Assembly: GCF_002966125.1 (NCBI RefSeq)
Contig: NZ_CP027062.1
Coordinates: 620,001-684,000 of the forward strand
Source: Pukyongia salina
GTDB lineage: Bacteria > Bacteroidota > Bacteroidia > Flavobacteriales > Flavobacteriaceae
DNA length: 64,000 bases
Reading direction: 5' to 3'
Part shown: piece after piece, positions 1-64,000 of the stretch
How the letters are laid out: every line of letters starts with the position of its first letter
How positions within the stretch are numbered: position 1 is the first letter of the stretch
Translations under genes and position numbers: made by a program
The notes under the pieces: generated by a model
The model's database searches: none
What the model was told of the DNA's origin: nothing
Seen by the model: only the letters and a program-made list of their open reading frames with translations

Positions 1-72
1 GGAGCCACAGCCTTTATCGATCACAGCCAGGGGCGGAAATAAAATAGACAATAATACCCTCCAAATACTCAT
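1..72 (-). CDS. YqaE/Pmp3 family small membrane protein, N-terminal part (runs off the window)
   Basis: The reverse strand from the ATG at 72 reads 24 uninterrupted codons to the window edge. The peptide starts MSIWRVLLSILFPPLAV and continues with IDKGCGS. The hydrophobic helix with FPPLAV followed by a charged stretch and GCG is the recognisable N-terminus of the YqaE/Pmp3 family of about 50-residue, two-helix inner membrane proteins linked to membrane potential and stress. The second helix lies outside the window. It is divergent from the thioredoxin-like lipoprotein gene that begins at 179. Function is inferred from the family only. Confidence 0.72.
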   Translation of the reverse strand, partial: MSIWRVLLSILFPPLAVIDKGCGS

Positions 73-134
73 AAGCACGAAATTACAATTAATAACATTC
101 TATTAGAACAGCTTTTAAGACATTTGTTACATTG

Positions 135-165
135 TTGAATAACTCATCATCGCTCGTTATATTTA
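135..165 (+). promoter_or_regulatory. Possible Bacteroidota promoter for the thioredoxin-like lipoprotein
   Basis: TTG at 135-137, a 20-bp spacer, then TATATTTA at 158-165, one mismatch from the Bacteroidota -7 consensus TAnnTTTG. The ATG at 179 is 13 nt downstream of the box, giving a very short leader. Spacing is right but the box is imperfect. Confidence 0.4.
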
Positions 166-178
166 CAAAAAATTATTT

Positions 179-1081
179 ATGAGATCTCCAATTTTTCTTA
201 TCCTAATTCTAATCACCACCTTAACGGGATGTAAAGACAACCAGGCCGGAGTAGAGGTGGCCGAAGAAGTAATTCCCAATGAATCCGAAGATAAACTTTT
301 GGGAAAGATCAATAAAGATAAACTTATGAAACCTGTCTTTGCAGAATGGTTTCAACCGGCTTACGAGGACTATAAGGTAAATACAGAGCTCGTCGAATCT
401 TACAAGGACCAGCTAAAAGAATACGAGATAGAAGTCTTTATGGGCACCTGGTGTGAGGACAGTCAGCGCGAGATTCCTACCCTTTATAAAATACTCGAGG
501 CAGCAGATTATCCTATGGAACAACTCACTATAATAGCCATAGACGATGAGATAGAAAATTATAAACGCAGCCCCGGAGGAGAAGAGGGAGGCCGGAACAT
601 CCATCACGTACCCACTATCATTCTAAAGAAAAATGGGAACGAAGTAAACAGGATCATCGAATATCCGGTGCGAACTCTGGAAGAGGATCTGCAGCTTATC
701 CTCGATGGAGGATATACACCCTACTACTTTGCAGCAGACATGGTTCATACCAGATTAATTGAAATGGGTCTTGAAAACTTTAAAGCAGATCTTAACAAAC
801 TTGCGGTCGAATTTACCGGGAAGACACGAGATGTATACGAATTGAACACTTATGCCAAAACCATTTTCCGCCAGGGTAAAAAAGAAGAAGGTATCCAGGT
901 GGCTACCTTAAATACGATGATCTACCCTAATAACCCTAATGCGTATGCCGGACTTGGCTCGAGGTATATGGATATGGAACAATACGAGGAAGCTGCGAAA
1001 TATTTTGGGAAGGCGGTGGCCATGGCTCCGGATGATAGTGAATTTAAAGGTTATCTGGAAGAAGCACAGGCTAAACTATAA
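179..1081 (+). CDS. Thioredoxin-fold lipoprotein with C-terminal TPR, monothiol
   Basis: A 300-aa protein with a lipoprotein signal peptide: hydrophobic residues 5-16 and lipobox LTGC with the lipid-accepting Cys at 18. Residues of about 80-180 form a thioredoxin-like domain with the segment MGTWCEDSQREIP around Cys92, and a VPTII strand that would carry the cis-proline. The active site is WCxDS, so it has only one cysteine and cannot act as a classical dithiol oxidoreductase. Residues of about 225-300 are helical with a TPR unit (YEEAAKYFGKAVAMAPDD). It is the paralogue of the gene at 2255, and the two flank a LuxR-type regulator gene; the gap to that gene is 7 nt, so they probably share a transcript. 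Expected location is the periplasmic face of a membrane. Substrate unknown. Confidence 0.8.
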   Translation: MRSPIFLILILITTLTGCKDNQAGVEVAEEVIPNESEDKLLGKINKDKLMKPVFAEWFQPAYEDYKVNTELVESYKDQLKEYEIEVFMGTWCEDSQREIPTLYKILEAADYPMEQLTIIAIDDEIENYKRSPGGEEGGRNIHHVPTIILKKNGNEVNRIIEYPVRTLEEDLQLILDGGYTPYYFAADMVHTRLIEMGLENFKADLNKLAVEFTGKTRDVYELNTYAKTIFRQGKKEEGIQVATLNTMIYPNNPNAYAGLGSRYMDMEQYEEAAKYFGKAVAMAPDDSEFKGYLEEAQAKL

Positions 1082-1088
1082 TCTCAAA

Positions 1089-2150
1089 ATGAACGCATAT
1101 AGAACTGTAATACTATTATTTTGTCTGCTGATAAGCCCTTTGGTACATGCGCAGTACGAATTTAGTGGGTATGTAGATGGCAGTATGATCGACGGTGAGG
1201 TTTACCTTTCTTTAGTTGAAGATTACAGGAAGATCTCCGGGGTATATAACGAGCAGATCATTGCCAAGATTAAGCCAGATTCAACCGGATTTTTCAGTTT
1301 TACAGGAAACAATCTACCCGAAGAAAACCGAATGTATCGTATACATGTGGATACTTGTCCCGACGGAGAATACAATCTTTCTCATGTAAGTGGCCATTGT
1401 GCCAATAGTAAGGAGGTGGTGTTCGTTGCCAACAATTCGCTTACACTGTCCTTACCTGTTACTTTCGAAAATGAGATGTTTTGTAAAATTGTTTCTGAAG
1501 ATGAACGGTCCAATGCTTTTCTGAAGATCGATTCACTTAAGAACGACATGCGCTTCGCCTTTAGCACCTATCGAAGTGAAGCCAACAGGAAGATAAATAC
1601 TCGCAAATGGTTTAGTATCCTGCAACAATATGGTGAACAACTCAACGAACCCCTGGCCGAACTATATATTTACAGTTTCCTGAGTGACCGGGGCAGTGAT
1701 CTCCATACCTATTACCTGGAGGATCTAAAAAATAACAGCTATTATTCCGGATTATTAACCCGATTAAAAACATCGTATCCGCAAACCTCCTACACTCAAC
1801 AATACGAGGCAGAACTTAAAGCAGACCAATTTTTGGTACAAACAGCTAGCGAGGCCAAATTACCCTGGTGGGTTTACCTCGCATCCGGTATCGCATTGAT
1901 CTCGGTATTGGGAAATTTTTATTTCTTCGGAAAATGGAAAAAAACAAAAAATGCCATCCCCGATGCCGGAAAGGTGTTGTCTAATCAGGAACAAAAGGTC
2001 CTGGAGCTTATTCTGGCCGATAAAACCAACAAAGAGATCGCCAGTGAAATGTTTGTAAGTGTGAGTACGGTTAAGACTCATATCAACAACCTCTATAAGA
2101 AACTTAAGGTTAGTTCGCGCGATGAGGTAAAGACTCTCTATGCTTCTTAA
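1089..2150 (+). CDS. Membrane-anchored LuxR-type transcriptional regulator
   Basis: 353 aa from the ATG at 1089, chosen because it gives a clean signal peptide ending in VHAQ; an upstream in-frame extension would overlap the preceding gene heavily. Residues of about 20-255 are predicted extracytoplasmic and contain a cysteine pair in DTCPDGEYN...SGHC plus a further Cys near residue 137. One transmembrane helix follows (WWVYLASGIALISVLGNFYF, about residues 257-276). The C-terminal 65 residues are a LuxR/GerE helix-turn-helix (LSNQEQKVLELILADKTNKE, then MFVSVSTVKTHINNLYKKL). This architecture suggests a one-component sensor carrying a signal across the membrane. It sits between two thioredoxin-like paralogues, so a redox or envelope signal is a reasonable inference, not shown. 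Confidence 0.8.
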   Translation: MNAYRTVILLFCLLISPLVHAQYEFSGYVDGSMIDGEVYLSLVEDYRKISGVYNEQIIAKIKPDSTGFFSFTGNNLPEENRMYRIHVDTCPDGEYNLSHVSGHCANSKEVVFVANNSLTLSLPVTFENEMFCKIVSEDERSNAFLKIDSLKNDMRFAFSTYRSEANRKINTRKWFSILQQYGEQLNEPLAELYIYSFLSDRGSDLHTYYLEDLKNNSYYSGLLTRLKTSYPQTSYTQQYEAELKADQFLVQTASEAKLPWWVYLASGIALISVLGNFYFFGKWKKTKNAIPDAGKVLSNQEQKVLELILADKTNKEIASEMFVSVSTVKTHINNLYKKLKVSSRDEVKTLYAS

Positions 2151-2254
2151 ATAAAAATTCAACCGGGGGGCTAGTCCCTATTTCAAACCTTTTATTTTTC
2201 GTTTTCTTCGGAAGCATGGTCATCTTCGTTTCATCATTCAAAAAACGAACTACC

Positions 2255-3148
2255 ATGAAAACCAAACTATTCCTATTACTCCTTTGTTTATCCCTTTCAG
2301 CCGTCCAGGCCCAACCCATTAACAAAGAAATTATTTCCGAAGACAACGTTCCTAAACTTTTAGGAAAGATCAACCAAGAAGGGCTAAGTGCCAACAGCTA
2401 CGGAAAATGGTTTCAGAAGAATTATACCGCATACACCCCAGACCCTGCCATCATCGATCTAATAAAAACCGATCTGAAAAATTATACGATCGAATTATTT
2501 ATGGGCACCTGGTGCGGAGATAGTAAACGAGAGGTCCCAAAATTTTACAAGGTGCTGGAAGCAGCCGAATTTCCGATGGAACGATTAACAGCTATTGCTG
2601 TAGACCGGAACAAGGGTACATACAAACAAAGTCCGGGTGGAGAACAGCTTGGAAAGAATATACACCGGGTACCTACTTTCATTTTTTATCTGAATGGTAA
2701 AGAAGTGAACAGAATTACCGAACGCCCCGTTAAAAGTCTGGAAGCCGATATACTGGCTATACAGAAGGGCAATTATACCCCGGGTTATCACGGCGTGACC
2801 ATGGTGAATGAATTCTTAACCGAACATGGAGCTGAAAAACTTATCAAAAGATCGAAGAAAATAGTACCCGAACTAAAATTGCTTGTGAAGAACAGGTACG
2901 AGTTGAATACCTACGCCACTGTACTGTTCTATGCCGGAAAAAAGGAAGAAGCCATCTCAGTCTATACCCTCAATACACTGTTATTTCCCGAAGAACCCGG
3001 TACATATTTAAGTTTAGCCAACACCCTGGGGATCATGGAACGTTATTCAGAATCCATTCGATATTATGAAAAAACCCTGGGTGTGGACCCTGAGAATGAA
3101 GAAGCTGCCACCTCTATGGCTTATATTAAATCTAAAATTTCCCACTAA
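2255..3148 (+). CDS. Thioredoxin-fold secreted protein with C-terminal TPR, monothiol (paralogue)
   Basis: 297 aa from the ATG at 2255, which gives the signal peptide MKTKLFLLLLCLSLSAVQAQ; the in-frame ATG at 2216 would add a charged leader and is less likely. Unlike its paralogue at 179 it has no lipobox, so it should be soluble in the periplasm or secreted. The thioredoxin-like centre is MGTWCGDSKREVP, again with a single cysteine (WCxDS), followed by VPTFI. Both paralogues share LLGKIN near the N-terminus, the SPGGE segment, RYELNTYA and a C-terminal TPR. A gap of 104 nt from the LuxR-type gene leaves room for its own promoter. Confidence 0.78.
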   Translation: MKTKLFLLLLCLSLSAVQAQPINKEIISEDNVPKLLGKINQEGLSANSYGKWFQKNYTAYTPDPAIIDLIKTDLKNYTIELFMGTWCGDSKREVPKFYKVLEAAEFPMERLTAIAVDRNKGTYKQSPGGEQLGKNIHRVPTFIFYLNGKEVNRITERPVKSLEADILAIQKGNYTPGYHGVTMVNEFLTEHGAEKLIKRSKKIVPELKLLVKNRYELNTYATVLFYAGKKEEAISVYTLNTLLFPEEPGTYLSLANTLGIMERYSESIRYYEKTLGVDPENEEAATSMAYIKSKISH

Positions 3149-3195
3149 CACCGGGTTTTTCTGAAAGTTATAACACTTAGTTTTTTGAATTAAGT

Positions 3196-3226
3196 TAATT
3201 TTGTGCCGTCTGCCAGACAGGCGGCA
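3196..3226 (+). promoter_or_regulatory. lysS leader: -7 box TAATTTTG followed by a hairpin
   Basis: TAATTTTG at 3196-3203 matches TAnnTTTG exactly, but no TTG lies at the normal -33 distance. Immediately after it, TGCCGTCTG (3204-3212) can pair with CAGGCGGCA (3218-3226) across a 5-nt loop with one G-U pair. The stem would sit at the very 5' end of the lysS message or represent a short REP-like palindrome. The lysS ATG is 20 nt downstream. Confidence 0.4.
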
Positions 3227-3246
3227 ATTCAAAATGTAGTGTACCT

Positions 3247-4935
3247 ATGCAACTTTCAGAACTGGAGCTGATACGACGGGAAAAATTGTCCCAATTACGA
3301 AATTTAGGCATTGAGCCCTATCCGGCGGCCTTATACCCTGTAGATAGCACCTCGGGTAAGATCAAACAAAATTTTGAAGAAGGAAAGAAAGTAAATATTG
3401 CCGGCCGACTCATGTCGCGCCGAATCCAGGGAAAAGCGTCTTTCGCCGAATTACAAGATGCCGAAGGCCGTATACAGGTATATTTCAACCGGGATGAGAT
3501 CTGTCCCGGGGAAGATAAGACCCACTACAATGAAGTTTATAAGAAACTACTCGATATAGGAGATTTTATTGGGGTAGAAGGAGAATTGTTCACTACCCAG
3601 GTAGGCGAAAAGACCGTGATGGTTAAAAATTTCACACTTCTGTCTAAAGCCTTGAAACCGCTACCCCAGCCCAGGGTGGATTCGGAAGGGAATGTACACG
3701 ATGCCTTTACAGACCCCGAGCAGCGGTACCGACAGCGATATGCAGATCTGGTTGTGAATCCTCATGTGAAGGAGGTTTTCGTTAAAAGGACCAAACTCTT
3801 CAACGCCATGCGGGAATTCTTTAATGCCCGAGGGTATTTTGAAGTGGAAACTCCAATTTTACAACCCATCCCGGGAGGTGCAGCAGCACGGCCGTTCGTT
3901 ACCCATCACAACACGCTGGATATGCCCTTATATCTGCGTATAGCAAACGAATTATACTTAAAGAGACTTATCGTTGGCGGGTTCGACGGGGTGTACGAAT
4001 TCTCCAAGAATTTCCGAAATGAAGGAATGGACCGCACCCACAACCCGGAGTTTACAGCCATGGAAATCTACGTGGCTTACAAAGATTATAACTGGATGAT
4101 GGAATTTTGTGAGCAGCTTCTGGAATTTTGTGCCAAAGCTGTTAACAACACTACCTCGGCAACTTTTGGGGATCATACCATCGATTTCAAGGCCCCTTAC
4201 CCCAGGGTGACTATGACCGATGCTATTAAACAGTTTACAGGTTTCGATATCACAGATAAAACAGAAGCCGAATTACGAGCTGCAGCCCTTGAAATGGGTG
4301 TAGAGGTAGATGATTCGATGGGGAAAGGAAAGTTGATCGACGAGATCTTCGGGGAGAAGTGTGAAGGAAATTTTATTCAACCAACCTTCATTACAGACTA
4401 TCCCAAGGAAATGAGTCCGTTATGCAAAGAACACCGTGACAACCCTGAGCTTACCGAACGATTCGAATTGATGGTTTGCGGAAAGGAAGTAGCAAATGCT
4501 TACAGTGAGCTTAACGACCCTATAGATCAACGCGAACGATTTGAAGCACAGCTGAAACTAGCCGATCGGGGTGACGATGAGGCCATGTTCATCGATAACG
4601 ATTTTATAAGAGCCCTGGAATACGGTATGCCTCCAACCAGTGGAATGGGAATTGGTATGGACAGATTGATCATGTTCCTTACCAATAATGCCTCTATCCA
4701 AGAAGTTCTTTTCTTCCCTCAAATGAAACCTGAGAAGAAACAGGTGGCACTTTCTGAAGATGAAAAGCAGGTATTAGAATACTTAAAGGACCACACTCCT
4801 ATTTTCCTGGTAGAATTAAAAGCACAGTCTGGCCTGTCTAACAAGAAGTGGGACAAAACCATTAAACATCTTACCAAAAACAACCTGGCCAAGGTCGAAA
4901 AGACAGACGACGGGTTGTTTGTTCACGCCCTTTAA
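3247..4935 (+). CDS. lysS: Lysyl-tRNA synthetase, class II
   Basis: A 562-aa cytoplasmic enzyme that charges tRNA-Lys with lysine. Visible parts: N-terminal OB-fold anticodon-binding domain (about residues 50-150, [11 protein letters not shown]...[15 protein letters not shown]), class II motif 2 ([20 protein letters not shown]) and motif 3 ([14 protein letters not shown]). The core is normally about 500 residues; here about 60 further residues after the catalytic domain (from [11 protein letters not shown] to the end) look like a small winged-helix-like domain. I believe such a tail occurs in other Bacteroidota LysS, but could not check. Single gene with its own leader hairpin; the MarR gene follows after 79 nt. 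Confidence 0.97.
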
Positions 4936-4971
4936 ATTTTACAGTTCTAAAAAATAGTTAAAATTTGGTAC

Positions 4972-5005
4972 TATATTTGATATATCAATTATATTTATAT
5001 CAAAT
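4972..5005 (+). promoter_or_regulatory. MarR-type operator overlapping a -7 promoter box
   Basis: Perfect inverted repeat ATTTGATATA (4975-4984) and TATATCAAAT (4996-5005), 10-bp arms and an 11-bp centre. It overlaps an exact -7 box TATATTTG at 4972-4979 and ends 9 nt before the MarR start codon. The arrangement fits autorepression by a MarR dimer of the marR-S41 peptidase operon. No clear TTG was seen at the -33 position. Confidence 0.72.
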
Positions 5006-5014
5006 TAATTATTT

Positions 5015-5455
5015 ATGAAGTTAGTTCTTCCTTCGAAAACCATTTTTCACGCTATTGAAAGTACGATCAAGGAATACCGCAAATTTGCCCAGAAAAATAT
5101 TTCCGAAGCCATAGAAGACATGACGATCGATCAAGGCCTAGTACTTATTTTTTTAGATGAATACCCGGATATGACGCAAAAAGAGATCGCCGAGTTGGTC
5201 TTTAAGGACAATGCTTCCATGACCCGTATGATCAATACAATGGTTAAAAAAAAATACCTGAAAAGATCGATGCACACAGAGGACAGACGCAGATTTAATA
5301 TAGAGATCACTCCAAAAGGAAAGGAAGTTCTAAAAATACTTCCACCCATTATTCAGAACAACAGAAATTCATCATTACAAGGAATATCAAAAAACGAACA
5401 AAAGCAATTGGAAACCATCTTAAAAAAGATTCGTGCCAATTGCACAAACAATTAA
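5015..5455 (+). CDS. MarR family transcriptional repressor
   Basis: 146 aa. The winged helix lies in residues of about 45-110: MTQKEIAELVFKDNASMTRM is the helix-turn-helix and MHTEDRRRFNIEITPKG is the beta-wing with the DxRxR motif typical of MarR. The N-terminal and C-terminal helices would make the dimer interface. A strong palindrome lies just upstream of the start codon and the S41 peptidase gene follows after only 4 nt, so it most likely represses itself and that peptidase. Ligand unknown. Confidence 0.9.
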   Translation: MKLVLPSKTIFHAIESTIKEYRKFAQKNISEAIEDMTIDQGLVLIFLDEYPDMTQKEIAELVFKDNASMTRMINTMVKKKYLKRSMHTEDRRRFNIEITPKGKEVLKILPPIIQNNRNSSLQGISKNEQKQLETILKKIRANCTNN

Positions 5456-5459
5456 GATC

Positions 5460-6788
5460 ATGAAAATTTACAACAGCATCACACTAGCCATTGTGGCCCT
5501 ACTCCTGCTATTCACTACAAAGTTAAAAGCCCAGGAGCAAACATTAACGATCAATGAACAACAAATGGTTATTGATTCGATTGAAAAAAAATTAAACGCC
5601 AACTATGTATTTCCAGAGGTTGCGGCCAAGATGGCTGCAAGTATCAAAGACAAACTGGCAAAAGGCGATTATAAGTCGATAAAAGATCCCCATCAATTTG
5701 CCTCTACACTAACTACCGACCTCCAGGCGGTGAGTAAGGATAAACACCTTCGGGTATCGTTTGCACCAGAGCAAATAGCAGAGCAACAACAAACTGTTAC
5801 TCCCGAAGACAGCATTGCTTTTTTAAACAGGTATATCAACAGCATGAAACGCGATAACTTTGGGTTTAAGGAACTAAAGATCATGAGCGGCAATATTGGT
5901 TATCTCGATCTTCGTAGTTTCTCCAATGTAGAATTCGCCGGTCCCACTGCTGTAGCCGCAATGAATTTTTTAAGCAACAGCGACGCGATCATTATCGATC
6001 TAAGGAAGAACGGTGGTGGAAGTCCACAAATGATCCAACTTATTTCAAGTTATTTATTCGACAGCGAACCGGTGCATCTCAATAATTTCTATTGGCGGCC
6101 GGCCGATTCTAATACACAAACATGGACACTCCCCCATGTGAGCGGAACCCGAAGTGCGAAAACCCCTGTTTTTGTTTTAACAAGCGGAGGCACTTTTTCG
6201 GCTGCGGAAGAGTTTAGTTATAATCTCAAAAACCTTAAACGCGCCACCTTAATTGGCGAAACAACTGGTGGTGGTGCACATCCCGGGGGTACCGATATCC
6301 TTACCGACCGATTTACGATATGGCTACCCACCGGGCGAGCCATTAACCCGATTACCAACACAAATTGGGAAGGAACAGGGGTAAAACCGCACATTGAAGT
6401 ACCGGCAGATAAAGCCCTGGATGTAGCCTATTCGAAGGCATTAGAGATGCTTATGGAAAAAAGTGATGACGAGGAAATGAAAGCGCTTTACCAATGGCCC
6501 CTGGCCGAAATTAAAGTAAAGAACAACCCTGTAAAATTAGAGGTAAGTTCTCTCAAAAAATTTGCAGGCACCTATGGCCCACGAAAAGTAACTTTGGAAA
6601 ATGGAGTATTATTTTATCAAAGGGACCAGGGAACAAAATACGAGTTATACCCGTTTAGTGACCACGAATTTATGTTGAAAGGCCTGAAAACTTTCAGGAT
6701 ACGATTTCTTTCGGAAAACAATAAAGTAGTCGCCTTACAAGGGTTATATGATAACGGATATACAGATAAAAATCTTAGAGATAATTAA
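5460..6788 (+). CDS. Exported S41 family serine peptidase
   Basis: 442 aa from the ATG at 5460, giving a signal peptide ending in KLKAQ; the in-frame ATG at 5433 would overlap marR. Residues of about 20-110 match the helical N-terminal domain of S41 peptidases (IDSIEKKLNANYVFPEVAAK). The peptidase core follows with GNIGYLDLRSF, DLRKNGGGSP, and the nucleophile segment TSGGTFSAAEEF (Ser near 251) and GETTGGGAHPGG. The C-terminal 75 residues (LKKFAGTYGPRKVTLENG) resemble the short beta-barrel tail often found on Bacteroidota hydrolases. No PDZ domain is apparent. Likely periplasmic. Second gene of the marR operon. Confidence 0.88.
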   Translation: MKIYNSITLAIVALLLLFTTKLKAQEQTLTINEQQMVIDSIEKKLNANYVFPEVAAKMAASIKDKLAKGDYKSIKDPHQFASTLTTDLQAVSKDKHLRVSFAPEQIAEQQQTVTPEDSIAFLNRYINSMKRDNFGFKELKIMSGNIGYLDLRSFSNVEFAGPTAVAAMNFLSNSDAIIIDLRKNGGGSPQMIQLISSYLFDSEPVHLNNFYWRPADSNTQTWTLPHVSGTRSAKTPVFVLTSGGTFSAAEEFSYNLKNLKRATLIGETTGGGAHPGGTDILTDRFTIWLPTGRAINPITNTNWEGTGVKPHIEVPADKALDVAYSKALEMLMEKSDDEEMKALYQWPLAEIKVKNNPVKLEVSSLKKFAGTYGPRKVTLENGVLFYQRDQGTKYELYPFSDHEFMLKGLKTFRIRFLSENNKVVALQGLYDNGYTDKNLRDN

Positions 6789-6811
6789 TCTCTACAACCA
6801 CCCAACTGTGT

Positions 6812-6841
6812 AAAAGGAGTTCTTAATGGAGCTCCTTTTTT
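6812..6841. terminator. Bidirectional intrinsic terminator
   Basis: AAAAGGAG (6812-6819) pairs with CTCCTTTT (6832-6839) around a short AT-rich loop, followed by a T-run. It lies between the convergent S41 peptidase and CPBP-like genes and overlaps the stop codon of the latter. Confidence 0.75.
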
Positions 6842-7487
6842 ATTGTATCCACACCAGAAATGCCTCCTCAAAGGGGTCTGTACCCACTACCGTATAATAA
6901 AAGATAGCGCCCAGCCAGCCGTGAAAGATTCCCAGGGCATATATATTACGGATACGCAGGTAGATCAAGCCGTAGAAAAGCGCGAGTAGAAAAGTCCCGG
7001 TCATGAGCCAGAAGGACGGAAAGTGAACGATAGAGAAAATGATGGCACTAAATACTATAACCACATACTTGTTAAGATCGGGCCGTTCCATATCATGCAG
7101 GTTCCCGGATATCAAGCCAATAATAAGAAATTGCTGGATGATACCCCACAGAGGATACGTTATGAGTATAGGTAATATATGCCATGATGGATTAAGCGTT
7201 CCCTGGTAAGCACCTATGATCAAAAAGACCAAAACAGACGCCAGAGCGAATGGCCATAGTAGTTTTACGGTCTTTAAAAAATTATCCTTTCTAAAACCCC
7301 AGTAAGACAGTATGCCCTTTTGATGCCTGCTTCGCACTATTATATAAAGGCTCCAACCAATTACAGCTGCAATTACATATGGCAGGCGTAGGTCGAGATA
7401 ATCCATAAAAAGGAATTTACCGCCGGCAGTTAGTGTGACTGCCAAAATTTCGAATATCCTTCTTTTGCTGGTTATTTTATCTTGCAT
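6840..7487 (-). CDS. CPBP/CAAX-like intramembrane protein lacking the catalytic glutamates
   Basis: 215 aa from the ATG at 7487; a TTG at 7508 would extend it by 7 residues. Mostly hydrophobic, with about six to eight membrane segments. The pattern of conserved motifs follows the CPBP (Abi/CAAX) glutamic protease family: a segment at the expected EExxxR place reads WGIIQQFLIIG, then FSIVHFP (second motif histidine) and GIFHGWLG (third motif histidine). The double Glu is replaced by QQ and the Arg by Ile, while both histidines remain. If aligned correctly, the protein should not be an active protease of this class. Convergent with the S41 peptidase gene. Function unknown. Confidence 0.7.
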   Translation of the reverse strand: MQDKITSKRRIFEILAVTLTAGGKFLFMDYLDLRLPYVIAAVIGWSLYIIVRSRHQKGILSYWGFRKDNFLKTVKLLWPFALASVLVFLIIGAYQGTLNPSWHILPILITYPLWGIIQQFLIIGLISGNLHDMERPDLNKYVVIVFSAIIFSIVHFPSFWLMTGTFLLALFYGLIYLRIRNIYALGIFHGWLGAIFYYTVVGTDPFEEAFLVWIQ

Positions 7488-7590
7488 GATCCGAATGTTA
7501 GAAAGCAATCCCCGGCCGGAAGATTGCTTTCGCCAACATCAAAACGTGGGAACGCACCCACATTCTATTGATGTCGTAAACTCATTTACA

Positions 7591-8070
7591 TTATTTCTTT
7601 TGGCGTTGCAGAAATTTTACATCACGTGTGTTCTTCTGTACTGCAACCGCAGCGAACAGACTCAATGCAAATGCCATCCCATAGAATCCCTTCTCACTAA
7701 GCCATAGATCGGCATTCCAGAGGCCGATAATAAGCAGTAGTATGGAAGCAATGGTAGTAAACCAACTAATTCCGTAATAGATCTCGGTTACCGGTATTCC
7801 TTCCAGTTTATCCCTTACTGTTTTCTGAACCGAAACAACCGAGAACAAACCAAATAGAAGGATTGTAAAATAGTAGCCTTTTTCGTTTAGCTCCATACTT
7901 GCGTTCCATAAGCCCACACAATAAGACACCATCCCGATAAACAAAGCGGTCCAGGAAGCAGAAATAAAGGCGGGGGTTGGTTCGCAATTAAATTCATCTT
8001 TTTTCTTCTGAATTTTCTCAATAAGAGGTGAATTTACAGGTTTCTTTTCTGTTGAAAATTGATTTTCCAT
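7591..8070 (-). CDS. YiaA-like inner membrane protein with two two-helix repeats
   Basis: 159 aa with a charged cytoplasmic N-terminus of about 30 residues, then two similar halves. Each has a pair of membrane helices with the pattern GLWNA....L.EKG(Y/F)Y and VQK(T/N)(V/T)RD at its end ([18 protein letters not shown] and [18 protein letters not shown]). This duplicated two-helix arrangement is that of the YiaA/YiaB family. The family has no firmly assigned biochemical role. It stands alone, 103 nt upstream of the CPBP-like gene on the same strand. Confidence 0.8.
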
Positions 8071-8147
8071 AATGAATTGTTTTGATGTTAATTCGGGAAC
8101 AAATATGAGTGATACTATTTGGATTGAAAATTCAAAATAATAATATT

Positions 8148-8223
8148 ACTTACGTTTTATTATAAACAAATACCTACATTTATCACTATTATTAGTATTT
8201 AAATACAAAATATACTTACGTTT
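8148..8223. promoter_or_regulatory. Direct repeat ACTTACGTTT upstream of the unknown 486-aa gene
   Basis: ACTTACGTTT occurs at 8148-8157 and again at 8214-8223, 66 bp apart, in a very AT-rich intergenic stretch. The second copy ends 2 nt before the ATG at 8226. Each includes TACGTTT, near the -7 consensus TAnnTTTG, so they may be tandem promoter boxes or protein sites. Weak evidence. Confidence 0.3.
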
Positions 8224-8225
8224 AA

Positions 8226-9686
8226 ATGAATACTATTTCAGCAATAATAAGTACATTTTCTTCAGAAGATAAAAGAGAATTCATCAATTATCTGAAGAAA
8301 AAGAATCGCAGGGGCGATGCCAAAAACATAACCTTATTCAAGCTGATCGACCAGGGAAGGACCACCAACCTCGACGTGAAGATATACGGGAAACCGGCAC
8401 GTAATTCGTATCACGCACTTTGTAAACGGCTACAGGATTCCCTTATAGCCTTTGTAGCTGAAAAAAGCTTTATGGGTGAAACTTCAGAAGAAATGCAGGT
8501 TATGAAACTGCTATTGGCCGGTAGGATATTCTTTGAACACAAACAGACCAAAATTGCTTTTAGAACCCTTGAAAAAGCCGAAAAAAAAGCCTTGGAAAAT
8601 GATCTCTACTCTATTCTAGGTGAAATTTACCAAACAAAGATCCAATACGCCCATCTTCATCCAAATATAAAGTACGAAGACATTAGAGACGCCGCAATAC
8701 ACAACCAGGAACTTCAACACAGAGAATTAAGGCTCAATATGGCCTATGCAACCATTAAAGACCAATTATCCAAAAGGAATGCGGTTATTGAAACAATTAT
8801 TGATGAAACTTTTCAGGCACATGGCATCGCAATAGACGATAATCTTACTTTTAAATCCCTATTTCAACTACTGCAGATCCTTTCCACTTCTGCTCAATTG
8901 CGAAGTGACTACAGCAGTGTTACGCCACAGGTGAATCGTATTTCTATTATAGTGAATAGGAAGAAGAAGCAAGCCGGAAAGCATTTATATTATCACATCC
9001 AGATCTTAAAGCTCATGGCAGTAATTAGCTTTAGGAATAAAGATTTCACTAGAGCGAAAGATTTTATCCAGATGATGGAGCTTGAAATGACCCGTCATGA
9101 AAGGAAATATTACAGGAGATTTGCCCCGGACCTCGTGCTTCTTAAGGCTCTAAACCTGAACTTCACTGCTTATCCTACCGAAGCCATTGCCATGTTAAAA
9201 GCATTCCCCAATCCATTTCCCGAACTACAACTTGTATTAATTATGTGTTTGTTTCAGCAACATGAATTTAAGGAGGCGCGCCGGCAACTTCAAAAATTAA
9301 ATCACAGTGATCTTTTTTACGAAAAAAAGGAAGGGATCATTTGGGTAATACAAAGGAATATAATCGAGCTGCTCGTACTTATAGAGTTAGATCAACTCGA
9401 TCTGGTTCTATCACGCATAAACAGCATAAGGAAGAAATTAGTCCCCAAACTGCGTAGACTAAAAGAAGATCGTGCTATTAATTTCCTTAAGTTAGTGGGG
9501 CTTTACTACAACGATCCGTCGTTGGTACGGACGCTTCAGTTTAGAGAAAAAGTAGAGGAGTCATTCGAGTGGAAAGACGCTAAAAAGGAAGATATCTTCG
9601 TGATGAGTTTTTATGCCTGGCTAAAGGCAAAGATGGAGGATCGTCCTATTTATGAGGTAACACTGGAGTTGGTCTCTTTAAAATAA
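8226..9686 (+). CDS. Unknown helical-repeat protein, cytoplasmic
   Basis: 486 aa with no signal peptide and no membrane segment. The N-terminal 75 residues are basic and helical (SSEDKREFINYLKKKNRRGD, then PARNSYHALCKRLQDSLIAF). The rest is almost entirely alpha-helical, with TPR-like pairs such as GRIFFEHKQTKIAFRTLEKA and YYHIQILKLMAVISFRNKDF. It resembles conserved hypothetical proteins I associate with Flavobacteriia, with no known function. Likely a protein-interaction scaffold. It is a single gene, followed by a 73-bp structured intergenic element. ATG at 8226 is the first in-frame start. Confidence 0.75.
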   Translation: MNTISAIISTFSSEDKREFINYLKKKNRRGDAKNITLFKLIDQGRTTNLDVKIYGKPARNSYHALCKRLQDSLIAFVAEKSFMGETSEEMQVMKLLLAGRIFFEHKQTKIAFRTLEKAEKKALENDLYSILGEIYQTKIQYAHLHPNIKYEDIRDAAIHNQELQHRELRLNMAYATIKDQLSKRNAVIETIIDETFQAHGIAIDDNLTFKSLFQLLQILSTSAQLRSDYSSVTPQVNRISIIVNRKKKQAGKHLYYHIQILKLMAVISFRNKDFTRAKDFIQMMELEMTRHERKYYRRFAPDLVLLKALNLNFTAYPTEAIAMLKAFPNPFPELQLVLIMCLFQQHEFKEARRQLQKLNHSDLFYEKKEGIIWVIQRNIIELLVLIELDQLDLVLSRINSIRKKLVPKLRRLKEDRAINFLKLVGLYYNDPSLVRTLQFREKVEESFEWKDAKKEDIFVMSFYAWLKAKMEDRPIYEVTLELVSLK

Positions 9687-9688
9687 AA

Positions 9689-9762
9689 ACACCGCTCACG
9701 GTTAAAACTTTACCTTTTTGGCATAAGGGGCCGGCATCCCTGCCGACAGCCATGAGCGGTGT
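9689..9762. repeat. Structured intergenic element with 10-12 bp terminal inverted repeat
   Basis: ACACCGCTCA (9689-9698) and TGAGCGGTGT (9753-9762) are perfect inverted repeats; allowing one C/A mismatch the stem extends to 12 bp. Inside, CGGCA (9732-9736) and TGCCG (9741-9745) form a second small hairpin. The element follows the stop codon at 9686. It could be the terminator of the upstream gene, a small RNA, or a REP-like palindrome; it lacks a T-run at the outer end. Confidence 0.5.
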
Positions 9763-9909
9763 ACTACCAACCTAAACATCAACTAGCGTGTAATTGAGAT
9801 ACTCAAGATAAGCACGCTATCAACCAATTAAAAACACATCCGGTCGGCATTTATCAATACGAGGTCGTTATTTATAAATCAAGACCATAGCTCACATTTT
9901 GCTTAAGAA

Positions 9910-11211
9910 TTACTCCCCAACCTTACTTAAAAAGTCGATGTCGTTCTCCACTGTAAGCAACAATAAACTGGTAGCTGTGCAAAAAACCGGGCTGGTAATA
10001 CAATGATGACCATTCCAGCTTCCATCCTTATTCTGAATCTTTAGAATACGGCCACTCATATCATCGTACCAGTTTTTCCAATCCTTGTCTTTATTCACCA
10101 GTAAGGATTCGCCGGTTTGTAGAAAACTTAAAAACTCTTCGCCCCCATTATTACCAAAACCATTTAATACATCTTCCCGCTGTGCCGTTTTCTTGGCAGA
10201 CTGATATACATTGTAAGAAGTGGCATACTGGGCAGCTTCACTTTCCGAATACCCTGCCTTTCGTAAATTATCTGTGTTAACCGGAGCATTCTTATCCAGC
10301 TTTCCGTCACGCTTTGCCTTTTTTATCGCATCTTCTGCCTTTCGGGCATCTTTGGCACTACCTCTCACAGACCCACTTACAGCATACAACATGATCCCGG
10401 CCCCATCGTCGGTTTTTACATTACCGGTGCTTTCATCGTAGTTTCCTTTCTGGTAATTCTTGGATCGTTCTACCACTTCCTCATTAACATCGGCACCCAC
10501 AGCCTGAGCGGCTTCCAGGGCAGAAGTGGCTAATCCACTTTGCAAAACCCCGGCCCATCCGGCACCTTTTTGTCTACCGGAAGCATCGGTGGAAGCTTCG
10601 ATCTTGGCTACACATATATCCAGACATCGTTCAACTCTACGCTTATCAACACCTTTCAGGTTTCTGTCCAATAGATTAGATAGCAGTTGTGCAGTTAATA
10701 CGGCATCGATGTTTTCGCCTAATTTCGTCTGTATCTGGGTACCGCGAACATCGGTAATAAATGTCGATCCCTTTGAGGTACTTTCTACAGTTTCCAGCAG
10801 AAAATCGATCGCATTCTTTAAGTTCTTCGAGTAGGTTCCTTTATTGATGGTGGTTCCACTCCTGAGAAAGGCCTGAGCCACAATAGCTGTTGTCGCAGGA
10901 TCCGCCTTGACCGCATGAGGATCACGTACATGCTGGGCACTATGACTTCCGGCGCCATATCCACCGTTAGGTAGCTGGGCGTCTGCCAGCCAACTTAATC
11001 CGTCGCGAACAGATATCATAAGATTTTCATCATTCTTATAGATATTGAAATTTTCGGAAGACTGTTCTCCCATAACGGTCATAAATACGCAGCCATCTGA
11101 AGGCTCAAGTAATCTTGCAGTTTCGGCATAGTCGCCATTCGATTCGCTAATTGCGAAAAATGCTCCTATTACCAAAACGGGTAAAAGGGCTAATAAGATT
11201 TTTGTTTTCAT
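9910..11211 (-). CDS. Secreted alpha/alpha-toroid (terpenoid-cyclase-like fold) protein of unknown function
   Basis: 433 aa with an N-terminal signal peptide or anchor (residues 4-21). The sequence has repeats like those of the terpenoid cyclase/prenyltransferase toroid fold: GLSWLADAQLPNGGYGAGS near residue 72, VKADPATTAIVAQAFLRSG, LSNLL, GWAGVLQSGLATSALEAAQA, and near the C-terminus KIQNKDGSWNGHHC and CTATSLLLL. The QxxDGSW-type repeats recall squalene-cyclase QW motifs, but no DxDD or DCTA catalytic motif was seen, so enzymatic activity is doubtful. Export makes a binding or structural role more likely. Divergent from the di-haem cytochrome lipoprotein gene across 178 bp. Confidence 0.6.
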   Translation of the reverse strand: MKTKILLALLPVLVIGAFFAISESNGDYAETARLLEPSDGCVFMTVMGEQSSENFNIYKNDENLMISVRDGLSWLADAQLPNGGYGAGSHSAQHVRDPHAVKADPATTAIVAQAFLRSGTTINKGTYSKNLKNAIDFLLETVESTSKGSTFITDVRGTQIQTKLGENIDAVLTAQLLSNLLDRNLKGVDKRRVERCLDICVAKIEASTDASGRQKGAGWAGVLQSGLATSALEAAQAVGADVNEEVVERSKNYQKGNYDESTGNVKTDDGAGIMLYAVSGSVRGSAKDARKAEDAIKKAKRDGKLDKNAPVNTDNLRKAGYSESEAAQYATSYNVYQSAKKTAQREDVLNGFGNNGGEEFLSFLQTGESLLVNKDKDWKNWYDDMSGRILKIQNKDGSWNGHHCITSPVFCTATSLLLLTVENDIDFLSKVGE

Positions 11212-11234
11212 TGTATAAATTATTTTTGAATTTG

Positions 11235-11314
11235 TTCCGAAGCTATAGAACCATTGTTACCGTTAAAACCATCAATTAGTCAAACAACCAAATGGTTGAG
11301 GGAACCGCTTCGAA
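11235..11314. promoter_or_regulatory. Divergent intergenic region with 14-bp palindrome
   Basis: CAACCAAATGGTTG at 11285-11298 is a 14-bp inverted repeat with 6-bp arms. CCGAAGC (11236 onward) and GCTTCG (11308 onward) form a wider inverted pair around it. The position between divergent exported-protein genes suggests a regulator binding site. No exact -7 box was found on either side. Confidence 0.4.
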
Positions 11315-11389
11315 ATAGTAGTTTTAACTCAAACTAACTAGCTGTTTTAGAAGTATTTTTCTATTTTTAGCATCTAATTTGTTCAAAGA

Positions 11390-12652
11390 ATGAAAAGAAT
11401 TCAAATTGCCCTGTCTCTATCTATCCTTCTCATTATTGCCGGTTGTGGAAGTGACGATTCCAATCCTTCCCAGTTCGACAATGAGAACCCCTCTGCGCCT
11501 CAAAATCTTACGGTATCCGGCATCGCCATAAATTCGATCGAATTGGGGTGGGATGCCTCAACCGACAATGTGGGTGTTACCGGTTACCATATTTATCAGG
11601 ATGGTACACTCATCGTTTCGGCACATACGGCTACTTCAATTACCATCCCCAATCTCGATGAAGAGACCTTTTACAGTTTTTACGTTACGGCAATTGATGC
11701 TGAAGGCAACGAATCTGTCCCCAGTAATACAGCTTCAGCAACAACAGAAGGTACTCCTCTACAATTTACGCCAACCCTATCCGAAATGGGATTATTTGAA
11801 GGCGCCATGGAAGATATTGTACCGGCTAATGGAGTTCAGTATTACGAAATAAGAACCGCACTATTTACAGACTACACCCATAAACAACGATTGGTAAGAC
11901 TCCCCGTTGGGCAAACCATGCGATATGCAAACTCCGATCTCCTGCCGCTGTTTCCAAACAACACGGTAATTGCCAAGACCTTCTTTTATTATTTGGATGA
12001 AAGGGACCCAACTTTAGGAAAGAAGATCGTGGAAACTCGTGTATTAATAAAGTTACAGGAAGGGTGGATAGCGTCCAATTATGTGTGGAATGATACAATG
12101 ACCGAAGCCTTCAGGGATGATGTGGGTGGTATGATAGATATAAGCTATATAGACAATAATGGCACCACTCAGGATATAGATTATATAATTCCGAGTAATG
12201 CAGATTGTTTCGAGTGTCATAATAATAACAATAAAACATTCCCTCTGGGTATGAAACTTCGGAATTTAAATTTCATTCCGGAATATGCGGGCTACAACCA
12301 ATTGCAATATTTTTCGGATAACGGGCTATTACTTGGCCTGGACGATCCAACCACAGTTAGCTCCTTACCTAACTGGGCAAATGGAACACTCCCTATCGAT
12401 GAGCGCGCTAGAGCGTATATGGATGTAAATTGTGCGCATTGCCATTCACCGGGAGGAAGTGTAGCGCCGTCATTTAATATGGACTTCCGATACGAAACTC
12501 CGTTTAGCGAAACCGGGATCTACGCTAACAGAGGCGAGATAGAAGCACGTTTTGCCAGTAACGCACCTATTTACCGAATGCCCAGATTGGGTAGAACAGT
12601 TGTTCATCAGGAGGCTTTGGCTATGCTGATCGAATATCTGGACACGTTGTAG
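11390..12652 (+). CDS. Fibronectin type III / di-haem cytochrome c lipoprotein (SO2930-like)
   Basis: 420 aa. Lipoprotein signal with lipobox IAGC, Cys at 19. Residues of about 35-118 are a fibronectin type III domain (PSAPQNLTVSGIAINSIELGW, with one letter trimmed in pattern). The remainder contains two haem c attachment motifs: CFECH near residue 273 and CAHCH near 348, so two covalently bound haems are expected. The layout around the motifs, with MKLRNLNF after the first CxxCH, recalls the SO2930-type di-haem cytochromes. It should be held at the outer face of a membrane and take part in electron transfer; partner unknown. Ends at an intrinsic terminator. Confidence 0.75.
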   Translation: MKRIQIALSLSILLIIAGCGSDDSNPSQFDNENPSAPQNLTVSGIAINSIELGWDASTDNVGVTGYHIYQDGTLIVSAHTATSITIPNLDEETFYSFYVTAIDAEGNESVPSNTASATTEGTPLQFTPTLSEMGLFEGAMEDIVPANGVQYYEIRTALFTDYTHKQRLVRLPVGQTMRYANSDLLPLFPNNTVIAKTFFYYLDERDPTLGKKIVETRVLIKLQEGWIASNYVWNDTMTEAFRDDVGGMIDISYIDNNGTTQDIDYIIPSNADCFECHNNNNKTFPLGMKLRNLNFIPEYAGYNQLQYFSDNGLLLGLDDPTTVSSLPNWANGTLPIDERARAYMDVNCAHCHSPGGSVAPSFNMDFRYETPFSETGIYANRGEIEARFASNAPIYRMPRLGRTVVHQEALAMLIEYLDTL

Positions 12653-12669
12653 GTGAACAACAAATACAG

Positions 12670-12704
12670 AAAAAAAGCAACCATATCCTGGTTGCTTTTT
12701 TTTT
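12670..12704 (+). terminator. Intrinsic terminator
   Basis: AAAAGCAACC and GGTTGCTTTT pair across the loop ATATCCT, followed by a run of nine or more T. It closes the di-haem cytochrome gene. Confidence 0.85.
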
Positions 12705-12762
12705 GTTTAAACCTTTAGGCAATTGTGATGTCCAAAGAGCGTATAATGTAAAATCCATGAAC

Positions 12763-13212
12763 ATGAAAAACGTATTTTTAGTTGCAAGTTTCTTAATCTG
12801 TTTTACGAGTTTCGCACAAGGGCCTCGGGGAAATAACGACAGACAACCCAAACCTAAAATGGAGAGGCCGGATTTCACTCCTACACAGCTAGCCGAACTT
12901 CAAACTAAAAAGCTCACCCTCGAATTAGATCTTGATGAAAAGCAACAAGCAAAAGTATTCGAATTGCAACTCAAGGTTGCAAAAGACAGGGAAGCGCATA
13001 AAACCGAAAAGGGTCCTAAGGATGAAATGACCGATGAAGATAAATTCGAAAAACACTCGGCAAGGCTCGATTCGCAAATTGAATACAAAAATGCCATGAA
13101 ATCTATCCTTAATAAGGATCAATTTGAAAAATGGGAAAAGACCAGTGAGAATAGGGGTAAAAAGCGCAAGCAAGAAGGTCGACGAGACAAGAAACGCGAA
13201 AAAAGACACTAG
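12763..13212 (+). CDS. Small exported Spy/CpxP-like helical protein
   Basis: 149 aa from the ATG at 12763, which begins the signal peptide MKNVFLVASFLICFTSFAQ; an ATG two codons upstream (12757) is equally possible. The mature part is charged and helical: FTPTQLAELQTKKLTLELDL, then DEKQQAKVFELQ, with a very basic C-terminal tail (RGKKRKQEGRRDKKREKRH). The TPxQ/LxLxxxQ pattern is like the periplasmic Spy/CpxP and heavy-metal-sensor helical proteins. Role could be chaperone-like or metal-related, not determinable here. Followed by a second protein of similar kind. Confidence 0.62.
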   Translation: MKNVFLVASFLICFTSFAQGPRGNNDRQPKPKMERPDFTPTQLAELQTKKLTLELDLDEKQQAKVFELQLKVAKDREAHKTEKGPKDEMTDEDKFEKHSARLDSQIEYKNAMKSILNKDQFEKWEKTSENRGKKRKQEGRRDKKREKRH

Positions 13213-13255
13213 TAGCGAATTTTGGCCCAATTCTTGGAATATTCATTGTAAAATA

Positions 13256-13269
13256 GTTACATTAGTAAC
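13256..13269. promoter_or_regulatory. Palindrome GTTACATTAGTAAC
   Basis: A 14-bp inverted repeat (GTTAC, 4-nt centre, GTAAC) ending 21 nt before the ATG of the small exported protein at 13291. A one-base variant, GTTACAATAGTAAC, occurs at 29778-29791 upstream of another exported-protein gene, so this may be an operator for one regulator. Confidence 0.45.
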
Positions 13270-13290
13270 CTTAAAATTAAAATTGATACA

Positions 13291-13641
13291 ATGAAAAATC
13301 TATTATCGGTACTTGCTATTTCATGTATAATGTTAGTAGGAATGGGCAGTATGTCCGCACAGAGTTTAACTCAGGACCAGGACAGGCCAGAGGTTATTGC
13401 AAAAACAAAGGTAGCAGACCTTTCGTCTAAACTTGACCTAACGGGCGATCAGCAACGAGCGTTGTTCAGAGCCTATACCGCACACGAAAGCAATTATCAG
13501 AAGCATGTAACAGGGAAGGATATTTCCAGTCCGAAAGTTCAGGCAGATAAGAACAAGTTCGATGCAGTATTAAAGGATGCAGTAAAGAAATCATTGACGG
13601 ACGCCCAATATAATAAGTGGCTCACCCTTCAGAAGATGTAA
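13291..13641 (+). CDS. Small exported helical protein, unknown
   Basis: 116 aa with signal peptide ending MSAQ at about residue 24. The mature 90 residues are helical: KVADLSSKLDLTGDQQRALF, YTAHESNYQKHV and a C-terminal LTDAQYNKWLTLQKM. The LdLTgdQ...L pattern and KSLTDAQYNKW tail parallel those of the preceding protein (L.LDEKQQAKVFEL and ILNKDQFEKWEK), so the two are probably distant relatives of the Spy-like type. A palindrome precedes the gene and an intrinsic terminator follows. Confidence 0.62.
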   Translation: MKNLLSVLAISCIMLVGMGSMSAQSLTQDQDRPEVIAKTKVADLSSKLDLTGDQQRALFRAYTAHESNYQKHVTGKDISSPKVQADKNKFDAVLKDAVKKSLTDAQYNKWLTLQKM

Positions 13642-13661
13642 ATTAAATTATATAATAATAA

Positions 13662-13694
13662 AGACCTCCTGGGAAATCTCAGGAGGTTTTTTTA
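13662..13694. terminator. Intrinsic terminator, convergent genes
   Basis: ACCTCCTG (13664-13671) pairs with CAGGAGGT (13680-13687), followed by a T-run. It reaches the hemL stop codon at 13692 on the opposite strand. Confidence 0.85.
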
Positions 13695-14978
13695 TAGGGT
13701 TTTTACAAGATCGTGGCAGGCGTTAATCGTCATGTCCAGATCCTTATAAGTTAGCGCATCGTTTAAGAACCAACTTTCAAATGCACTTGGGGGTAAATAT
13801 ATCCCGCGGTTTAACATCCCATGGAAGAATTTTTTGAACGTTTCGTTATTACCCTTCGCGGAAGACTCAAAATCTATAACTTCTTCCTTAGTAAAGTGCA
13901 CCGAGATCATAGATCCAACCCTGTTTATCACATAGGGCAGTCCACTCTCGTTTAAAGCCAGGTCCAACCCATTATGTAGATAAGCCGTCTTTTCGGCAAG
14001 AGATTGGTAAATTTCAGGAGATCGATCAAGAGCTTTTAACATGGCGAGACCAGCGGCCATCGCCAATGGATTACCGCTCAAGGTTCCTGCCTGATAAACA
14101 GGACCCAAGGGGGCTAGAAAATCCATGATCTCATTTCTGGCGGCGAATGCTCCAACCGGAAGCCCTCCGCCAATAACCTTCCCAAAGGTTACTATATCGG
14201 CTTTTACACCATATAATTCCTGGGCTCCACCAGCAGCTAACCGAAATCCGGTCATCACCTCATCGAAAACCAGAAGGATATCATTTTCGTTGCATAAATC
14301 GCGTAACCCCTCCAAAAATCCGTCGGCCGGAGGAATACATCCCATATTTCCTGCTACAGGTTCCAGGATAATACAGGCTATTTCTCCTCTGTTCTCCAAA
14401 ATGAGCTCCCTTACCCTGTTAAGATCATTATATGGAGCGAGCAAAGTATCTCTGGCAGTACCAGCAGTGACTCCTGGACTGTTTGGGACACCAAAGGTAA
14501 CAGCACCGCTACCTGCTTCAATGAGAAACGAATCACTGTGACCGTGATAACACCCTGCAAATTTTATGATCTTGTCCTTACCCGTGTATCCACGTGCCAG
14601 GCGTACTGCACTCATACATGCTTCGGTACCACTGTTTACAAAACGGATCTTATCTATGCCCGGAACCATCGAAACAGCCAAAGAGGCGATCTCAGTTTCA
14701 ATCTGCGTGGGCATACCAAAAGAAGTACCTTTCTCGGCTTTCGATATAAGTGCATCGAGAACCGGCTGGTACGCATGTCCAAGGATCAATGGGCCCCAGG
14801 AGGCTATATAATCTACGAGTTTATTTCCATCTACATCGTACAAATAGGCCCCTTTGGCGTGTTCAATAAATACAGGGTCACCGCCAACAGCCTTAAAGGC
14901 CCGTACAGGTGAGTTTACACCTCCCGGAATATATTGTTGTGCCTCTTTAAATAAGGCACTACTTCGTTTATAGATCAT
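13692..14978 (-). CDS. hemL: Glutamate-1-semialdehyde 2,1-aminomutase
   Basis: 428 aa, the usual length. A PLP enzyme that converts glutamate-1-semialdehyde to 5-aminolevulinate, the second step of C5 tetrapyrrole synthesis. Diagnostic stretches: [13 protein letters not shown] at the N-terminus, [40 protein letters not shown], and the PLP lysine in [16 protein letters not shown]. It follows the glucosaminidase-LysM gene with a 6-nt gap on the same strand, so it is the last gene of a three-gene unit. Confidence 0.97.
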
Positions 14979-14984
14979 GAAAAA

Positions 14985-15815
14985 TTATTGATTCTTTACA
15001 GGATGCAAATATAATACCTGTCCTATAGAAATAGTATTAGTTTCAAGGCCATTATACTCTTTTAACGTTTCAACCGTAATATTGAATCGTCTGGCAATAC
15101 TATAGAGGGTATCACCTTTTAAAACCGTGTAGGTATTGATCTTTGTGTTATCCGGGTTGATAGGATTTGCACCGGCACCTAATACCATTTCGTCATAAGC
15201 CGCCAGATTATAGCGTTCTATGATAGAAATGAGCTTGTCTGGGTATTTAGGATCGGTAGCATACCCCGCCTTCTTCAAACCTCTGGCCCAGGATTTATAA
15301 TCATCTTTCCTGTATTTAAACAGATCCTTATATCTGCTTCGTTGCGTAAGGAACAGCGAGTGATCCCTAAATGAATATTTAGGATCTTTATATTTTCTGA
15401 AGCACTCACCCTTTTCGTCATCGTCGTGATACACGCGTTCGCCTGTCCATTCGGTGTGACATTTAATTCCGAAATGATTATTTGCTTTTCGCGTTAATTC
15501 TCCTCTTCCGGCACCACTCTCAAGTATCCCCTGTGCCAGGGTGATGCTGGCCGGTATACCGTATTGAAGCATCTCCTCCCTTGCAATGCCATTGTAGTTT
15601 TCAATGTAATTGGCAACAACCTCGGCGTATGAAGCATCAGGCGGAAGCTCTTTCACCACCGTTTTAGGTACTGTTGTAGTAGTTTCGGGTTGTTTTTCGA
15701 TCACTATCTTTTCGGTGCGGTCTCTTTTCTTACTTTCCACAATGCGCTTCTTAGATTTACAACTTGTGGTTAGAAATCCAACTGCAACGATAACTATGAG
15801 GATTCTAAATAGCAT
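14985..15815 (-). CDS. Glucosaminidase/LysM lipoprotein (peptidoglycan hydrolase)
   Basis: 276 aa. Lipoprotein signal with TTSC, Cys at 19, then a basic stretch KSKKRIVESKKR. Residues of about 70-215 are a mannosyl-glycoprotein endo-beta-N-acetylglucosaminidase/FlgJ-type domain: ASITLAQGILESGAGRGELT carries the catalytic Glu, then NNHFGIKCH, FRKYKDPKYSFRDHSLFL and KKAGYATDPKYPDKLI. A LysM peptidoglycan-binding domain closes the protein (YTVLKGDTLYSIARRFNI to QVLYLHPV). Expected role is glycan strand cleavage in the periplasm. It directly abuts the upstream ACC-deaminase-like gene with no gap. Confidence 0.92.
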   Translation of the reverse strand: MLFRILIVIVAVGFLTTSCKSKKRIVESKKRDRTEKIVIEKQPETTTTVPKTVVKELPPDASYAEVVANYIENYNGIAREEMLQYGIPASITLAQGILESGAGRGELTRKANNHFGIKCHTEWTGERVYHDDDEKGECFRKYKDPKYSFRDHSLFLTQRSRYKDLFKYRKDDYKSWARGLKKAGYATDPKYPDKLISIIERYNLAAYDEMVLGAGANPINPDNTKINTYTVLKGDTLYSIARRFNITVETLKEYNGLETNTISIGQVLYLHPVKNQ

Positions 15816-16757
15816 TTATATTTCGATTTGAGGTAGGTTCTTTGATTTCAATCGGAGGTTCATTCCATTAATTCCCTGTAGTCCCCCGGTATGAATCGCT
15901 AAAATACGGCTATTTTTTCTGAAATATCCGGCTTTCATTAGATTCATGATCCCATACATCATCTTAGCTGTGTATACCGGATCCAGTTGAATATTTGTTA
16001 ATTCTTTAAACTTGTTAATGAAACGAACTAATTCTGAATCTATTTTAGCATAGCCGCCAAAATTGTAGCGGTCTGTGAGCTGATATTTGGAATTACTACT
16101 GAATTTATCCAGTATTTCCTTCTGAAAAGTTCCATTAAGTACAGAAAACCCGATCCCCTCCTGGTGAGGCTGCAAGGAATTCAATATCCCTGCGAAGGTT
16201 CCTCCGGTTCCCACCGCCACCGCCACATGATCGAATTCCACATCTGTATCACTAAGTATTTCAGAACAACCCTTTACTGCTAATTGTGAAGTACCACCTT
16301 CCGGAATGATATAATAATCGTGCAGATCGCGTATATATCGTTTTAAAACTTCTCCCTGATCCTTATCCTTATAATCACTTCTACTCATGAATATTAAGCG
16401 CATACCACAGCGGGAGGCGTACTGCAGCGTAGGGTTGCTCTCTATATATGGTTCCAATTCTTCTCCTCGTATCACCCCTACCGTAGGAATACTAAAAAGC
16501 TTTCCCGCAGAGGCTGTGGCAGCAATATGATTAGAAAACGCACCACCAAAAGTAAGGATCGCCCGTTTATGCGTGGCTCTCATATCCTCAAAAAGGTATT
16601 TTAATTTTCTGAACTTATTTCCCGAAACTTCAGAGTGTATTTGATCTTCCCGTTTCAAAAAAAGTGAATATCCCGAAATTGAGAATGGTTCCAGGAGGAT
16701 CTCCTCATTCATCGATCCGGTTTCTTCGAAGAAAAATTCAAGATTATTATGGGCCAA
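15816..16757 (-). CDS. 1-Aminocyclopropane-1-carboxylate deaminase / D-cysteine desulfhydrase family PLP enzyme
   Basis: 313 aa, fold type II PLP enzyme. The PLP lysine lies in SGNKFRKLKYLFEDM and the substrate region in ILTFGGAFSNHIAATASAG; the phosphate-binding glycine loop is VAVGTGGTFAGI. The family includes ACC deaminase and D-cysteine desulfhydrase; which reaction this one performs cannot be told from the sequence. An internal Met at residue 16 is an alternative start. First gene of a unit with the glucosaminidase and hemL. Confidence 0.88.
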   Translation of the reverse strand: MAHNNLEFFFEETGSMNEEILLEPFSISGYSLFLKREDQIHSEVSGNKFRKLKYLFEDMRATHKRAILTFGGAFSNHIAATASAGKLFSIPTVGVIRGEELEPYIESNPTLQYASRCGMRLIFMSRSDYKDKDQGEVLKRYIRDLHDYYIIPEGGTSQLAVKGCSEILSDTDVEFDHVAVAVGTGGTFAGILNSLQPHQEGIGFSVLNGTFQKEILDKFSSNSKYQLTDRYNFGGYAKIDSELVRFINKFKELTNIQLDPVYTAKMMYGIMNLMKAGYFRKNSRILAIHTGGLQGINGMNLRLKSKNLPQIEI

Positions 16758-16950
16758 AATTCTTCAATTTTATTTGATGCGAAATTATTGAAGATAGTTC
16801 AATCTTTAACACTTTATGACACAGATAATTAGAGAATAAGTAGAAAAACGGACTTCAGCTTAAAAAAATTTCACTAAAACGACGTAAATATCCCAATTCC
16901 TCATTTCTAGATTTTAACATTTATAAATTACAAAAGTTAAATTATAGTGT

Positions 16951-16999
16951 ATTTCATCGATTTATTTTGTCTTTTGTCGATTTTTATGTATATAATTGT
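16951..16999 (+). promoter_or_regulatory. Shared 49-bp promoter element, copy 1
   Basis: TCGATT occurs twice as a direct repeat (16957-16962 and 16977-16982), exactly 20 bp apart, and TATAATTG at 16991-16998 resembles the -7 box. The same 49-bp layout, with identical internal distances, is found at 19748-19796. The ATG at 17025 lies 26 nt beyond. The downstream TCGATT covers the region between -33 and -7, as expected for activator binding. Confidence 0.68.
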
Positions 17000-17024
17000 A
17001 GGAAAATTCCTCAATAACCAGCTT

Positions 17025-19541
17025 ATGACGATAACACTACTACACCGAAAATTCCTACTAATTCTTTTCTTTGTCTTCAGCACTTCCCTGCTGCATGCCC
17101 AAGTAGGAATCAATACAACTGCCCCCGGTACCGGGGCCATGTTGGATGTAACAAGTAATAACAAAGGTATATTACTTCCTCGTGTCGCCTTATCGGCCAC
17201 GAATAGTAGCAGCCCAATCACACCGGCTCCTTCTACAAGCCTTTTGGTCTATAACACCGCAACTGCGGGATCTGGAGCAACTGCTGTTACGCCCGGATTC
17301 TACTTCTGGAGTGGAACCGCCTGGATTCCTATCATTGGGAACGACTGGAAACAAAGCGGTAATGCCGGAACTAGCCCCGCAGCAAATTTTGTGGGAACTA
17401 CAGATAATTCGGATCTAAGTTTTAGAACCAATAACACCGAGAAATTCCGAATCACCTCTAATGGTCGTCTAAGATCATATACAGATGGCACAAGCGGTTC
17501 TCCTGCGTTCTCCTGGGACAGTGATACTGATACAGGATTCTACAGGTCTAATCCGGACGAATTCTCTATAGTTACAAATGGTAATTCCCAATTAACTATT
17601 GACGCCAGTGGTAATTTACGTGCTAATAGCGCAGGTACCGCGGCTAATCCGCTATTTGGATGGTCCGGTGATCCCGATAAAGGGTTCTACAGCCCGGGTG
17701 CCGACCTTCTCGGCCTGGTAACAAATGGAACCGAAAGATTTCGAATTCCCAATACTAACCAGGTACACGCCATGTCGAATGGTATAAATACAGCTCCTTT
17801 TTACAGCTGGAATACGGATACAGACACCGGACTTTGGATCAGTTCGGCCGACCGACTTAACCTAACAGCGGGAGGTCTTGAATTTTTAGAGCTACGGGAA
17901 GATGCAAACGATCAACTGGTAATTAATGATACCAACGCAGATATCAACACCAGAATTGCTACTACCAATAATAGCAATACACTTTTCGTGGATGGAGCAA
18001 ATGATAATGTTGGACTAGGAACAGGTGCACCTAACACAAGTGCACAATTAGAGATGAGCGATACAGATCGAGGTATTCTTATTAACAGGGTAGCCTTAAC
18101 TTCGAGAGCAGTAGCGAGTCCGGTAACATCGCCCGCCACAGGCTTGCTGGTTTACAATACTGCAAATGCCAGTAGTGGAGATACCGAAGTTTTACCTGGT
18201 TTCTACTATTGGAGTGGCAGCGAATGGATCGCCATGGGGGGAACTGGTGGTCGTGACTGGTCATTGGAAGGAAATGCAGGCACTAGTCCTGTACAAAATT
18301 TCATCGGTACTACAGATGCTACAGATTTTGTACTACGCACCAACGACACCGAAAGAATGCGCTTTCTTGATATTGGAACCGCAGGTATGGGATCTATGCC
18401 ATACACCAACGTGGTTTTACGCGTTAACGACGCATCCCATCCTTTCGGCATCGTTTCGGAAACGTCCAGTAACGGAGCCTCTGTATGGGGAGCCGATTCG
18501 GGATCGGGGATAGGAATACGAGGAGAAAACACGGGAACTGGTATTGGTCTTTACGGTTATGCCGCCAATTCCCACGGTGCTTATACCTATACCACCTATA
18601 CAGGTAGTTCCTTCCTTATAGGAGGGATCCAGGCCTGGGGTGGTGGTGCAAACGGTGCCAATGGGGTGCTGGCCGTTGCAGATCAGCTATCATCCTCAAG
18701 ATCCAATATGGGATTAAGAGCTGTATCTGGTAGTACTACTTCCATTTCTACAAACCAGATTCTCAACATAGGTGTTAACTCTAACGCCACAGATCTCGCC
18801 ATCTATGCGATGACGGAAGGCCCTATTACCTCCTATAGTAGTATAGAGGCAGCTCGCTATCAGACCAATTATACAGGAAATGCTCTCACGGCAGATGCAA
18901 GGGACCCAAGAGCGCAACTTGCCGGTTATACTAATTCCAGTCTTGTAGGAGGTGGTAATATGTACTACGGTGGATATTTCTATAGTGGAGGGTCCAGTTC
19001 CAACTCGTCTTACGCCTATGCAGGTGCCCGATATAACAACACCAATTACAAGATCATTGGTAATGGTGCAGTTTCCACAATTGTTCAGGACACAAACGGT
19101 GACAAAAAAGTGATGTTCGCTCCGGAAGCTCCGGAAGTTCTGTTCGAAGACTATGGCACAGGACAACTTGTAAACGGAACAGCGAATATTTCTATCGATC
19201 CGATCTTTACAAATAACATCGTTGTAGACCAGGATCATCCATTAAAGGTGTTCATTCAGCTTGAAGGCGACTGCAACGGCGTGTACGTGACAAATAAATC
19301 TGCTAGCAGTTTCACTGTAAAGGAGCTTCAGAATGGGACATCGAATGTAACTTTCTCTTATCATATAGTTGCAAATAGGAAGAATGACACAGGATCTACG
19401 GAGAACAGCTCTAACTACAGCGATCTAAGATTCCCGGATGCACCGGATGAAATTGGCCCAGAAACATTGGATGCCAGAGAATTACAAAAGTATAAGCCGG
19501 AGCAAAACACTTTACAAAATAAACTAACGTCTAAAAACTAA
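17025..19541 (+). CDS. Large exported modular surface protein, two VGI-type N-terminal modules
   Basis: 838 aa. The ATG at 17025 was chosen because it gives a signal peptide ending LLHAQ and lies 26 nt after the promoter element; an upstream in-frame start at 16947 would precede that promoter. The mature protein starts VGINTTAPGTGAMLDV and continues KGILLPRVAL...LVYNTATA...GFYFWSGTAW. A second copy of this module is near residues 325-410 (VGLGTGAPNTSAQLEM, RGILINRVAL, LLVYNTANA, FYYWSGSEW). Between them are repeats of the type GNAGTSP...GTTDN(S/A)....TN.TE(R/K)(F/M)R. It ends without a T9SS sorting domain. The module recurs in four further genes downstream. Probably cell-surface or adhesive; function unknown. 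Confidence 0.75.
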   Translation: MTITLLHRKFLLILFFVFSTSLLHAQVGINTTAPGTGAMLDVTSNNKGILLPRVALSATNSSSPITPAPSTSLLVYNTATAGSGATAVTPGFYFWSGTAWIPIIGNDWKQSGNAGTSPAANFVGTTDNSDLSFRTNNTEKFRITSNGRLRSYTDGTSGSPAFSWDSDTDTGFYRSNPDEFSIVTNGNSQLTIDASGNLRANSAGTAANPLFGWSGDPDKGFYSPGADLLGLVTNGTERFRIPNTNQVHAMSNGINTAPFYSWNTDTDTGLWISSADRLNLTAGGLEFLELREDANDQLVINDTNADINTRIATTNNSNTLFVDGANDNVGLGTGAPNTSAQLEMSDTDRGILINRVALTSRAVASPVTSPATGLLVYNTANASSGDTEVLPGFYYWSGSEWIAMGGTGGRDWSLEGNAGTSPVQNFIGTTDATDFVLRTNDTERMRFLDIGTAGMGSMPYTNVVLRVNDASHPFGIVSETSSNGASVWGADSGSGIGIRGENTGTGIGLYGYAANSHGAYTYTTYTGSSFLIGGIQAWGGGANGANGVLAVADQLSSSRSNMGLRAVSGSTTSISTNQILNIGVNSNATDLAIYAMTEGPITSYSSIEAARYQTNYTGNALTADARDPRAQLAGYTNSSLVGGGNMYYGGYFYSGGSSSNSSYAYAGARYNNTNYKIIGNGAVSTIVQDTNGDKKVMFAPEAPEVLFEDYGTGQLVNGTANISIDPIFTNNIVVDQDHPLKVFIQLEGDCNGVYVTNKSASSFTVKELQNGTSNVTFSYHIVANRKNDTGSTENSSNYSDLRFPDAPDEIGPETLDARELQKYKPEQNTLQNKLTSKN

Positions 19542-19588
19542 ATGCCATTATACATTAACTAATAACAAACCAAAACTAGTAAGTAAAC

Positions 19589-19627
19589 GGCACCCGTTTT
19601 AAAGGATAATTTACCTTAGCGGGTGCC
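19589..19627. repeat. Inverted repeat between surface-protein units
   Basis: GGCACCCG (19589-19596) and CGGGTGCC (19620-19627) are perfect inverted repeats around 23 nt that contain a smaller AAGG/CCTT pair. It lies 47 nt after the stop codon of the 838-aa protein. No T-run follows on the plus strand, so termination there is uncertain. Confidence 0.5.
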
Positions 19628-19747
19628 AAAATTAAGTTCAGAAAAATTATAGATACAGCCAATCATTGACATGACCGAAAATATGCTACTTTACCTATTT
19701 CGCATCTAATATGTAGCATTTTTCGTACATTTTGTGATATTTTGTGC

Positions 19748-19796
19748 ATTTCATCGATTATTTTATGTTTTAATCGATTATGTTGCGTATAATTGT
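19748..19796 (+). promoter_or_regulatory. Shared 49-bp promoter element, copy 2
   Basis: TCGATT at 19754-19759 and 19774-19779 (20-bp spacing), then TATAATTG at 19788-19795. First 12 bases and last 9 bases are identical to copy 1 at 16951, while the spacers differ, which points to conserved function rather than recent duplication. The ATG at 19825 is 28 nt beyond. Confidence 0.68.
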
Positions 19797-19824
19797 GATG
19801 CCCAAAATGTTTAATGTCATTGAT

Positions 19825-20637
19825 ATGAAGCAATTTAACCTACGAAATTACGCCCTCGCCCTTTTTTATGCAGTGGGTTTTTATTCTTACACAGTAGCCC
19901 AGGTTGGGATCAATACCACGTCTCCCAACGGGATTCTCGAAGTAGCTAATCCTACAGGTGCAACACATGGAATAGTTCTTCCACGAGTTGCTCTTACGGC
20001 AACCAACGTTGCAGGACCTGTTTTAAATCCACAGGGAGGTGCCCTGGCAGTTGGTACAGTAGTTTATAATACTACGACAACCACCACAGGATCCAACGAC
20101 GTTTATCCCGGAATATATGTTTGGACCGGGACCGAATGGTTTAACAAATTCACTAAGAAACACCAGGAGTATTATACACAAACCTCCTTCTTTCAACCAG
20201 ACTCTAATGCCGGTTGGCAGAACGTCCCCGGATTAACTTCTCAAACCTTTACCGCAAACTACACAGGTGCATATAAAATTGAAGTGAGTATGAACTATGG
20301 AAGTGGTTACATTAACGATGTTTCCGCAGGCTGTGATGTTGCCTATCAACAGGGGCAATTCAGGTTTAACTTTAACGGTACCAATTACTATGTGACCGCA
20401 AAGGCTCAAGCTTCCCAAGAGCCTTCAGGAACCAGATATTACGCAATATGGGAGCAATATTCTTTTATAGAGTATGTAAGCCTTGTAGCCGGGACTAACT
20501 ATACCTTCACCCTTTCCTTCGATCAGGCAAATTCGCCAGGTTTCGTTAACAATGGAAACTCGGGATCAGGTCTTGGGTATATGGGAATTCCCGATCATGT
20601 TCCCTGCTCTGTTGAATTTACATATATAGGTGAATAA
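19825..20637 (+). CDS. Exported surface protein, VGI-type module plus beta-sandwich domain (paralogue A)
   Basis: 270 aa from the ATG at 19825; earlier in-frame ATGs at 19798 and 19807 lie too close to the predicted promoter. Signal peptide ends TVAQ. The N-terminal module reads VGINTTSPNGILEVANP, GIVLPRVALTATNVAGPVLN, VVYNTT and GIYVWTGTEWF. The C-terminal domain of about 130 residues is shared with the next two genes: FTANYTGAYKIEVSMNYG, a GQFRFNFNGTNY strand, LVAGTNYTFTLSFDQ and a closing VPCSVEFTYIGE. This looks like an all-beta sandwich, perhaps C1q/TNF-like, but that is a guess from pattern. No T9SS signal. First gene of a four-gene unit. Confidence 0.75.
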   Translation: MKQFNLRNYALALFYAVGFYSYTVAQVGINTTSPNGILEVANPTGATHGIVLPRVALTATNVAGPVLNPQGGALAVGTVVYNTTTTTTGSNDVYPGIYVWTGTEWFNKFTKKHQEYYTQTSFFQPDSNAGWQNVPGLTSQTFTANYTGAYKIEVSMNYGSGYINDVSAGCDVAYQQGQFRFNFNGTNYYVTAKAQASQEPSGTRYYAIWEQYSFIEYVSLVAGTNYTFTLSFDQANSPGFVNNGNSGSGLGYMGIPDHVPCSVEFTYIGE

Positions 20638-20651
20638 AAAAACAACTAACG

Positions 20652-21461
20652 ATGAAAAATAATACGCTATTACATATTTGTGTTCTGTTTTTTCTGGCTG
20701 GTATAACCACTTTTGCCCAGGTTGGGATTGGCACCACTTCACCAAAAGGAATTTTGGATATAGACAGTAGTACTTACGGTGTAGTTTATCCAAGTGTGGC
20801 ATTAACCGCTACCAATGTGGCAGCACCGGTGGTAAATCCTTTAGGTGGAGCACTGGCGGTTGGAACAACAGTTTTTAACACTAATACAACAAATACAGGT
20901 TCAAACGATGTTGAACCGGGAATTTACTCCTGGGATGGCTCCCAGTGGATAATTCACTTCTTTAAAAGGCAACAGGAAATGTATCCGCAAACTTCTGTTC
21001 TAAGAAGTTCGGCTGCTTTGGGATTCCAGGACGTACCTGGAGTGGGTGCTGCCGATCTAAGAACATTTACAGCAAATTATTCCGGTCTATATCGAATTGA
21101 AGTAAAACTTACCTATGGCGGTGGAAATATGAATACCACAACCGATGTTGAAACCACCATGACCGAAGGCGACTTTAGGTTTACATTCGATGGTACAGCT
21201 AATATCATAAAAGCTAAATCTTTCTCAACATATAACGCTCATATTAGCGGAGGAAGACAATTTGCAGACTCGTGGGTCCAAACCACTAAGACATTTTATG
21301 TAAATCTGGTCCAGAATCAGTCTTACATTTTTTCTTTGGAATTTGATCAGTATACGGATGCAAAATTAATGAACGGAGGAAATTTAGTAATTACAGACGG
21401 AAGGGGATACGTAGGAAGTGAAATCCCATGTTACATCGAATTCACCTACCTGGGTGACTAA
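20652..21461 (+). CDS. Exported surface protein, VGI-type module plus beta-sandwich domain (paralogue B)
   Basis: 269 aa, signal peptide ending TTFAQ. N-terminal module: VGIGTTSPKGILDIDSS, VYPSVALTATNVAAPVVN, TVFNTN, GIYSWDGSQW. C-terminal domain: FTANYSGLYRIEVKLTYGGG, EGDFRFTFDG, NQSYIFSLEFDQ, IPCYIEFTYLGD. Same architecture and almost the same length as paralogue A, 14 nt upstream. The strong conservation of the ends and divergence of the middle suggest duplicated genes under diversifying or relaxed selection. Confidence 0.75.
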   Translation: MKNNTLLHICVLFFLAGITTFAQVGIGTTSPKGILDIDSSTYGVVYPSVALTATNVAAPVVNPLGGALAVGTTVFNTNTTNTGSNDVEPGIYSWDGSQWIIHFFKRQQEMYPQTSVLRSSAALGFQDVPGVGAADLRTFTANYSGLYRIEVKLTYGGGNMNTTTDVETTMTEGDFRFTFDGTANIIKAKSFSTYNAHISGGRQFADSWVQTTKTFYVNLVQNQSYIFSLEFDQYTDAKLMNGGNLVITDGRGYVGSEIPCYIEFTYLGD

Positions 21462-21496
21462 AAAACTTTGATATATACTATTAAACAATAGCTATT

Positions 21497-22321
21497 ATGA
21501 AATTAACGATCAAATCTATATTCGCCCTCGCTACGCTATTTCTTGCAGTTACAGCTCTACAGGCTCAAATCGGTATTGGTACCGAGGCTCCTCAGGGAAT
21601 GCTGGATCTGTCTAATAGCAATTCGGCCGGGTTTGTATTTCCAAAAGTAGCCCTCACAGCCGATAATGTTGCGGCCCCTGTAACTAATCCTCAGGGAGGC
21701 GCACTGGAAGTAGGAACCGTGGTCTTTAATACCGCTACTACTACAACCGGTGCTAATGATGTTTCTCCCGGTATTTATGCCTGGAATGGTTCCAGGTGGA
21801 ACCCTCAGTATTTAAGACAAGACTCTGCTTTATTCGAGCAATCTCCATTAGACCTGAGAACGGTTACCGGAGATACTTCGTATAATTCTGGTTCTTCAGA
21901 CTGGGTAGATGTACCTGGTTTAGGCGCCGGATCTACTTTTACAGCCAAATATACAGGAACATATAAGGTAAAAGCCAGTTTTAATTTTGGTGGCGGACAA
22001 GTGGTAACACCTTCTGCTGGTAATATTATGATGGCCACCATGGAAGGGCTTTTTAGATTCACCTTCGACGGAAGCAGCAATCTTATATACACACACTCCT
22101 ACTCACTATATAACAACCCTACATATCAGGAACAATTTATACATGACTCTAATTTTATCCAATACGTGAATTTAACAGCCGGACAAACCTATAATTTCCG
22201 GCTTGAAGTCGATGTTTTCGTTGCAACACACTACGTTAACGGAGGAAACTCAGGTACCGGTAGAGGTCATGTGGGAATTAGTATCCCGTGTGCTGTAGAA
22301 TTTACTTTTATCGATGAATAA
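21497..22321 (+). CDS. Exported surface protein, VGI-type module plus beta-sandwich domain (paralogue C)
   Basis: 274 aa, signal peptide ending ALQAQ. N-terminal module: IGIGTEAPQGMLDLSNS, VFPKVALTADNVAAPVTN, VVFNTATTTTG, GIYAWNGSRW. C-terminal domain: FTAKYTGTYKVKASFNFGGG, EGLFRFTFDGSSN, AGQTYNFRLEVD, IPCAVEFTFIDE. Third member in tandem, 35 nt after paralogue B and 37 nt before the T9SS cargo gene. Confidence 0.75.
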   Translation: MKLTIKSIFALATLFLAVTALQAQIGIGTEAPQGMLDLSNSNSAGFVFPKVALTADNVAAPVTNPQGGALEVGTVVFNTATTTTGANDVSPGIYAWNGSRWNPQYLRQDSALFEQSPLDLRTVTGDTSYNSGSSDWVDVPGLGAGSTFTAKYTGTYKVKASFNFGGGQVVTPSAGNIMMATMEGLFRFTFDGSSNLIYTHSYSLYNNPTYQEQFIHDSNFIQYVNLTAGQTYNFRLEVDVFVATHYVNGGNSGTGRGHVGISIPCAVEFTFIDE

Positions 22322-22358
22322 GAACTTTACTTTAAACTTTATAAATACACCCCGTATT

Positions 22359-25300
22359 ATGAACAGATACTTACTTTTCGCTTTACTGATCAATTTCAGT
22401 CTGGTAACTGCCCAAACACCATGTTCTGGTGGTATGGCAGGAAGCTATCCTTGTGACGGCCTAACACTTCAATCATATTTATCACTTTCTCAGTTAGGTG
22501 CGTCTTCAGGAAACGATTCCTGGGGATGGACAGATCCTTTAGACCAAAAGGAATACGCCATCGTTGGACTAAATAACAGTACTTTCTTTATAGACATCAC
22601 CGATCCGGTGAATCCAAGAAGACTAGGAAGGCTGATGACACAAACAAGTAATAGCGCCTGGAGAGATGTTAAGGTTTACAACAACCACGCATTTATTGTA
22701 AGTGAAGCATCTGGACATGGTATGCAGATCTTTGATCTAACAACATTAAGAGGACTTTCAACCAACCCCAACAGGATTTTCTCAAATACCGCTCATTACA
22801 ATGGTTTTGGAGATGCCCATAATATTATTATTAACGAGGACACTGGGATTGCCTACGTGTTAGGTGCTAATATCTATAGTGGAGGCCCTCATTTTATCGA
22901 TATCACCACCCCTGCTAGTCCGGTGAGTTTAGGTGGTTATTCTGCAAGAGGATACACCCACGATGCGCAAGTTGTAATCTATGATGGTCCTGATCAGGAT
23001 TACCAGGGTCGTGAGATTTTCATTGGAGCTAATGAAGACGAGATAGTATTATTGGACGTTACCAATAAGGCCAGCGTTACCGTGATTTCAACTATTACAT
23101 ATCCTAATTTTAGCTATACACACCAGGGATGGTTTACCGAGGATAAAAGATTTTTTATTCTTGGAGACGAAACCGATGAACAGGGTTACGGTTTCAATAC
23201 GAAAACTATCGTTTTAAATCTTGATGATCTGGACAACCCTAATATAGCTTTCAATTACTACGGGCCTACTGCCGCGATCGACCATAACGGCTACGTGAGA
23301 GGGAATAGATTCTACCAGGCCAGTTATGGAGCCGGTTTGAGAGTTATTAAACTTGGCGACCTGGACCAGGGAGTCTCTGCAATGACCGAAGTAGATTATT
23401 TCGATACATGGCCTTCCAGTAATTCGGCTACGTTCAACGGTGCATGGAATGTATACCCATATTTCCCCAGTGGAAACCTGATCATTAGTAATTACAATAC
23501 CGGATTCTTTGTAGTGAAAGATCCGAACTTTGACGAAACAGACCCAACCGTTGTTTGCCAGAATATTACGGCAACCTTGAACAAAGCTACGGGAACCGTA
23601 ACTATTAACGCAAATGATGTTGATAATGGTTCAACAGATAATATGGGTATAGTAAGTATGTCTCTTGATGGACAAACCACCTTTACTTGTGCAGATGTTG
23701 GTAGTGTGTTTAACGTTACCCTAACTGTGGAAGATGACTATGGAAACAGATCGTCTTGTGTAGCCCAGGTAACTGTGGCTGCTGAAACTACCGAGTTTAG
23801 CGGCGGGTCATGGTCTAACGGAGTTCCTGATATTGGTAGTAACGCGAAGATCGCCAGTGATTATGATACGGGTGCAGGCGCAAATACCAGTTTCGATGCA
23901 TGTTCATGCGAGATCGATGCCGGACGCACACTTACTATTCAGGCGAACGATTACATAAATATCGAAAAAGACATTACAGTTAACGGGAACCTGATAGTAA
24001 AACATCAGGGAAGCGTAGTGCAAAGTGATGCTACCGCTTCAGTAATAAAGAATGGAAGTATAGACGTTGAATTAACCACACCTCCACTGAAGAATCGTGA
24101 TTTTATGATCATGGGAAGCCCCATGACCACCGAAACACGCACAGGTGTATTTAACGGGGCGTACAATGTACAGGCTTATACTCCGGCTAATTTTATTCCT
24201 CATTCGGGCGTTCCGGCTGGAGGAACCAATTTTGCCGATGATAACTTCGACGACTGGAACCCGGCTAGTGGGACCATTACCCCTGGAGAAGGCTTCCTGG
24301 TTTATCCGCAAGCAGCCTATAACGATCCGGCCTATAACGGACCACCACCTGTCTCAACCCTGCAATTCGATATGAATTACACCCTGGGAACCCTAAACAA
24401 CGGTACAGTAACCAGATCCATTATCTTTAATGGCCTGGGGTCAAACCCGGACGGAACACCGAACATGCTCGCAAATCCATACGCATCTCCTATCGATGCC
24501 AGTGCATTTGTAAATGATAACGCCCTGGTGAACGAAGTATATTTCTGGGAACACCTAACAGCGCCCAGTGCAGCCATCCCAGGAGCGAACACAATTAACG
24601 TTTCCATGGACGATATCTCTATGTACAACGGTACAATGGGGGTACCCGCAGCAAACGATCCCGGTACATCCACCACACCTAATGGAGTGATCTCTACCGG
24701 ACAAGGATTCTCGATCAAAGCTTTTGGAGCCGGAACAGTATCTTTTACTAATAGTATGAGACTCACCTCCGGTAATACCACCCTGCGTAATCCCGAAGGA
24801 CTAGAGAAAATGATACTGAAAGTGGAAAACACTCAATTTGACGTTCGCAGTTATGCCGGTATTGCATTTAGACCTGATGGTAGTGCACAATTGGATGCCA
24901 ATTTCGATTCTAACAGACTTGCCACCATAATTTCCCTTTACTCACATCTTGAGGACGGTACCGAGCAACTGGGTATTCAAACCCGTGAAACCTTCGATGC
25001 CGAAATTAAGATCCCAATGGGCTTTAGCTCACAGGTGGAAAGTGAAACTAATTACGTGATATCAATTTCCTCTTTGGAAGGTAGTGTCCTTCCGGGAGTA
25101 ACGGTATACCTGATCGACCACAGAGAGAATGTAATAACCGAACTAAGTGCCAACGACTATGAGTTTACCAGTGGACAAGGTACCTTCGACGGTAGATTTA
25201 CACTTCAATTCGAACAGGACGGATCCTTAGGTTCTGTAGCTAACAAACTCAATAGTGTTGTGGTTTATCCTAACCCGGCTGATAACATTATTAATATCAG

Positions 25301-25484
25301 CTCACCGGCTACATACCTAAAAGCCATCGAAGTCTACGATGTTCGTGGAAGAAGACTTTCTGAAGAAATCGATGACAAACAAAATTCGGTATCACTTAGT
25401 GTGACTAATCTCGAAACAGGAATCTACTTTGTGAAAGTGGATACCGAAGTCGGTTCGGTGACCAAAAAGATCATAAAAAAATAA
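22359..25484 (+). CDS. Choice-of-anchor-B / HYR-type secreted protein with T9SS sorting domain
   Basis: 1041 aa from the ATG at 22359, giving signal peptide MNRYLLFALLINFSLVTAQ; an ATG at 22314 overlaps the preceding stop. Residues of about 20-395 resemble the choice-of-anchor B / LVIVD-type propeller (YAIVGLNNSTFFIDITDPVN, HGMQIFDLTTLRG, YTHDAQVVIYDGPDQDYQGR). About 400-490 is a hyalin/HYR-like beta domain (CQNITATLNKATGTVTI, VDNGSTDNMGIVSMSLDG). The large middle region is a presumed beta-rich stalk. The C-terminal 75 residues are a T9SS type A sorting domain (VYPNPADNIINI, VYDVRGRRL, GIYFVKV, KKIIKK). It should be exported through the outer membrane by T9SS. Last gene of the unit, followed by a strong terminator. 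Confidence 0.85.
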   Translation: MNRYLLFALLINFSLVTAQTPCSGGMAGSYPCDGLTLQSYLSLSQLGASSGNDSWGWTDPLDQKEYAIVGLNNSTFFIDITDPVNPRRLGRLMTQTSNSAWRDVKVYNNHAFIVSEASGHGMQIFDLTTLRGLSTNPNRIFSNTAHYNGFGDAHNIIINEDTGIAYVLGANIYSGGPHFIDITTPASPVSLGGYSARGYTHDAQVVIYDGPDQDYQGREIFIGANEDEIVLLDVTNKASVTVISTITYPNFSYTHQGWFTEDKRFFILGDETDEQGYGFNTKTIVLNLDDLDNPNIAFNYYGPTAAIDHNGYVRGNRFYQASYGAGLRVIKLGDLDQGVSAMTEVDYFDTWPSSNSATFNGAWNVYPYFPSGNLIISNYNTGFFVVKDPNFDETDPTVVCQNITATLNKATGTVTINANDVDNGSTDNMGIVSMSLDGQTTFTCADVGSVFNVTLTVEDDYGNRSSCVAQVTVAAETTEFSGGSWSNGVPDIGSNAKIASDYDTGAGANTSFDACSCEIDAGRTLTIQANDYINIEKDITVNGNLIVKHQGSVVQSDATASVIKNGSIDVELTTPPLKNRDFMIMGSPMTTETRTGVFNGAYNVQAYTPANFIPHSGVPAGGTNFADDNFDDWNPASGTITPGEGFLVYPQAAYNDPAYNGPPPVSTLQFDMNYTLGTLNNGTVTRSIIFNGLGSNPDGTPNMLANPYASPIDASAFVNDNALVNEVYFWEHLTAPSAAIPGANTINVSMDDISMYNGTMGVPAANDPGTSTTPNGVISTGQGFSIKAFGAGTVSFTNSMRLTSGNTTLRNPEGLEKMILKVENTQFDVRSYAGIAFRPDGSAQLDANFDSNRLATIISLYSHLEDGTEQLGIQTRETFDAEIKIPMGFSSQVESETNYVISISSLEGSVLPGVTVYLIDHRENVITELSANDYEFTSGQGTFDGRFTLQFEQDGSLGSVANKLNSVVVYPNPADNIINISSPATYLKAIEVYDVRGRRLSEEIDDKQNSVSLSVTNLETGIYFVKVDTEVGSVTKKIIKK

Positions 25485-25502
25485 CCAGATCTCAATCTCG
25501 AT

Positions 25503-25538
25503 AAAAAAGCCTGAACTGATGTTCAGGCTTTTTTTTTA
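25503..25538 (+). terminator. Intrinsic terminator
   Basis: AAAAAGCCTGAAC and GTTCAGGCTTTTT form a long stem with a TGAT loop followed by a T-run. It ends the surface-protein operon. Confidence 0.9.
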
Positions 25539-25685
25539 CGCGTACGTTTTTTACTGCCTTTTTACTTATGTACTTACAAATCAACGGATTATTTATACAT
25601 ATACTCGAAAAAAAACATGAATCCACGGGAATAATTCTTCTATTATTAAATCATTTTATACATTCATAATTCATAAATGTGTTTT

Positions 25686-26428
25686 ATGAAAACAATTAAC
25701 TCCCCCGACCCCCAAAATTGTTTTCGATTTTCTTACTGCTCATATTTACTATTGCCGGATACGGCCAGGTTGGTATTGGAACAACAACACCTAACAGTAA
25801 CGCATTGTTAGATATAGATGCTTCTATCAATGTGGGAGGTGTACTTTTACCACGAGTAGCACTTACTTCTTCTGGTGGTGCTGCACCACTTTCATCTCAT
25901 GTTGCAGGGATGACCGTATACAATACGGCAACAACTGCCGATATTTTTCCAGGAATCTACACAAACAATGGATCCAGGTGGATGCGTGTTGAAGATTCAT
26001 CTCCAGCGGCTCATTCTGTTTCCCTCGCAACCGATATCCAAATTTCGAGTGCGACCTTTGCAAATGTACCCAGCATGCCAACTCTTACATTTACTGCCAG
26101 AAAAAGCTCGGTTTTGGTTATGCTAACTGCATCCGGTTTCGGTTATACCAACTCTATGGCCGCAGTTCAATTAAGAGTTCGAAATGTTACTTCGGGAACT
26201 ACGATAGGCGGAACCAATAATAAGATCCAAAGCTATGATGATGTTACAGGTACCGTAACTACCTGGTCTGCATCATTCTCAAAATTGGTGACGGGTTTAA
26301 CCATAGGGACGACATACACCTTCAGCGTTCAAGGGCTGGTAGGAGGTATCCTGGGAACACCGAACGCAGCTATTTTTCCGGTTACAAATCCCGATAACCA
26401 GCATATGACATTAACCGTTATACAATAA
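25686..26428 (+). pseudogene. Fifth VGI-module exported protein, frameshifted in its signal peptide at a poly-C tract
   Basis: The reading frame from 25718 to 26428 encodes GYGQVGIGTTTPNSNALLDI, GGVLLPRVALTSS, TVYNTATTAD and GIYTNNGSRW, the same module as the proteins at 17025-22321, followed by a different beta-rich domain. The only start in that frame near the signal peptide is a TTG at 25718, giving MFSIFLLLIFTIAGYGQ without a charged n-region. An ATG at 25686 lies 32 nt upstream, one base out of frame; between them are two C5 runs and an A4 run. One extra base there would give the lysine-bearing start MKTINSP joined to the hydrophobic core. It may be a sequencing error, a phase-variable switch, or a TTG-initiated gene. 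No copy of the shared 49-bp promoter was found upstream. Confidence 0.6.
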
Positions 26429-26755
26429 TTAAACGTATTTTAAAAACCTCCAAAAAGACCTTGATTTCAGATAATTGAGGTCTTTTTCATTCGCATATGC
26501 TTCTCTTTCAAAGCTAATATTCCTATAAGCAAGCTTTGTCGATCGGTATTGGATCAATCTATATACATACTCCATGAGATACCACAAATAAAATGGAATT
26601 ATTAGAAATTCAACCTGCTGTCTTAAATGTATCTTTTCGTGATTAATGAAGACTTTATCTTGCTTAAGATCTTTTCGCTTCAGAATTATAAATGGCCATA
26701 GACTTATTCCCAGAAAATTTTTACGAAGTAAGAAACGATTCACCAATACGATCAT
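26429..26755 (-). CDS. Small HExxH-motif membrane protein, unknown
   Basis: 108 aa from the ATG at 26755; the open frame reaches 26878 but that extension is antisense to the DUF5522 gene and is not favoured. The sequence has NHEKIHLRQQVEFL, an HExxH zinc-peptidase-like motif, followed by a hydrophobic, aromatic-rich helix (IIPFYLWYLMEYVYRLIQ) and FEREAYANEKD, where the Glu could be a third zinc ligand. This pattern is like tiny Bacteroidota proteins related to the M48/M56 type membrane peptidases, but the catalytic function is unproven. The stop codon directly abuts that of the plus-strand VGI gene. Confidence 0.62.
   Translation of the reverse strand: MIVLVNRFLLRKNFLGISLWPFIILKRKDLKQDKVFINHEKIHLRQQVEFLIIPFYLWYLMEYVYRLIQYRSTKLAYRNISFEREAYANEKDLNYLKSRSFWRFLKYV
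26452..26487. terminator. Hairpin terminator lying inside the end of the HExxH gene
   Basis: AAAAAGACCT (26452-26461) and AGGTCTTTTT (26478-26487) form a perfect 10-bp stem with a 16-nt loop and T-run. It would terminate plus-strand transcription from the VGI gene, although it lies within the last codons of the convergent gene. Confidence 0.6.
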
Positions 26756-26788
26756 GAATACAAGATAGGAAATTGGTATTTTTGTGTA

Positions 26789-26962
26789 ATGACTTTTTTT
26801 AACAAAAAGAACGAGCTCGAAGAAGGGGATTATTACATAACCCCGGAAGGCTATAAGTGTTTTACAGAGCAATATCACTTAAAAAGAGGCTATTGCTGTG
26901 AAAGCGGTTGCAGACATTGCCCGTATGGCTTCAACACCAAAACGAATACCCAAAACAAATGA
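26789..26962 (+). CDS. DUF5522 small cysteine-rich protein
   Basis: A 57-aa protein reading MTFFNKKNELEEGDYYITPE, then GYKCFTEQYHLKRGYCCESG and CRHCPYGFNTKTNTQNK. The GYCC.SGCRHCPYGF cluster of four cysteines and a histidine is the hallmark of DUF5522, a small presumed metal-binding family of unknown role. Its stop overlaps the hutU start (ATGA at 26959-26962), indicating translational coupling. Confidence 0.88.
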   Translation: MTFFNKKNELEEGDYYITPEGYKCFTEQYHLKRGYCCESGCRHCPYGFNTKTNTQNK

Positions 26963-28941
26963 CATTTCAAGAAGAAATACTAGAAGGAATTCCAGATCAA
27001 CTACCAGACCCTAAACCTTACGACCCCGACGTAAATCACGCCCCTAAACGAAAGGAGATCTTGACCGATTATGAAAAAGAACTGGCACTTCGGAATGCCT
27101 TGCGGTATTTCCCGAGTAAACTCCATAGCTCCCTCCTACCCGAATTTGCTGAAGAACTAGAAGCTTACGGCCGCATCTATATGTATCGTTACAGACCGAT
27201 ACACAAGATATTCGCCAGAGGTATTTCCCAATATCCCGGTAAGTCTGAACAGGCCAAAGCGATCATGTTAATGATCCAAAATAATCTGGATCATGCGGTA
27301 GCACAACATCCGCATGAATTGATCACCTATGGAGGAAACGGTGCGGTATTTCAGAATTGGGCCCAATACAGACTGGTCATGAAGTACCTGGCTGAAATGA
27401 ACGACGAGCAAACACTAGTCATGTATTCGGGGCATCCATTGGGATTGTTCCCCTCCCATAAAGAAGCTCCAAGGGTGGTTGTTACCAACGGAATGATGAT
27501 TCCCAATTATTCGAGTCAGGACGACTGGGAAAAATTCAACGCTTTAGGGGTTACGCAGTACGGACAGATGACGGCGGGAAGCTATATGTATATTGGCCCA
27601 CAGGGAATTGTTCACGGAACGACAATAACAGTTTTGAACGGATTCAGAAAAATAAATAAAGACCCTAAGGGCGGTCTATTTGTAACTTCCGGTTTGGGAG
27701 GAATGAGTGGTGCACAGCCTAAAGCCGGCAATATTGCAGGTTGTGTTACTGTCTGCGCCGAAGTAAATAAAAAAGCCACTCAAACAAGACATTCGCAGGG
27801 ATGGGTGGATGAGATCATTTCAAACCTAAAACAACTGGCAGATCGGGTTAGGAAAGCCTGTGCCAATGGAGAAACTGTATCCATAGCCTATGATGGAAAT
27901 GTAGTGGATGTATGGGAATTTTTTGCTGAAGAGAATATTAAGATCGATCTGGGAAGCGATCAAACCTCTCTTCACAATCCATGGGCAGGTGGTTATTATC
28001 CTGTGGGAATGACCTATGAAGAGGCCAATGACATGATGGCTAGTGATCCTGAAGGATTTAAAGAAAAGGTAAGGCAAAGCCTGAGACGCCATGCTGCAGC
28101 AATTAACAAACACACCGAAAGAGGCACTTATTTTTTCGATTATGGGAATGCATTTCTTTTGGAGGCTTCCAGGGCAGGTGCCGATGTTTGCACCGATGAT
28201 CCGGTTCGGGAATTTAAATATCCAAGTTATGTTCAGGATATTATGGGCCCGATGTGTTTCGATTATGGATTTGGGCCATTCCGCTGGGTATGTGCTTCGG
28301 GTGATCCCGATGATCTAGCGAAAACCGATGAGATCGCAACAGCTGTCCTCGAGCAACTGAAAGTAAACGCCCCTGAAGAAATCCAGCAGCAAATGGCAGA
28401 TAATATAAAATGGATAAAAGGGGCGCAGGAGAACAAACTGGTGGTTGGATCGCAGGCGCGTATTCTCTATGCAGATTCGGACGGTCGCATACAAATTGCT
28501 TCGGCATTTAATAAGGCCATTTCCGAAGGGAAAATAGGTCCAGTTATACTAGGTCGCGACCATCATGATGTTTCTGGCACCGACTCTCCTTACAGAGAAA
28601 CGTCCAATATTTATGACGGCAGTCGTTTTACTGCCGATATGGCCATCCATAATGTAATTGGAGATAGCTTTCGCGGAGCTACCTGGGTAAGTATTCACAA
28701 CGGAGGAGGTGTTGGTTGGGGAGAAGTGATTAATGGAGGTTTCGGTATGGTTCTTGATGGAAGTAAGGAAGCCCAACGTCGTCTGGAAGGCATGCTTTTC
28801 TGGGACGTGAATAATGGGATAGCCCGAAGAAGTTGGGCGAGAAATGAAGAAGCCGTTTTCGCCATCAAACGAGCAATGAGAGACAATCCAAACCTAAAAG
28901 TAACGCTTCCGAATTTCGTCGATAACAATTTGTTTAAGTAA
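26959..28941 (+). CDS. hutU: Urocanate hydratase
   Basis: 660 aa from the ATG at 26959, which overlaps the DUF5522 stop by 4 nt; an in-frame ATG at 26908 would lie inside DUF5522. The enzyme adds water to urocanate in histidine degradation, using a tightly bound NAD+. Recognisable parts: TYGGNGAVFQNWAQYRL, MYSGHPLGLFPS, NAD-binding GLGGMSGAQPKAGNIAG, GSDQTSLHNPWAGGYYP, and the C-terminal HNGGGVGWGEVINGGFGMVL. It is about 100 residues longer than the enterobacterial type, with the extra length at the N-terminus and in insertions. No hutH, hutI or hutG is present in the window. Confidence 0.95.
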   Translation: MTFQEEILEGIPDQLPDPKPYDPDVNHAPKRKEILTDYEKELALRNALRYFPSKLHSSLLPEFAEELEAYGRIYMYRYRPIHKIFARGISQYPGKSEQAKAIMLMIQNNLDHAVAQHPHELITYGGNGAVFQNWAQYRLVMKYLAEMNDEQTLVMYSGHPLGLFPSHKEAPRVVVTNGMMIPNYSSQDDWEKFNALGVTQYGQMTAGSYMYIGPQGIVHGTTITVLNGFRKINKDPKGGLFVTSGLGGMSGAQPKAGNIAGCVTVCAEVNKKATQTRHSQGWVDEIISNLKQLADRVRKACANGETVSIAYDGNVVDVWEFFAEENIKIDLGSDQTSLHNPWAGGYYPVGMTYEEANDMMASDPEGFKEKVRQSLRRHAAAINKHTERGTYFFDYGNAFLLEASRAGADVCTDDPVREFKYPSYVQDIMGPMCFDYGFGPFRWVCASGDPDDLAKTDEIATAVLEQLKVNAPEEIQQQMADNIKWIKGAQENKLVVGSQARILYADSDGRIQIASAFNKAISEGKIGPVILGRDHHDVSGTDSPYRETSNIYDGSRFTADMAIHNVIGDSFRGATWVSIHNGGGVGWGEVINGGFGMVLDGSKEAQRRLEGMLFWDVNNGIARRSWARNEEAVFAIKRAMRDNPNLKVTLPNFVDNNLFK

Positions 28942-28951
28942 ACCATATGCT

Positions 28952-29494
28952 ATGAAATCACTTAAATTCACAACATTACTTTTAGTACTTTTTGTCTTTA
29001 CTTCCTGTACCACGGTACGGGTTGTGAGCGACTATGACCGTCAGGCCAATTTTAATGAATACAATTCTTTTGCTTTTTATAAGCCCGGGATAGACAAGGC
29101 CGAGATCTCAGACCTTGATAAAAAACGTATTCTTCGGGCCATAAATTCTGAATTAGCGGCGAAAGGCCTTAACAAGTCTGATTCTCCCGATCTTCTGGTT
29201 AGTATATTCACTAAAGAACGGGAACGAATAAACGTTTACAATAATAATTTCGGATGGGGCTGGGGTTGGAATCCCTGGTGGTATGGAGGTTATTACGGAA
29301 ATTCCGTTTCCCGATCCACAGAAGGGTCTCTTTACATAGACCTCATCGATGCTAAAACCAACGAATTGGTTTGGCAAGGTGTAGGAAGTGCACGATTGAT
29401 CACAAGCGGGAATATTGATAAAAAGGAAGCTCGCATTAGAGAGATAGTGCGAGAGATCTTAATGAAATACCCACCTGGAAATTCAATGAATTAA
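28952..29494 (+). CDS. DUF4136 lipoprotein
   Basis: 180 aa. Lipoprotein signal with lipobox FTSC, Cys at 19. The following TTVRVVSDYDRQANFNEYNS and FAFYKPG, and later YIDLIDAKTNELVWQGVGSA, are the typical start and end of DUF4136. The middle has a tryptophan/glycine patch (GWGWGWNPWWYGGYYG). Function unknown; envelope location. Ten nt after hutU, possibly cotranscribed, and followed by an intrinsic terminator. Confidence 0.88.
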   Translation: MKSLKFTTLLLVLFVFTSCTTVRVVSDYDRQANFNEYNSFAFYKPGIDKAEISDLDKKRILRAINSELAAKGLNKSDSPDLLVSIFTKERERINVYNNNFGWGWGWNPWWYGGYYGNSVSRSTEGSLYIDLIDAKTNELVWQGVGSARLITSGNIDKKEARIREIVREILMKYPPGNSMN

Positions 29495-29498
29495 AAAC

Positions 29499-29526
29499 AA
29501 ACCCTCCATTTTGGAGGGTTTTTTAT
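29499..29526 (+). terminator. Intrinsic terminator
   Basis: AAACCCTCC and GGAGGGTTT pair across ATTTT, followed by TTTTA. It ends the DUF5522-hutU-DUF4136 unit. Confidence 0.87.
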
Positions 29527-29777
29527 TTAGACTCACCCCCGTTTTCTTCGCGCTTTAGAAGCATATTATTAGTTGATTTACTAATAGTTTATTGATTCCG
29601 TTCTCATTTGCGTGGGCTCTCCACCGGTTATCCTTATTATTTAACACCGTGCTATTTAAAATGATGCTTATTAAAGGACTTGTGTTAGATAAATGCTGTC
29701 TTTCGAGTGAATTTATGTTACCTATCTCCTAGTGCTCCCTTCGATCCCCAGGTAATGTTACCATAATTATATCTTTT

Positions 29778-29791
29778 GTTACAATAGTAAC
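29778..29791. promoter_or_regulatory. Palindrome GTTACAATAGTAAC
   Basis: 14-bp inverted repeat differing by one base from that at 13256-13269. It lies 172 nt before the ATG of the T9SS cargo at 29964, in a region with two further GTTAC sites. Possible shared operator; the regulator is unknown. Confidence 0.42.
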
Positions 29792-29963
29792 ATAGGTTGA
29801 TAGAAGGGGATTATACTTTAGTCATGTTAGGTTTTTTCTCAAATAATAAAGGAAAAATCCCCACCTAAAACAGAGTCTTTAGCTATCGATAGTGATGAAG
29901 TAGGAATCTACTTTTACACCATGATTAACAGACACATAAAATTAACCTTTTAAATAATCTACA

Positions 29964-31058
29964 ATGAAAACAATTTTTACTTTCTTACTAGTGCTGGCAA
30001 CCACCTTTGGTGTAGCACAAAATTCGATGTTCGTTCATACCGCTACGGTCGCGAACAGTTCATTTAATGTTACTTACATCGATCATCCGGACCTTAATGC
30101 TAACCCAAATGCCAATTTAGTGGTTAGCCACAACTGGAACCCTGTGGGGTCTTCCGGCGTGTATAACGATAATGTTACCGGAGTATGGTACGACACCTTT
30201 TCCCAACAATGGGCCATTTACAATGAGAATCCGGGTGTAAATATTGTTCCGGATAGTTCGTATAATGTTTATTATTCTACAAACACTGCTACCATAACTC
30301 ATATTGCCACGGTTGGCAATCAAGGAGCTATAGACTCATACACCGTTTTAAATAGCCCACTATTAAACGGTAATCCAAATGCTCATGCCGTTTTAACTAC
30401 CTATTATAATCCTAACAATCAATACAATGATACTGTCTATGGTTTTTGGTACGACGATACACTGGACAGATGGATCATCTATAGTGAGGACGGCAGCACT
30501 ATACCCTTAGGCTCCGCTTTTTTTGTAGCGGTGAATGGAGCAGATGTACAAACCATGAGACACGTGGCTATTCCAAGTAATATATTTGGTAATTACACCC
30601 TGATCGATCATCCGGTCTTGAACGGTGACCCGAATGCAGTTTTTGTATTTGGCCACAATTGGGGTATTTCGGGAGATCCTTCTAATGTGATAATGGATCA
30701 CAACATGGGTGTGTGGTATGATGGATCCAACTGGAGCATTTACACCGAAGATTTATCTAATATGCCAGATAATGCTACCTTCGATCTTCTCATTTACGAC
30801 GAAACTCTTGGTGTTACAGATAATAAAGTGGAAGGCCTGTACTACGGTCCAAACCCTGTAAAGGACATACTCGATATTCGTGCTAACGACCCCATAACTT
30901 CGGTAACCATTTATAATCTACTAGGGCAAAAACTAACCAAAGTAGCTGGAGATGGAAACGCAATCGGAATCAATCTTTCCGGTTATGCCGCAGGCACCTA
31001 TTTCGCCACAGTAATTGTTGGTAACGCTTCAGAAACAGTAAAGTTGATCAAACAATAA
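29964..31058 (+). CDS. Three-repeat secreted protein with T9SS sorting domain (DUF7452-like repeats)
   Basis: 364 aa, signal peptide MKTIFTFLLVLATTFGVAQ. Three tandem repeats of about 90 residues follow, each with H(T/I/V)A(T/I)...N(S/P).L(N/.)..NPNA, then a histidine/asparagine strand (VVSHNWNP, LTTYYNP, VFGHNWG), a G(V/F)WYD segment and (W)(A/I/S)IY.E(N/D). These match the pattern I associate with DUF7452. The C-terminal 70 residues are a T9SS type A sorting domain (YYGPNPVKDILDI, TIYNLLGQKL, GYAAGTYFATV). A secreted or cell-surface protein of unknown role, transcribed alone and followed by a terminator. Confidence 0.8.
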   Translation: MKTIFTFLLVLATTFGVAQNSMFVHTATVANSSFNVTYIDHPDLNANPNANLVVSHNWNPVGSSGVYNDNVTGVWYDTFSQQWAIYNENPGVNIVPDSSYNVYYSTNTATITHIATVGNQGAIDSYTVLNSPLLNGNPNAHAVLTTYYNPNNQYNDTVYGFWYDDTLDRWIIYSEDGSTIPLGSAFFVAVNGADVQTMRHVAIPSNIFGNYTLIDHPVLNGDPNAVFVFGHNWGISGDPSNVIMDHNMGVWYDGSNWSIYTEDLSNMPDNATFDLLIYDETLGVTDNKVEGLYYGPNPVKDILDIRANDPITSVTIYNLLGQKLTKVAGDGNAIGINLSGYAAGTYFATVIVGNASETVKLIKQ

Positions 31059-31087
31059 TGTTTGGAGTTTTGTTTAGTATTGTTGCA

Positions 31088-31115
31088 AGGAGCGTCTAAG
31101 GCGCTCCTTTTTATT
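31088..31115. terminator. Bidirectional intrinsic terminator
   Basis: AAGGAGCG and CGCTCCTT pair around TCTAAGG, followed by TTTTA. It separates the T9SS cargo gene from the 3' end of the long minus-strand paa operon and could serve both. Confidence 0.8.
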
Positions 31116-33217
31116 TAATAACCCAGGATCTCATTTATCTTATCCTTCACTTTTTCAACAGAAGGGATCATGGTTTGTTCTAACGTGCTATTAAGCGGGA
31201 TCGCCGGCATATTCTCACTACCAATGATCATTACAGGTGCGTCCAGTTCTTGAAAACACTCCTCCTGGATTCTACCCTGCAATGCCCTACTAAAGCTATT
31301 ATCGGTAGGTTCTTCGGTCACAACAAGGCATTTACCACATTTTTTTACACTTTTAAATACGGTGTCATAATCCAAAGGATGTAAGGTTCTAAGGTCTACA
31401 ACTTCGATCTTATCCTGAAGACCTAGTTCTTCAGAAGCATTCATCGCCCAGTGAACTCCCATACCATAGGTTATTATAGATAGAGTCTCTTCGTTTTCCT
31501 GCTTCCAGATTTCTTGTAATACCCATGCTTTTCCGAAGGGAAGGATGTAGTCTTCGGCAGGTTCTACCGAAGTAGCTCCTTTGGTTCCGGGAACCTTACT
31601 CCAATATAGCCCCTTGTGCTCGAAGATAACTACAGGATTCGGGTCGTAATAGGCAGCTTTTAAAAGCCCTTTTAAATCGGCACCATTGCTTGGATAAGCT
31701 ATCTTCAAACCACGGATATTGGTAACTACGCTTTCCACAGAAGATGAATGATACGGACCACCGCTCCCATAGGCTCCTATTGGTACTCTCAGGATCATGG
31801 ATACCGGCCATTTACCATTCGATAAATAGCAACTACGGCTTACCTCGGTGAACAACTGGTTAAGTCCAGGCCAGATATAATCTGCAAACTGAACCTCAAC
31901 TATAGGCTTTAAACCAACTGCACTCATCCCTACGGTTGAACCTACGATAAATGCTTCCTGAATTGGCGTATTGAATACCCTGTTATCCCCAAATTTTTGG
32001 GCAAGTGTAGCTGCTTCCCTAAAAACACCTCCCAGTCTTCCACCAACATCCTGGCCATAGAGCAGGCATTCTTTATGTTTTCGCATCAGTTCTTCTATCG
32101 CGAAAAGTGCGCAATCCACCATCACCACTTTGTCGGCTCCTTTCGGACTTCTATCGCCTGTTTCTTCCACGATGGGTGTGGGAGCGAAATCGTGAGTAAA
32201 GAGATCCTCAGGCCTTGGGTCCTCTGCCTTTAGGGCTTTTTCAAAATCTGCTCGTACTATATCAATACAATTATTCTCGAATTCCTGAATTTCGTTGTCG
32301 GTAAAGCCTGTTTCCTTTAATAATGCCTTCATTTTAGGGTACGGATCACGGGACTGAGCCTCTTCCAGATCGTCCCGGTACCATTCCATCCTAACCCCGG
32401 AGGTATGATGATTTAACAATGGCACTCTTGCGTGAACCAAAAACGGCCTACGCTCATTCCTGATTGTATCCAGAACTTTTGAAATGGTGGTATAACTTTC
32501 GATAAAATCGGTTCCATCGATGGATACTGCTTCCAGTCCATGGAATCCGGCGGCGTATTCAAAAGCATTCTGTGCACGGGTCTCTGCTGCATTTGCCGAA
32601 ATATCCCATCCATTGTCCTGTACCAGATAAAGAATAGGCAATTGTTTAAGAGCTGCCATCTGGAAGGCTTCCGAAATTTCACCTTCGGTTACCGAAGCAT
32701 CTCCCAATGAGCATACAACCACAGGATTATCTATAGAATTCCCAGCCGGATCAAGTTCTGAAATTCCTTCGGCTTCCTTATACCAGAATCCCATTGCCAC
32801 ACCCGTTGCCGGAATGGCCTGCATGCCTGTAGCCGAGCTTTGATGAGGAATTTTAGGTTTATCGTCTTCTCTAAGACTAGGGTGCGAATAATATGTTCGG
32901 CCTCCGGAAAACGGATCGTCTCTTTTGGCTAAAACCTGAAGCATAAGATCGTATGGCCTCATACCGATGGACAATAACATGGCATCATCCCGATAGTAAG
33001 GAAAGGCGTAGTCCTGAGGTTTTAACTGTAAACCCACCGCTGTCTGGATCACTTCATGTCCACGGGAAGTAGCATGCACATACTTGGAAACTGTTTTAAA
33101 GTTTTCCTCATACAGATATGTAAGTGCTTTGGCAGTGCACAGGTTTTTAAAACCCTTTACAAGTATCTCTTTCTTCAGTTTACTATTATTCACAGTGATT
33201 AAATTATCCTTGATCAT
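31115..33217 (-). CDS. 2-Oxoacid dehydrogenase E1, fused alpha and beta subunits
   Basis: 700 aa from the ATG at 33217, two nt after the ilvE stop; the open frame to 33241 would overlap ilvE. The first 340 residues are E1-alpha with thiamine diphosphate motif GDASVTEGE...QDNGWDIS near residue 171; residues from about 360 are E1-beta (LYGQDVGGRLGGVFREA, FADYIWPGLNQL, PIGAYGSGGPYHSS). The fused form is common in Bacteroidota and is usually annotated as branched-chain 2-oxoacid dehydrogenase. With the E2 and aminotransferase upstream it forms the 3' end of the paa operon. Branched-chain ketoacids are the default substrate; phenylpyruvate is my alternative because of the operon context. No E3 gene is present. 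Confidence 0.9.
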   Translation of the reverse strand: MIKDNLITVNNSKLKKEILVKGFKNLCTAKALTYLYEENFKTVSKYVHATSRGHEVIQTAVGLQLKPQDYAFPYYRDDAMLLSIGMRPYDLMLQVLAKRDDPFSGGRTYYSHPSLREDDKPKIPHQSSATGMQAIPATGVAMGFWYKEAEGISELDPAGNSIDNPVVVCSLGDASVTEGEISEAFQMAALKQLPILYLVQDNGWDISANAAETRAQNAFEYAAGFHGLEAVSIDGTDFIESYTTISKVLDTIRNERRPFLVHARVPLLNHHTSGVRMEWYRDDLEEAQSRDPYPKMKALLKETGFTDNEIQEFENNCIDIVRADFEKALKAEDPRPEDLFTHDFAPTPIVEETGDRSPKGADKVVMVDCALFAIEELMRKHKECLLYGQDVGGRLGGVFREAATLAQKFGDNRVFNTPIQEAFIVGSTVGMSAVGLKPIVEVQFADYIWPGLNQLFTEVSRSCYLSNGKWPVSMILRVPIGAYGSGGPYHSSSVESVVTNIRGLKIAYPSNGADLKGLLKAAYYDPNPVVIFEHKGLYWSKVPGTKGATSVEPAEDYILPFGKAWVLQEIWKQENEETLSIITYGMGVHWAMNASEELGLQDKIEVVDLRTLHPLDYDTVFKSVKKCGKCLVVTEEPTDNSFSRALQGRIQEECFQELDAPVMIIGSENMPAIPLNSTLEQTMIPSVEKVKDKINEILGY

Positions 33218-33219
33218 TT

Positions 33220-34284
33220 TTAATCGATCTTTACCATCCACCCAAACGGATCTTCTATCTTTCCTGTTTTTATTTTATTCAACGTTTCGTTTACATCCTG
33301 TCCAACCGGATGCTCATCGGAAATATGGATCACTTGGTCCTCACTACCTATAGCTTCAATATATGCGATCCCCACAGCGGTTCCTGTTCCGAAGGCCTCT
33401 TCAAGGGTCCCATTCTTTTCTGCTTCTAATATCTCATCAATGGTGATCGGCCTTTCAGTTACCTCGTAGCCTTTAAATTTTAAAAGTTCGATCACGCTTA
33501 AGCGAGTAATTCCATTTAATATCGCGCCATCAAGACTAGGAGTAATAAACGCACCGTTGATCTTAAAGAAGATATTCATAGTGCCCACTTCCTGAATATA
33601 CTTATGCTCAATGGCGTCCAGCCACAGCACCTGGTCATACCCTTTGGCTTTCGCTATTTCTGTAGGCCGGATTGCCGCAGCGTAATTTCCTGCTGCTTTC
33701 GCTTCTCCGGTTCCTCCTTCCACCGCACGGATAAATTTCTTTTCGGCCCATAATTTTATGGGTTTACTGAAAAGTGGCCCCGAGGGTGAAGCAATGATCA
33801 TAAATTTAAAACTGGTAGCTGCGCGCATTCCAATAAAGGGTTCATCGGCATACATAAACGGCCTTAAGTACAATGCACTGCCCTCCATTGGAGGAATCCA
33901 GTTACGCTCCATATCGACAAATGCCTTCAATCCTTCCACGAATAACTCTTCGGGAAATTCGGGCATACCCATTCGTCGTGCGCTAAAATTTAATCGTTCT
34001 GCGTTCTTATCGGGTCGAAAAATTAATGGCTTCCCGTCACTATCCAGCGTTGCCTTCATTCCTTCAAAAATGGCTTGCCCATAGTGCAAGGCCATCGCCG
34101 CAGGGTGAGTAGGAATATCGGAGAGTGGCTCTATTCGGGCCTGCTGCCATTTTCCATCCTTATAATCACAAATAAACATATGATCGGTAAAGGTTCTTCC
34201 TAGCGGAATCGAATTAAAATCCAATGACGCTAGTTTAGAATTAGTTGTTTTTTTAATACTGATTTGTTCCATGGTCTCCATCAT
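33220..34284 (-). CDS. ilvE: Branched-chain-type amino acid aminotransferase
   Basis: 354 aa, fold type IV PLP transaminase. Diagnostic stretches: HYGQAIFEGMKAT, RPDKNAERLNFSARRMGMP, YLRPFMYADEPFIG, GEAKAAGNYAAAIRPTEIA, with the PLP lysine in GEAKAAGNYA, WLDAIEHKYIQEVGTMNIFF and LNGITRLSVIEL. The enzyme exchanges amino groups between branched-chain (and often aromatic) amino acids and 2-oxoglutarate. Starts at 34284, 34281 and 34272 are all possible; 34272 gives MEQISIKK. Its position between E2 and E1 of a 2-oxoacid dehydrogenase argues for a degradative role. Confidence 0.93.
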   Translation of the reverse strand: MMETMEQISIKKTTNSKLASLDFNSIPLGRTFTDHMFICDYKDGKWQQARIEPLSDIPTHPAAMALHYGQAIFEGMKATLDSDGKPLIFRPDKNAERLNFSARRMGMPEFPEELFVEGLKAFVDMERNWIPPMEGSALYLRPFMYADEPFIGMRAATSFKFMIIASPSGPLFSKPIKLWAEKKFIRAVEGGTGEAKAAGNYAAAIRPTEIAKAKGYDQVLWLDAIEHKYIQEVGTMNIFFKINGAFITPSLDGAILNGITRLSVIELLKFKGYEVTERPITIDEILEAEKNGTLEEAFGTGTAVGIAYIEAIGSEDQVIHISDEHPVGQDVNETLNKIKTGKIEDPFGWMVKID

Positions 34285-34292
34285 TCTATTCT

Positions 34293-35582
34293 TTAAATTT
34301 TTCGTTTTAAGTTAAACTGTTCCATTTCGTCTGCGATCCTTCTTAAGAAAGATCCTGCCAGGTAGCCATCAACTATGCGATGATCGAAAGACAATGACAG
34401 GTACATCATCTGTCTAATTTCGATCGTATCACCATTCCTACCCTCCATTACTTCGGCTCGTTTTTTTATGATTCCTGTCGCCAGGATAGCTGCTTCTGGC
34501 TGATTGATTATGGGTGTTCCCATCAAACTCCCGAAGGTGCCTACATTACTGATAGTAAAAGTACTTCCTCGGGTATCGTCTGCAGACAACTTCCCGTCCC
34601 TTGCCTTGGCAACTAACTCATTAGTACTTGCTGCCAGTGCCGGGAGGTCGAGTTTATCGGCATTACGAACTACAGGAACGATCAAATTCCCGGAAGGTAA
34701 GGCTGTGGCCATACCTATATTAATGTCTTCTTTTACAATAATATTCTTCCCATCCAGAGAAGAATTTATCATAGGGTAAGCTTTAATTGCTTTAGCAATA
34801 CATTCTATAAATAGCGGTGTAAAAGTTAATTTCTCTTTGTATTTATTCTGAAATTTCTCTTTAACCTCGTTTCGCCAGTTCACCATATCGGTAAGGTCTG
34901 CTTCCACGTAGGCAGTCACATGAGGAGAGGTATGTTTACTAAACACCATGTGGTCTGCTATCATCTGGCGCATACGATCCATTTCGATCACCTTCCCTGC
35001 ACCCTTATCAAACTGAAGATCGGGCACTTTAAACCCTGGACTCTCCACAACCGGTTGAGCAAATTGGAATGGCCTGCCTTCAGCCAGATAATTCATAATA
35101 TCACTTTTCCGAAGCCGGCCATCTTTTCCCGTCCCGGGTATCCTGGCAAGTTCTTCGTAACTAACATGATGTGCTCTTGCGATACTGTCTATCAACGGAC
35201 TCACAAACACATTCTCATTCACCTTAAAATTGGTTGCCGGTACTGCTTTGGATTTTCTTTTAGGTTGAGATTTTGGAGTGCCGGTAGTTTTTTCGGTTTC
35301 CGTTGATTTTTTATCTTCTGAAGTTGTTTTAGGAACTTCCCCATCGGTTTTAATAATGGCGATCACCTCCCCTATCTCCACCACATCATTAGGCTGGTAA
35401 AGCAATTCAACTATTTCTCCCGAAACAGTCGAAGGAACTTCCGAATCAACCTTATCCGTCGCAACTTCCAGCAATATCTCATCAAATTCAATAGTATCCC
35501 CCACGCCCTTGAACCATTTGATTATGGCAGCCTGTGTAATACTTTCACCCATTTTGGGCATTTTAAATTCAAAATTGCTCAT
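34293..35582 (-). CDS. 2-Oxoacid dehydrogenase E2 (dihydrolipoamide acyltransferase)
   Basis: 429 aa. N-terminal lipoyl domain (residues of about 3-76) with the lipoylated lysine in VATDKVDSEVPS; one lipoyl domain only. A Pro/Lys/Ser-rich linker follows, then a peripheral subunit-binding domain (VSPLIDSIARAHHVSYEELA, GTGKDGRLRKSDI) and the catalytic acyltransferase domain ending in SLSFDHRIVDGYLAGSFL, which carries the HxxxDG active-site motif. It transfers the acyl group made by E1 to CoA. The start overlaps the paaY stop by 4 nt (ATGA), which ties the ketoacid dehydrogenase genes to the paa operon. Confidence 0.93.
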   Translation of the reverse strand: MSNFEFKMPKMGESITQAAIIKWFKGVGDTIEFDEILLEVATDKVDSEVPSTVSGEIVELLYQPNDVVEIGEVIAIIKTDGEVPKTTSEDKKSTETEKTTGTPKSQPKRKSKAVPATNFKVNENVFVSPLIDSIARAHHVSYEELARIPGTGKDGRLRKSDIMNYLAEGRPFQFAQPVVESPGFKVPDLQFDKGAGKVIEMDRMRQMIADHMVFSKHTSPHVTAYVEADLTDMVNWRNEVKEKFQNKYKEKLTFTPLFIECIAKAIKAYPMINSSLDGKNIIVKEDINIGMATALPSGNLIVPVVRNADKLDLPALAASTNELVAKARDGKLSADDTRGSTFTISNVGTFGSLMGTPIINQPEAAILATGIIKKRAEVMEGRNGDTIEIRQMMYLSLSFDHRIVDGYLAGSFLRRIADEMEQFNLKRKI

Positions 35583-36178
35583 TCGTTCCTTTTAAATTGT
35601 TCCAATGTCTTATAAAAGTCCTCTTGAACAGGTCTGTTTTCAGGTATGGATCTAAGTGGTTCCACTTCTCTTAAACTTGCATGGCAATCTGTAGGCAGCT
35701 GCTGATACAATCGGGTTCCGGCAGTTTTCCATTCGATCATTTCATCCGAAACTTCTTTAATTGCCTTCGCCGGGTTTCCAACGATCAACTGCCTCTTTAC
35801 AAATTTCGATTCGGCCTTCACAAAACTCATAGCACCTACAATACATTCATCTCCTATTTCGGAATCATCCATGATAACACTATTCATTCCCACCAGGCAA
35901 TTCCTACCCAGGTTAGCGCCGTGAATTACAGCACCATGTCCCACGTGAGCTCCTTCTTTCAATACTATGCTCTTCCCGGGAAACATATGCACCGTACAAT
36001 TCTCCTGAACATTCACCCCGTCTTCTAATACGATCTCACCCCAATCCCCGCGGATGGCCGCACCCGGACCGATGTAACAGTTCCTGCCAATGATAACGTT
36101 CCCGGTAACGGCCGCCAGCGGATGCACGAAACTGGATTCGTGTATTACCGGTATATGTCCTTTGAAACTGTATATCAT
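35579..36178 (-). CDS. paaY: PaaY-like hexapeptide-repeat protein
   Basis: 199 aa with left-handed beta-helix hexapeptide repeats (VTGNVIIGRNCYIGPGAAIR, GVNVQENCTVHMF, GAHVGHGAVIHGANLGRN) of the gamma-carbonic anhydrase/PaaY type, including the three histidines that would bind metal (HMF, HVGHGAVIHG). PaaY in phenylacetate clusters is a thioesterase that rescues CoA from blocked ring-cleavage intermediates. The C-terminal helix is as expected. Located between the enoyl-CoA hydratase and E2 genes. Confidence 0.88.
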   Translation of the reverse strand: MIYSFKGHIPVIHESSFVHPLAAVTGNVIIGRNCYIGPGAAIRGDWGEIVLEDGVNVQENCTVHMFPGKSIVLKEGAHVGHGAVIHGANLGRNCLVGMNSVIMDDSEIGDECIVGAMSFVKAESKFVKRQLIVGNPAKAIKEVSDEMIEWKTAGTRLYQQLPTDCHASLREVEPLRSIPENRPVQEDFYKTLEQFKRNE

Positions 36179-36201
36179 TAGTAATTCCTGGTATTAGAGG
36201 G

Positions 36202-36954
36202 TTATTTAAATCGTTTTAATGTTTCTTTTGTAAATTCTGAAAGCACCAGCCTTCCGCTAATCGCTGCCCGTTCGGCCAAAAGCTCATCCCAGTCTTCAGT
36301 GCCTTTCCAAAAAACTGCCTTCATTTCCTTCATAGCATCAGGGTTATACGTGCAAAGCTGTTCGGCAAAATTCTGGACGGACTCATCCAGCTTTTCGGTG
36401 GACTCGAACACCTGGGCGTACAATCCTTTTTGCCGGGCCCATTCTGCATCGTAAAAACTGTTGGCATCGATCGCTATTTGCGACATCCCGCTCAATCCTA
36501 ATTTTCGCTCTACTGCAGGACCAACCACAAACGGCCCTATCCCAACGTTCAACTCACTCAACTTGATAGAAGCAAATTTTGTGGCCATACAAAAATCGGT
36601 TGCCGAAGCCACCCCTACGCCTCCACCAACGGTCTTTCCTTGTATTCGCCCTATAATGAACTTAGGGCATTTACGCATGGCGTTTATTACATTGGCGAAA
36701 CCACTAAAGAAGATTCGCCCCGTTTCGGCATCATTAATATTAATTAGTTCCTTGAAACTGGCACCTGCGCAAAAAGTTCGGTCACCTCCACTTTTTAAAA
36801 CGATCACTTTCACCTCATCGTTTGCCCCCGCCCCGCTTATGGTCTCCGCCAATTGAGCCAACAGATCCCCTGGCAAGCTGTTATGAGCCGGATGAAAGAA
36901 TTCGATGGTTGAAATACCGTTGTTTATATCTTCTTTTACGTATGGTGCGGTCAT
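36202..36954 (-). CDS. paaF: Enoyl-CoA hydratase/isomerase family protein (PaaF-like)
   Basis: 250 aa crotonase-fold protein. CoA and oxyanion region: FCAGASFKELIN and GKTVGGGVGVASATDFCMAT, then IKLSELNVGIGPFVVGPAVE. In the paa pathway one crotonase (PaaG) isomerises the ring epoxide and another (PaaF) hydrates 2,3-dehydroadipyl-CoA; since paaG is elsewhere in the operon this one is assigned the PaaF role by elimination. The usual second catalytic Glu position is occupied by P/F context rather than clear EE, so it is less certain than PaaG. It follows paaZ by 12 nt. Confidence 0.7.
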   Translation of the reverse strand: MTAPYVKEDINNGISTIEFFHPAHNSLPGDLLAQLAETISGAGANDEVKVIVLKSGGDRTFCAGASFKELININDAETGRIFFSGFANVINAMRKCPKFIIGRIQGKTVGGGVGVASATDFCMATKFASIKLSELNVGIGPFVVGPAVERKLGLSGMSQIAIDANSFYDAEWARQKGLYAQVFESTEKLDESVQNFAEQLCTYNPDAMKEMKAVFWKGTEDWDELLAERAAISGRLVLSEFTKETLKRFK

Positions 36955-36966
36955 AAAAAATTAGAT

Positions 36967-39462
36967 TTAGATCAGGTCAAATTGTTCGAAATGATGATTC
37001 AGGTGCTTACGTTCCATTAAGTACCATTCAAATCTGTTCAATTCTCCAAAGACAACATTCTTCGTTCGCGCATCAGGATTCGCTTTAAAATATTCTAAAT
37101 ATTCCTGTCTTGCTTCCTTGAATTTAGCTTTGGCAGTCTCGAGGTCCGGATGTCTTAATTGGTGCATCGCAGACTTCTCACGTAATGGGAAATCGTATCC
37201 CCGAGGCATTTTTTCGTAATTATAAAGGGTGGCATGTACTTTTTCCAGGATCTTATCGGGAGTGCTTATCTCGAAATCCTGGATCTCTCCCGATGCTATC
37301 CTGTAGGTATATTCCAAATGTTCTACCATTTGCTGAGGACTTAGATCCCCCCATTTAGGTATCGATTCTTCAGAAAGCTTATCGAGGCATTCATCTATTT
37401 TTTCGGTGGTCATTTCAACAAAGGTGGTTTGTTTCTTCTGAACCATGGTAAGTACGGTTACAATGGCCACCAGCTCATCTTCCGCATCGAAAACCTCCCC
37501 GTACCACTTCACGATACCGCTGGGAAGCTCGGTTCCCCGCTGATCGCGATCGATCTTTTGCTTGCAGGTAAGTCGCACATAGATTGTATCATTGTGATAG
37601 ATCGGGCGTAGGAACCTACAATCCTCTAATCCGTAGTTCGCTGCAACAGGACCTTTATTTGGATAAACAAACAAACCTGCAGCAGCGGCTAGTAGGAAAT
37701 AACCATGAGCGGTCCTCTTTTCGAAGATACTGCCATCCAGGGAAGTGATATCTGTATGAGCATAAAAATGATCCCAGGTTAAGTTGGCAAAATTAACGAT
37801 ATCACCATCTGTGATCGTTCGTTTGTGTGTTTTCAAGGACATGCCGGGTTCAATATCCTCCCAATGATATTTAAAGGGATGTTGTTCGGCTTCCGTGTAG
37901 GCGCCTTTGGGCTGATATATCCCGGTTACCTCCGTAAGTGTGGTGGGTGTTCCCTGTACTGCACATCGCTGTAAGTAATGCTTTACTCCACGCATACCTC
38001 CCATTTCTTCGCCACCCCCGGCTCTACCGGGTCCGCCGTGAATAAGGGTAGGTAAAGGAGAGCCATGGCCAGTACTTAAACGTGCGTTCTCCCTGTTCAG
38101 CACTAATATTCTCCCGTGATGAGATGCCGCGCCAATCACATATTCCTTTGCTATCTTATCATCGAAAGTTGCTATAGAGGAAACCAGAGATCCTTTCCCC
38201 ATCTGTGCTAAAGTAATCGCCTCATTAAGATCTTTATAAGGCATTAACGTACTTACGGGACCAAAGGCTTCTATCACATGGGCAGCCTCATTCTTAAAAG
38301 GATCGTTCTCCCGCAGTAAAATTGGTTTTAGGAACGCACCTTTCTTAGCATCGGCGCCAATCGTTTCCACATTTTCCAGGTCCCCATAAACTATCTCGGC
38401 CGTAGAGGCTATCTTCCCAATCTGTTCTTTTACAGATTGTCGCTGTGCGTCGCTCACTAAAGCACCCATACGCACTTCTTGTAATCTGGGGTCTCCTATT
38501 GTTACCTTATCCAATTGTTTCCCCAACTCGATCTGCACATCTTCCATTAATTTTTCAGGCACAATAATTCGGCGGATCGCGGTACATTTCTGACCCGCTT
38601 TTACCGTCATTTCCTTTCTCACTTCCTTGATAAAGAGATCGAATTCCGGAGTGCCGGGGACAGCGTCTTCGGCTAAAACAGATGCATTCAAAGAATCTGC
38701 CTCCATGGTGAACGGAACAGCTTCCTCTATGATCTGTGGGTGGTTCTTCAGTTTTCGTCCTGTACTTGCCGACCCTGTAAAGGTTACCACATCCTGGGAT
38801 TGGACAGTATCCAGGATATTTCGCGCGGTGCCGCTAATAAGCTGCAGAGAGCCTTCAGGAAGAATTCCGGAAGCAACAATTTCTTTAACAACTGCTTCGG
38901 TTAAGTATGCTGTCTGAGGTGCAGGTAGTACAACTGCCGGCATCCCTGCCATCCAGTTTACGGCGCATTTCTCTAACATTCCCCACACCGGGAAATTAAA
39001 TGCATTGATGTGTACTACTACCCCTTGCCTTGGCACCATGATATGATGTGCCATAAAGCGACCTCCTCGGGAAAGGTCGATAGGTTCTCCTTCCACATGA
39101 TACGACTGATTGGGAAACAATTTCCTCAAAGAGGCATTGGCAAAAAGATTTCCGAAGCCTCCTTCAATATCGATCCAGCTATCTACTTTGGTCGCGCCAG
39201 TACGATAGCTAAGTTCGTAGAATTGATCTTTTTTCTTAGTGAGATATAAGGCCAGTTTTTTCAGCATTAACCCTCGCTGTTGAAAAGTCATTTTCCGGAG
39301 TGTTTCTCCTTTTTCCCTTCCATACTGAAGAATGGACGGGATATCCAGGCCTTCCACCGTTACGGAAGTGAACTGTTCTCCTGTTACCGAATCGAATACC
39401 GGAGAACCGTCACCAGTCCCGTCTACCCATTGCCCTGTAACATAATGTTGTGTTTTATTCAT
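36967..39462 (-). CDS. paaZ: PaaZ bifunctional oxepin-CoA hydrolase/aldehyde dehydrogenase with extra DinB-like domain
   Basis: 831 aa. Residues of about 1-520 are the aldehyde dehydrogenase domain (INAFNFPVWGMLEKCAVNWM, FTGSASTGRKL, catalytic Cys in VKAGQKCTAIRRI). Residues of about 540-680 are the MaoC/hot-dog oxepin-CoA hydrolase domain (ANLTWDHFYAHTDITSLDGS). Together they open and oxidise the oxepin ring. The usual PaaZ is about 680 aa; here about 140 more residues follow (PKWGDLSPQQMVEHLEYTYR ... FGELNRFEWYLMERKHLNHH), which look like a DinB/DUF1569-type four-helix bundle with histidines at metal-binding positions. This fusion is worth noting. Confidence 0.92.
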   Translation of the reverse strand: MNKTQHYVTGQWVDGTGDGSPVFDSVTGEQFTSVTVEGLDIPSILQYGREKGETLRKMTFQQRGLMLKKLALYLTKKKDQFYELSYRTGATKVDSWIDIEGGFGNLFANASLRKLFPNQSYHVEGEPIDLSRGGRFMAHHIMVPRQGVVVHINAFNFPVWGMLEKCAVNWMAGMPAVVLPAPQTAYLTEAVVKEIVASGILPEGSLQLISGTARNILDTVQSQDVVTFTGSASTGRKLKNHPQIIEEAVPFTMEADSLNASVLAEDAVPGTPEFDLFIKEVRKEMTVKAGQKCTAIRRIIVPEKLMEDVQIELGKQLDKVTIGDPRLQEVRMGALVSDAQRQSVKEQIGKIASTAEIVYGDLENVETIGADAKKGAFLKPILLRENDPFKNEAAHVIEAFGPVSTLMPYKDLNEAITLAQMGKGSLVSSIATFDDKIAKEYVIGAASHHGRILVLNRENARLSTGHGSPLPTLIHGGPGRAGGGEEMGGMRGVKHYLQRCAVQGTPTTLTEVTGIYQPKGAYTEAEQHPFKYHWEDIEPGMSLKTHKRTITDGDIVNFANLTWDHFYAHTDITSLDGSIFEKRTAHGYFLLAAAAGLFVYPNKGPVAANYGLEDCRFLRPIYHNDTIYVRLTCKQKIDRDQRGTELPSGIVKWYGEVFDAEDELVAIVTVLTMVQKKQTTFVEMTTEKIDECLDKLSEESIPKWGDLSPQQMVEHLEYTYRIASGEIQDFEISTPDKILEKVHATLYNYEKMPRGYDFPLREKSAMHQLRHPDLETAKAKFKEARQEYLEYFKANPDARTKNVVFGELNRFEWYLMERKHLNHHFEQFDLI

Positions 39463-39489
39463 TTTTTCGAAGTCTTTGCTCAGTTCTAC

Positions 39490-40089
39490 TTATTCTATCA
39501 CTCGAATCACCTGTCCGTTTATTTTGCCTTCCACACTTTTAATATATCCGTTCACAACTTTATTCATAGACACCGGGTTATGACCCGGGAAGTAATCTTT
39601 ATATTTTTCATATGCATCCTCTACTACACCAGCCGAAACCGCATTCACCCTAACATTATCAAGTTCGAGAACCACAGCTTTAACAAAGCTATGGATGGCC
39701 CCATTCACCATTGCGGCACTAGTGGTCATTTCAACCGGGTCGTCTGCCAGGATACCTGTGGTTAATGTTATGGAGCCTCCGGGGTTGATAAATTCCTTTC
39801 CAACCTTCACCAGGTTTACCTGTCCCATTAATTTGCTTTTTATACCTACATAGAAATCTTCTTCACTCAATTTGTCGAAATGATCCCACTTTGCTTCCCC
39901 TGCAATGCAAACCACAGCGTCCAATTTCCCAACCGAATCGAACATGCGACGAACCGATTCCAAATCGGCAATATCGACCGTAACATCACCCGATGTTCTT
40001 CCGGCAATGATCACTTCATGCTTCTCCTCCAACCGCGATGTGACCGTACGCCCTATAGTTCCGTTTCCACCTATAATTAGTATTCTCAT
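39490..40089 (-). CDS. SDR-fold protein lacking the YxxxK catalytic motif
   Basis: 199 aa, a short Rossmann protein: MRILIIGGNGTIGRTVTSRL holds the GxxGxxG nucleotide-binding motif and DVTVDIADLESVRRMF the acidic residue after beta-2. Substrate-binding and catalytic half: VCIAGEAKWDHF, GGSITLTTGILAD, then SAAMVNGAIHSFVKAVVLEL. Aligned with ordinary SDRs, the YxxxK pair falls on Ala and Asn, so normal redox catalysis is unlikely. Found between thiolase and paaZ genes, 3 nt from the thiolase stop. Role in the operon unknown; possible non-redox or regulatory function. Confidence 0.75.
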   Translation of the reverse strand: MRILIIGGNGTIGRTVTSRLEEKHEVIIAGRTSGDVTVDIADLESVRRMFDSVGKLDAVVCIAGEAKWDHFDKLSEEDFYVGIKSKLMGQVNLVKVGKEFINPGGSITLTTGILADDPVEMTTSAAMVNGAIHSFVKAVVLELDNVRVNAVSAGVVEDAYEKYKDYFPGHNPVSMNKVVNGYIKSVEGKINGQVIRVIE

Positions 40090-40092
40090 TAA

Positions 40093-41304
40093 TTACAAAT
40101 TTGGGTTTTCAATGATCGCTGCATATCCTTGGCCTACACCTACGCACATAGTGATCAAGGCATATCGTTTGTTCTGTTGTTGTAATTCCAGCGCGGCAGA
40201 ATAGGCTATCCGAGCTCCGGTTACGCCCAGGGGATGTCCAATAGCGATGGAACCACCGTTAGGATTGATCCTGGGATCGTCGTCTGCCAGACCCCATTCT
40301 CTAATGCATGCAAGGGCTTGAGACGCAAATGCTTCATTTAATTCGATAACATCTATATCGTCCATGGATAATCCTGCTTTGGAAAGCGCTTTGTTCGAGG
40401 CCTCTACGGGTCCAATACCCATGATCCTGGGCTCGACGCCAACAACCGCAGAACTTACGATCCTCGCAAGGGGCTTGAGATCGTATTTTTTTAAGGCTTC
40501 TTCAGAAGCAATGATGGTCGCAGCAGCACCGTCGTTCAGGCCCGAACTATTTCCTGCAGTCACACTGCCATCTTTTTTGAACGCCGGTCTCAGTTTCGCC
40601 AGAATTTCTTTGGTAGTTGCAGGTTTCACAAATTCATCTTCAGAAAAGATTATGGGATCCTTTTTTCGCTGTGGGATCACCACATCTACTATTTCCATGC
40701 CCAACCTCCCGTTTTGTTGCGCTTTTGTCGCTTTCATCTGACTCCAATAGGCAAATGCATCCTGATCTTCCCGAGTGATCTTGTATTTTTCTACCAGGTT
40801 CTCGGCAGTATTTCCCATTCCATCGGTTCCGTATAGCTCATGCATCTTTGCGTTCACAAAGCGCCAACCAAAACTGGAATCGTACATCTTGGCGTCGTTT
40901 CCGTAGGCCGATGACGGTTTCGCGATCACATAAGGTCCGCGTGTCATGTTTTCAACTCCTCCCGCAATGAAAAGATCGCCATCTCCAGCTTTAATCGCTC
41001 TATTGGCGTGAATAATAGCTGAGAGCCCGCTGCTGCACAGTCTGTTGACTGTTTCACCGGGAACGGTGAATGGCAGTCCGGCCAGCAGCAGCGCCATACG
41101 AGCAACATTCCTGTTATCTTCCCCCGCCTGATTCGCACATCCCATGATCACATCGTCATAATCTTCCATAGGAATATTGGGGTTCCTTTTGGTAACTTCC
41201 TCAATTACCAGGGCCCCCAGATCGTCTGTTCTCACCTGGCTAAGGGTACCTTTATAATTCCCTATAGGGGTTCTTATTCCGTCAATTATAAATGCATCTT
41301 TCAT
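40093..41304 (-). CDS. paaJ: 3-Oxoadipyl-CoA thiolase
   Basis: 403 aa from the ATG at 41304 (MKDAFIIDGIRTPIGNYKGT); the longer frame to 41349 is unlikely because the family starts here. Thiolase motifs: NRLCSSGLSAIIHANRAIKA with the nucleophilic Cys near 90, MNVNGGSIAIGHPLG-like NPNGGSIAIGHPLGVTGARI, and ALITMCVGVGQG with the second Cys. It cleaves 3-oxoadipyl-CoA to succinyl-CoA and acetyl-CoA at the end of the phenylacetate pathway. The same enzyme type is called PcaF in protocatechuate clusters; context favours PaaJ. Confidence 0.93.
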   Translation of the reverse strand: MKDAFIIDGIRTPIGNYKGTLSQVRTDDLGALVIEEVTKRNPNIPMEDYDDVIMGCANQAGEDNRNVARMALLLAGLPFTVPGETVNRLCSSGLSAIIHANRAIKAGDGDLFIAGGVENMTRGPYVIAKPSSAYGNDAKMYDSSFGWRFVNAKMHELYGTDGMGNTAENLVEKYKITREDQDAFAYWSQMKATKAQQNGRLGMEIVDVVIPQRKKDPIIFSEDEFVKPATTKEILAKLRPAFKKDGSVTAGNSSGLNDGAAATIIASEEALKKYDLKPLARIVSSAVVGVEPRIMGIGPVEASNKALSKAGLSMDDIDVIELNEAFASQALACIREWGLADDDPRINPNGGSIAIGHPLGVTGARIAYSAALELQQQNKRYALITMCVGVGQGYAAIIENPNL

Positions 41305-41369
41305 TCGTTCAATTTTTCTTTGCCCACCGCTATTTGGACGGCTTATCATTATAGGGCTTTATTTCAGTT

Positions 41370-41777
41370 TTACTCCCAGTCTTTAGCTGTTCTGTAGACC
41401 ACTCCTTTAAAAAGTGCGACCATTTCATCACCTCTTTTTACTTCAATAACATTAAAGCCTAATTTAGTTTTTGTCACGTCGATCACAGCTTCCGCTATCA
41501 AGTAATCTCCGGCTTCCACGGCCTCGATATGATTTATAGAAGTTTCTATGGAAACGGCAAATTTTCCATGGGTGTTGGCAGCAAAACCAAAGGCAGTATC
41601 GGCAAGCGCGTATGTAATTCCGCCATGTGCCTTACCCATACTATTTAGCATCTCCTCCCGCACGGTCATGGCCACTCTGCATCTTCCTATCTCACACTCC
41701 AGGATCTCTATACCCAACCAGCTACTGAACGGGTCCAGAGATAGCATCTTATAGGGTATGGATGTTCCTTCCATCAT
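41370..41777 (-). CDS. paaI: PaaI hot-dog thioesterase
   Basis: 135 aa hot-dog fold acyl-CoA thioesterase. The pattern MLNSMGKAHGGITYALADTA contains the HGG and Asp of the 4HBT family, and ETSINHIEAVEAGDYLIAEA follows. PaaI hydrolyses ring-hydroxylated phenylacetyl-CoA and protects the CoA pool. It abuts paaH on the same strand. Confidence 0.9.
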   Translation of the reverse strand: MMEGTSIPYKMLSLDPFSSWLGIEILECEIGRCRVAMTVREEMLNSMGKAHGGITYALADTAFGFAANTHGKFAVSIETSINHIEAVEAGDYLIAEAVIDVTKTKLGFNVIEVKRGDEMVALFKGVVYRTAKDWE

Positions 41778-41778
41778 T

Positions 41779-42939
41779 TTAAAAAAATGAATTTTGTTCT
41801 TTATTCATTCGGCGTAAAAGCGGACTACACCTGTACCGGTCCTCCCGGTATTCCTCGTATAAAGCATCCAGCTTCATTACGCACCAGTCTATTCCTTTCT
41901 CGTCTGCCCAGGCCAATAAACCTTTAGGGTAATTCACGCCCTTGGTCATAGCATTATCTATATCCTCGGCCGATGCTATGTTCCAGAACAATGCGTCCGC
42001 GGCTTCATTGATAAGCATTACAAGTACCCGATCGAAAATTTTCTGGGCAAGACCAACATCCTCATTTGGCTTAGGATTTACTGCACCTTCTTTATAATTA
42101 TAATATCCTTTTCCTGTTTTTCGTCCCAGAAAACCGGCTTCGCTCAATCGTTTCTGTGTAAAGGACGGTTTGTACCTCGGATCGTAATAAAAGGCTTCGA
42201 AGACAGTCTCTGTAACAGTATAATTGATATCATTTCCTATAAAATCCATTAATTCAAAAGGACCCATTCTAAACCCTCCCAGCGATCTCATAGCCCAGTC
42301 TATGGTGGCAAAATCTGCAATTCCCTCTTCATAGATGCGCAGGGATTCACCATAAAATGGTCTGGCTACACGGTTTACGATAAATCCTGGGGTGTCCTTG
42401 GTAACCGCTATTGTCTTACCCCAGTTGCTTATATTTTTAATGGTGCTTTTTAAAGTATTTTCTGAAGTCTGTACCGCAGGAATCACCTCTACCAACTTCA
42501 TGAGGGGTGCGGGATTGAAAAAATGAATCCCGATACATCGCTTTGGATTATCGAGGGAAGATGCAATAGACGCAATGGAAAGCGAAGAGGTATTAGTAGC
42601 AATGATGGCATCTTTGGCGACTATCTTTTGTAGTTTCTGAAATAGCTCCTTCTTGATCTGCAAATCTTCGATGATCGCTTCGATGATCAGTTCCGAATTC
42701 GCCAAACTTTCGAGACTGCTTACATATTTTATATTATCGCGGATCCTCGACTTTTCACTTTCGTCTATCCGGCCTTTTTCGATCAACCTGTTTAGTATTT
42801 TCGCCAGGGAATCCTCTGCTTTTCTCAGGGCATCCGGATTAGCATCATAGATACACACCATACACCCAGCAGTTGCTGCAACCTGTGCGATGCCACTACC
42901 CATAGTACCAGAGCCTATTATACCTACCGTTTCGATCAT
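41779..42939 (-). CDS. paaH: 3-Hydroxyadipyl-CoA dehydrogenase
   Basis: 386 aa with N-terminal NAD-binding fold (VGIIGSGTMGSGIAQVAATA, IYDANPDAL) and catalytic His in GIHFFNPAPLMKLVEV, then a helical C-terminal domain (TPGFIVNRVARPFYGESLRI, MRSLGGFRMGPFELMDFIGN, RKTGKGYYNY). It oxidises 3-hydroxyadipyl-CoA to 3-oxoadipyl-CoA. Length is shorter than the two-domain E. coli PaaH of about 475 aa because the second C-terminal repeat is shortened. Adjacent to paaG and paaI with no gaps to speak of. Confidence 0.92.
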   Translation of the reverse strand: MIETVGIIGSGTMGSGIAQVAATAGCMVCIYDANPDALRKAEDSLAKILNRLIEKGRIDESEKSRIRDNIKYVSSLESLANSELIIEAIIEDLQIKKELFQKLQKIVAKDAIIATNTSSLSIASIASSLDNPKRCIGIHFFNPAPLMKLVEVIPAVQTSENTLKSTIKNISNWGKTIAVTKDTPGFIVNRVARPFYGESLRIYEEGIADFATIDWAMRSLGGFRMGPFELMDFIGNDINYTVTETVFEAFYYDPRYKPSFTQKRLSEAGFLGRKTGKGYYNYKEGAVNPKPNEDVGLAQKIFDRVLVMLINEAADALFWNIASAEDIDNAMTKGVNYPKGLLAWADEKGIDWCVMKLDALYEEYREDRYRCSPLLRRMNKEQNSFF

Positions 42940-43722
42940 TTAATTTCCTTTAAATTTTGGCTTTCGTTTTTCCACAAAGGCTGCCACACCCTCGGCATAA
43001 TCTTCGGTTTGAGCCGACGCAATTTGCAATTTAGATTCCATCGATAATTGTTCTTCTAAGGTGTTTTCCATAGAAGCATTGAGTAATTGCTTAGTGTAGC
43101 CCAGAGCTTTTGTAGGCATCATTGCAAGCGTTGATGAAATTTCCTTAATGGTTTCAGAAAAACTATCCTGCGACACTACCTTATAAACCATCCCCAATCG
43201 TTCTGCTTCTTCGGCACTTACTTTATCTCCTAACATCATTAGGGCAGATGCTTTCTGAAATCCAATCAGCCGGGGTAAAAAGAAAGTTCCGGCGCTATCC
43301 GGAACCAACCCAATTTTGCTAAACGCCTGAATAAAAGCAGCACCTTCAACCGCAATAACGATATCACAGGCTAGTGCGATATTAGCACCGGCTCCCGCTG
43401 CCACCCCATTCACGGCTGCGATGATGGGTTTATTTATCGCACGAATTCTCCTAATAATGGGATTGTAATGTTCTTCAAGTATTTTCCTGAATCCGGGGTT
43501 CAATTCGGGAGAAGTCACTTCTTTAAGGTCTTGTCCGGCACAAAATGCCTTTCCATTCCCAGTGATCACAATGGCGCGGATGTTTTGATCGGCTTCACAT
43601 TGGTCGAGTTCAGATTGAAATAAGAGTGCCATTTCGCGGTTAAAACTGTTAAAAACCTCAGGTCTGTTAAGTCTTAGCCAGGCTACTCCATTTTCTATTT
43701 CCTTCTGAATATATGTACTCAT
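42940..43722 (-). CDS. paaG: 1,2-Epoxyphenylacetyl-CoA isomerase
   Basis: 260 aa crotonase-family protein. FCAGQDLKEVTSPELN and NGVAAGAGANIALACDIVIA provide the CoA site and oxyanion hole; LVPDSAGTFFLPRLIG carries the Asp typical of PaaG in place of the hydratase Glu. It isomerises the ring 1,2-epoxide of phenylacetyl-CoA to the oxepin form. Lies between paaD and paaH. Confidence 0.92.
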   Translation of the reverse strand: MSTYIQKEIENGVAWLRLNRPEVFNSFNREMALLFQSELDQCEADQNIRAIVITGNGKAFCAGQDLKEVTSPELNPGFRKILEEHYNPIIRRIRAINKPIIAAVNGVAAGAGANIALACDIVIAVEGAAFIQAFSKIGLVPDSAGTFFLPRLIGFQKASALMMLGDKVSAEEAERLGMVYKVVSQDSFSETIKEISSTLAMMPTKALGYTKQLLNASMENTLEEQLSMESKLQIASAQTEDYAEGVAAFVEKRKPKFKGN

Positions 43723-43726
43723 ATTT

Positions 43727-44230
43727 TTACTTTAAACATTTAAAATAATCGAAAGGCTCCATACAATCTTCACATTGAAAAAGAGCTTTACAGGCGGTGG
43801 AACCAAACTGACTTACAAGTCGTGTATGTGTACTTCCACAGTTGGTGCATTTCACCAGGGGTTTATTTCCCAGCAAAGCCTCCTTGTCTGCAGTCTCCTC
43901 TAAAGGTGCCGCAATCCCATAGGCTTCCATTTTACGTTTTCCCTCTTCGCTGATCCAGTCTGTAGACCAGGCAGGGGCCAACACCAATGTAATTTCGGCT
44001 TTCATCCCTCTCTTTAAAAAAGCGGCCTTGATATCATCGCCTATCACGTCCATGGCCGGGCACCCGGAGTAGGTAGGTGTGAGTTTAATCATCACCTTCC
44101 CGTTTCTTATTACCGCTTCTCTAATAACACCCAGATCCAAAACCGTTAGCACCGGGATCTCCGGGTCTGCCACCTCATCCAGGATTGGAATAAGTTCTGC
44201 GTCGATATTGGGATGCAGGTCGATCATCAT
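43727..44230 (-). CDS. paaD: Phenylacetyl-CoA epoxidase subunit PaaD
   Basis: 167 aa. N-terminal MIP18/DUF59-type fold (LDEVADPEIPVLTVLDLGVI, LTPTYSGCPAMDVIGDDI) followed by a cysteine-rich C-terminal zinc ribbon (CTNCGSTHTR, ACKALFQCEDC, YFKC). PaaD is needed for maturation or function of the PaaABCE monooxygenase, probably in metal centre assembly. It is 1 nt from paaC. Confidence 0.95.
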   Translation of the reverse strand: MMIDLHPNIDAELIPILDEVADPEIPVLTVLDLGVIREAVIRNGKVMIKLTPTYSGCPAMDVIGDDIKAAFLKRGMKAEITLVLAPAWSTDWISEEGKRKMEAYGIAAPLEETADKEALLGNKPLVKCTNCGSTHTRLVSQFGSTACKALFQCEDCMEPFDYFKCLK

Positions 44231-44231
44231 A

Positions 44232-44987
44232 TTACCAGGTCATATTAGGATAGGTACGCTGCATATATTGCAATTCGGTTAAAATGTACCCCATATGTTC
44301 CGTATGAATCCCTTGTTTTCCACCTCTTTTGGAGTATGGGTTATCGGGTATTGTTAGGGTTGCTTCTTCAAGAACTTCTGAAATTTGTTTGTAGTAGTCA
44401 TCTTTCAAAGTTGTCATATCCACACCAATCCCTTGATCTGCTATCTTTTTATCCGAATCTGTCATATCGAAAAGTTCATCGGTATAAGGCCAGAAATGAT
44501 CGATAGCTTCCTGTATATTTTGTTTACTTTCATCTGTTCCATCACCCAGGCGTTTTAGCCAATCGCCAGAAAAACGTTTGTGATAGCTCACTTCCTTCAC
44601 TCCTTTTCTCGCAATTGCCACCAGCATTTCGTCCTTACTATGTTGTAAGGCGTTCATTAACTGAAGATGGTAAACATCGAACAGGAATTGCCTGGCAATT
44701 ACATGTCCAAAATGAGTATTGGGCTGCTCTACCAGAAGTACATTTTTATAATCCCTTTCGTTGCGAAGCATGGCAATATCATCCTCGGTTCTTCCATCAC
44801 CAGCTATTTTAGCCGCGTATTGATAATAACTTCGTGTTTGCCCGAACAGATCCAGGGCAATATTGGTAAGTGCTATATCGGTTTCCAGATTAGGTCCGTG
44901 ACCACATAGCTCACCTAAACGCTGCCCTAGAATAAGTGAATTATCTGCTACTCCGAGTATATAATTGTATAGGTCCTGATCTTTCAT
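44232..44987 (-). CDS. paaC: Phenylacetyl-CoA epoxidase subunit PaaC
   Basis: 251 aa ferritin-like helical protein, structural partner of PaaA. Recognisable: LGVADNSLILGQRLGELCGHGP (pattern shortened here), IALDLFGQTRSYYQYAAKI, FLFDVYHLQLMNAL, KGVKEVSYHKRFSGDWLKRL and THTEHMGYILTELQYMQRTYP-type ending. It lacks a full diiron site, as expected for PaaC. Abuts paaB. Confidence 0.95.
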   Translation of the reverse strand: MKDQDLYNYILGVADNSLILGQRLGELCGHGPNLETDIALTNIALDLFGQTRSYYQYAAKIAGDGRTEDDIAMLRNERDYKNVLLVEQPNTHFGHVIARQFLFDVYHLQLMNALQHSKDEMLVAIARKGVKEVSYHKRFSGDWLKRLGDGTDESKQNIQEAIDHFWPYTDELFDMTDSDKKIADQGIGVDMTTLKDDYYKQISEVLEEATLTIPDNPYSKRGGKQGIHTEHMGYILTELQYMQRTYPNMTW

Positions 44988-45272
44988 TTACATATGTTTT
45001 ACTTCGTCCGGGAGATCATAAAATGTAGGATGTCTGTAAATTTTGTCCTGAGCCGGTTCGAAGAACTCTCCATTGTCGGCCGGATTTGAGGCAGTGATAT
45101 ACTTACTCTCCACCACCCAGATACTTACACCTTCGTTCCTTCTGGTATATACATCTCTTGCGTTTTCCAGTGCCATTTCGGCGTCTGCAGCATGCAGACT
45201 TCCAAAATGACGATGTTCAAGACCGTTCTTCGATCTTACGAATACCTCCCATAATGGCCAATCTTTTTTCAT
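44988..45272 (-). CDS. paaB: Phenylacetyl-CoA epoxidase subunit PaaB
   Basis: 94 aa, the normal size. The sequence WPLWEVFVRSKNGLEHRHFG then SLHAADAEMALENARDVYTR is typical of PaaB, the small subunit that bridges PaaAC dimers in the epoxidase. Between paaA (10 nt gap) and paaC. Confidence 0.95.
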   Translation of the reverse strand: MKKDWPLWEVFVRSKNGLEHRHFGSLHAADAEMALENARDVYTRRNEGVSIWVVESKYITASNPADNGEFFEPAQDKIYRHPTFYDLPDEVKHM

Positions 45273-45282
45273 ATCTAACTCT

Positions 45283-46239
45283 TTAACTTGCTTTTGCTAC
45301 TTTTTTCTTCGCCTGCTTCTCTGCATAGGCCATGGCGGCTTCCCGTACCCAGCTTCCTCTTTCCCAGGCGCCAACTCTGGCCTCCATCCGTTCTTTATTA
45401 CAGGGTCCGTGACCCTTTACTACCTGCCAGAATTCATCCCAGTCGATCTCGCCAAAATCGTAATGCCCTGTTTCGGGATTAAATTTCAGGTCGGGGTCCG
45501 GAACCGTGATCCCTAAAATATCCGCCTGCGGAACAGTTTGGTCCACAAACTGCTGCCGTAATTCATCGTTGGTCTTTCGTTTTAACTTCCATTTCATCGA
45601 TTGTTCGGTATGCGGCGAATCGGCATCTCTCGGTCCAAACATCATCAGGCTTGGCCACCACCATCTGTTTAAGGCATCCTGGGCCATAGCTTTTTGTTCG
45701 GGCGTTCCATTGCACAAAGTGAGCATGATCTCATACCCTTGTCGCTGATGGAAACTTTCCTCTTTGCATATTCGAACCATCGCTCTTGCATAAGGACCGA
45801 ATGAAGTTGTACATAAGGCTACCTGGTTAATAATAGCAGCCCCGTCCACCAGCCACCCTATCGCGCCAATATCTGCCCATGTAACGGAAGGATAATTGAA
45901 GATAGAAGAATATTTAGCCTTACCACTGTGCAGTTGGTCAAACAATTCTTCGCGTGAGATCCCAAGTGTTTCGGTAGCAGAATACAAATACAAACCATGT
46001 CCTGCTTCATCCTGAACCTTGGCCAAGAGCGCTGCTTTACGTCTAAGCGATGGTGCCCGTGTGATCCAGTTGCCTTCCGGCAACATGCCCACTATTTCCG
46101 AGTGTGCGTGCTGTGAGATCTGCCTTATATGGGTTTGCCTGTACTTTTCCGGCATCCAGTCTTTAGGCTCAATTTTTTCATCGCGAGCTATACGCGCTTC
46201 AAAAATAGCTTCCAGGTTCTTTACTTCTTTTTCACTCAT
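45283..46239 (-). CDS. paaA: Phenylacetyl-CoA epoxidase catalytic subunit PaaA
   Basis: 318 aa, carries the diiron centre that epoxidises the ring of phenylacetyl-CoA. Motifs seen: [40 protein letters not shown] (DExxH), [20 protein letters not shown] (EExxH) and DRTIPQADxLGxTxPDP-like [20 protein letters not shown]. The C-terminal lysine-rich tail is ordinary. Downstream of paaE by 11 nt. Confidence 0.96.
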
Positions 46240-46250
46240 GTCGTTTATTT

Positions 46251-47324
46251 TTAGACGTCAAAATCTACTTTTACTTTATCTGTGATTGGCACCGACTGGC
46301 AACTCAATACATAATCCTGAGCCAATTCGTCTTCTTCAAGGGCGTAATTCACCTTCATCTCCACCTCACCATCTATCACCTTACACTTACATGTGCTGCA
46401 AACACCACCTTTACAGGCAAATGGAAGATCGGCTCCGGCTCCAAGGGCAGCATCCAGGATGTTGTCGTAATCTTTGGTCATCGTAAAATGGAACTCTTTT
46501 CCACCATCTATAATTGTGAGTTCTACTCCTTCCACATTTTGCTGGGCGAGACGCTCGGCTCTCATCTTATCTTCTTCAGAAAGACCCGTAACGAACAACT
46601 CGAAATGGATCATTTCTTTTGGTAAACCTGCTTTCACCAGGTAATCACTTACATAATGTACCATATCCTCCGGGCCACATAGAAATACCTCACTCGTATC
46701 CGGAATATCTATAAAGGTGGAGCAAAGGACCTTCATTCTATCATCATCAAATCTGCCATTGAAAAGGTCTATGTCCCTTCTCTCTTTTGTAAGAAAATAA
46801 TATATTTCCAGGCGGCCGAAATAGGTATTCCGAAGCTGTTCCAATTCTTCCTTAAAGATAATGGATTTGGCTGTCTTATTAACATAAAACAACTTACAGG
46901 TTGCATGCGGCTCGGCAGCGAGATGGGTCTTGATCATCGATATGATAGGAGTGATCCCACTACCTGCCGAAAAGAACAGGTAATTCTTCGGTTTTGTAGG
47001 ATTGAGATCCACGCCAAATGTACCGCTAGGAGGCATCACCTGGATAGTATCACCGGTTTTTAATTCTGAATTTACATAGGTAGAGAATTTCCCGCCGGGT
47101 ATCTGCTTTACCGCCACACTCCACTTATCCTCCATCGGACTTGAACACAAACTATACGATCTTCGTATATCTTCTCCGTCTATATCGGCTTTCAAGGTTA
47201 AATGCTGTCCCTGGTGATATGAAAAGGCTTCCTTTATATCTTCAGGGACATCAAAACTAATAACAGAGCAATCGTCTGTCTCCTTGTAAATATTCTTTAT
47301 CCTTAATGTATGAAATATGGCCAC
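46251..47324 (-). CDS. paaE: Phenylacetyl-CoA epoxidase reductase PaaE
   Basis: 357 aa. FAD-binding barrel ([14 protein letters not shown]-like [12 protein letters not shown]), NAD(P)H-binding domain ([29 protein letters not shown]) and C-terminal plant-type 2Fe-2S ferredoxin domain with ligands in [13 protein letters not shown] and LSCQ. It passes electrons from NAD(P)H to the PaaA diiron centre. Being first in the operon, ahead of paaA, is a departure from the E. coli order. The promoter and palindromic operator lie 20-50 nt upstream. Confidence 0.95.
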
Positions 47325-47344
47325 ATCTCTTATTTTTCGGCTAA

Positions 47345-47375
47345 CAAAACTAACGTTTGTTAGTTACATATGCAA
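47345..47375 (-). promoter_or_regulatory. paa operon promoter with overlapping TetR-type operator
   Basis: On the minus strand TTG (47375-47373), a 20-bp spacer and TAGTTTTG (47352-47345) make an exact Bacteroidota promoter. The inverted repeat ACTAAC-GTTT-GTTAGT at 47349-47364 overlaps the -7 box and the spacer. A second overlapping pair, CTAACAAA (47341-47348) with TTTGTTAG (47356-47363), gives further symmetry. Initiation is expected about 47340, 15 nt before the paaE ATG. The TetR-family gene immediately upstream is the natural candidate repressor. Confidence 0.82.
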
Positions 47376-47387
47376 GTTAATAATTTG

Positions 47388-47957
47388 CTAAACAATTCCT
47401 TCCAGCAATACTGCTACCATGTCTTTTTTCAGGACATTCACGTCCAGTTTGCCTCTTTTCTGATACCACAGGTAGAGGGTGCGTAGCGTAGACAGTATTG
47501 AGAACAATATAACTTCAGGATGTCGGGGTTTAAGATCTCCTTCTTCAATGCCTTGTTTTATGATCTTTCTGAAATTATCTTCGTAATCCTCGCGCATCCG
47601 AACAAAATTGGACAAATCCTCATTTTCAAGATGCATCCAGTCGTTATTTAGAGCTGCAAGTGCTTCCGAATGATTTACCGTGATGTCTATATGCATCTCT
47701 ATCACTTCTTTGATCTTATCTAGAGGTGTTCCTCCGGAGTCTATCACCGCCTGCATCCCCGAGGTAAATTTTCTCGCGAGATATAAGATGAGTGTTGATA
47801 GAATTTCCTGCTTACCGGAAATATGATTGTATAGGCTCGCAGCTTTTATTCCCATTTCCTGGGCGATGTCGCGCATGGAAACAGCATTATACCCTTTTTC
47901 CTTAAAAAGTGAAGATGCGACGGCTACGATTTCTTCCTTACGGGTTGCTGTGTTCAT
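47388..47957 (-). CDS. TetR/AcrR family regulator, probable paa repressor
   Basis: 189 aa. N-terminal helix-turn-helix: RKEEIVAVASSLFKEKGYNA, MRDIAQEMGIKAASLYNHIS, KQEILSTLI. The C-terminal ligand domain (residues of about 60-189) is helical. Its position directly upstream of paaE with the operator in the 63-bp gap parallels PaaR, the TetR-type phenylacetyl-CoA-responsive repressor of other bacteria; ligand assignment here is inference. It is transcribed in the same direction as the paa genes and divergent from the aromatic amino acid hydroxylase. Confidence 0.85.
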   Translation of the reverse strand: MNTATRKEEIVAVASSLFKEKGYNAVSMRDIAQEMGIKAASLYNHISGKQEILSTLILYLARKFTSGMQAVIDSGGTPLDKIKEVIEMHIDITVNHSEALAALNNDWMHLENEDLSNFVRMREDYEDNFRKIIKQGIEEGDLKPRHPEVILFSILSTLRTLYLWYQKRGKLDVNVLKKDMVAVLLEGIV

Positions 47958-48001
47958 TTACATTGCAAGATAACGAAATCGCGTTTAAAAGTCTAAGGCT
48001 T

Positions 48002-48032
48002 TTGGAAAGCTCCGATGGCTGTAGTACTTTTG
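48002..48032 (+). promoter_or_regulatory. Promoter of the aromatic amino acid hydroxylase gene, probably leaderless
   Basis: TTG (48002-48004), a 20-bp spacer and an exact -7 box TACTTTTG (48025-48032). The ATG at 48040 begins 7 nt after the box, where transcription normally starts in Bacteroidota, so the mRNA probably has no or almost no 5' leader. Confidence 0.75.
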
Positions 48033-48039
48033 AAAGCTT

Positions 48040-49803
48040 ATGGAAGAACGCTACGAAAGTAACGAGTTGATAGAGCGCTTACCACCTCATCTGAAGCAAT
48101 TTATCAAACCGCAAAATTATGAGGATTATACGGCTGTCGATCAGGCCGTGTGGCGCTATGTAATGCGAAAAAATGTGGATTATCTCAGCCAGGTAGCACA
48201 TGAGAGCTATCTGGACGGATTAAGAAAGACCGGGATCTCTATAGACAGCATACCTTCCATGTACGGGATGAACCGTATCCTAAAGGAAATTGGCTGGGCG
48301 GCCGTGGCTGTTGATGGTTTTATCCCTCCGAATGCTTTTATGGAATTCCAGGCTTATAAGATCCTGGTAATTGCCAGTGACATACGCCAGCTTGAAAACA
48401 TCGAATATACTCCTGCCCCAGACATCATTCATGAAGGTGCCGGACATGCCCCAATTATAGCAAGCCCGGATTATGCCGAGTATCTAAGGCGTTTCGGAGA
48501 GATAGGCGCCAAGGCGATCACCAGTGCACATGATAACGAAATGTACGAAGCAGTACGAGAACTCTCTATTCTCAAAGAAGCTCATAATTCTTCCGTGGAA
48601 GACCTGGAGGACAAGATCAGGGCAGCTGAACAAAAAGTGGATGCGCTTCAGCAGAAAAAAGTAGAACCATCCGAAATGGCACTCATCCGTAATCTACACT
48701 GGTGGACGGTAGAATACGGTCTTGTTGGCACTGTTGATAACCCAAAGATCTACGGAGCCGGACTGTTGTCGTCCATAGGTGAAAGCGCATGGTGCATGAA
48801 ACCGGAAGTGAAGAAACTGCCGTACACTATAGATGCGGCCTACCAGGAATTCGACATTACAAAACCGCAACCCCAACTATACGTCACACCGGATTTTGCT
48901 TACCTGCAGGAAGTACTTGAGGAGTTTGCAAATACCATGGCTGTGCGAAAAGGTGGCTGGCGGGGCTTAAAAAAACTTATTGGCAGCAAACAACTGGGCA
49001 CTATAGAATTAAGTACTGGCTTACAAGTAAGTGGAGTGTTTACCCGAATGATCCAAAATGAGGATAATGAAGTTGTCTATTTTGAAACAGAGGGTGAAAC
49101 GGCTCTTGCATACCGGGAGAAGGAGGTGATCGGACATGGTATTAGCCGTCACAAGAATGGATTCCGTTCACCCTTGGGGAAGTTGAAAGGAATTAACTTA
49201 TCGATCGAGAATATGGGCCCCAGAGATCTTCAGGCGTATAATTTCTACGATGGAAAACCCATTTCCTTCGAATTTGAAAGTGGAATTACCGTAGATGGCC
49301 TCAATGTTACAGGTATGCGAAACCTCAGCGGCAAATTAATGCTTATCCAATTTACCGATTGTACGGTACGTTACCGGGAAGAGATCCTATTTTCTCCCGA
49401 AATGGGCGATTTCGATATGGCGGTAGGAAAAGAGATCGTTTCGGCTTTCGCGGGCGCGGCAGATTATCGCTCCTACGATGTACTATCTCATACACTAAGT
49501 GGCACCGAAACGGTTCGTGTGTCCCTTTCAGAAGCGGAAAAAAAACGCAACCAGCTTTATCAAAAAGTTCGGGAACAGAGAGAGAGCAATGCGATAGACT
49601 TACCAGCACTTACTTCAATCTTTAAAATTTTATCGCAGGAATTCCCGGAAGACTGGCTGTTAAGTCTCGAAATTCTGGATCTCACACGAGGCAAAGACGA
49701 TTCGTTTTCAGAAAAAATAATAGAACACCTAACCACTGTAAAAAAGAATAGGCCTGAAGTAGCTCATCTTATAGACAATGGCCTTTCTTTAATCAATAAA
49801 TAA
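48040..49803 (+). CDS. Aromatic amino acid hydroxylase (phenylalanine 4-monooxygenase type), long form
   Basis: 587 aa. The catalytic pterin-dependent non-haem iron domain spans about residues 15-330: FIPPNAFMEFQAYKILVIAS, DIIHEGAGHAPIIASPDYAE with the iron-binding His pair of HEGAGH, and RNLHWWTVEYGLVGTVDNPK with the third ligand Glu, then GAGLLSSIGES. Bacterial phenylalanine hydroxylases are usually about 260-300 aa; here a charged insert (about 190-215) and an additional 250-residue C-terminal part of unknown function follow. Likely converts phenylalanine to tyrosine. The rhodanese gene starts 2 nt after the stop. No pterin carbinolamine dehydratase is nearby. Confidence 0.88.
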   Translation: MEERYESNELIERLPPHLKQFIKPQNYEDYTAVDQAVWRYVMRKNVDYLSQVAHESYLDGLRKTGISIDSIPSMYGMNRILKEIGWAAVAVDGFIPPNAFMEFQAYKILVIASDIRQLENIEYTPAPDIIHEGAGHAPIIASPDYAEYLRRFGEIGAKAITSAHDNEMYEAVRELSILKEAHNSSVEDLEDKIRAAEQKVDALQQKKVEPSEMALIRNLHWWTVEYGLVGTVDNPKIYGAGLLSSIGESAWCMKPEVKKLPYTIDAAYQEFDITKPQPQLYVTPDFAYLQEVLEEFANTMAVRKGGWRGLKKLIGSKQLGTIELSTGLQVSGVFTRMIQNEDNEVVYFETEGETALAYREKEVIGHGISRHKNGFRSPLGKLKGINLSIENMGPRDLQAYNFYDGKPISFEFESGITVDGLNVTGMRNLSGKLMLIQFTDCTVRYREEILFSPEMGDFDMAVGKEIVSAFAGAADYRSYDVLSHTLSGTETVRVSLSEAEKKRNQLYQKVREQRESNAIDLPALTSIFKILSQEFPEDWLLSLEILDLTRGKDDSFSEKIIEHLTTVKKNRPEVAHLIDNGLSLINK

Positions 49804-49805
49804 TT

Positions 49806-50111
49806 ATGGGACTTTTAGATTTTCTCTTCGGAAATAAAACAAAGAAAATTGAGGAATTCATTGAAAAGGATGCGGTCATCCTGGATGTACGAACCAAAGC
49901 CGAATACGATGGAGGAGCCATCCCGGGATCGAAGAATATACCCTTGCAACAGCTATCGGTACAACTTTCAGAAATAAAAAAATGGAAAAAACCTGTAATC
50001 ACCTGCTGCGCCAGTGGGATGCGATCGGGAAGCGCCGCCACTATCCTTCGAAACAATGATATAGAAGCTGTAAACGGTGGCGGATGGGCCAGCCTTCAGA
50101 AAAAACTCTAA
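49806..50111 (+). CDS. Rhodanese-like domain protein
   Basis: 101 aa, single rhodanese domain. EKDAVILDVRTKAEYDGGAI and the active loop CCASGMRSGSAATILRN are typical, with the catalytic Cys at about 67. It could carry persulfide sulfur or act as a sulfurtransferase. Starts 2 nt after the hydroxylase stop, so cotranscribed; its stop codon overlaps the end of the small minus-strand gene. Confidence 0.9.
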   Translation: MGLLDFLFGNKTKKIEEFIEKDAVILDVRTKAEYDGGAIPGSKNIPLQQLSVQLSEIKKWKKPVITCCASGMRSGSAATILRNNDIEAVNGGGWASLQKKL

Positions 50112-50278
50112 GAATCTTTCTCCTTCTCTTTTTCTTTCTTCTTTCGGGCGCGTTTTGGTTCCAGTACAAATACATAATAAAACAAAGCCACACAAAAGAT
50201 ACCCATTGCTAAATACCCCAATAATCGACCTTGTGCTTCGGCCTGGGATTGTACGGTAAGTAAGGCGAGAGAATTCAT
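50108..50278 (-). CDS. 56-aa single-pass membrane protein with charged tail
   Basis: Reads MNSLALLTVQSQAEAQGRLL from the ATG at 50278, then a transmembrane helix (GYLAMGIFCVALFYYVFVLE), followed by a lysine/glutamate-rich tail (PKRARKKKEKEKEKDS). It is flanked by two protein-coding genes, uses a proper ATG, has a balanced codon frame and an acceptable helix, so it looks real. Its stop overlaps the rhodanese stop on the other strand. Function unknown. Confidence 0.6.
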   Translation of the reverse strand: MNSLALLTVQSQAEAQGRLLGYLAMGIFCVALFYYVFVLEPKRARKKKEKEKEKDS

Positions 50279-50307
50279 ATTAATATTTAGGTTTTTTTAT
50301 GAACGGC

Positions 50308-53034
50308 CTACAAGTCATACTTCACCACCAGCATCAATATTCTCGGCAAAACGTAATATTGAGAAGTGGTGTTGAACTGCTCATTAAAGCTGTCGTTGTT
50401 CGTGAATTCGGTGTCTAATATATTGGTCGCCTGAATTGAGAATTCCCACGGACTTTCCCCCTCCTGATAATACAAATTGGCATTGAAGAACGAATAGGTG
50501 TTGTCTACCGTGTTCTCTTCGTTAGAATAGTTATAATAGTCCCACTCTGCATTGAATGAAAAGTGTTTCAGGAAACGGAGATCCATATTTGCGTAGGGCC
50601 TTTGGGTATAAAAGGTCTGTTCCAGGCCACCGTTATCATAACGGTTTACAGTGAGCCTGTATCCCACTTCGAAATTAGGCCACTCTCTGAAATTAGAGCG
50701 AATACTACCTCTATATCCCTGCGTAAGGCTTTCGCTTTCTGTAATGATATCGTTAATAAGGTTGTTCGACTTGCTTAGGGTTACATTAGCGTTTAAGTTG
50801 AACTGGATCTTTTTTATGGTTTTACTGAATCGTGCAGCAGCCGAGAATGTCTCGTCCGGGAAATTACTATCAATATTAAACAGGCTTCCCACTCGGTTAA
50901 TCCCAATAACCTCCGAATTGTTCTTGAAACCTTCAATTCGGCGTGTATAATTGAGAGATCCGCTAATGTTGGTATAATTGAATAAATTGAAACTAAAATA
51001 GTTGAGGCTATATTGATGTGAAAGGGCATTCTCAAGGTTTCTGTTACCCCTGAACATACTGTTGTAATTATTAAACACAAATGCCTCGGCATAGTTATTT
51101 ATATCGGTATACTCTGCAGAGATCGAGTAGTTAAACCTGAGGCTTTCACTTTTTTTAATATTCCAGATCGCGTTAAAATCGGGTAGCACCATCCAGTCAT
51201 TCTGGGTAACCGTTGTTCCCAGTTGTTCGTTCTTCAGGTTATAATTATGAAGCGTTAATCCCGGAGTGAAGATAAACTCGCCTGTTTTCACTTTGTAATG
51301 CAAACCAAGGAATGCATCGGTAAATCCGTAGGTAACATCGTTAACCAGGGGTAGATTTTCTCCGTCTATTTCGGGAGTCTCTGTGAAATTAAGCATACCT
51401 CCGCCATTGAGAAGCTGAAATATATTCGAATCGAATTGCTGGTTACTGTAAGTGGCACCCAGGGTGAAATTTATGTTACTGGTATTATTCAGCACATAGT
51501 AATAATCGATCTTCGCGTCCAGTTTGTTGGTTTTTATATTTTTCTGCTGATTTATATTGTAGCGGTTCTGGGTAGAATCCACAGGAATAATTCCACTAAA
51601 AGGGAGCAGATCTGTTATGGCATTGTAAAAAGGGTCCTCATCCTGCCACAGGTGTTGTAACTGCCCCGCAAAAATGTTATTGTCGTCCAGCGTATAATAC
51701 GCATTCACATTTTGATTGATAGAATAGGGTTTATTCTCTTTGGCCTCCTCAATATTATTGGTAGAATCGACAAACTGTGAGAGTGTGTTATCGTCTTCAG
51801 TTTGTTTGGATATTTTAAATATCGCGTCATAATCCAGCTGGAAATCGGTATTAGGCTTATACACACTACTTAATTTCATCATGGCCAACTGGCTCCTCTG
51901 ATCGTTCACACTAGCCGTGGTTTCGGTAACGCCCGAGGCTATATACTGTCTTATGGAATTATTTACAATATTGGTTCGGTTATCAGATAGTATAGCAAAA
52001 CCACTAAGATCAAGCTTGCTGTTCGCCCTCCAGCTAAAATTTCCTGCCAGGAACTTGGTCTCTATTTCATTGGCCCTGTTATTTTGTGCTACGGCAAATC
52101 CCAGGTCGCTTTGGCTGATATTAAAATTGGTCCCGCCTCCGCGATTAAAATTTCTAAAGCCCCCGGTAAAGTTGAAATAATCTCTCCAGGAAAAGGGCAC
52201 TTCACCTATGTCGTTGAAATCGGTAATCAGGTTGATGCTGTACTCCGGACTGTAATAGAATAACTTCGGGTGTACAAGGTATTTTGCATTATCATCGCTG
52301 TCTATACCCGCTCCGGCAGTTACTTCTCCAAACCAGAAATTCTTTTTTCCTTCCTTTAGTTTAATATTAATGGCCACATTGTCCTGATCGTTGCCAAGGC
52401 CTCTCATCTGGTCCACTTCATTATAATTACGCAGCACCTCAACTTTATCTACCGCGTCTGCCGGGATGTTTTTAGTTGCCAATTTAGAATCCCCATCGAA
52501 AAAATCCTTTCCTTCCACCATTACTTTGGTAACGGCCTTTCCTTCAACTTCTATCTCCCCATCATCATTAACCTCAACTCCCGGAAGTTTTTTCATCACA
52601 TCTCCCAATTTTCGTTCATCACCACTGGTAAACGAATCGGCATTATAAACAATAGTATCCCCTTTTACGGTTACGGGCATTTCGTAAACGATCTCTACCC
52701 CGTCTAATTCGGTAGATATTGATTTCAGCACGAAATCTATTTTCATATTTTCGGCATCCTCGGGAACGGTAAGAGATCTGGTTACGGTTTCAAAGCCCAG
52801 AAAACTGGCTCGAAGGGTATAGGTTTCCCCTTTTGGTAGATCGAGTTGGTATAAGCCGTCTTCGTTTGTGATTCCGTAAGACTCGATATCTCCGCTTGCC
52901 TCTATCGTGGCGATCACATTTGCAAATTCAAGGGGCTCACTCAAGGTGTCCTGGATGACTCCACGAACTTTTATACTTTGAGCACTAAGAGAAGTGGCGA
53001 ACAGTAATACTGCCGCAATAAGTAGTTTTTTCAT
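50308..53034 (-). CDS. Outer-membrane beta-barrel protein with CarboxypepD_reg-like and plug domains
   Basis: 908 aa, signal peptide ending SLSAQ. Residues of about 22-110 are a carboxypeptidase-regulatory-like beta domain (VRGVIQDTLSEPLEFANVIA, TNEDGLYQLDLPKGETYTLR). Residues of about 130-220 are a plug-like domain (LGDVMKKLPGVEVNDDGEIE, VEGKDFFDGDSKLATKNIPA). The remainder is a many-stranded barrel of the OMP_b-brl_3 type ending in a typical hydrophobic strand (LPRILMLVVKYDL). No TonB box was seen with certainty. 18 nt after a GLPGLI gene, so the two likely form an outer-membrane/periplasm unit. Confidence 0.88.
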   Translation of the reverse strand: MKKLLIAAVLLFATSLSAQSIKVRGVIQDTLSEPLEFANVIATIEASGDIESYGITNEDGLYQLDLPKGETYTLRASFLGFETVTRSLTVPEDAENMKIDFVLKSISTELDGVEIVYEMPVTVKGDTIVYNADSFTSGDERKLGDVMKKLPGVEVNDDGEIEVEGKAVTKVMVEGKDFFDGDSKLATKNIPADAVDKVEVLRNYNEVDQMRGLGNDQDNVAINIKLKEGKKNFWFGEVTAGAGIDSDDNAKYLVHPKLFYYSPEYSINLITDFNDIGEVPFSWRDYFNFTGGFRNFNRGGGTNFNISQSDLGFAVAQNNRANEIETKFLAGNFSWRANSKLDLSGFAILSDNRTNIVNNSIRQYIASGVTETTASVNDQRSQLAMMKLSSVYKPNTDFQLDYDAIFKISKQTEDDNTLSQFVDSTNNIEEAKENKPYSINQNVNAYYTLDDNNIFAGQLQHLWQDEDPFYNAITDLLPFSGIIPVDSTQNRYNINQQKNIKTNKLDAKIDYYYVLNNTSNINFTLGATYSNQQFDSNIFQLLNGGGMLNFTETPEIDGENLPLVNDVTYGFTDAFLGLHYKVKTGEFIFTPGLTLHNYNLKNEQLGTTVTQNDWMVLPDFNAIWNIKKSESLRFNYSISAEYTDINNYAEAFVFNNYNSMFRGNRNLENALSHQYSLNYFSFNLFNYTNISGSLNYTRRIEGFKNNSEVIGINRVGSLFNIDSNFPDETFSAAARFSKTIKKIQFNLNANVTLSKSNNLINDIITESESLTQGYRGSIRSNFREWPNFEVGYRLTVNRYDNGGLEQTFYTQRPYANMDLRFLKHFSFNAEWDYYNYSNEENTVDNTYSFFNANLYYQEGESPWEFSIQATNILDTEFTNNDSFNEQFNTTSQYYVLPRILMLVVKYDL

Positions 53035-53052
53035 CTATATTGGTTGTAGTTT

Positions 53053-53958
53053 TTATCCCCCGAAACGTCTTCCTCCACCGCCGCGTCCACCGCGACCTCT
53101 GAAATTCTCCCGCATTTCATCCATTTTTTCTTTTACGATCTCGTTATATTCTTCACGTGTTACTTCCTTTCCTTTGGTAGGAGCCACTATTTTATCGGCT
53201 TCTTTAGGATTAAGTATGATCTTAGAGCACAGCAAAGTAGTGCGATGCGCATTCAGTTCTAATATTAATCCTGGTAATCCTGCATATTCTCCAGGTCCAT
53301 TCCCAACCGGGATCTGAGGGGTAAACCAGGCAGTCACCTCAATAGTTTTTGGGATCTCGATCTCATCGAACGGATCTGCGGGTTCTGTCTTGGTAGTATC
53401 GGCAACCTTTTCTCCTTCATTTTCTTCTTCATTGGTGTTGTCCCGGTTCCTGTCACGATTTCTGCGGCGAGCCATACTGAAATCGTTCTCGTCTATGGGT
53501 TTTACCGCCGTTGCTTTTATTGCCAGGTATTGCCCAATTTGCTTAGATTCCTTGGTAATTTGCCAATCCAGATTAGTAAGTGTATCATTAATGAGAAACT
53601 CTTTCCCAAAGAATTCACGTTCTTCCAGGATCTGATTGTTCTTTAAATTCTTGTACTGTTTCCCAGCCGAAAAACTCCCCATCATCATAGCAAATCCACC
53701 TCTCCCGCCACCGGTTTCCAATTTTTCCTCTTCCTTATAAATGGATTCGTTGCCATTAAAAGTTAGAATGAAGGTTTTTTCCAGGTAGTTTTTCATACGT
53801 TCGGCGATCTGCCTTTTCATATCTTCACTCATCTCTCGGTTTCCAAAGTTATCCATATCGACCGTGGTCTTGGATTCGTAGTAGGCAACACCACTAATAT
53901 TTTGTGAAAAACCAGTAAAGGATATCAATATAATTGCCAGAAAGGATAGTAGTTTCAT
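53053..53958 (-). CDS. GLPGLI family protein 1
   Basis: 301 aa from the ATG at 53958 (MKLLSFLAIILISFTGFSQ); an in-frame ATG at 53982 is possible but less signal-peptide-like. The name-giving motif is in GEYAGLPGLILELNAHRTTL. Also conserved: VAYYESKTT, LTFNGNESIYKEEEKLE, FLINDTLTNLDWQITKESK, IGQYLAIKATA and WFTPQIPVGNGPGEYAGLPG. C-terminal tail is rich in Gly and Arg (RGRGGRGGGGRRFGG). Exported, function unknown. Sister of the gene at 54054. Confidence 0.93.
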   Translation of the reverse strand: MKLLSFLAIILISFTGFSQNISGVAYYESKTTVDMDNFGNREMSEDMKRQIAERMKNYLEKTFILTFNGNESIYKEEEKLETGGGRGGFAMMMGSFSAGKQYKNLKNNQILEEREFFGKEFLINDTLTNLDWQITKESKQIGQYLAIKATAVKPIDENDFSMARRRNRDRNRDNTNEEENEGEKVADTTKTEPADPFDEIEIPKTIEVTAWFTPQIPVGNGPGEYAGLPGLILELNAHRTTLLCSKIILNPKEADKIVAPTKGKEVTREEYNEIVKEKMDEMRENFRGRGGRGGGGRRFGG

Positions 53959-54053
53959 TATGTTGTAATTTGAATGATTCACAAAGTAAATCGATTCCGA
54001 TAATATCCTTAGACAATTATATGTTAAAAAGGTTTAATTGAAACTTTAGAATA

Positions 54054-54905
54054 TTAACCTCCCATCCTTATTTCAACAGATCTTCCCTCCCCGCGACGGC
54101 TCGACTGAAACCGTTCCTGCATCTCCTTAGACTTCTTCTCTGAGATCTTGTCGTACTCTGCTCTACTCACAACTTTTCCTTTGGTGGGTTCTTTTATTTT
54201 TACCCCGTTCTTAGGATTAAGCACCACCTTATTACAAAGTAAGGTCTCCGTACCATCGGTTACTTCCAAAATAAGACCGGGAAGACCAAAATATTCCTGA
54301 GGTCCATGTTTTACGGGTATCTGTGGCGTATACCAGGCCATAACCGTATATTCTTCTTCTTCTGATTCTTCTTTAGTATCGGTTTTACCGTTCTCTGAAG
54401 AAGATACCATACGGGTAATGGTCCTCGAATCTGTATAGGTTGCCTTAAAGCAAGTATAGGTTCCTATATTCTTGCTCTCTTTGGTTAAGGTCCAGTTTGG
54501 TAGTTCTAACAAGTCCTTGATTAGAAACTCTTTTCCCATCAATTCGTTCTGATTCACGTACCGGTTCTCGGCCACATTCTTGTAGAGCTCATCGGCTGCT
54601 CCCGAACCCGACACCACAACCATAACTTCTGCACCATTCCCTATCATGGTTTCTGGCTTGTCCAGGGTCTCTACTTCCTTATACATAGATTCCGTCGCAG
54701 TGAATTCGAGCGTGTACTCCTTTTCAAATTGCTTTTTTAGCATGGCCTGCATGCGATCCAGCATCTCATCGTTCATATGCGTACTGTCCAATTGGATATC
54801 GACCTTGCGATGTGATTTGTAGGTTGCCACCCCCTGCACATCCTGTGCAAGCAACGAAAAGACCAACATGGACAAGATAAGAGTGAGTGTTAAGTGAGAT
54901 TTCAT
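54054..54905 (-). CDS. GLPGLI family protein 2
   Basis: 283 aa, signal peptide ending LLAQ. Same family marks as its neighbour: VATYKSHRKVD, LEFTATESMYKEVETLD, FLIKDLLELPNWTLTKESKN, IGTYTCFKATYTD, WYTPQIPVKHGPQEYFGLPG then LILEVTDGTETLLCNKVVLN. Begins the unit GLPGLI-GLPGLI-barrel and is divergent from the two-component system, whose binding repeats lie in the gap. Confidence 0.93.
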   Translation of the reverse strand: MKSHLTLTLILSMLVFSLLAQDVQGVATYKSHRKVDIQLDSTHMNDEMLDRMQAMLKKQFEKEYTLEFTATESMYKEVETLDKPETMIGNGAEVMVVVSGSGAADELYKNVAENRYVNQNELMGKEFLIKDLLELPNWTLTKESKNIGTYTCFKATYTDSRTITRMVSSSENGKTDTKEESEEEEYTVMAWYTPQIPVKHGPQEYFGLPGLILEVTDGTETLLCNKVVLNPKNGVKIKEPTKGKVVSRAEYDKISEKKSKEMQERFQSSRRGEGRSVEIRMGG

Positions 54906-54951
54906 AATTTATATTTTTAAATTTTACAATACAAATATGGGACAAGCTGGT

Positions 54952-54986
54952 TTTAATTTGAGTTAAGCTGTGTTAACGTGTGTTAA
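54952..54986. promoter_or_regulatory. Four direct repeats (T/G)TTAA at exact 10-bp spacing
   Basis: TTTAA at 54952, GTTAA at 54962, 54972 and 54982 each start exactly 10 bp apart. The flanks of the last two are also alike (TGTGTTAACG). This pattern matches binding of OmpR/PhoB-type response regulators to one DNA face, like the CpxR box. It sits between the GLPGLI operon and the two-component genes and ends 4 bp before the kinase gene's -33 TTG. Confidence 0.7.
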
Positions 54987-54990
54987 CGCC

Positions 54991-55023
54991 TTGCCAGCCA
55001 CCCGGAAATACTTCCTACTTTTG
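54991..55023 (+). promoter_or_regulatory. Promoter of the two-component system, probably leaderless
   Basis: TTG (54991-54993), a 22-bp spacer and exact -7 box TACTTTTG (55016-55023). The ATG at 55028 is 4 nt after the box, so the transcript should begin at or near the start codon. The 10-bp repeats lie immediately upstream. Confidence 0.68.
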
Positions 55024-55027
55024 GATT

Positions 55028-56515
55028 ATGAATAATTTAAAGTACAAAAGTATTCTGTATTTCATTGCAGCTGTGATCGTTGCCACTTTCTGCATCCAGG
55101 TATACTGGAATTATAAGAATTATGAGGTGGGAAAGCAGCAGCTGATAAACGATGTACAAACTAGCCTGGATAATGCCGTGGAACGGTATTATTCTGAAAT
55201 CGCCAAAGAGCAATCCTTTAGTTTGATCTCTGAAGGAATGAAATTCTCATCAATCGATATGGTGGATAGTGTATCGTTTAACAAGGATTCTATTTTAAAT
55301 AAATTAGGCGTTGGGGTTTTTACCGAAAATATTCACCAACGATCTTCGTTGACGCATGCTGCTTTGAAGGATAGTACCGAAATACAAATTATGATCGTGG
55401 ATAGTGCTGAGAAAGGGAAGATCCTGAAAAGAACCTGGGAGATGAACGACAGCAGCCAGGATCCCATCACATCACTTTCTTCCAAAATTATTGTTTCCAT
55501 AACCGAAGACTCCCTCTCTTTAAAAACCCTCGACACCTTGTTCTTAAATGAACTGGGACGTAAGAATATTACTTTAGATTATGGGCTCTCCTACGAAGGG
55601 ATAATGGGATTAACAGAGCAATTAAGACCGGAGAAGATCGAAAGTTCGAAGTTGACTACAACGGCACAATCTCCTTATTCATTTCACGATTATGCCCTAA
55701 CGGCGCACTTTGGTAATATCACCTTAACAGTCTTAAAGAAAAATCTTCTGGGGCTGTTTTTATCATTTGTCCTGGTTACGGCTGTGATCTTATGTTTATT
55801 GTACCTTTTAAGGATCATCCGGCAGCAAAAACAATTGTCTGAACTCAAAAACGACCTTATAAATAACATCACTCATGAATTTAAAACTCCAATTGCTACC
55901 ATCGGTGTGGCCATGGAGGCCATACAGGAATTCAACACCGAACAAGACATTGAAAAGAATATACGTTATGCTAAAATATCCCATGATCAGGTAAACAAGC
56001 TCAATGTAATGGTTGAAAAGTTATTGGAGACCGCCACGCTGGACAGTGAGAAATTAAAGTTGAATCTGGAAACAACAAACCTGGTGGAAATGCTGGAAAA
56101 AACTACTTTAAAGGAGATCTATGAGACCTCAGACAAACGTATCTCCTTTAAGAGCAAGGAGGACAGTATTATGTACGAGGTGGATGTTTTTCACTTCGAA
56201 AACGCTCTCAATAATGTTATCGACAACGCCGTTAAATACGGAGGAGAGGAAATAATTGTTACCATAGAAAAACAAGCGGCCGGAGTGGAAATTGAGATTA
56301 GCGATTCGGGCAATGAGCTAACCGAACAACATAGGAAACGGGTTTTTGAGAAGTTCTACCGGGTGCCCAAAGGAAATACTCACGATATTAAAGGCTTCGG
56401 AATTGGCCTTTATTATACCAAGAAGATCATAGAAAAGCACGGCGGTTCCATCGATCTGCTTCTCGACAAATTTACTACCTTCAAGATACACTTACCCTAT
56501 GCGAACCAAAACTAA
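55028..56515 (+). CDS. Sensor histidine kinase
   Basis: 495 aa from the ATG at 55028; a start at 54980 would precede the promoter. First membrane helix about residues 10-28 (FIAAVIVATFCIQVYW-type), a periplasmic sensor of about 205 residues with no recognised fold, second helix near 240-260 (LFLSFVLVTAVILCLLYLL). HisKA with H-box NNITHEFKTPIATIGVAMEA; HATPase with N-box NALNNVIDNAVKYGG, G1 DSGNE and G2 KGFGIGLYYTKKIIEKHGGS. No HAMP domain is evident. Overlaps the response regulator gene by 17 nt, giving translational coupling. The signal is presumably envelope related. Confidence 0.93.
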   Translation: MNNLKYKSILYFIAAVIVATFCIQVYWNYKNYEVGKQQLINDVQTSLDNAVERYYSEIAKEQSFSLISEGMKFSSIDMVDSVSFNKDSILNKLGVGVFTENIHQRSSLTHAALKDSTEIQIMIVDSAEKGKILKRTWEMNDSSQDPITSLSSKIIVSITEDSLSLKTLDTLFLNELGRKNITLDYGLSYEGIMGLTEQLRPEKIESSKLTTTAQSPYSFHDYALTAHFGNITLTVLKKNLLGLFLSFVLVTAVILCLLYLLRIIRQQKQLSELKNDLINNITHEFKTPIATIGVAMEAIQEFNTEQDIEKNIRYAKISHDQVNKLNVMVEKLLETATLDSEKLKLNLETTNLVEMLEKTTLKEIYETSDKRISFKSKEDSIMYEVDVFHFENALNNVIDNAVKYGGEEIIVTIEKQAAGVEIEISDSGNELTEQHRKRVFEKFYRVPKGNTHDIKGFGIGLYYTKKIIEKHGGSIDLLLDKFTTFKIHLPYANQN

Positions 56516-57182
56516 AATATTACTGGCTGAAGACGAACCTTCCCTGGGGCAGATCGTTAAAGAAAGTCTGGAAACCCGTGGTTTTGAGGTAGTATTTTGT
56601 AAGGACGGGAAGGAAGCCGAAGCCAAATATCATGAAAGCAGTCCACAACTAATGGTGCTGGACGTTATGATGCCAAAAATGGACGGATTTACCTTAGCCA
56701 GGGAGATCCGGCGGCACGACAAAGACATTCCTATTATCTTTCTTACTGCCAAGTCTCAAACTCACGACGTTGTTGAAGGCTTTACCCTGGGCGGTAATGA
56801 TTATCTGAAAAAACCTTTTAGCATGGAAGAGCTTATTGTGCGTATTGAAAATCTCCTTAAAACAGAGCATAATAATCAAGATGAAACCGAATGTAACATT
56901 GGTAAATACGTGTTTAACCCAAAGAACCAATCGCTACGATATATGGATGATGAGAGTATTGCACTTACGCACAGGGAGTCACAGTTACTGCTACACCTAA
57001 ATGCCAATAGAAATGCCGTTCTGGATAGATCTTTCATTCTTAAAAAGTTATGGCAAAATGATGATTTCTTTAGTGGGCGGAGTATGGATGTGTTTATTAG
57101 CCGTCTTCGGAAGAAATTAAAAAAGGATAAGAGTATTCAGATAGTGAATATTAGAGGGTATGGTTATAAACTAATCTGCTAA
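56499..57182 (+). CDS. OmpR/PhoB family response regulator
   Basis: 227 aa. Receiver domain with acidic pair EDE near residue 11, phospho-acceptor Asp in LMVLDVMMPKMDGF near 53, Thr/Lys in FLTAKSQ and NDYLKKPFSMEELI. C-terminal winged helix with ALTHRESQLLLHLNAN, FFSGRSMDVFISRLRKKLKK and VNIRGYGYKLI. It should bind the direct repeats upstream of its kinase gene. Confidence 0.95.
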   Translation: MRTKTKILLAEDEPSLGQIVKESLETRGFEVVFCKDGKEAEAKYHESSPQLMVLDVMMPKMDGFTLAREIRRHDKDIPIIFLTAKSQTHDVVEGFTLGGNDYLKKPFSMEELIVRIENLLKTEHNNQDETECNIGKYVFNPKNQSLRYMDDESIALTHRESQLLLHLNANRNAVLDRSFILKKLWQNDDFFSGRSMDVFISRLRKKLKKDKSIQIVNIRGYGYKLIC

Positions 57183-57213
57183 TTTCTACGTTGCTTTTTG
57201 TATATTGTTGCAT

Positions 57214-58008
57214 ATGAAAAGCTTTGCTTTTTTACTTTTATTATGTTCGGCTACACTTTCGGCCCAAATGCTGAAGAAAGTAGATTCCAGGCCCCTGGAT
57301 GTCGACACCTTTGTAGGGATAGATTCTTATAAGAATACCTACTTCATCAAAGATATGGTTCTGCATAAAACAGGGCCATTAGGAGATTTCGTTTTTAGGG
57401 ATTTTCAATTAGGACCTGTTTCATCGGTCGATATCATCAATCCCCTGAATGTTGTTGTTTTTTACGAAGAAACCAATACGGTCGTTCTAGTGGATAACCG
57501 TCTTAATGAGATCGAACGAATAAGTTTTAACAACCTTCCACAATTTATCAATGTAGCCATGGCAACTAATGCCGGAAATAACCAGTTGTGGATATTCAAT
57601 ATTGAGACGCAGCAACTCGAGCTGTATAATTACCGAAGCGGCAGGAAAACTTTGATATCTCAACCCATATCGAGTTCGGTTTTAGGGTTGGCGAGCGATT
57701 TCAATTACTGCTATGTTCTTACAACAGAGTCGATTCAGAAATACAATATCTACGGAAGTTTTTTATCTGAAACTTTTGCAGAAGGATTTGAGAAGATCAT
57801 TCAGCAAAATGAACAACTGATAGCCGTAAAAAACAATGAGATTCATTTTCAGGCGCAACTCGATTCGGATACTGTTCTATTACTTAATCCGTTAAAAGTT
57901 CCACTCCCCGAAAACAACGTTAAAGACTTGCAGCTTACCCAAGATTTCCTGTATATTTATGACGGATTAAGCGTCCATTCTTTTACACTAACCCAACCTA
58001 AGCAATAA
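57214..58008 (+). CDS. Exported propeller-like protein, unknown
   Basis: 264 aa from the ATG at 57214; a TTG at 57205 is the alternative. Signal peptide ends TLSAQ. The mature part has repeated beta-strand units such as FVGIDSYKNTYFIKDMVLHK, NVVVFYEETNTVVLVDNRLN and NNQLWIFNIETQQLELYNY, resembling a beta-propeller, with no catalytic motif. The kinase gene follows after 5 nt, and this pairing occurs, as far as I recall, in other Flavobacteriia. Function unknown. Confidence 0.65.
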   Translation: MKSFAFLLLLCSATLSAQMLKKVDSRPLDVDTFVGIDSYKNTYFIKDMVLHKTGPLGDFVFRDFQLGPVSSVDIINPLNVVVFYEETNTVVLVDNRLNEIERISFNNLPQFINVAMATNAGNNQLWIFNIETQQLELYNYRSGRKTLISQPISSSVLGLASDFNYCYVLTTESIQKYNIYGSFLSETFAEGFEKIIQQNEQLIAVKNNEIHFQAQLDSDTVLLLNPLKVPLPENNVKDLQLTQDFLYIYDGLSVHSFTLTQPKQ

Positions 58009-58013
58009 TATTT

Positions 58014-58634
58014 ATGCATGTTGCAATTGCAGGAAACATAGGCTCCGGAAAGACCACCCTCACCAGATTACTCGCCAAGCACTACAAGTGGAAGGCGCAT
58101 TACGAAGATGTTGAGGACAACCCTTATCTGGACGATTTCTACAATCAGATGGAACGATGGAGTTTCAATCTGCAGGTTTATTTCCTGAACAGTCGATTTC
58201 GCCAGATCCTGGATATTCGTGAAAGTGGTAAGAATATCATACAAGACCGCACAATTTACGAAGACGCCTATATTTTTGCGCCTAACCTGCACGCCATGGG
58301 GTTAATGACCAATAGGGATTTTGAGAACTACCGTTCGCTATTCGACCTGATGGAGAGTGTGACCAAAGGGCCGGACCTGTTAATTTATCTGCGAAGTAGT
58401 ATCCCTAACCTGGTTCAGCAAATTCATGCCCGTGGACGTGAGTACGAGAATTCTATCAGTATAGATTATCTAAGCAGACTAAACGAACGCTATGAAGCCT
58501 GGATACAGGAATACGACAAAGGCAACCTAATTGTTTTTGATGTGGATAACATCAATTTTGTGGACAATCCCGAGCACCTGGGTAAGGTAGTAGAAAAGAT
58601 AGACGCCGAGATCCACGGATTATTTCAAAAATAA
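58014..58634 (+). CDS. Deoxynucleoside kinase
   Basis: 206 aa. P-loop AGNIGSGKTTLTRL at residues 6-19, the helix with YEDVEDNPYLDDFY, the DR[S/T] catalytic motif IIQDRTIYEDAYIF, and the LID region RGREYENSISIDYLSRLNER. It phosphorylates deoxynucleosides, probably dA/dG or dC, for nucleotide salvage. It belongs to the family that includes the Bacteroidota deoxyadenosine kinases. Followed by a strong terminator. Confidence 0.93.
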   Translation: MHVAIAGNIGSGKTTLTRLLAKHYKWKAHYEDVEDNPYLDDFYNQMERWSFNLQVYFLNSRFRQILDIRESGKNIIQDRTIYEDAYIFAPNLHAMGLMTNRDFENYRSLFDLMESVTKGPDLLIYLRSSIPNLVQQIHARGREYENSISIDYLSRLNERYEAWIQEYDKGNLIVFDVDNINFVDNPEHLGKVVEKIDAEIHGLFQK

Positions 58635-58640
58635 GCACAA

Positions 58641-58670
58641 AAAAAGCCCGAAACTTGCGTTCGGGCTTTT
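58641..58670. terminator. Intrinsic terminator, convergent genes
   Basis: AAAAAGCCCGAA and TTCGGGCTTTT pair across ACTTGCG. Perfect for both the deoxynucleoside kinase and the convergent hppA gene. Confidence 0.9.
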
Positions 58671-58688
58671 CTTCAGAAGAAAAATAAA

Positions 58689-61190
58689 TTAATTTTCCTC
58701 TTCAATTTCTTCTACAACCTTTTCGATCACTTTCTCACCTTTTTCGACGTTGACATCAACATCCTTTAAGGCTTCGATCTGTGCTCGTACTTCTTCTTCG
58801 GTTCCTGTAAAGGTTTTTGTTTCTGAAGTAGTTTCACCATCTCTGGTAGTTTCGATAGTTACTTTAGCTGTGGTAACATCACCTTCGGTAGACATCTCCA
58901 CTTTCACCTCTTTTGAAACCTTGGCCTTATCGGCCACCATCTTGTTATTCGATTTATCGGTTAAAACGGTTTTGTTTCCATCTTCGTCGATAAAGATCAT
59001 CTCATCGGAAGTATGAACTCCGCTATCGGCATGACCATGTCCTGAACCCAGGATAGGAGCGATCACCAATCCAACAAGACAAGTAAGTTTTATAAGGATA
59101 TTCATAGAAGGACCCGAGGTATCTTTAAACGGATCTCCAACAGTATCTCCTGTTACAGCTGCTTTGTGCGCTTCACTTCCTTTATAGGTCATTTCACCAT
59201 CGATCATTACTCCTGCTTCGAAAGACTTCTTAGCATTATCCCATGCACCACCTGCATTGTTCTGGAAGATGGCCCACATCACTCCACTTACACATACTCC
59301 GGCCATATAACCTCCAAGAGGTTCTGCACCAAACACTAAACCGATCACCACAGGGGTAACGATGGTAAGCAGACCGGGCAACAGCATTTCCTTAAGAGCT
59401 GCCTGGGTTGAAATATCAACACATTTAGCATATTCAGGAGTACCGGTTCCTTCCATGATCCCAGGGATGTCTCGAAACTGTCTTCTAACTTCTTTCACCA
59501 TTTCCATGGCTGCCTTACCTACAGATTTCATTGCCATGGCAGAGAATACTACAGGAATCATACCTCCTACAAACAACATGGCCAATACATCTGCACGGAA
59601 GATATTAATTCCATCGATGCCTGTAAAGGTTACATAGGCAGCGAAAAGAGCAAGAGCTGTTAAAGCGGCAGAAGCAATGGCGAAACCTTTACCAACTGCG
59701 GCAGTTGTATTTCCAACAGAATCCAGAATATCGGTTCGCTCACGAACGTGAGGTTCCAGTTCACTCATTTCGGCAACGCCACCCGCGTTATCTGCAATAG
59801 GACCAAAAGCATCGATAGCCAATTGCATGGCTGTAGTCGCCATCATAGCAGAAGCGGCCAGAGCCACACCATAGAATCCAGCTAACTCGTAAGACCCGTA
59901 GATAGCAGCTGCAAATAGTAGTACACTCCAGAAGGTAGATCGCATACCTACCGCCAATCCGGCGATGATGTTGGTTGCGGCACCTGTGGAAGAATTTTTT
60001 ACGATATCCATTACCGGCTTTTTACCAAGGCTGGTAAAATGAGCCGTCACGTAAGAGATAAGGGCTCCCACGGCAAGACCTATCATACAGGCATAGAATA
60101 CATGTCTGGAAGGTATTTCTTTAGCACCTTCTCCAAAGAAGTTCATAGTCATCGTTTCCGGAAGCATCCAGCGAATAAGAAACCAGCTGGCAACCAGTGT
60201 TAGAATGATGGCAGTCCAGTTACCCATATCCAGGGCTCTTTGAACCTGTGCTTCTTTCGCATCGTTATTTTTGATCTTTACGATAAAGGTCCCGATAATA
60301 GAAGCAAGGATCCCAACTCCAGCTATCACAAGAGGAAGCAGAATTGGTCCCATATTATTAAATGCATCGGTGAACTGAGTTCCCATGCTCATATCTCTAA
60401 TTACATAGTTACCTAATACCATAGAAGCAAGAACTGTTGCAACGTAACTACCAAACAGGTCGGCTCCCATTCCGGCAACATCACCTACGTTATCTCCAAC
60501 GTTATCTGCAATGGTTGCAGGGTTACGAGGATCATCTTCAGGAATTCCCGCCTCTACTTTTCCTACAAGGTCGGCTCCTACGTCGGCGGCTTTGGTGTAG
60601 ATTCCACCACCCACACGTGCGAATAACGCTATACTTTCAGCACCAAGGGAGAATCCGGCTAGAGCCTCAAGTACAATGGTCATATTATCGTAGAAAGATC
60701 CGTCGGGATTTCCCATAAATTGTCCTACGAAGAAAAAGAAGAACAGACTAAGGCCTAAAACGGCTAATCCGGCAACACCAAGTCCCATTACGGTTCCACC
60801 TCCAAAAGACACTTTCAGAGCCTGTGGAAGACTTGTTTTGGCTGCTTCGGCAGTTCTGGTATTGGCTTCGGTAGCAACGCGCATCCCGATATTTCCTGCC
60901 GCCGCCGAAAAGATCGCTCCAAAAACGAAAGCTGGTACGATCATCCAACTGGTAGACTCTACCTGGGTAGATATGAAGAATAAAAGTCCGGCAGCTACGA
61001 TAGCAAAGATCAATAGTAGTCGGTACTCTGCGTTGAGGAAGGCAAGCGCTCCTTCTTTAATACTTTTGGAAATGAATTGCATCCGTTCACTTCCGGCAGC
61101 TTGTTTCTTAACCCAGCTCATTTTGATGAGCATGAAAATGAGGCCTAATACAGAAAGTGCGATTGGTACATAGATAATGTTCTGTTCCAT
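58689..61190 (-). CDS. hppA: Membrane-bound pyrophosphatase, K+-dependent type, with long acidic C-terminal tail
   Basis: 833 aa with about 16 membrane helices. The PPi-binding motif is [14 protein letters not shown] followed by [20 protein letters not shown]; the second acidic block is [20 protein letters not shown] and [18 protein letters not shown] (not GNTTKA) marks the K+-dependent subgroup, and many of these pump Na+ instead of or along with H+; the ion is inferred. After the last helix (about residue 705, [17 protein letters not shown]), about 120 residues are acidic and Thr/Lys-rich ([20 protein letters not shown] and [19 protein letters not shown]) and probably lie outside the cytoplasm. 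The usual enzyme is about 700-750 aa. Confidence 0.95.
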
Positions 61191-61231
61191 TATTGTTTAT
61201 TTAGTTAGAAATGTCTTCTTTTTTGCGGTTG

Positions 61232-61239
61232 CAAAAGTA
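61232..61239 (-). promoter_or_regulatory. -7 box of hppA
   Basis: Minus-strand TACTTTTG at 61239-61232, followed by CAACCGC, an exact match to TAnnTTTG. Leader to the ATG at 61190 is about 35 nt. No TTG at the optimal -33 distance was found. Confidence 0.55.
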
Positions 61240-61279
61240 AGAAAATTTTTGAGGGTAGTTAAGATAAAAATCGTAGATT

Positions 61280-63760
61280 TTAAAACGAAAACCCAAATAC
61301 CCCGGTAACCCCAAATTTACGTGCGTCGGGATTTCCCAGGTAGTTCCCACGGAAATTGAAATCAAGACGGAACACCCGGAAGATATTACCCACTCCAACG
61401 CTCCACTCCCAGTAGATATCTTCAGGCGCCTGCATTAATAATCCGTTAGGTGCATTCAAGGCGATGTTTTCATCGGAAATTGTTCCATAAGCGGCCCTAA
61501 ATCCTACTACTTCCCTGAGGTCTAGTTTTCTAAGTAAAGGAACGCGAGAGAAGATCCTACCACCAAAATTATGCTGTAAATGCAGACTTGCATAACTATC
61601 GGTAACGAATTCGTAAAAATCCAGGTTAGTAAAAGCATTATAAATACTAAATAAGGTCTGGTTTCCAGGAATGGGACTTAAAAGGCCGAGAGGTACCGGA
61701 TCGTAGATCTTCCCCACCTCGATAGTACTCCATAATCTCCCTAAACCTCCAATATTCCATGGTTGAGTGTACAGTGCCTGAAGCTTATTATATTCGAAAT
61801 CTCCTCCCAGAACGTCCTTTAATCCATAGGTATAACCCAAATAGAAAGAAGGAAAATCCCCGTCGTTGATGATGGTTCGCTCCACCCCATATCCGGAGGT
61901 CTTTCGCCTGGGCGTGTAGAAAACAGCAAACTCTATCTCAGGTTGCGATATCTCACTCTGTATCTCACCGTTCTGGTCGAAATAATCCAGACTAAAGGTT
62001 TCGGTGGCAGACTCCAATGTTCTATACGATCCGGTAAGCTGAAACTTTAAATTCTTCGCAGGCTCCATGCTAAATCCTGCAGTACTTAGATTGATTCGTG
62101 ATAGTTTGTCGTTGGCTCCCACTGTAATTAGTGAAGATGACGCCAAACTTCGTCCCAGCACATCGTTACTGGTGGTAAGACTGGCTCCTGTTTGCTCTAC
62201 GTCCTTCCTGTTTCCCCCAAATACGGTGAGTCTGGATTTTCTATCGAGTAACCATTTACCCGAGACTCCGTACTTGAACCGTTCATCCCTAAAACCATAG
62301 GCGCCAAAAACCTCGAGCCTCCATGGGTCATTCTGACTGAAATACGTTCGGCCACCGAGACGGATACGAAGGCCTTCGGCCTCATTGAATCCGAAGACAG
62401 AAAATACCGGCCCTATGTCGAAATTACCTACTTCATAGTAACCGGATGCGAGGGTTGCGGCAATATTGTAAAGCGATTTGAATCTGGGTATGGTCTTTAG
62501 GGTGTCAAGCATTTTATAGACCCCCTTCTCATCCTTACTTAGACTTTCCATTCGCCGCTGTTCCCAGAAATCATCAGGGCGGTTGTAGATCTCGTATGCA
62601 TACGGATCTGTTTGCTCACTATAGAATTTCTTATCCTTTACCCGGTCAAATTGGTAATTATCGTATAAGGTTGTTCGCTTTCCGTAGATACCACGGGCTC
62701 CTTCTTTCTTCTTTAAACTGAAATCGGATAGGAAATAGTCTCTTGTAATAAGAAAGATAGAGTCGTTCAGCACATCAAATTCCTGTTCGATGTACACCTC
62801 TCTCACCCAGTTTAGGTTTGCACTTTTAGAAGCCTGAAGATTGATCTCTTTGATCGCCCAGGTAGTATCGTTTACCCAGAAATCTCCTTTGAAGGTAAGT
62901 TCGTTCTTTCTACGCGGATAGTAAACTATATTATAACACCATTTATTATCGCGAAAGGCGCTATCCAGCAATACGTAGTTATAAACATCTATGCCCGTTT
63001 TCGACAAGGGGCTGGTAAAAGCCTTATCGAAGAACTTCATATAATTGTCGTAGACATCGTACTCTTTGTAGAGATCTTTTATGAATGCAATTAGCGTTTG
63101 ATTATTTTCAAAACCCGAATTCTTATTCCCCTCCAGGATCTCCTTTTCTTCATTTAGCAGATTATCTCCGTAAACCTTAGAATAGGCCTCATTGATAAAA
63201 ATAGGGAGGTAGCTGTTCCCGGTAATTTTGGAGGTGTCTATCTGTTCCCAGACAAATTCCATTCCCTTAAAAACTTTACTCTTAATAAGGCCGGAATCTA
63301 TGGTATTCAGGTCGAATTCTAGCTTTTCGTACTTATCGTATTCGTACTGATCGAATTTCTTAACTCCGTTCTCACGCCGATTCTCCCAAATTTTCCGAAG
63401 AATTACCAGGGCAGGATTGTCCTTTTTGGAAGTTTTCCCACTGTAAACCACCACCTCATCGAGGGATGAAGCCTCTTCTTTCAGGACCACGGACAGATCG
63501 TAGGTAACTCTGGCAGTAAGTTCTATATTCTTTAATTCGTACCCTACAAACGACACCCAGATCGCGCTGTAAGAATCACTACTTTCCAGGTAAAATCGTC
63601 CATCTTCGTTGGTAATAGTGCCCTCATTAGAATCTTTAAAGATCACATTGGCAAAGGCCACAGGGTCACCAAATTCGTCATTTACTACTCCGCTTACTTT
63701 GGTTTGAGCCAAAGCCTGGATACTGATAAGAAAAATAAAAGCAAGTAAAGAATGCTTCAT
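61280..63760 (-). CDS. DUF5686 / CarboxypepD_reg-like outer-membrane protein
   Basis: 826 aa, signal peptide MKHSLLAFIFLISIQALAQ. Residues of about 20-110 are a CarboxypepD_reg-like domain (VSGVVNDEFGDPVAFANVIF, TNEDGRFYLESSDSYSAIWV). The remainder matches DUF5686: IWENRRENGVKKFDQYEYDK, GDFWVNDTTWAIKEINLQAS, IYNRPDDFWEQRR, then a region with alternating aromatic beta strands and a closing strand RKFGVTGVFGFSF that suggests a barrel. Function unknown. Stops 90 nt before hppA and could share its downstream region only, not its promoter. Confidence 0.9.
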   Translation of the reverse strand: MKHSLLAFIFLISIQALAQTKVSGVVNDEFGDPVAFANVIFKDSNEGTITNEDGRFYLESSDSYSAIWVSFVGYELKNIELTARVTYDLSVVLKEEASSLDEVVVYSGKTSKKDNPALVILRKIWENRRENGVKKFDQYEYDKYEKLEFDLNTIDSGLIKSKVFKGMEFVWEQIDTSKITGNSYLPIFINEAYSKVYGDNLLNEEKEILEGNKNSGFENNQTLIAFIKDLYKEYDVYDNYMKFFDKAFTSPLSKTGIDVYNYVLLDSAFRDNKWCYNIVYYPRRKNELTFKGDFWVNDTTWAIKEINLQASKSANLNWVREVYIEQEFDVLNDSIFLITRDYFLSDFSLKKKEGARGIYGKRTTLYDNYQFDRVKDKKFYSEQTDPYAYEIYNRPDDFWEQRRMESLSKDEKGVYKMLDTLKTIPRFKSLYNIAATLASGYYEVGNFDIGPVFSVFGFNEAEGLRIRLGGRTYFSQNDPWRLEVFGAYGFRDERFKYGVSGKWLLDRKSRLTVFGGNRKDVEQTGASLTTSNDVLGRSLASSSLITVGANDKLSRINLSTAGFSMEPAKNLKFQLTGSYRTLESATETFSLDYFDQNGEIQSEISQPEIEFAVFYTPRRKTSGYGVERTIINDGDFPSFYLGYTYGLKDVLGGDFEYNKLQALYTQPWNIGGLGRLWSTIEVGKIYDPVPLGLLSPIPGNQTLFSIYNAFTNLDFYEFVTDSYASLHLQHNFGGRIFSRVPLLRKLDLREVVGFRAAYGTISDENIALNAPNGLLMQAPEDIYWEWSVGVGNIFRVFRLDFNFRGNYLGNPDARKFGVTGVFGFSF

Positions 63761-63905
63761 AAGTAGGAAACGAAAGGGATATAAAAAAATTTTAGCGGCC
63801 TATTTCAAGCCTACAAAGAAACAATAATTCTAATAATGTCCTTTTAATAAAATCACAAAACTCAAAGTACAAATCTCAAATAAATTACAAATACCAATAG
63901 CCAAA

Positions 63906-64000
63906 TCAACTGGATTTTTCGATTATTGCTGACAATATTTTCTTTAATTCATTAGCCTCCCTGAATAAAAGTGCAGGGGAATCTTTAATTGAGAATTTAT
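63906..64000 (-). CDS. C-terminal end of a possible four-helix-bundle protein (runs off the window)
   Basis: Minus-strand frame from 63998 to a TGA at 63908-63906 encodes KFSIKDSPALLFREANELKK followed by ILSAIIEKSS. The REANEL(K/x)xI pattern is like the C-terminus of the four-helix-bundle proteins encoded by 23S rRNA intervening sequences and stand-alone Bacteroidota genes. Only about 30 residues are visible, so the call is tentative. Confidence 0.4.
   Translation of the reverse strand, partial: KFSIKDSPALLFREANELKKILSAIIEKSS

Follow-up and report, generated by a model that had tools for sequence, protein, structure and literature searches.

Ordered triplets of exported module proteins with a predicted jelly-roll domain in Pukyongia salina and other Bacteroidota

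Do tandem genes for similar exported proteins encode a free repertoire of surface proteins or the fixed parts of one assembly? The question is raised by six forward-strand genes (P0001 to P0006, 17025..26428) of Pukyongia salina, in the window analysed here (the whole stretch of 64,000 nucleotides, contig NZ_CP027062.1, 620,001 to 684,000), which a preliminary description had read as a repertoire of surface, matrix or adhesion subunits co-expressed with one T9SS cargo.

A module of about 80 residues directly follows the leader in five of the window proteins and recurs inside P0001, and the motifs by which it had been recognized are found where they were described, at five protein starts and twice in the first protein. 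The 15 pairwise local alignments of these six copies scored 134-282, whereas 300 shuffles of each pair never exceeded 58 (z 15.5 to 41.2). The module region of the six window proteins has no Pfam or NCBIfam match, and 25 diverse copies gave a best E value of only 0.079 against Pfam. Its distribution and partners, which the preliminary description had proposed to follow, include 16 copies in this genome (E up to 0.01) and 56 in genome G026 (E up to 0.001), with jelly-roll domains and DUF1028 and Sortilin-Vps10 neighbours. To judge from sequence, exported proteins of Bacteroidota widely carry this module at the N-terminus; it occurs in 89 of the 395 Bacteroidota genomes sampled but lacks a Pfam model, so that a large number of uncharacterised proteins now share a recognizable architecture. 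A literature search for the motif VGIGT in Bacteroidetes returned no paper.

P0001-P0004 and P0006 each begin with a hydrophobic leader followed by [A/G]-Q-(V/I)G-I (judged by eye), which agrees with the ordinary signal peptide attributed to each. The window module proteins have A-Q or G-Q at the cleavage site and no lipoprotein cysteine, and only 14 of 377 N-terminal module copies have a cysteine within positions -3 to +2. As also described earlier, a T9SS sorting domain is absent from all five (Pfam and NCBIfam, E up to 1) and present in P0005 (type A, residues 984-1054). Since we know of no surface route for proteins that lack both a T9SS domain and a lipoprotein cysteine, the products of genes 2-4 could be periplasmic.

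Genes 2-4 encode, in positions 1, 2 and 3, the putative subunits A (P0002, 19825..20637, with leader, module and C1q/TNF-like jelly roll), B (P0003, 20652..21461, module 20718-20957) and C (P0004, 21497..22321, module 21566-21808); P0003 is 49% identical to P0002 and 46% to P0004. The start of P0002 was moved to ATG 19825 or 19807 because the earlier start in the open reading frame list overlaps a promoter-like element. Tandem triplets of such proteins, mostly of about 275 aa, number 33 (32 in 30 loci, some of them near-duplicates, plus that of the window), drawn from the best 80 of 190 scan matches (75 loci) and from separately fetched loci, with L118-L120 left out as duplicates of genomes already included; to count as a run, genes had to match both module and jelly roll, encode 230-530 aa and lie less than 110 bp apart. 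In a 99-row tree of the 33 triplets, positions 1, 2 and 3 form three clades (support 100/95, 98/88 and 100/99), the position labels change twice, the minimum possible, versus a shuffled mean of 47.2, and no window-type position is swapped. These three ortholog clades led us to drop the reading as a free adhesin repertoire. Of the preliminary description, the tandem arrays with a T9SS cargo stand; genes 2-4 themselves are a fixed set of orthologous subunits conserved as a unit.

The predicted structure of P0002 (mean pLDDT 90), compared with known structures, delimits a jelly-roll domain at model residues 109-269 (20152..20634), which matches the Pgp3 C-terminal domain (Z 11.1), the BC2L-C lectin (10.0), BxpB (9.7) and BclA (9.1), as well as PLTL and 4-1BBL, all at Z 9 to 11 across 114-132 residues; Foldseek matches include C1q heads. 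The model of a distant, separately placed triplet family (pLDDT 82) likewise matches Pgp3 (Z 12.2), PLTL (11.8) and C1q (8.9). Sequence-based searches of solved structures gave nothing useful, and P0002-P0004 have no match to Pfam C1q (PF00386) at E up to 1. The beta-sandwich that had been noticed in three proteins, and for which structure prediction had been suggested, is thus predicted to be a C1q/TNF-type jelly roll in P0002, and homology to P0002 supports the same fold in P0003 and P0004. The jelly-roll part is more divergent than the module (0.51-0.56 versus 0.34-0.40).

Across 21 loci, the mutual co-divergence of A, B and C (r 0.90-0.92) is hardly altered when the flanking hemL and LysM genes are taken into account (partial r 0.90-0.91), and the correlation of A, B or C with these flanking genes is just 0.25-0.35; the three genes largely co-diverge independently of their flanks. 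The names of the neighbours (hemL, LysM, ACC-deaminase and hutU) are presumptive, taken from our own reading of the sequences rather than a family search. The whole T9SS protein, in contrast, follows the species and not the triplet (r 0.90 with the flanking genes), and the choice-of-anchor B domain of P0005-type proteins has a partial r of 0.51 with A, B and C. Exchange of the whole four-gene operon as a block was therefore not supported: only the N-terminal domain of the T9SS protein follows the triplet, and this extra correlation of the propeller may be mere linkage to exchanged neighbours.

P0005 (22314..25484, 1056 aa) consists of a choice-of-anchor B domain (22419..23522, residues 36-403; TIGR04312, E 4.8e-158, 526.2 bits, cut-off 100), the part whose divergence best tracks the triplet, a sub-threshold HYR match (12.9 bits, cut-off 21.7) and the sorting domain (Por_Secre_tail, PF18962, E 2.2e-15; TIGR04183, E 1.1e-14). 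A choice-of-anchor-B gene is found directly after the triplet in 29 of 33 cases, five such genes being cut or frame-split. All nine long forms (1,032-1,082 aa) are located behind a triplet, versus none of the 29 short forms examined (of 91; 12 regions); five of the eight long loci other than the window match records from the triplet search, so only three are independent. Locus L174 ends with a frame-split choice-of-anchor-B gene and then a module gene. No paper on choice-of-anchor B was found in a literature search.

Other cassettes have other neighbours. A DUF1028 protein is encoded behind three module genes in L104 (G006, identified by Pfam), L105 (G006, by eye) and L108 (G018, by eye). At a contig end in G002 (L099), a complete DUF1028/MAM T9SS protein follows the two module genes that are visible, a Sortilin-Vps10 T9SS protein follows three module genes in G016 (L106), and the triplet of L295 is directly followed by genes for CHU_C and PorP_SprF proteins. 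The triplets of Nonlabens (L144), an Ulvibacter-labelled MAG (L127), L287 and L111, and those of Weeksellaceae type (L173, L183, L292 and L288), have no T9SS neighbour in the stretches examined, and G118 is also among the cases against a strict one-cargo link. The last gene of the window array, P0006 (25718..26428), encodes a module with a different C-terminal domain and begins with TTG: its frame contains no ATG within the window (25686 is an ATG of another frame), and in two relatives of the same genus the frame is open from the ATG corresponding to 25686.

The number three recurs. Tandem runs purely of short module genes have three members in seven of eight cases (a partly hand-picked sample): the 52 loci contain 34 single short genes, one pair, seven triples and nothing longer, along with mixed or long runs of one to four genes (10, 3, 3 and 2, respectively). 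Forty of these loci surround short or medium module genes, and 12 had been included mostly for several closely spaced hits; runs that reached the end of a locus were not counted, and a gap of more than 160 bp was taken to end a run. A looser gap rule would join four short genes in L328, across gaps of 368-731 bp, and two genes in L290, across 244 bp. Non-triplet runs in the triplet listing are those of L102 (two, contig end), L126 (one, locus end) and L148 (one); by the jelly-roll criterion L106 and L108 count as two and L104 as one, but each has three module genes, and L125 and L128 each have two extra single genes with two modules. The position-2 subunit carries an additional MAM domain in L104 and L108 and a sub-threshold PA14 match in L129, L131 and L137.

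The trees did not support one origin for all triplets, as the families separate and positions sort mainly within families: the cross-family tree (51 rows) requires 17 label changes (minimum 2, shuffled mean 24.4). Window-type position 2 is not a clade in this tree but is one in the careful 99-row tree (98/88), and the second and third genes of DUF1028-type L105 group with the third and first genes, respectively, of L104 and L108. Long branches meet in the 51-row tree, however, and a pattern like that of repeated triplication could also arise by gene conversion.

A promoter-like element is located upstream of both P0001 (16952..16998, 1 mismatch) and the triplet operon (19749..19795, 0 mismatches). 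It consists of two direct repeats TTTNATCG spaced 20 bp, an 11-bp gap and TANNNTTG, and the window contains 2 matches versus a mean of 0.03 in 100 dinucleotide shuffles (up to 3 mismatches). In the whole genome, up to 3 mismatches gave 7 sites versus 4 for the reversed control, so single weak sites are meaningless and only sites with 0-2 mismatches were used. The promoter end is not kept at one of these (2,114,458), and a third site (2 mismatches) is upstream of P0007 (CHU_C) and P0008 (PorP_SprF). With up to 2 mismatches, 37 sites versus 2 for the reversed control were found in 13 of 14 genomes, which had been selected for having such arrays; 242 upstream sequences of module genes gave 32 hits with the repeat pair, and in 25 of these the spacing is 20 bp and the TA lies 14 bp after the second TCG/ACG. 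That the element is shared with the operon of an SprB-like T9SS type B adhesin agrees with a role at the surface or in adhesion. The direct repeats ahead of both window promoters are about two helical turns apart, and such spacing is of the LytTR type. A LytTR gene adjoins module genes in G000 and L111, in neither case beside the window operon; the L111 triplets next to it lack the promoter element (by eye), and Aequorivita triplets often have only one of the two repeats. Titles and abstract openings on LytTR direct-repeat promoters in Bacteroidetes mention no such operons.

The likeliest account, to which we give an even chance, is that genes 2-4 encode three fixed subunits that assemble into a single exported hetero-oligomer, in the simplest and probable case a heterotrimer, on or near the cell surface by inference, with the N-terminal domain of P0005 as a likely partner. 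The jelly rolls of A, B and C would be arranged like those of C1q or TNF, with the shared modules making a stalk or base. The same operon would yield a T9SS type A protein whose choice-of-anchor-B domain may bind the assembly; A, B, C and this domain may form an exchangeable head cassette, the C-terminal half of the T9SS protein remaining with the species. P0001, the triplet operon and the SprB-like adhesin operon would be switched on together through the common element, perhaps by a LytTR-type regulator, for which ten LytTR genes are candidates, as a coordinated set of surface contact proteins with possible roles in ligand binding and adhesion. More tentatively, at somewhat less than even chances, Bacteroidota may have repeatedly evolved C1q-like obligate heterotrimers, with the module as trimer base and three different jelly rolls as head, and A-B-C with the T9SS N-terminal domain may be a recognition cassette exchanged at a fixed site under one promoter switch with SprB-like adhesins. 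The rule of three in separate families makes a sharp prediction that is cheap to check, mixed trimers, and the exchange of head cassettes at a fixed site together with the shared promoter element makes recognition specificity and control testable.

A rather unlikely alternative is that the three genes, expressed as a set, encode three lectin- or adhesin-like proteins, each a homotrimer with its own ligand: TNF-like lectins (BC2L-C and PLTL) are among the closest folds, module genes often occur singly, and the jelly roll diverges faster than the module, yet the number three in several separate families, the unswapped positions in 33 triplets and a three-way co-divergence of r 0.9 against the species would go unexplained. 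Pgp3, BC2L-C and BclA, the best-known bacterial relatives of the fold, are homotrimers. Two further observations speak against a heterotrimer: most short module genes are solitary (34 single short runs), and the DUF1028-type family has no constant position order between loci. A periplasmic scaffold or chaperone for the T9SS protein, possibly at the inner face of the outer membrane, would account for the missing T9SS domains, the rarity of cysteines near the cleavage site and the T9SS gene directly after the triplet in 29 of 33 cases; we consider it improbable, given the triplets without a T9SS neighbour and a receptor-binding-type fold with MAM and PA14-like inserts, which suggest outward contacts. 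Neutral tandem paralogues without joint function might be expected of so large a family (16 copies here, 56 in G026), but the ordered ortholog clades, which span many genera, the joint exchange and the conservation of the promoter element make this highly improbable, and the tree already contradicts it.

Descent from phage tail fibres, of which the window genes would be remnants, is suggested by P0001 (17025..19541, 838 aa), an exported fibre-like protein in which a module directly behind the leader (residues 26-103, 17100..17333) is followed by tail-fibre-like repeats, a second, internal module (residues 328-404, 18006..18236) and a C-terminal region; its start was moved to ATG 17025 because the earlier listed start overlaps the promoter-like element. 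P0001 matches phrog_28766 (tail fiber; E 1.1e-12, 48 bits, best stretch 44 residues) and 15 cyanobacterial phage records (residues 149-451 overall, each 5-23% of the query), and the closest BFVD models to P0002 are viral C1q and tail fibres. Against this, the proteins have leaders and conserved chromosomal neighbours, P0003 has no match among 50,697 phage records (E up to 0.01), and viral contigs contain no relative of P0001 (pattern scan) and only six weak relatives of the module. The remnant reading is largely contradicted already, and we consider it very improbable, although the repeats may have a distant common ancestry. A paper on cryoconite phages mentions C1q seven times (PMC7468147).

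Among known systems, P0005 is a member of the choice-of-anchor B proteins (TIGR04312) but belongs to a long form seen only behind triplets (9 cases). In the open-access titles and abstract openings searched, none concerned such triplet operons. SprB-SprF is a T9SS type B adhesin with a PorP/SprF-like partner (PMC9143113). P0007 and P0008, of this type, carry the triplet's promoter element, and the L295 triplet precedes CHU_C and PorP_SprF genes, but the triplet proteins have no T9SS domain and the partner in the window is type A, not type B. The closest solved folds, the BC2L-C N-terminal domain, PLTL and the Chlamydia Pgp3 C-terminal domain (Z 10 to 12), differ in having 5-14% identity in the alignments and no Bacteroidota module. 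BclA and BxpB (ExsF) of the Bacillus exosporium share the C1q/TNF-like fold and are surface trimers with an N-terminal anchoring part and a head, but they have a collagen-like stalk, a spore-surface location and a homotrimeric composition. Complement C1q, like the triplet, has jelly-roll heads and three paralogous chains, and its A, B and C chains form one heterotrimer, whereas P0002-P0004 are bacterial, have no Pfam C1q match and no visible collagen stem, and are known here from genes and single-chain models. If the heterotrimer reading is true, the Bacteroidota would offer a natural bacterial example of hetero-assembly in the manner of C1q.

The Pukyongia salina genome (3.18 Mb, a single contig, with the window at positions 620,001-684,000) carries on the plus strand, at window positions 17,025-26,428, an array of P0001 (838 aa), the short genes P0002, P0003 and P0004 (about 270 aa each; hereafter A, B and C), the T9SS protein gene P0005 (1056 aa) and, last, P0006. 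The common N-terminal module of the preliminary description is borne out: its six copies of about 80 residues (two in P0001) resemble one another far more than shuffled sequences do. No Pfam match was found for the module, nor any NCBIfam match for it in the window proteins. A profile search (25 rows, E up to 1e-3) was positive in 89 of 395 sampled Bacteroidota genomes, with at most 14 candidates scored per genome, so that copy numbers there are lower bounds; P. salina has 16 copies (six-row profile, E up to 0.01) and sampled genome G026 has 56 (25-row profile, E up to 0.001).

Among 415 distinct copies in the loci examined, 377 immediately follow a hydrophobic stretch close to the start of the open reading frame; glutamine is the first module residue in 354 of these 377, with mostly Ala (270), Ser (50) or Gly (36) before it, and in 5 of the other 38. 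This is the Q-rule of Bacteroidetes, in which signal peptidase I exposes a glutamine that is then cyclised, and which its authors do not regard as a generic sorting signal (PMC5837995). In most cases the module therefore stands at the N-terminus of Sec-exported proteins. Elsewhere in P. salina (2451978-2459440; L231 3479-10941), a tandem set of three long module proteins measures 796, 842 and 780 aa; the first two end in Peptidase_S74 and the third in a C1q domain below threshold. A module protein with a leader also occurs on a viral-collection contig (L367 2860-5616), possibly host DNA.

Besides that of the window, 32 runs of exactly three A/B/C-type genes were found in 30 loci, some near-duplicates (e.g. 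L123 and L124), by scanning named genomes with A, B and C (best 80 of 190 matches) and by synteny. The hosts are Aequorivita, Altibacter, Thermobacterium, Luteirhabdus, Patiriisocius, Halomarinibacterium, Aureisphaera, Nonlabens and MAGs, including ones labelled Zunongwangia and Ulvibacter; L129 and L132 each have two triplets in succession. Among the best 80 of 190 matches, closest to B are two MAGs labelled uncultured Flavobacteriaceae (96%) and Flavobacterium sp. (93%); Altibacter lentus comes next at 64%, and after it a Pukyongia MAG at 63%. L148 (7920-8822), from a MAG labelled Limnohabitans, has one gene that combines the module with a jelly roll; most likely this is a Bacteroidota contig that was mis-binned.

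Within triplets, neighbouring open frames are separated by -66 to +42 bp. A maximum-likelihood tree of 99 rows resolves positions 1, 2 and 3 as three clades (support 100/95, 98/88 and 100/99) with the minimum of two position-label changes. For the 21 loci in which every gene is present, the correlation between the pairwise distances of A, B and C is 0.90-0.92, or 0.90-0.91 with the flanking hemL and LysM gene partialled out, whereas their correlation with those flanking genes is only 0.25-0.35. Between the window and a genome of the same genus (G001), the flanks and P0001 are 63-87% identical and the T9SS protein 66%, but A, B and C only 36-44%. A, B and C are thus exchanged, and diverge, as a set. 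The preliminary description had read these genes as part of a repertoire of surface, matrix or adhesion subunits; the ordered position clades and joint divergence point instead to three subunits.

At window positions 13692-29494, as in many other genera, module genes that differ between genera are bracketed by conserved neighbours, with hemL, LysM and ACC-deaminase at one end and hutU at the opposite end (names read from sequence). Where neighbouring genes were included in the comparison, array content varies although the flanking genes stay constant; the region is an exchange hotspot. In P0006 (window 25686-25720), the length of a C-run puts the ATG and leader in a different frame from the remaining sequence, and the matching region of two same-genus relatives has an uninterrupted frame. 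Either a sequencing indel or phase variation would account for the difference.

P0005 belongs to the choice-of-anchor-B proteins (TIGR04312, 526 bits) and carries a type A T9SS domain. TIGR04312 genes are present in 63 of 120 Flavobacteriaceae genomes sampled at one per genus, with 100 matches in total. The nine long forms, with open frames of 1,032-1,082 aa and the window's among them, all directly follow three A/B/C-type genes, and no module gene was found in twelve regions holding 29 of the other 91 matches. The proposed pairing with one T9SS cargo holds in part: a choice-of-anchor-B gene directly follows 29 of 33 triplets, two of the four others being the first triplet of a double array, and L144 and L127 have no T9SS gene within the locus sequence examined. 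Five consecutive short choice-of-anchor-B genes of P. salina (L277, 1380341-1388182) have no module gene in the 14 kb of sequence examined around them.

Other partners also occur (domains by Pfam for L104, L099 and L106, by eye for L105 and L108). In G006 (L104, L105) and G018 (L108), the gene behind three module genes encodes a protein that begins with DUF1028 and whose end lies outside the region; in G016 (L106), the gene in that place encodes a Sortilin-Vps10 protein bearing a T9SS domain. In G002 (L099), the contig end leaves two module genes visible, and behind them is encoded a complete protein that combines DUF1028, MAM and a T9SS domain and retains the C-terminal half of P0005 (64% over 54%). 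A MAM domain lies within the position-2 subunit of L104 and L108; long position-2 subunits of L129, L131 and L137 have sub-threshold PA14 matches, and that of L127 has none. Within the T9SS protein, the choice-of-anchor-B domain tracks A, B and C best (partial r 0.51; other parts 0.17-0.24), and the middle and end track species (r 0.93 and 0.87). Most simply put, A, B, C and this first domain are exchanged as one cassette, which fits contact between them, although linkage could produce the same pattern.

Upstream of P0001 (1 mismatch) and A (0 mismatches) stands an element of two TTTNATCG direct repeats 20 bp apart, 11 bp before a TANNNTTG box (shuffles give 0.03). The repeat pair occurs in 32 matches among 242 upstream sequences of module genes from the loci examined, 25 with the same spacings. 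In 14 genomes chosen because they hold such arrays, 37 sites were found (up to 2 mismatches) versus 2 for the reversed pattern. The G006 cassette with DUF1028 still has the element upstream; in Aequorivita triplets there is often just a single repeat, and inspection by eye found none of it before the triplets of L111. Direct repeats two helical turns apart are a LytTR-type activator pattern, and this spacing suggests a putative activator of that type. Module genes have LytTR genes as immediate neighbours in P. salina (834,102-839,175), and so do both L111 triplets on their upstream side; none adjoins the operon in the window. At the P. salina locus (L232), the genes of a sensor-like protein that by eye looks like a histidine kinase, of a LytTR response regulator and of a module protein of 751 aa follow one another head to tail. 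A third P. salina site that retains the promoter end, with 2 mismatches, lies upstream of P0007 (HYR repeats, CHU_C type B signal), behind which comes a PorP_SprF gene; G002, G004 and Altibacter have a similar gene start behind an element site. In F. johnsoniae, SprB binds SprF (PMC9143113).

Groups of three short module genes recur in nine further loci, with two of them back to back in L111. In L295 (3228-8098; G361, same family) the gene immediately after the triplet encodes a T9SS type B protein, itself a weak module match, and a PorP/SprF gene comes next. Kaistella, relatives and G026 share a family of eight distinct triplets by count of loci, in which positions 1, 2 and 3 form their own clades (97, 97 and 95; four triplets in the tree); in the DUF1028-type family, the position order of L105 differs in the tree from that of L104 and L108. 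In a non-random sample, seven of eight tandem runs of short module genes only have three members. Since the families are separate in the tree, threes may either have arisen repeatedly or been homogenised within families.

The reading we favour, at about even odds, is that A, B and C form an exported hetero-oligomer. The main rivals are three homotrimers, to be weighed against the joint divergence of the three positions, and a periplasmic scaffold; A, B and C have neither a T9SS domain nor a lipid anchor.

Residues 109-269 of P0002 are predicted to form a jelly roll (AlphaFold2, 93 sequences, mean pLDDT 90), and a Cys near the C-terminus is conserved in 86 of 93 rows. The position-2 protein of the Kaistella/G026 family (pLDDT 82, leader and part of the module poor) again has a predicted C1q/TNF jelly roll in its C-terminal part (Z: Pgp3 12.2, PLTL 11.8, BC2L-C 11.2, C1q head 8.9). 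Foldseek matches of P0002 are the cyanophage A-1(L) tail fibre, TNF, C1QL1 and C1q heads (E 8e-5 to 4e-4; TM-score 0.33-0.49 by target length, about 0.3 by query); viral C1q-annotated proteins are likewise close, and by structural-aligner Z the model most resembles the Pgp3 C-terminal domain (11.1), the BC2L-C lectin (10.0) and PLTL (10.0), followed by BxpB (9.7) and BclA (9.1).
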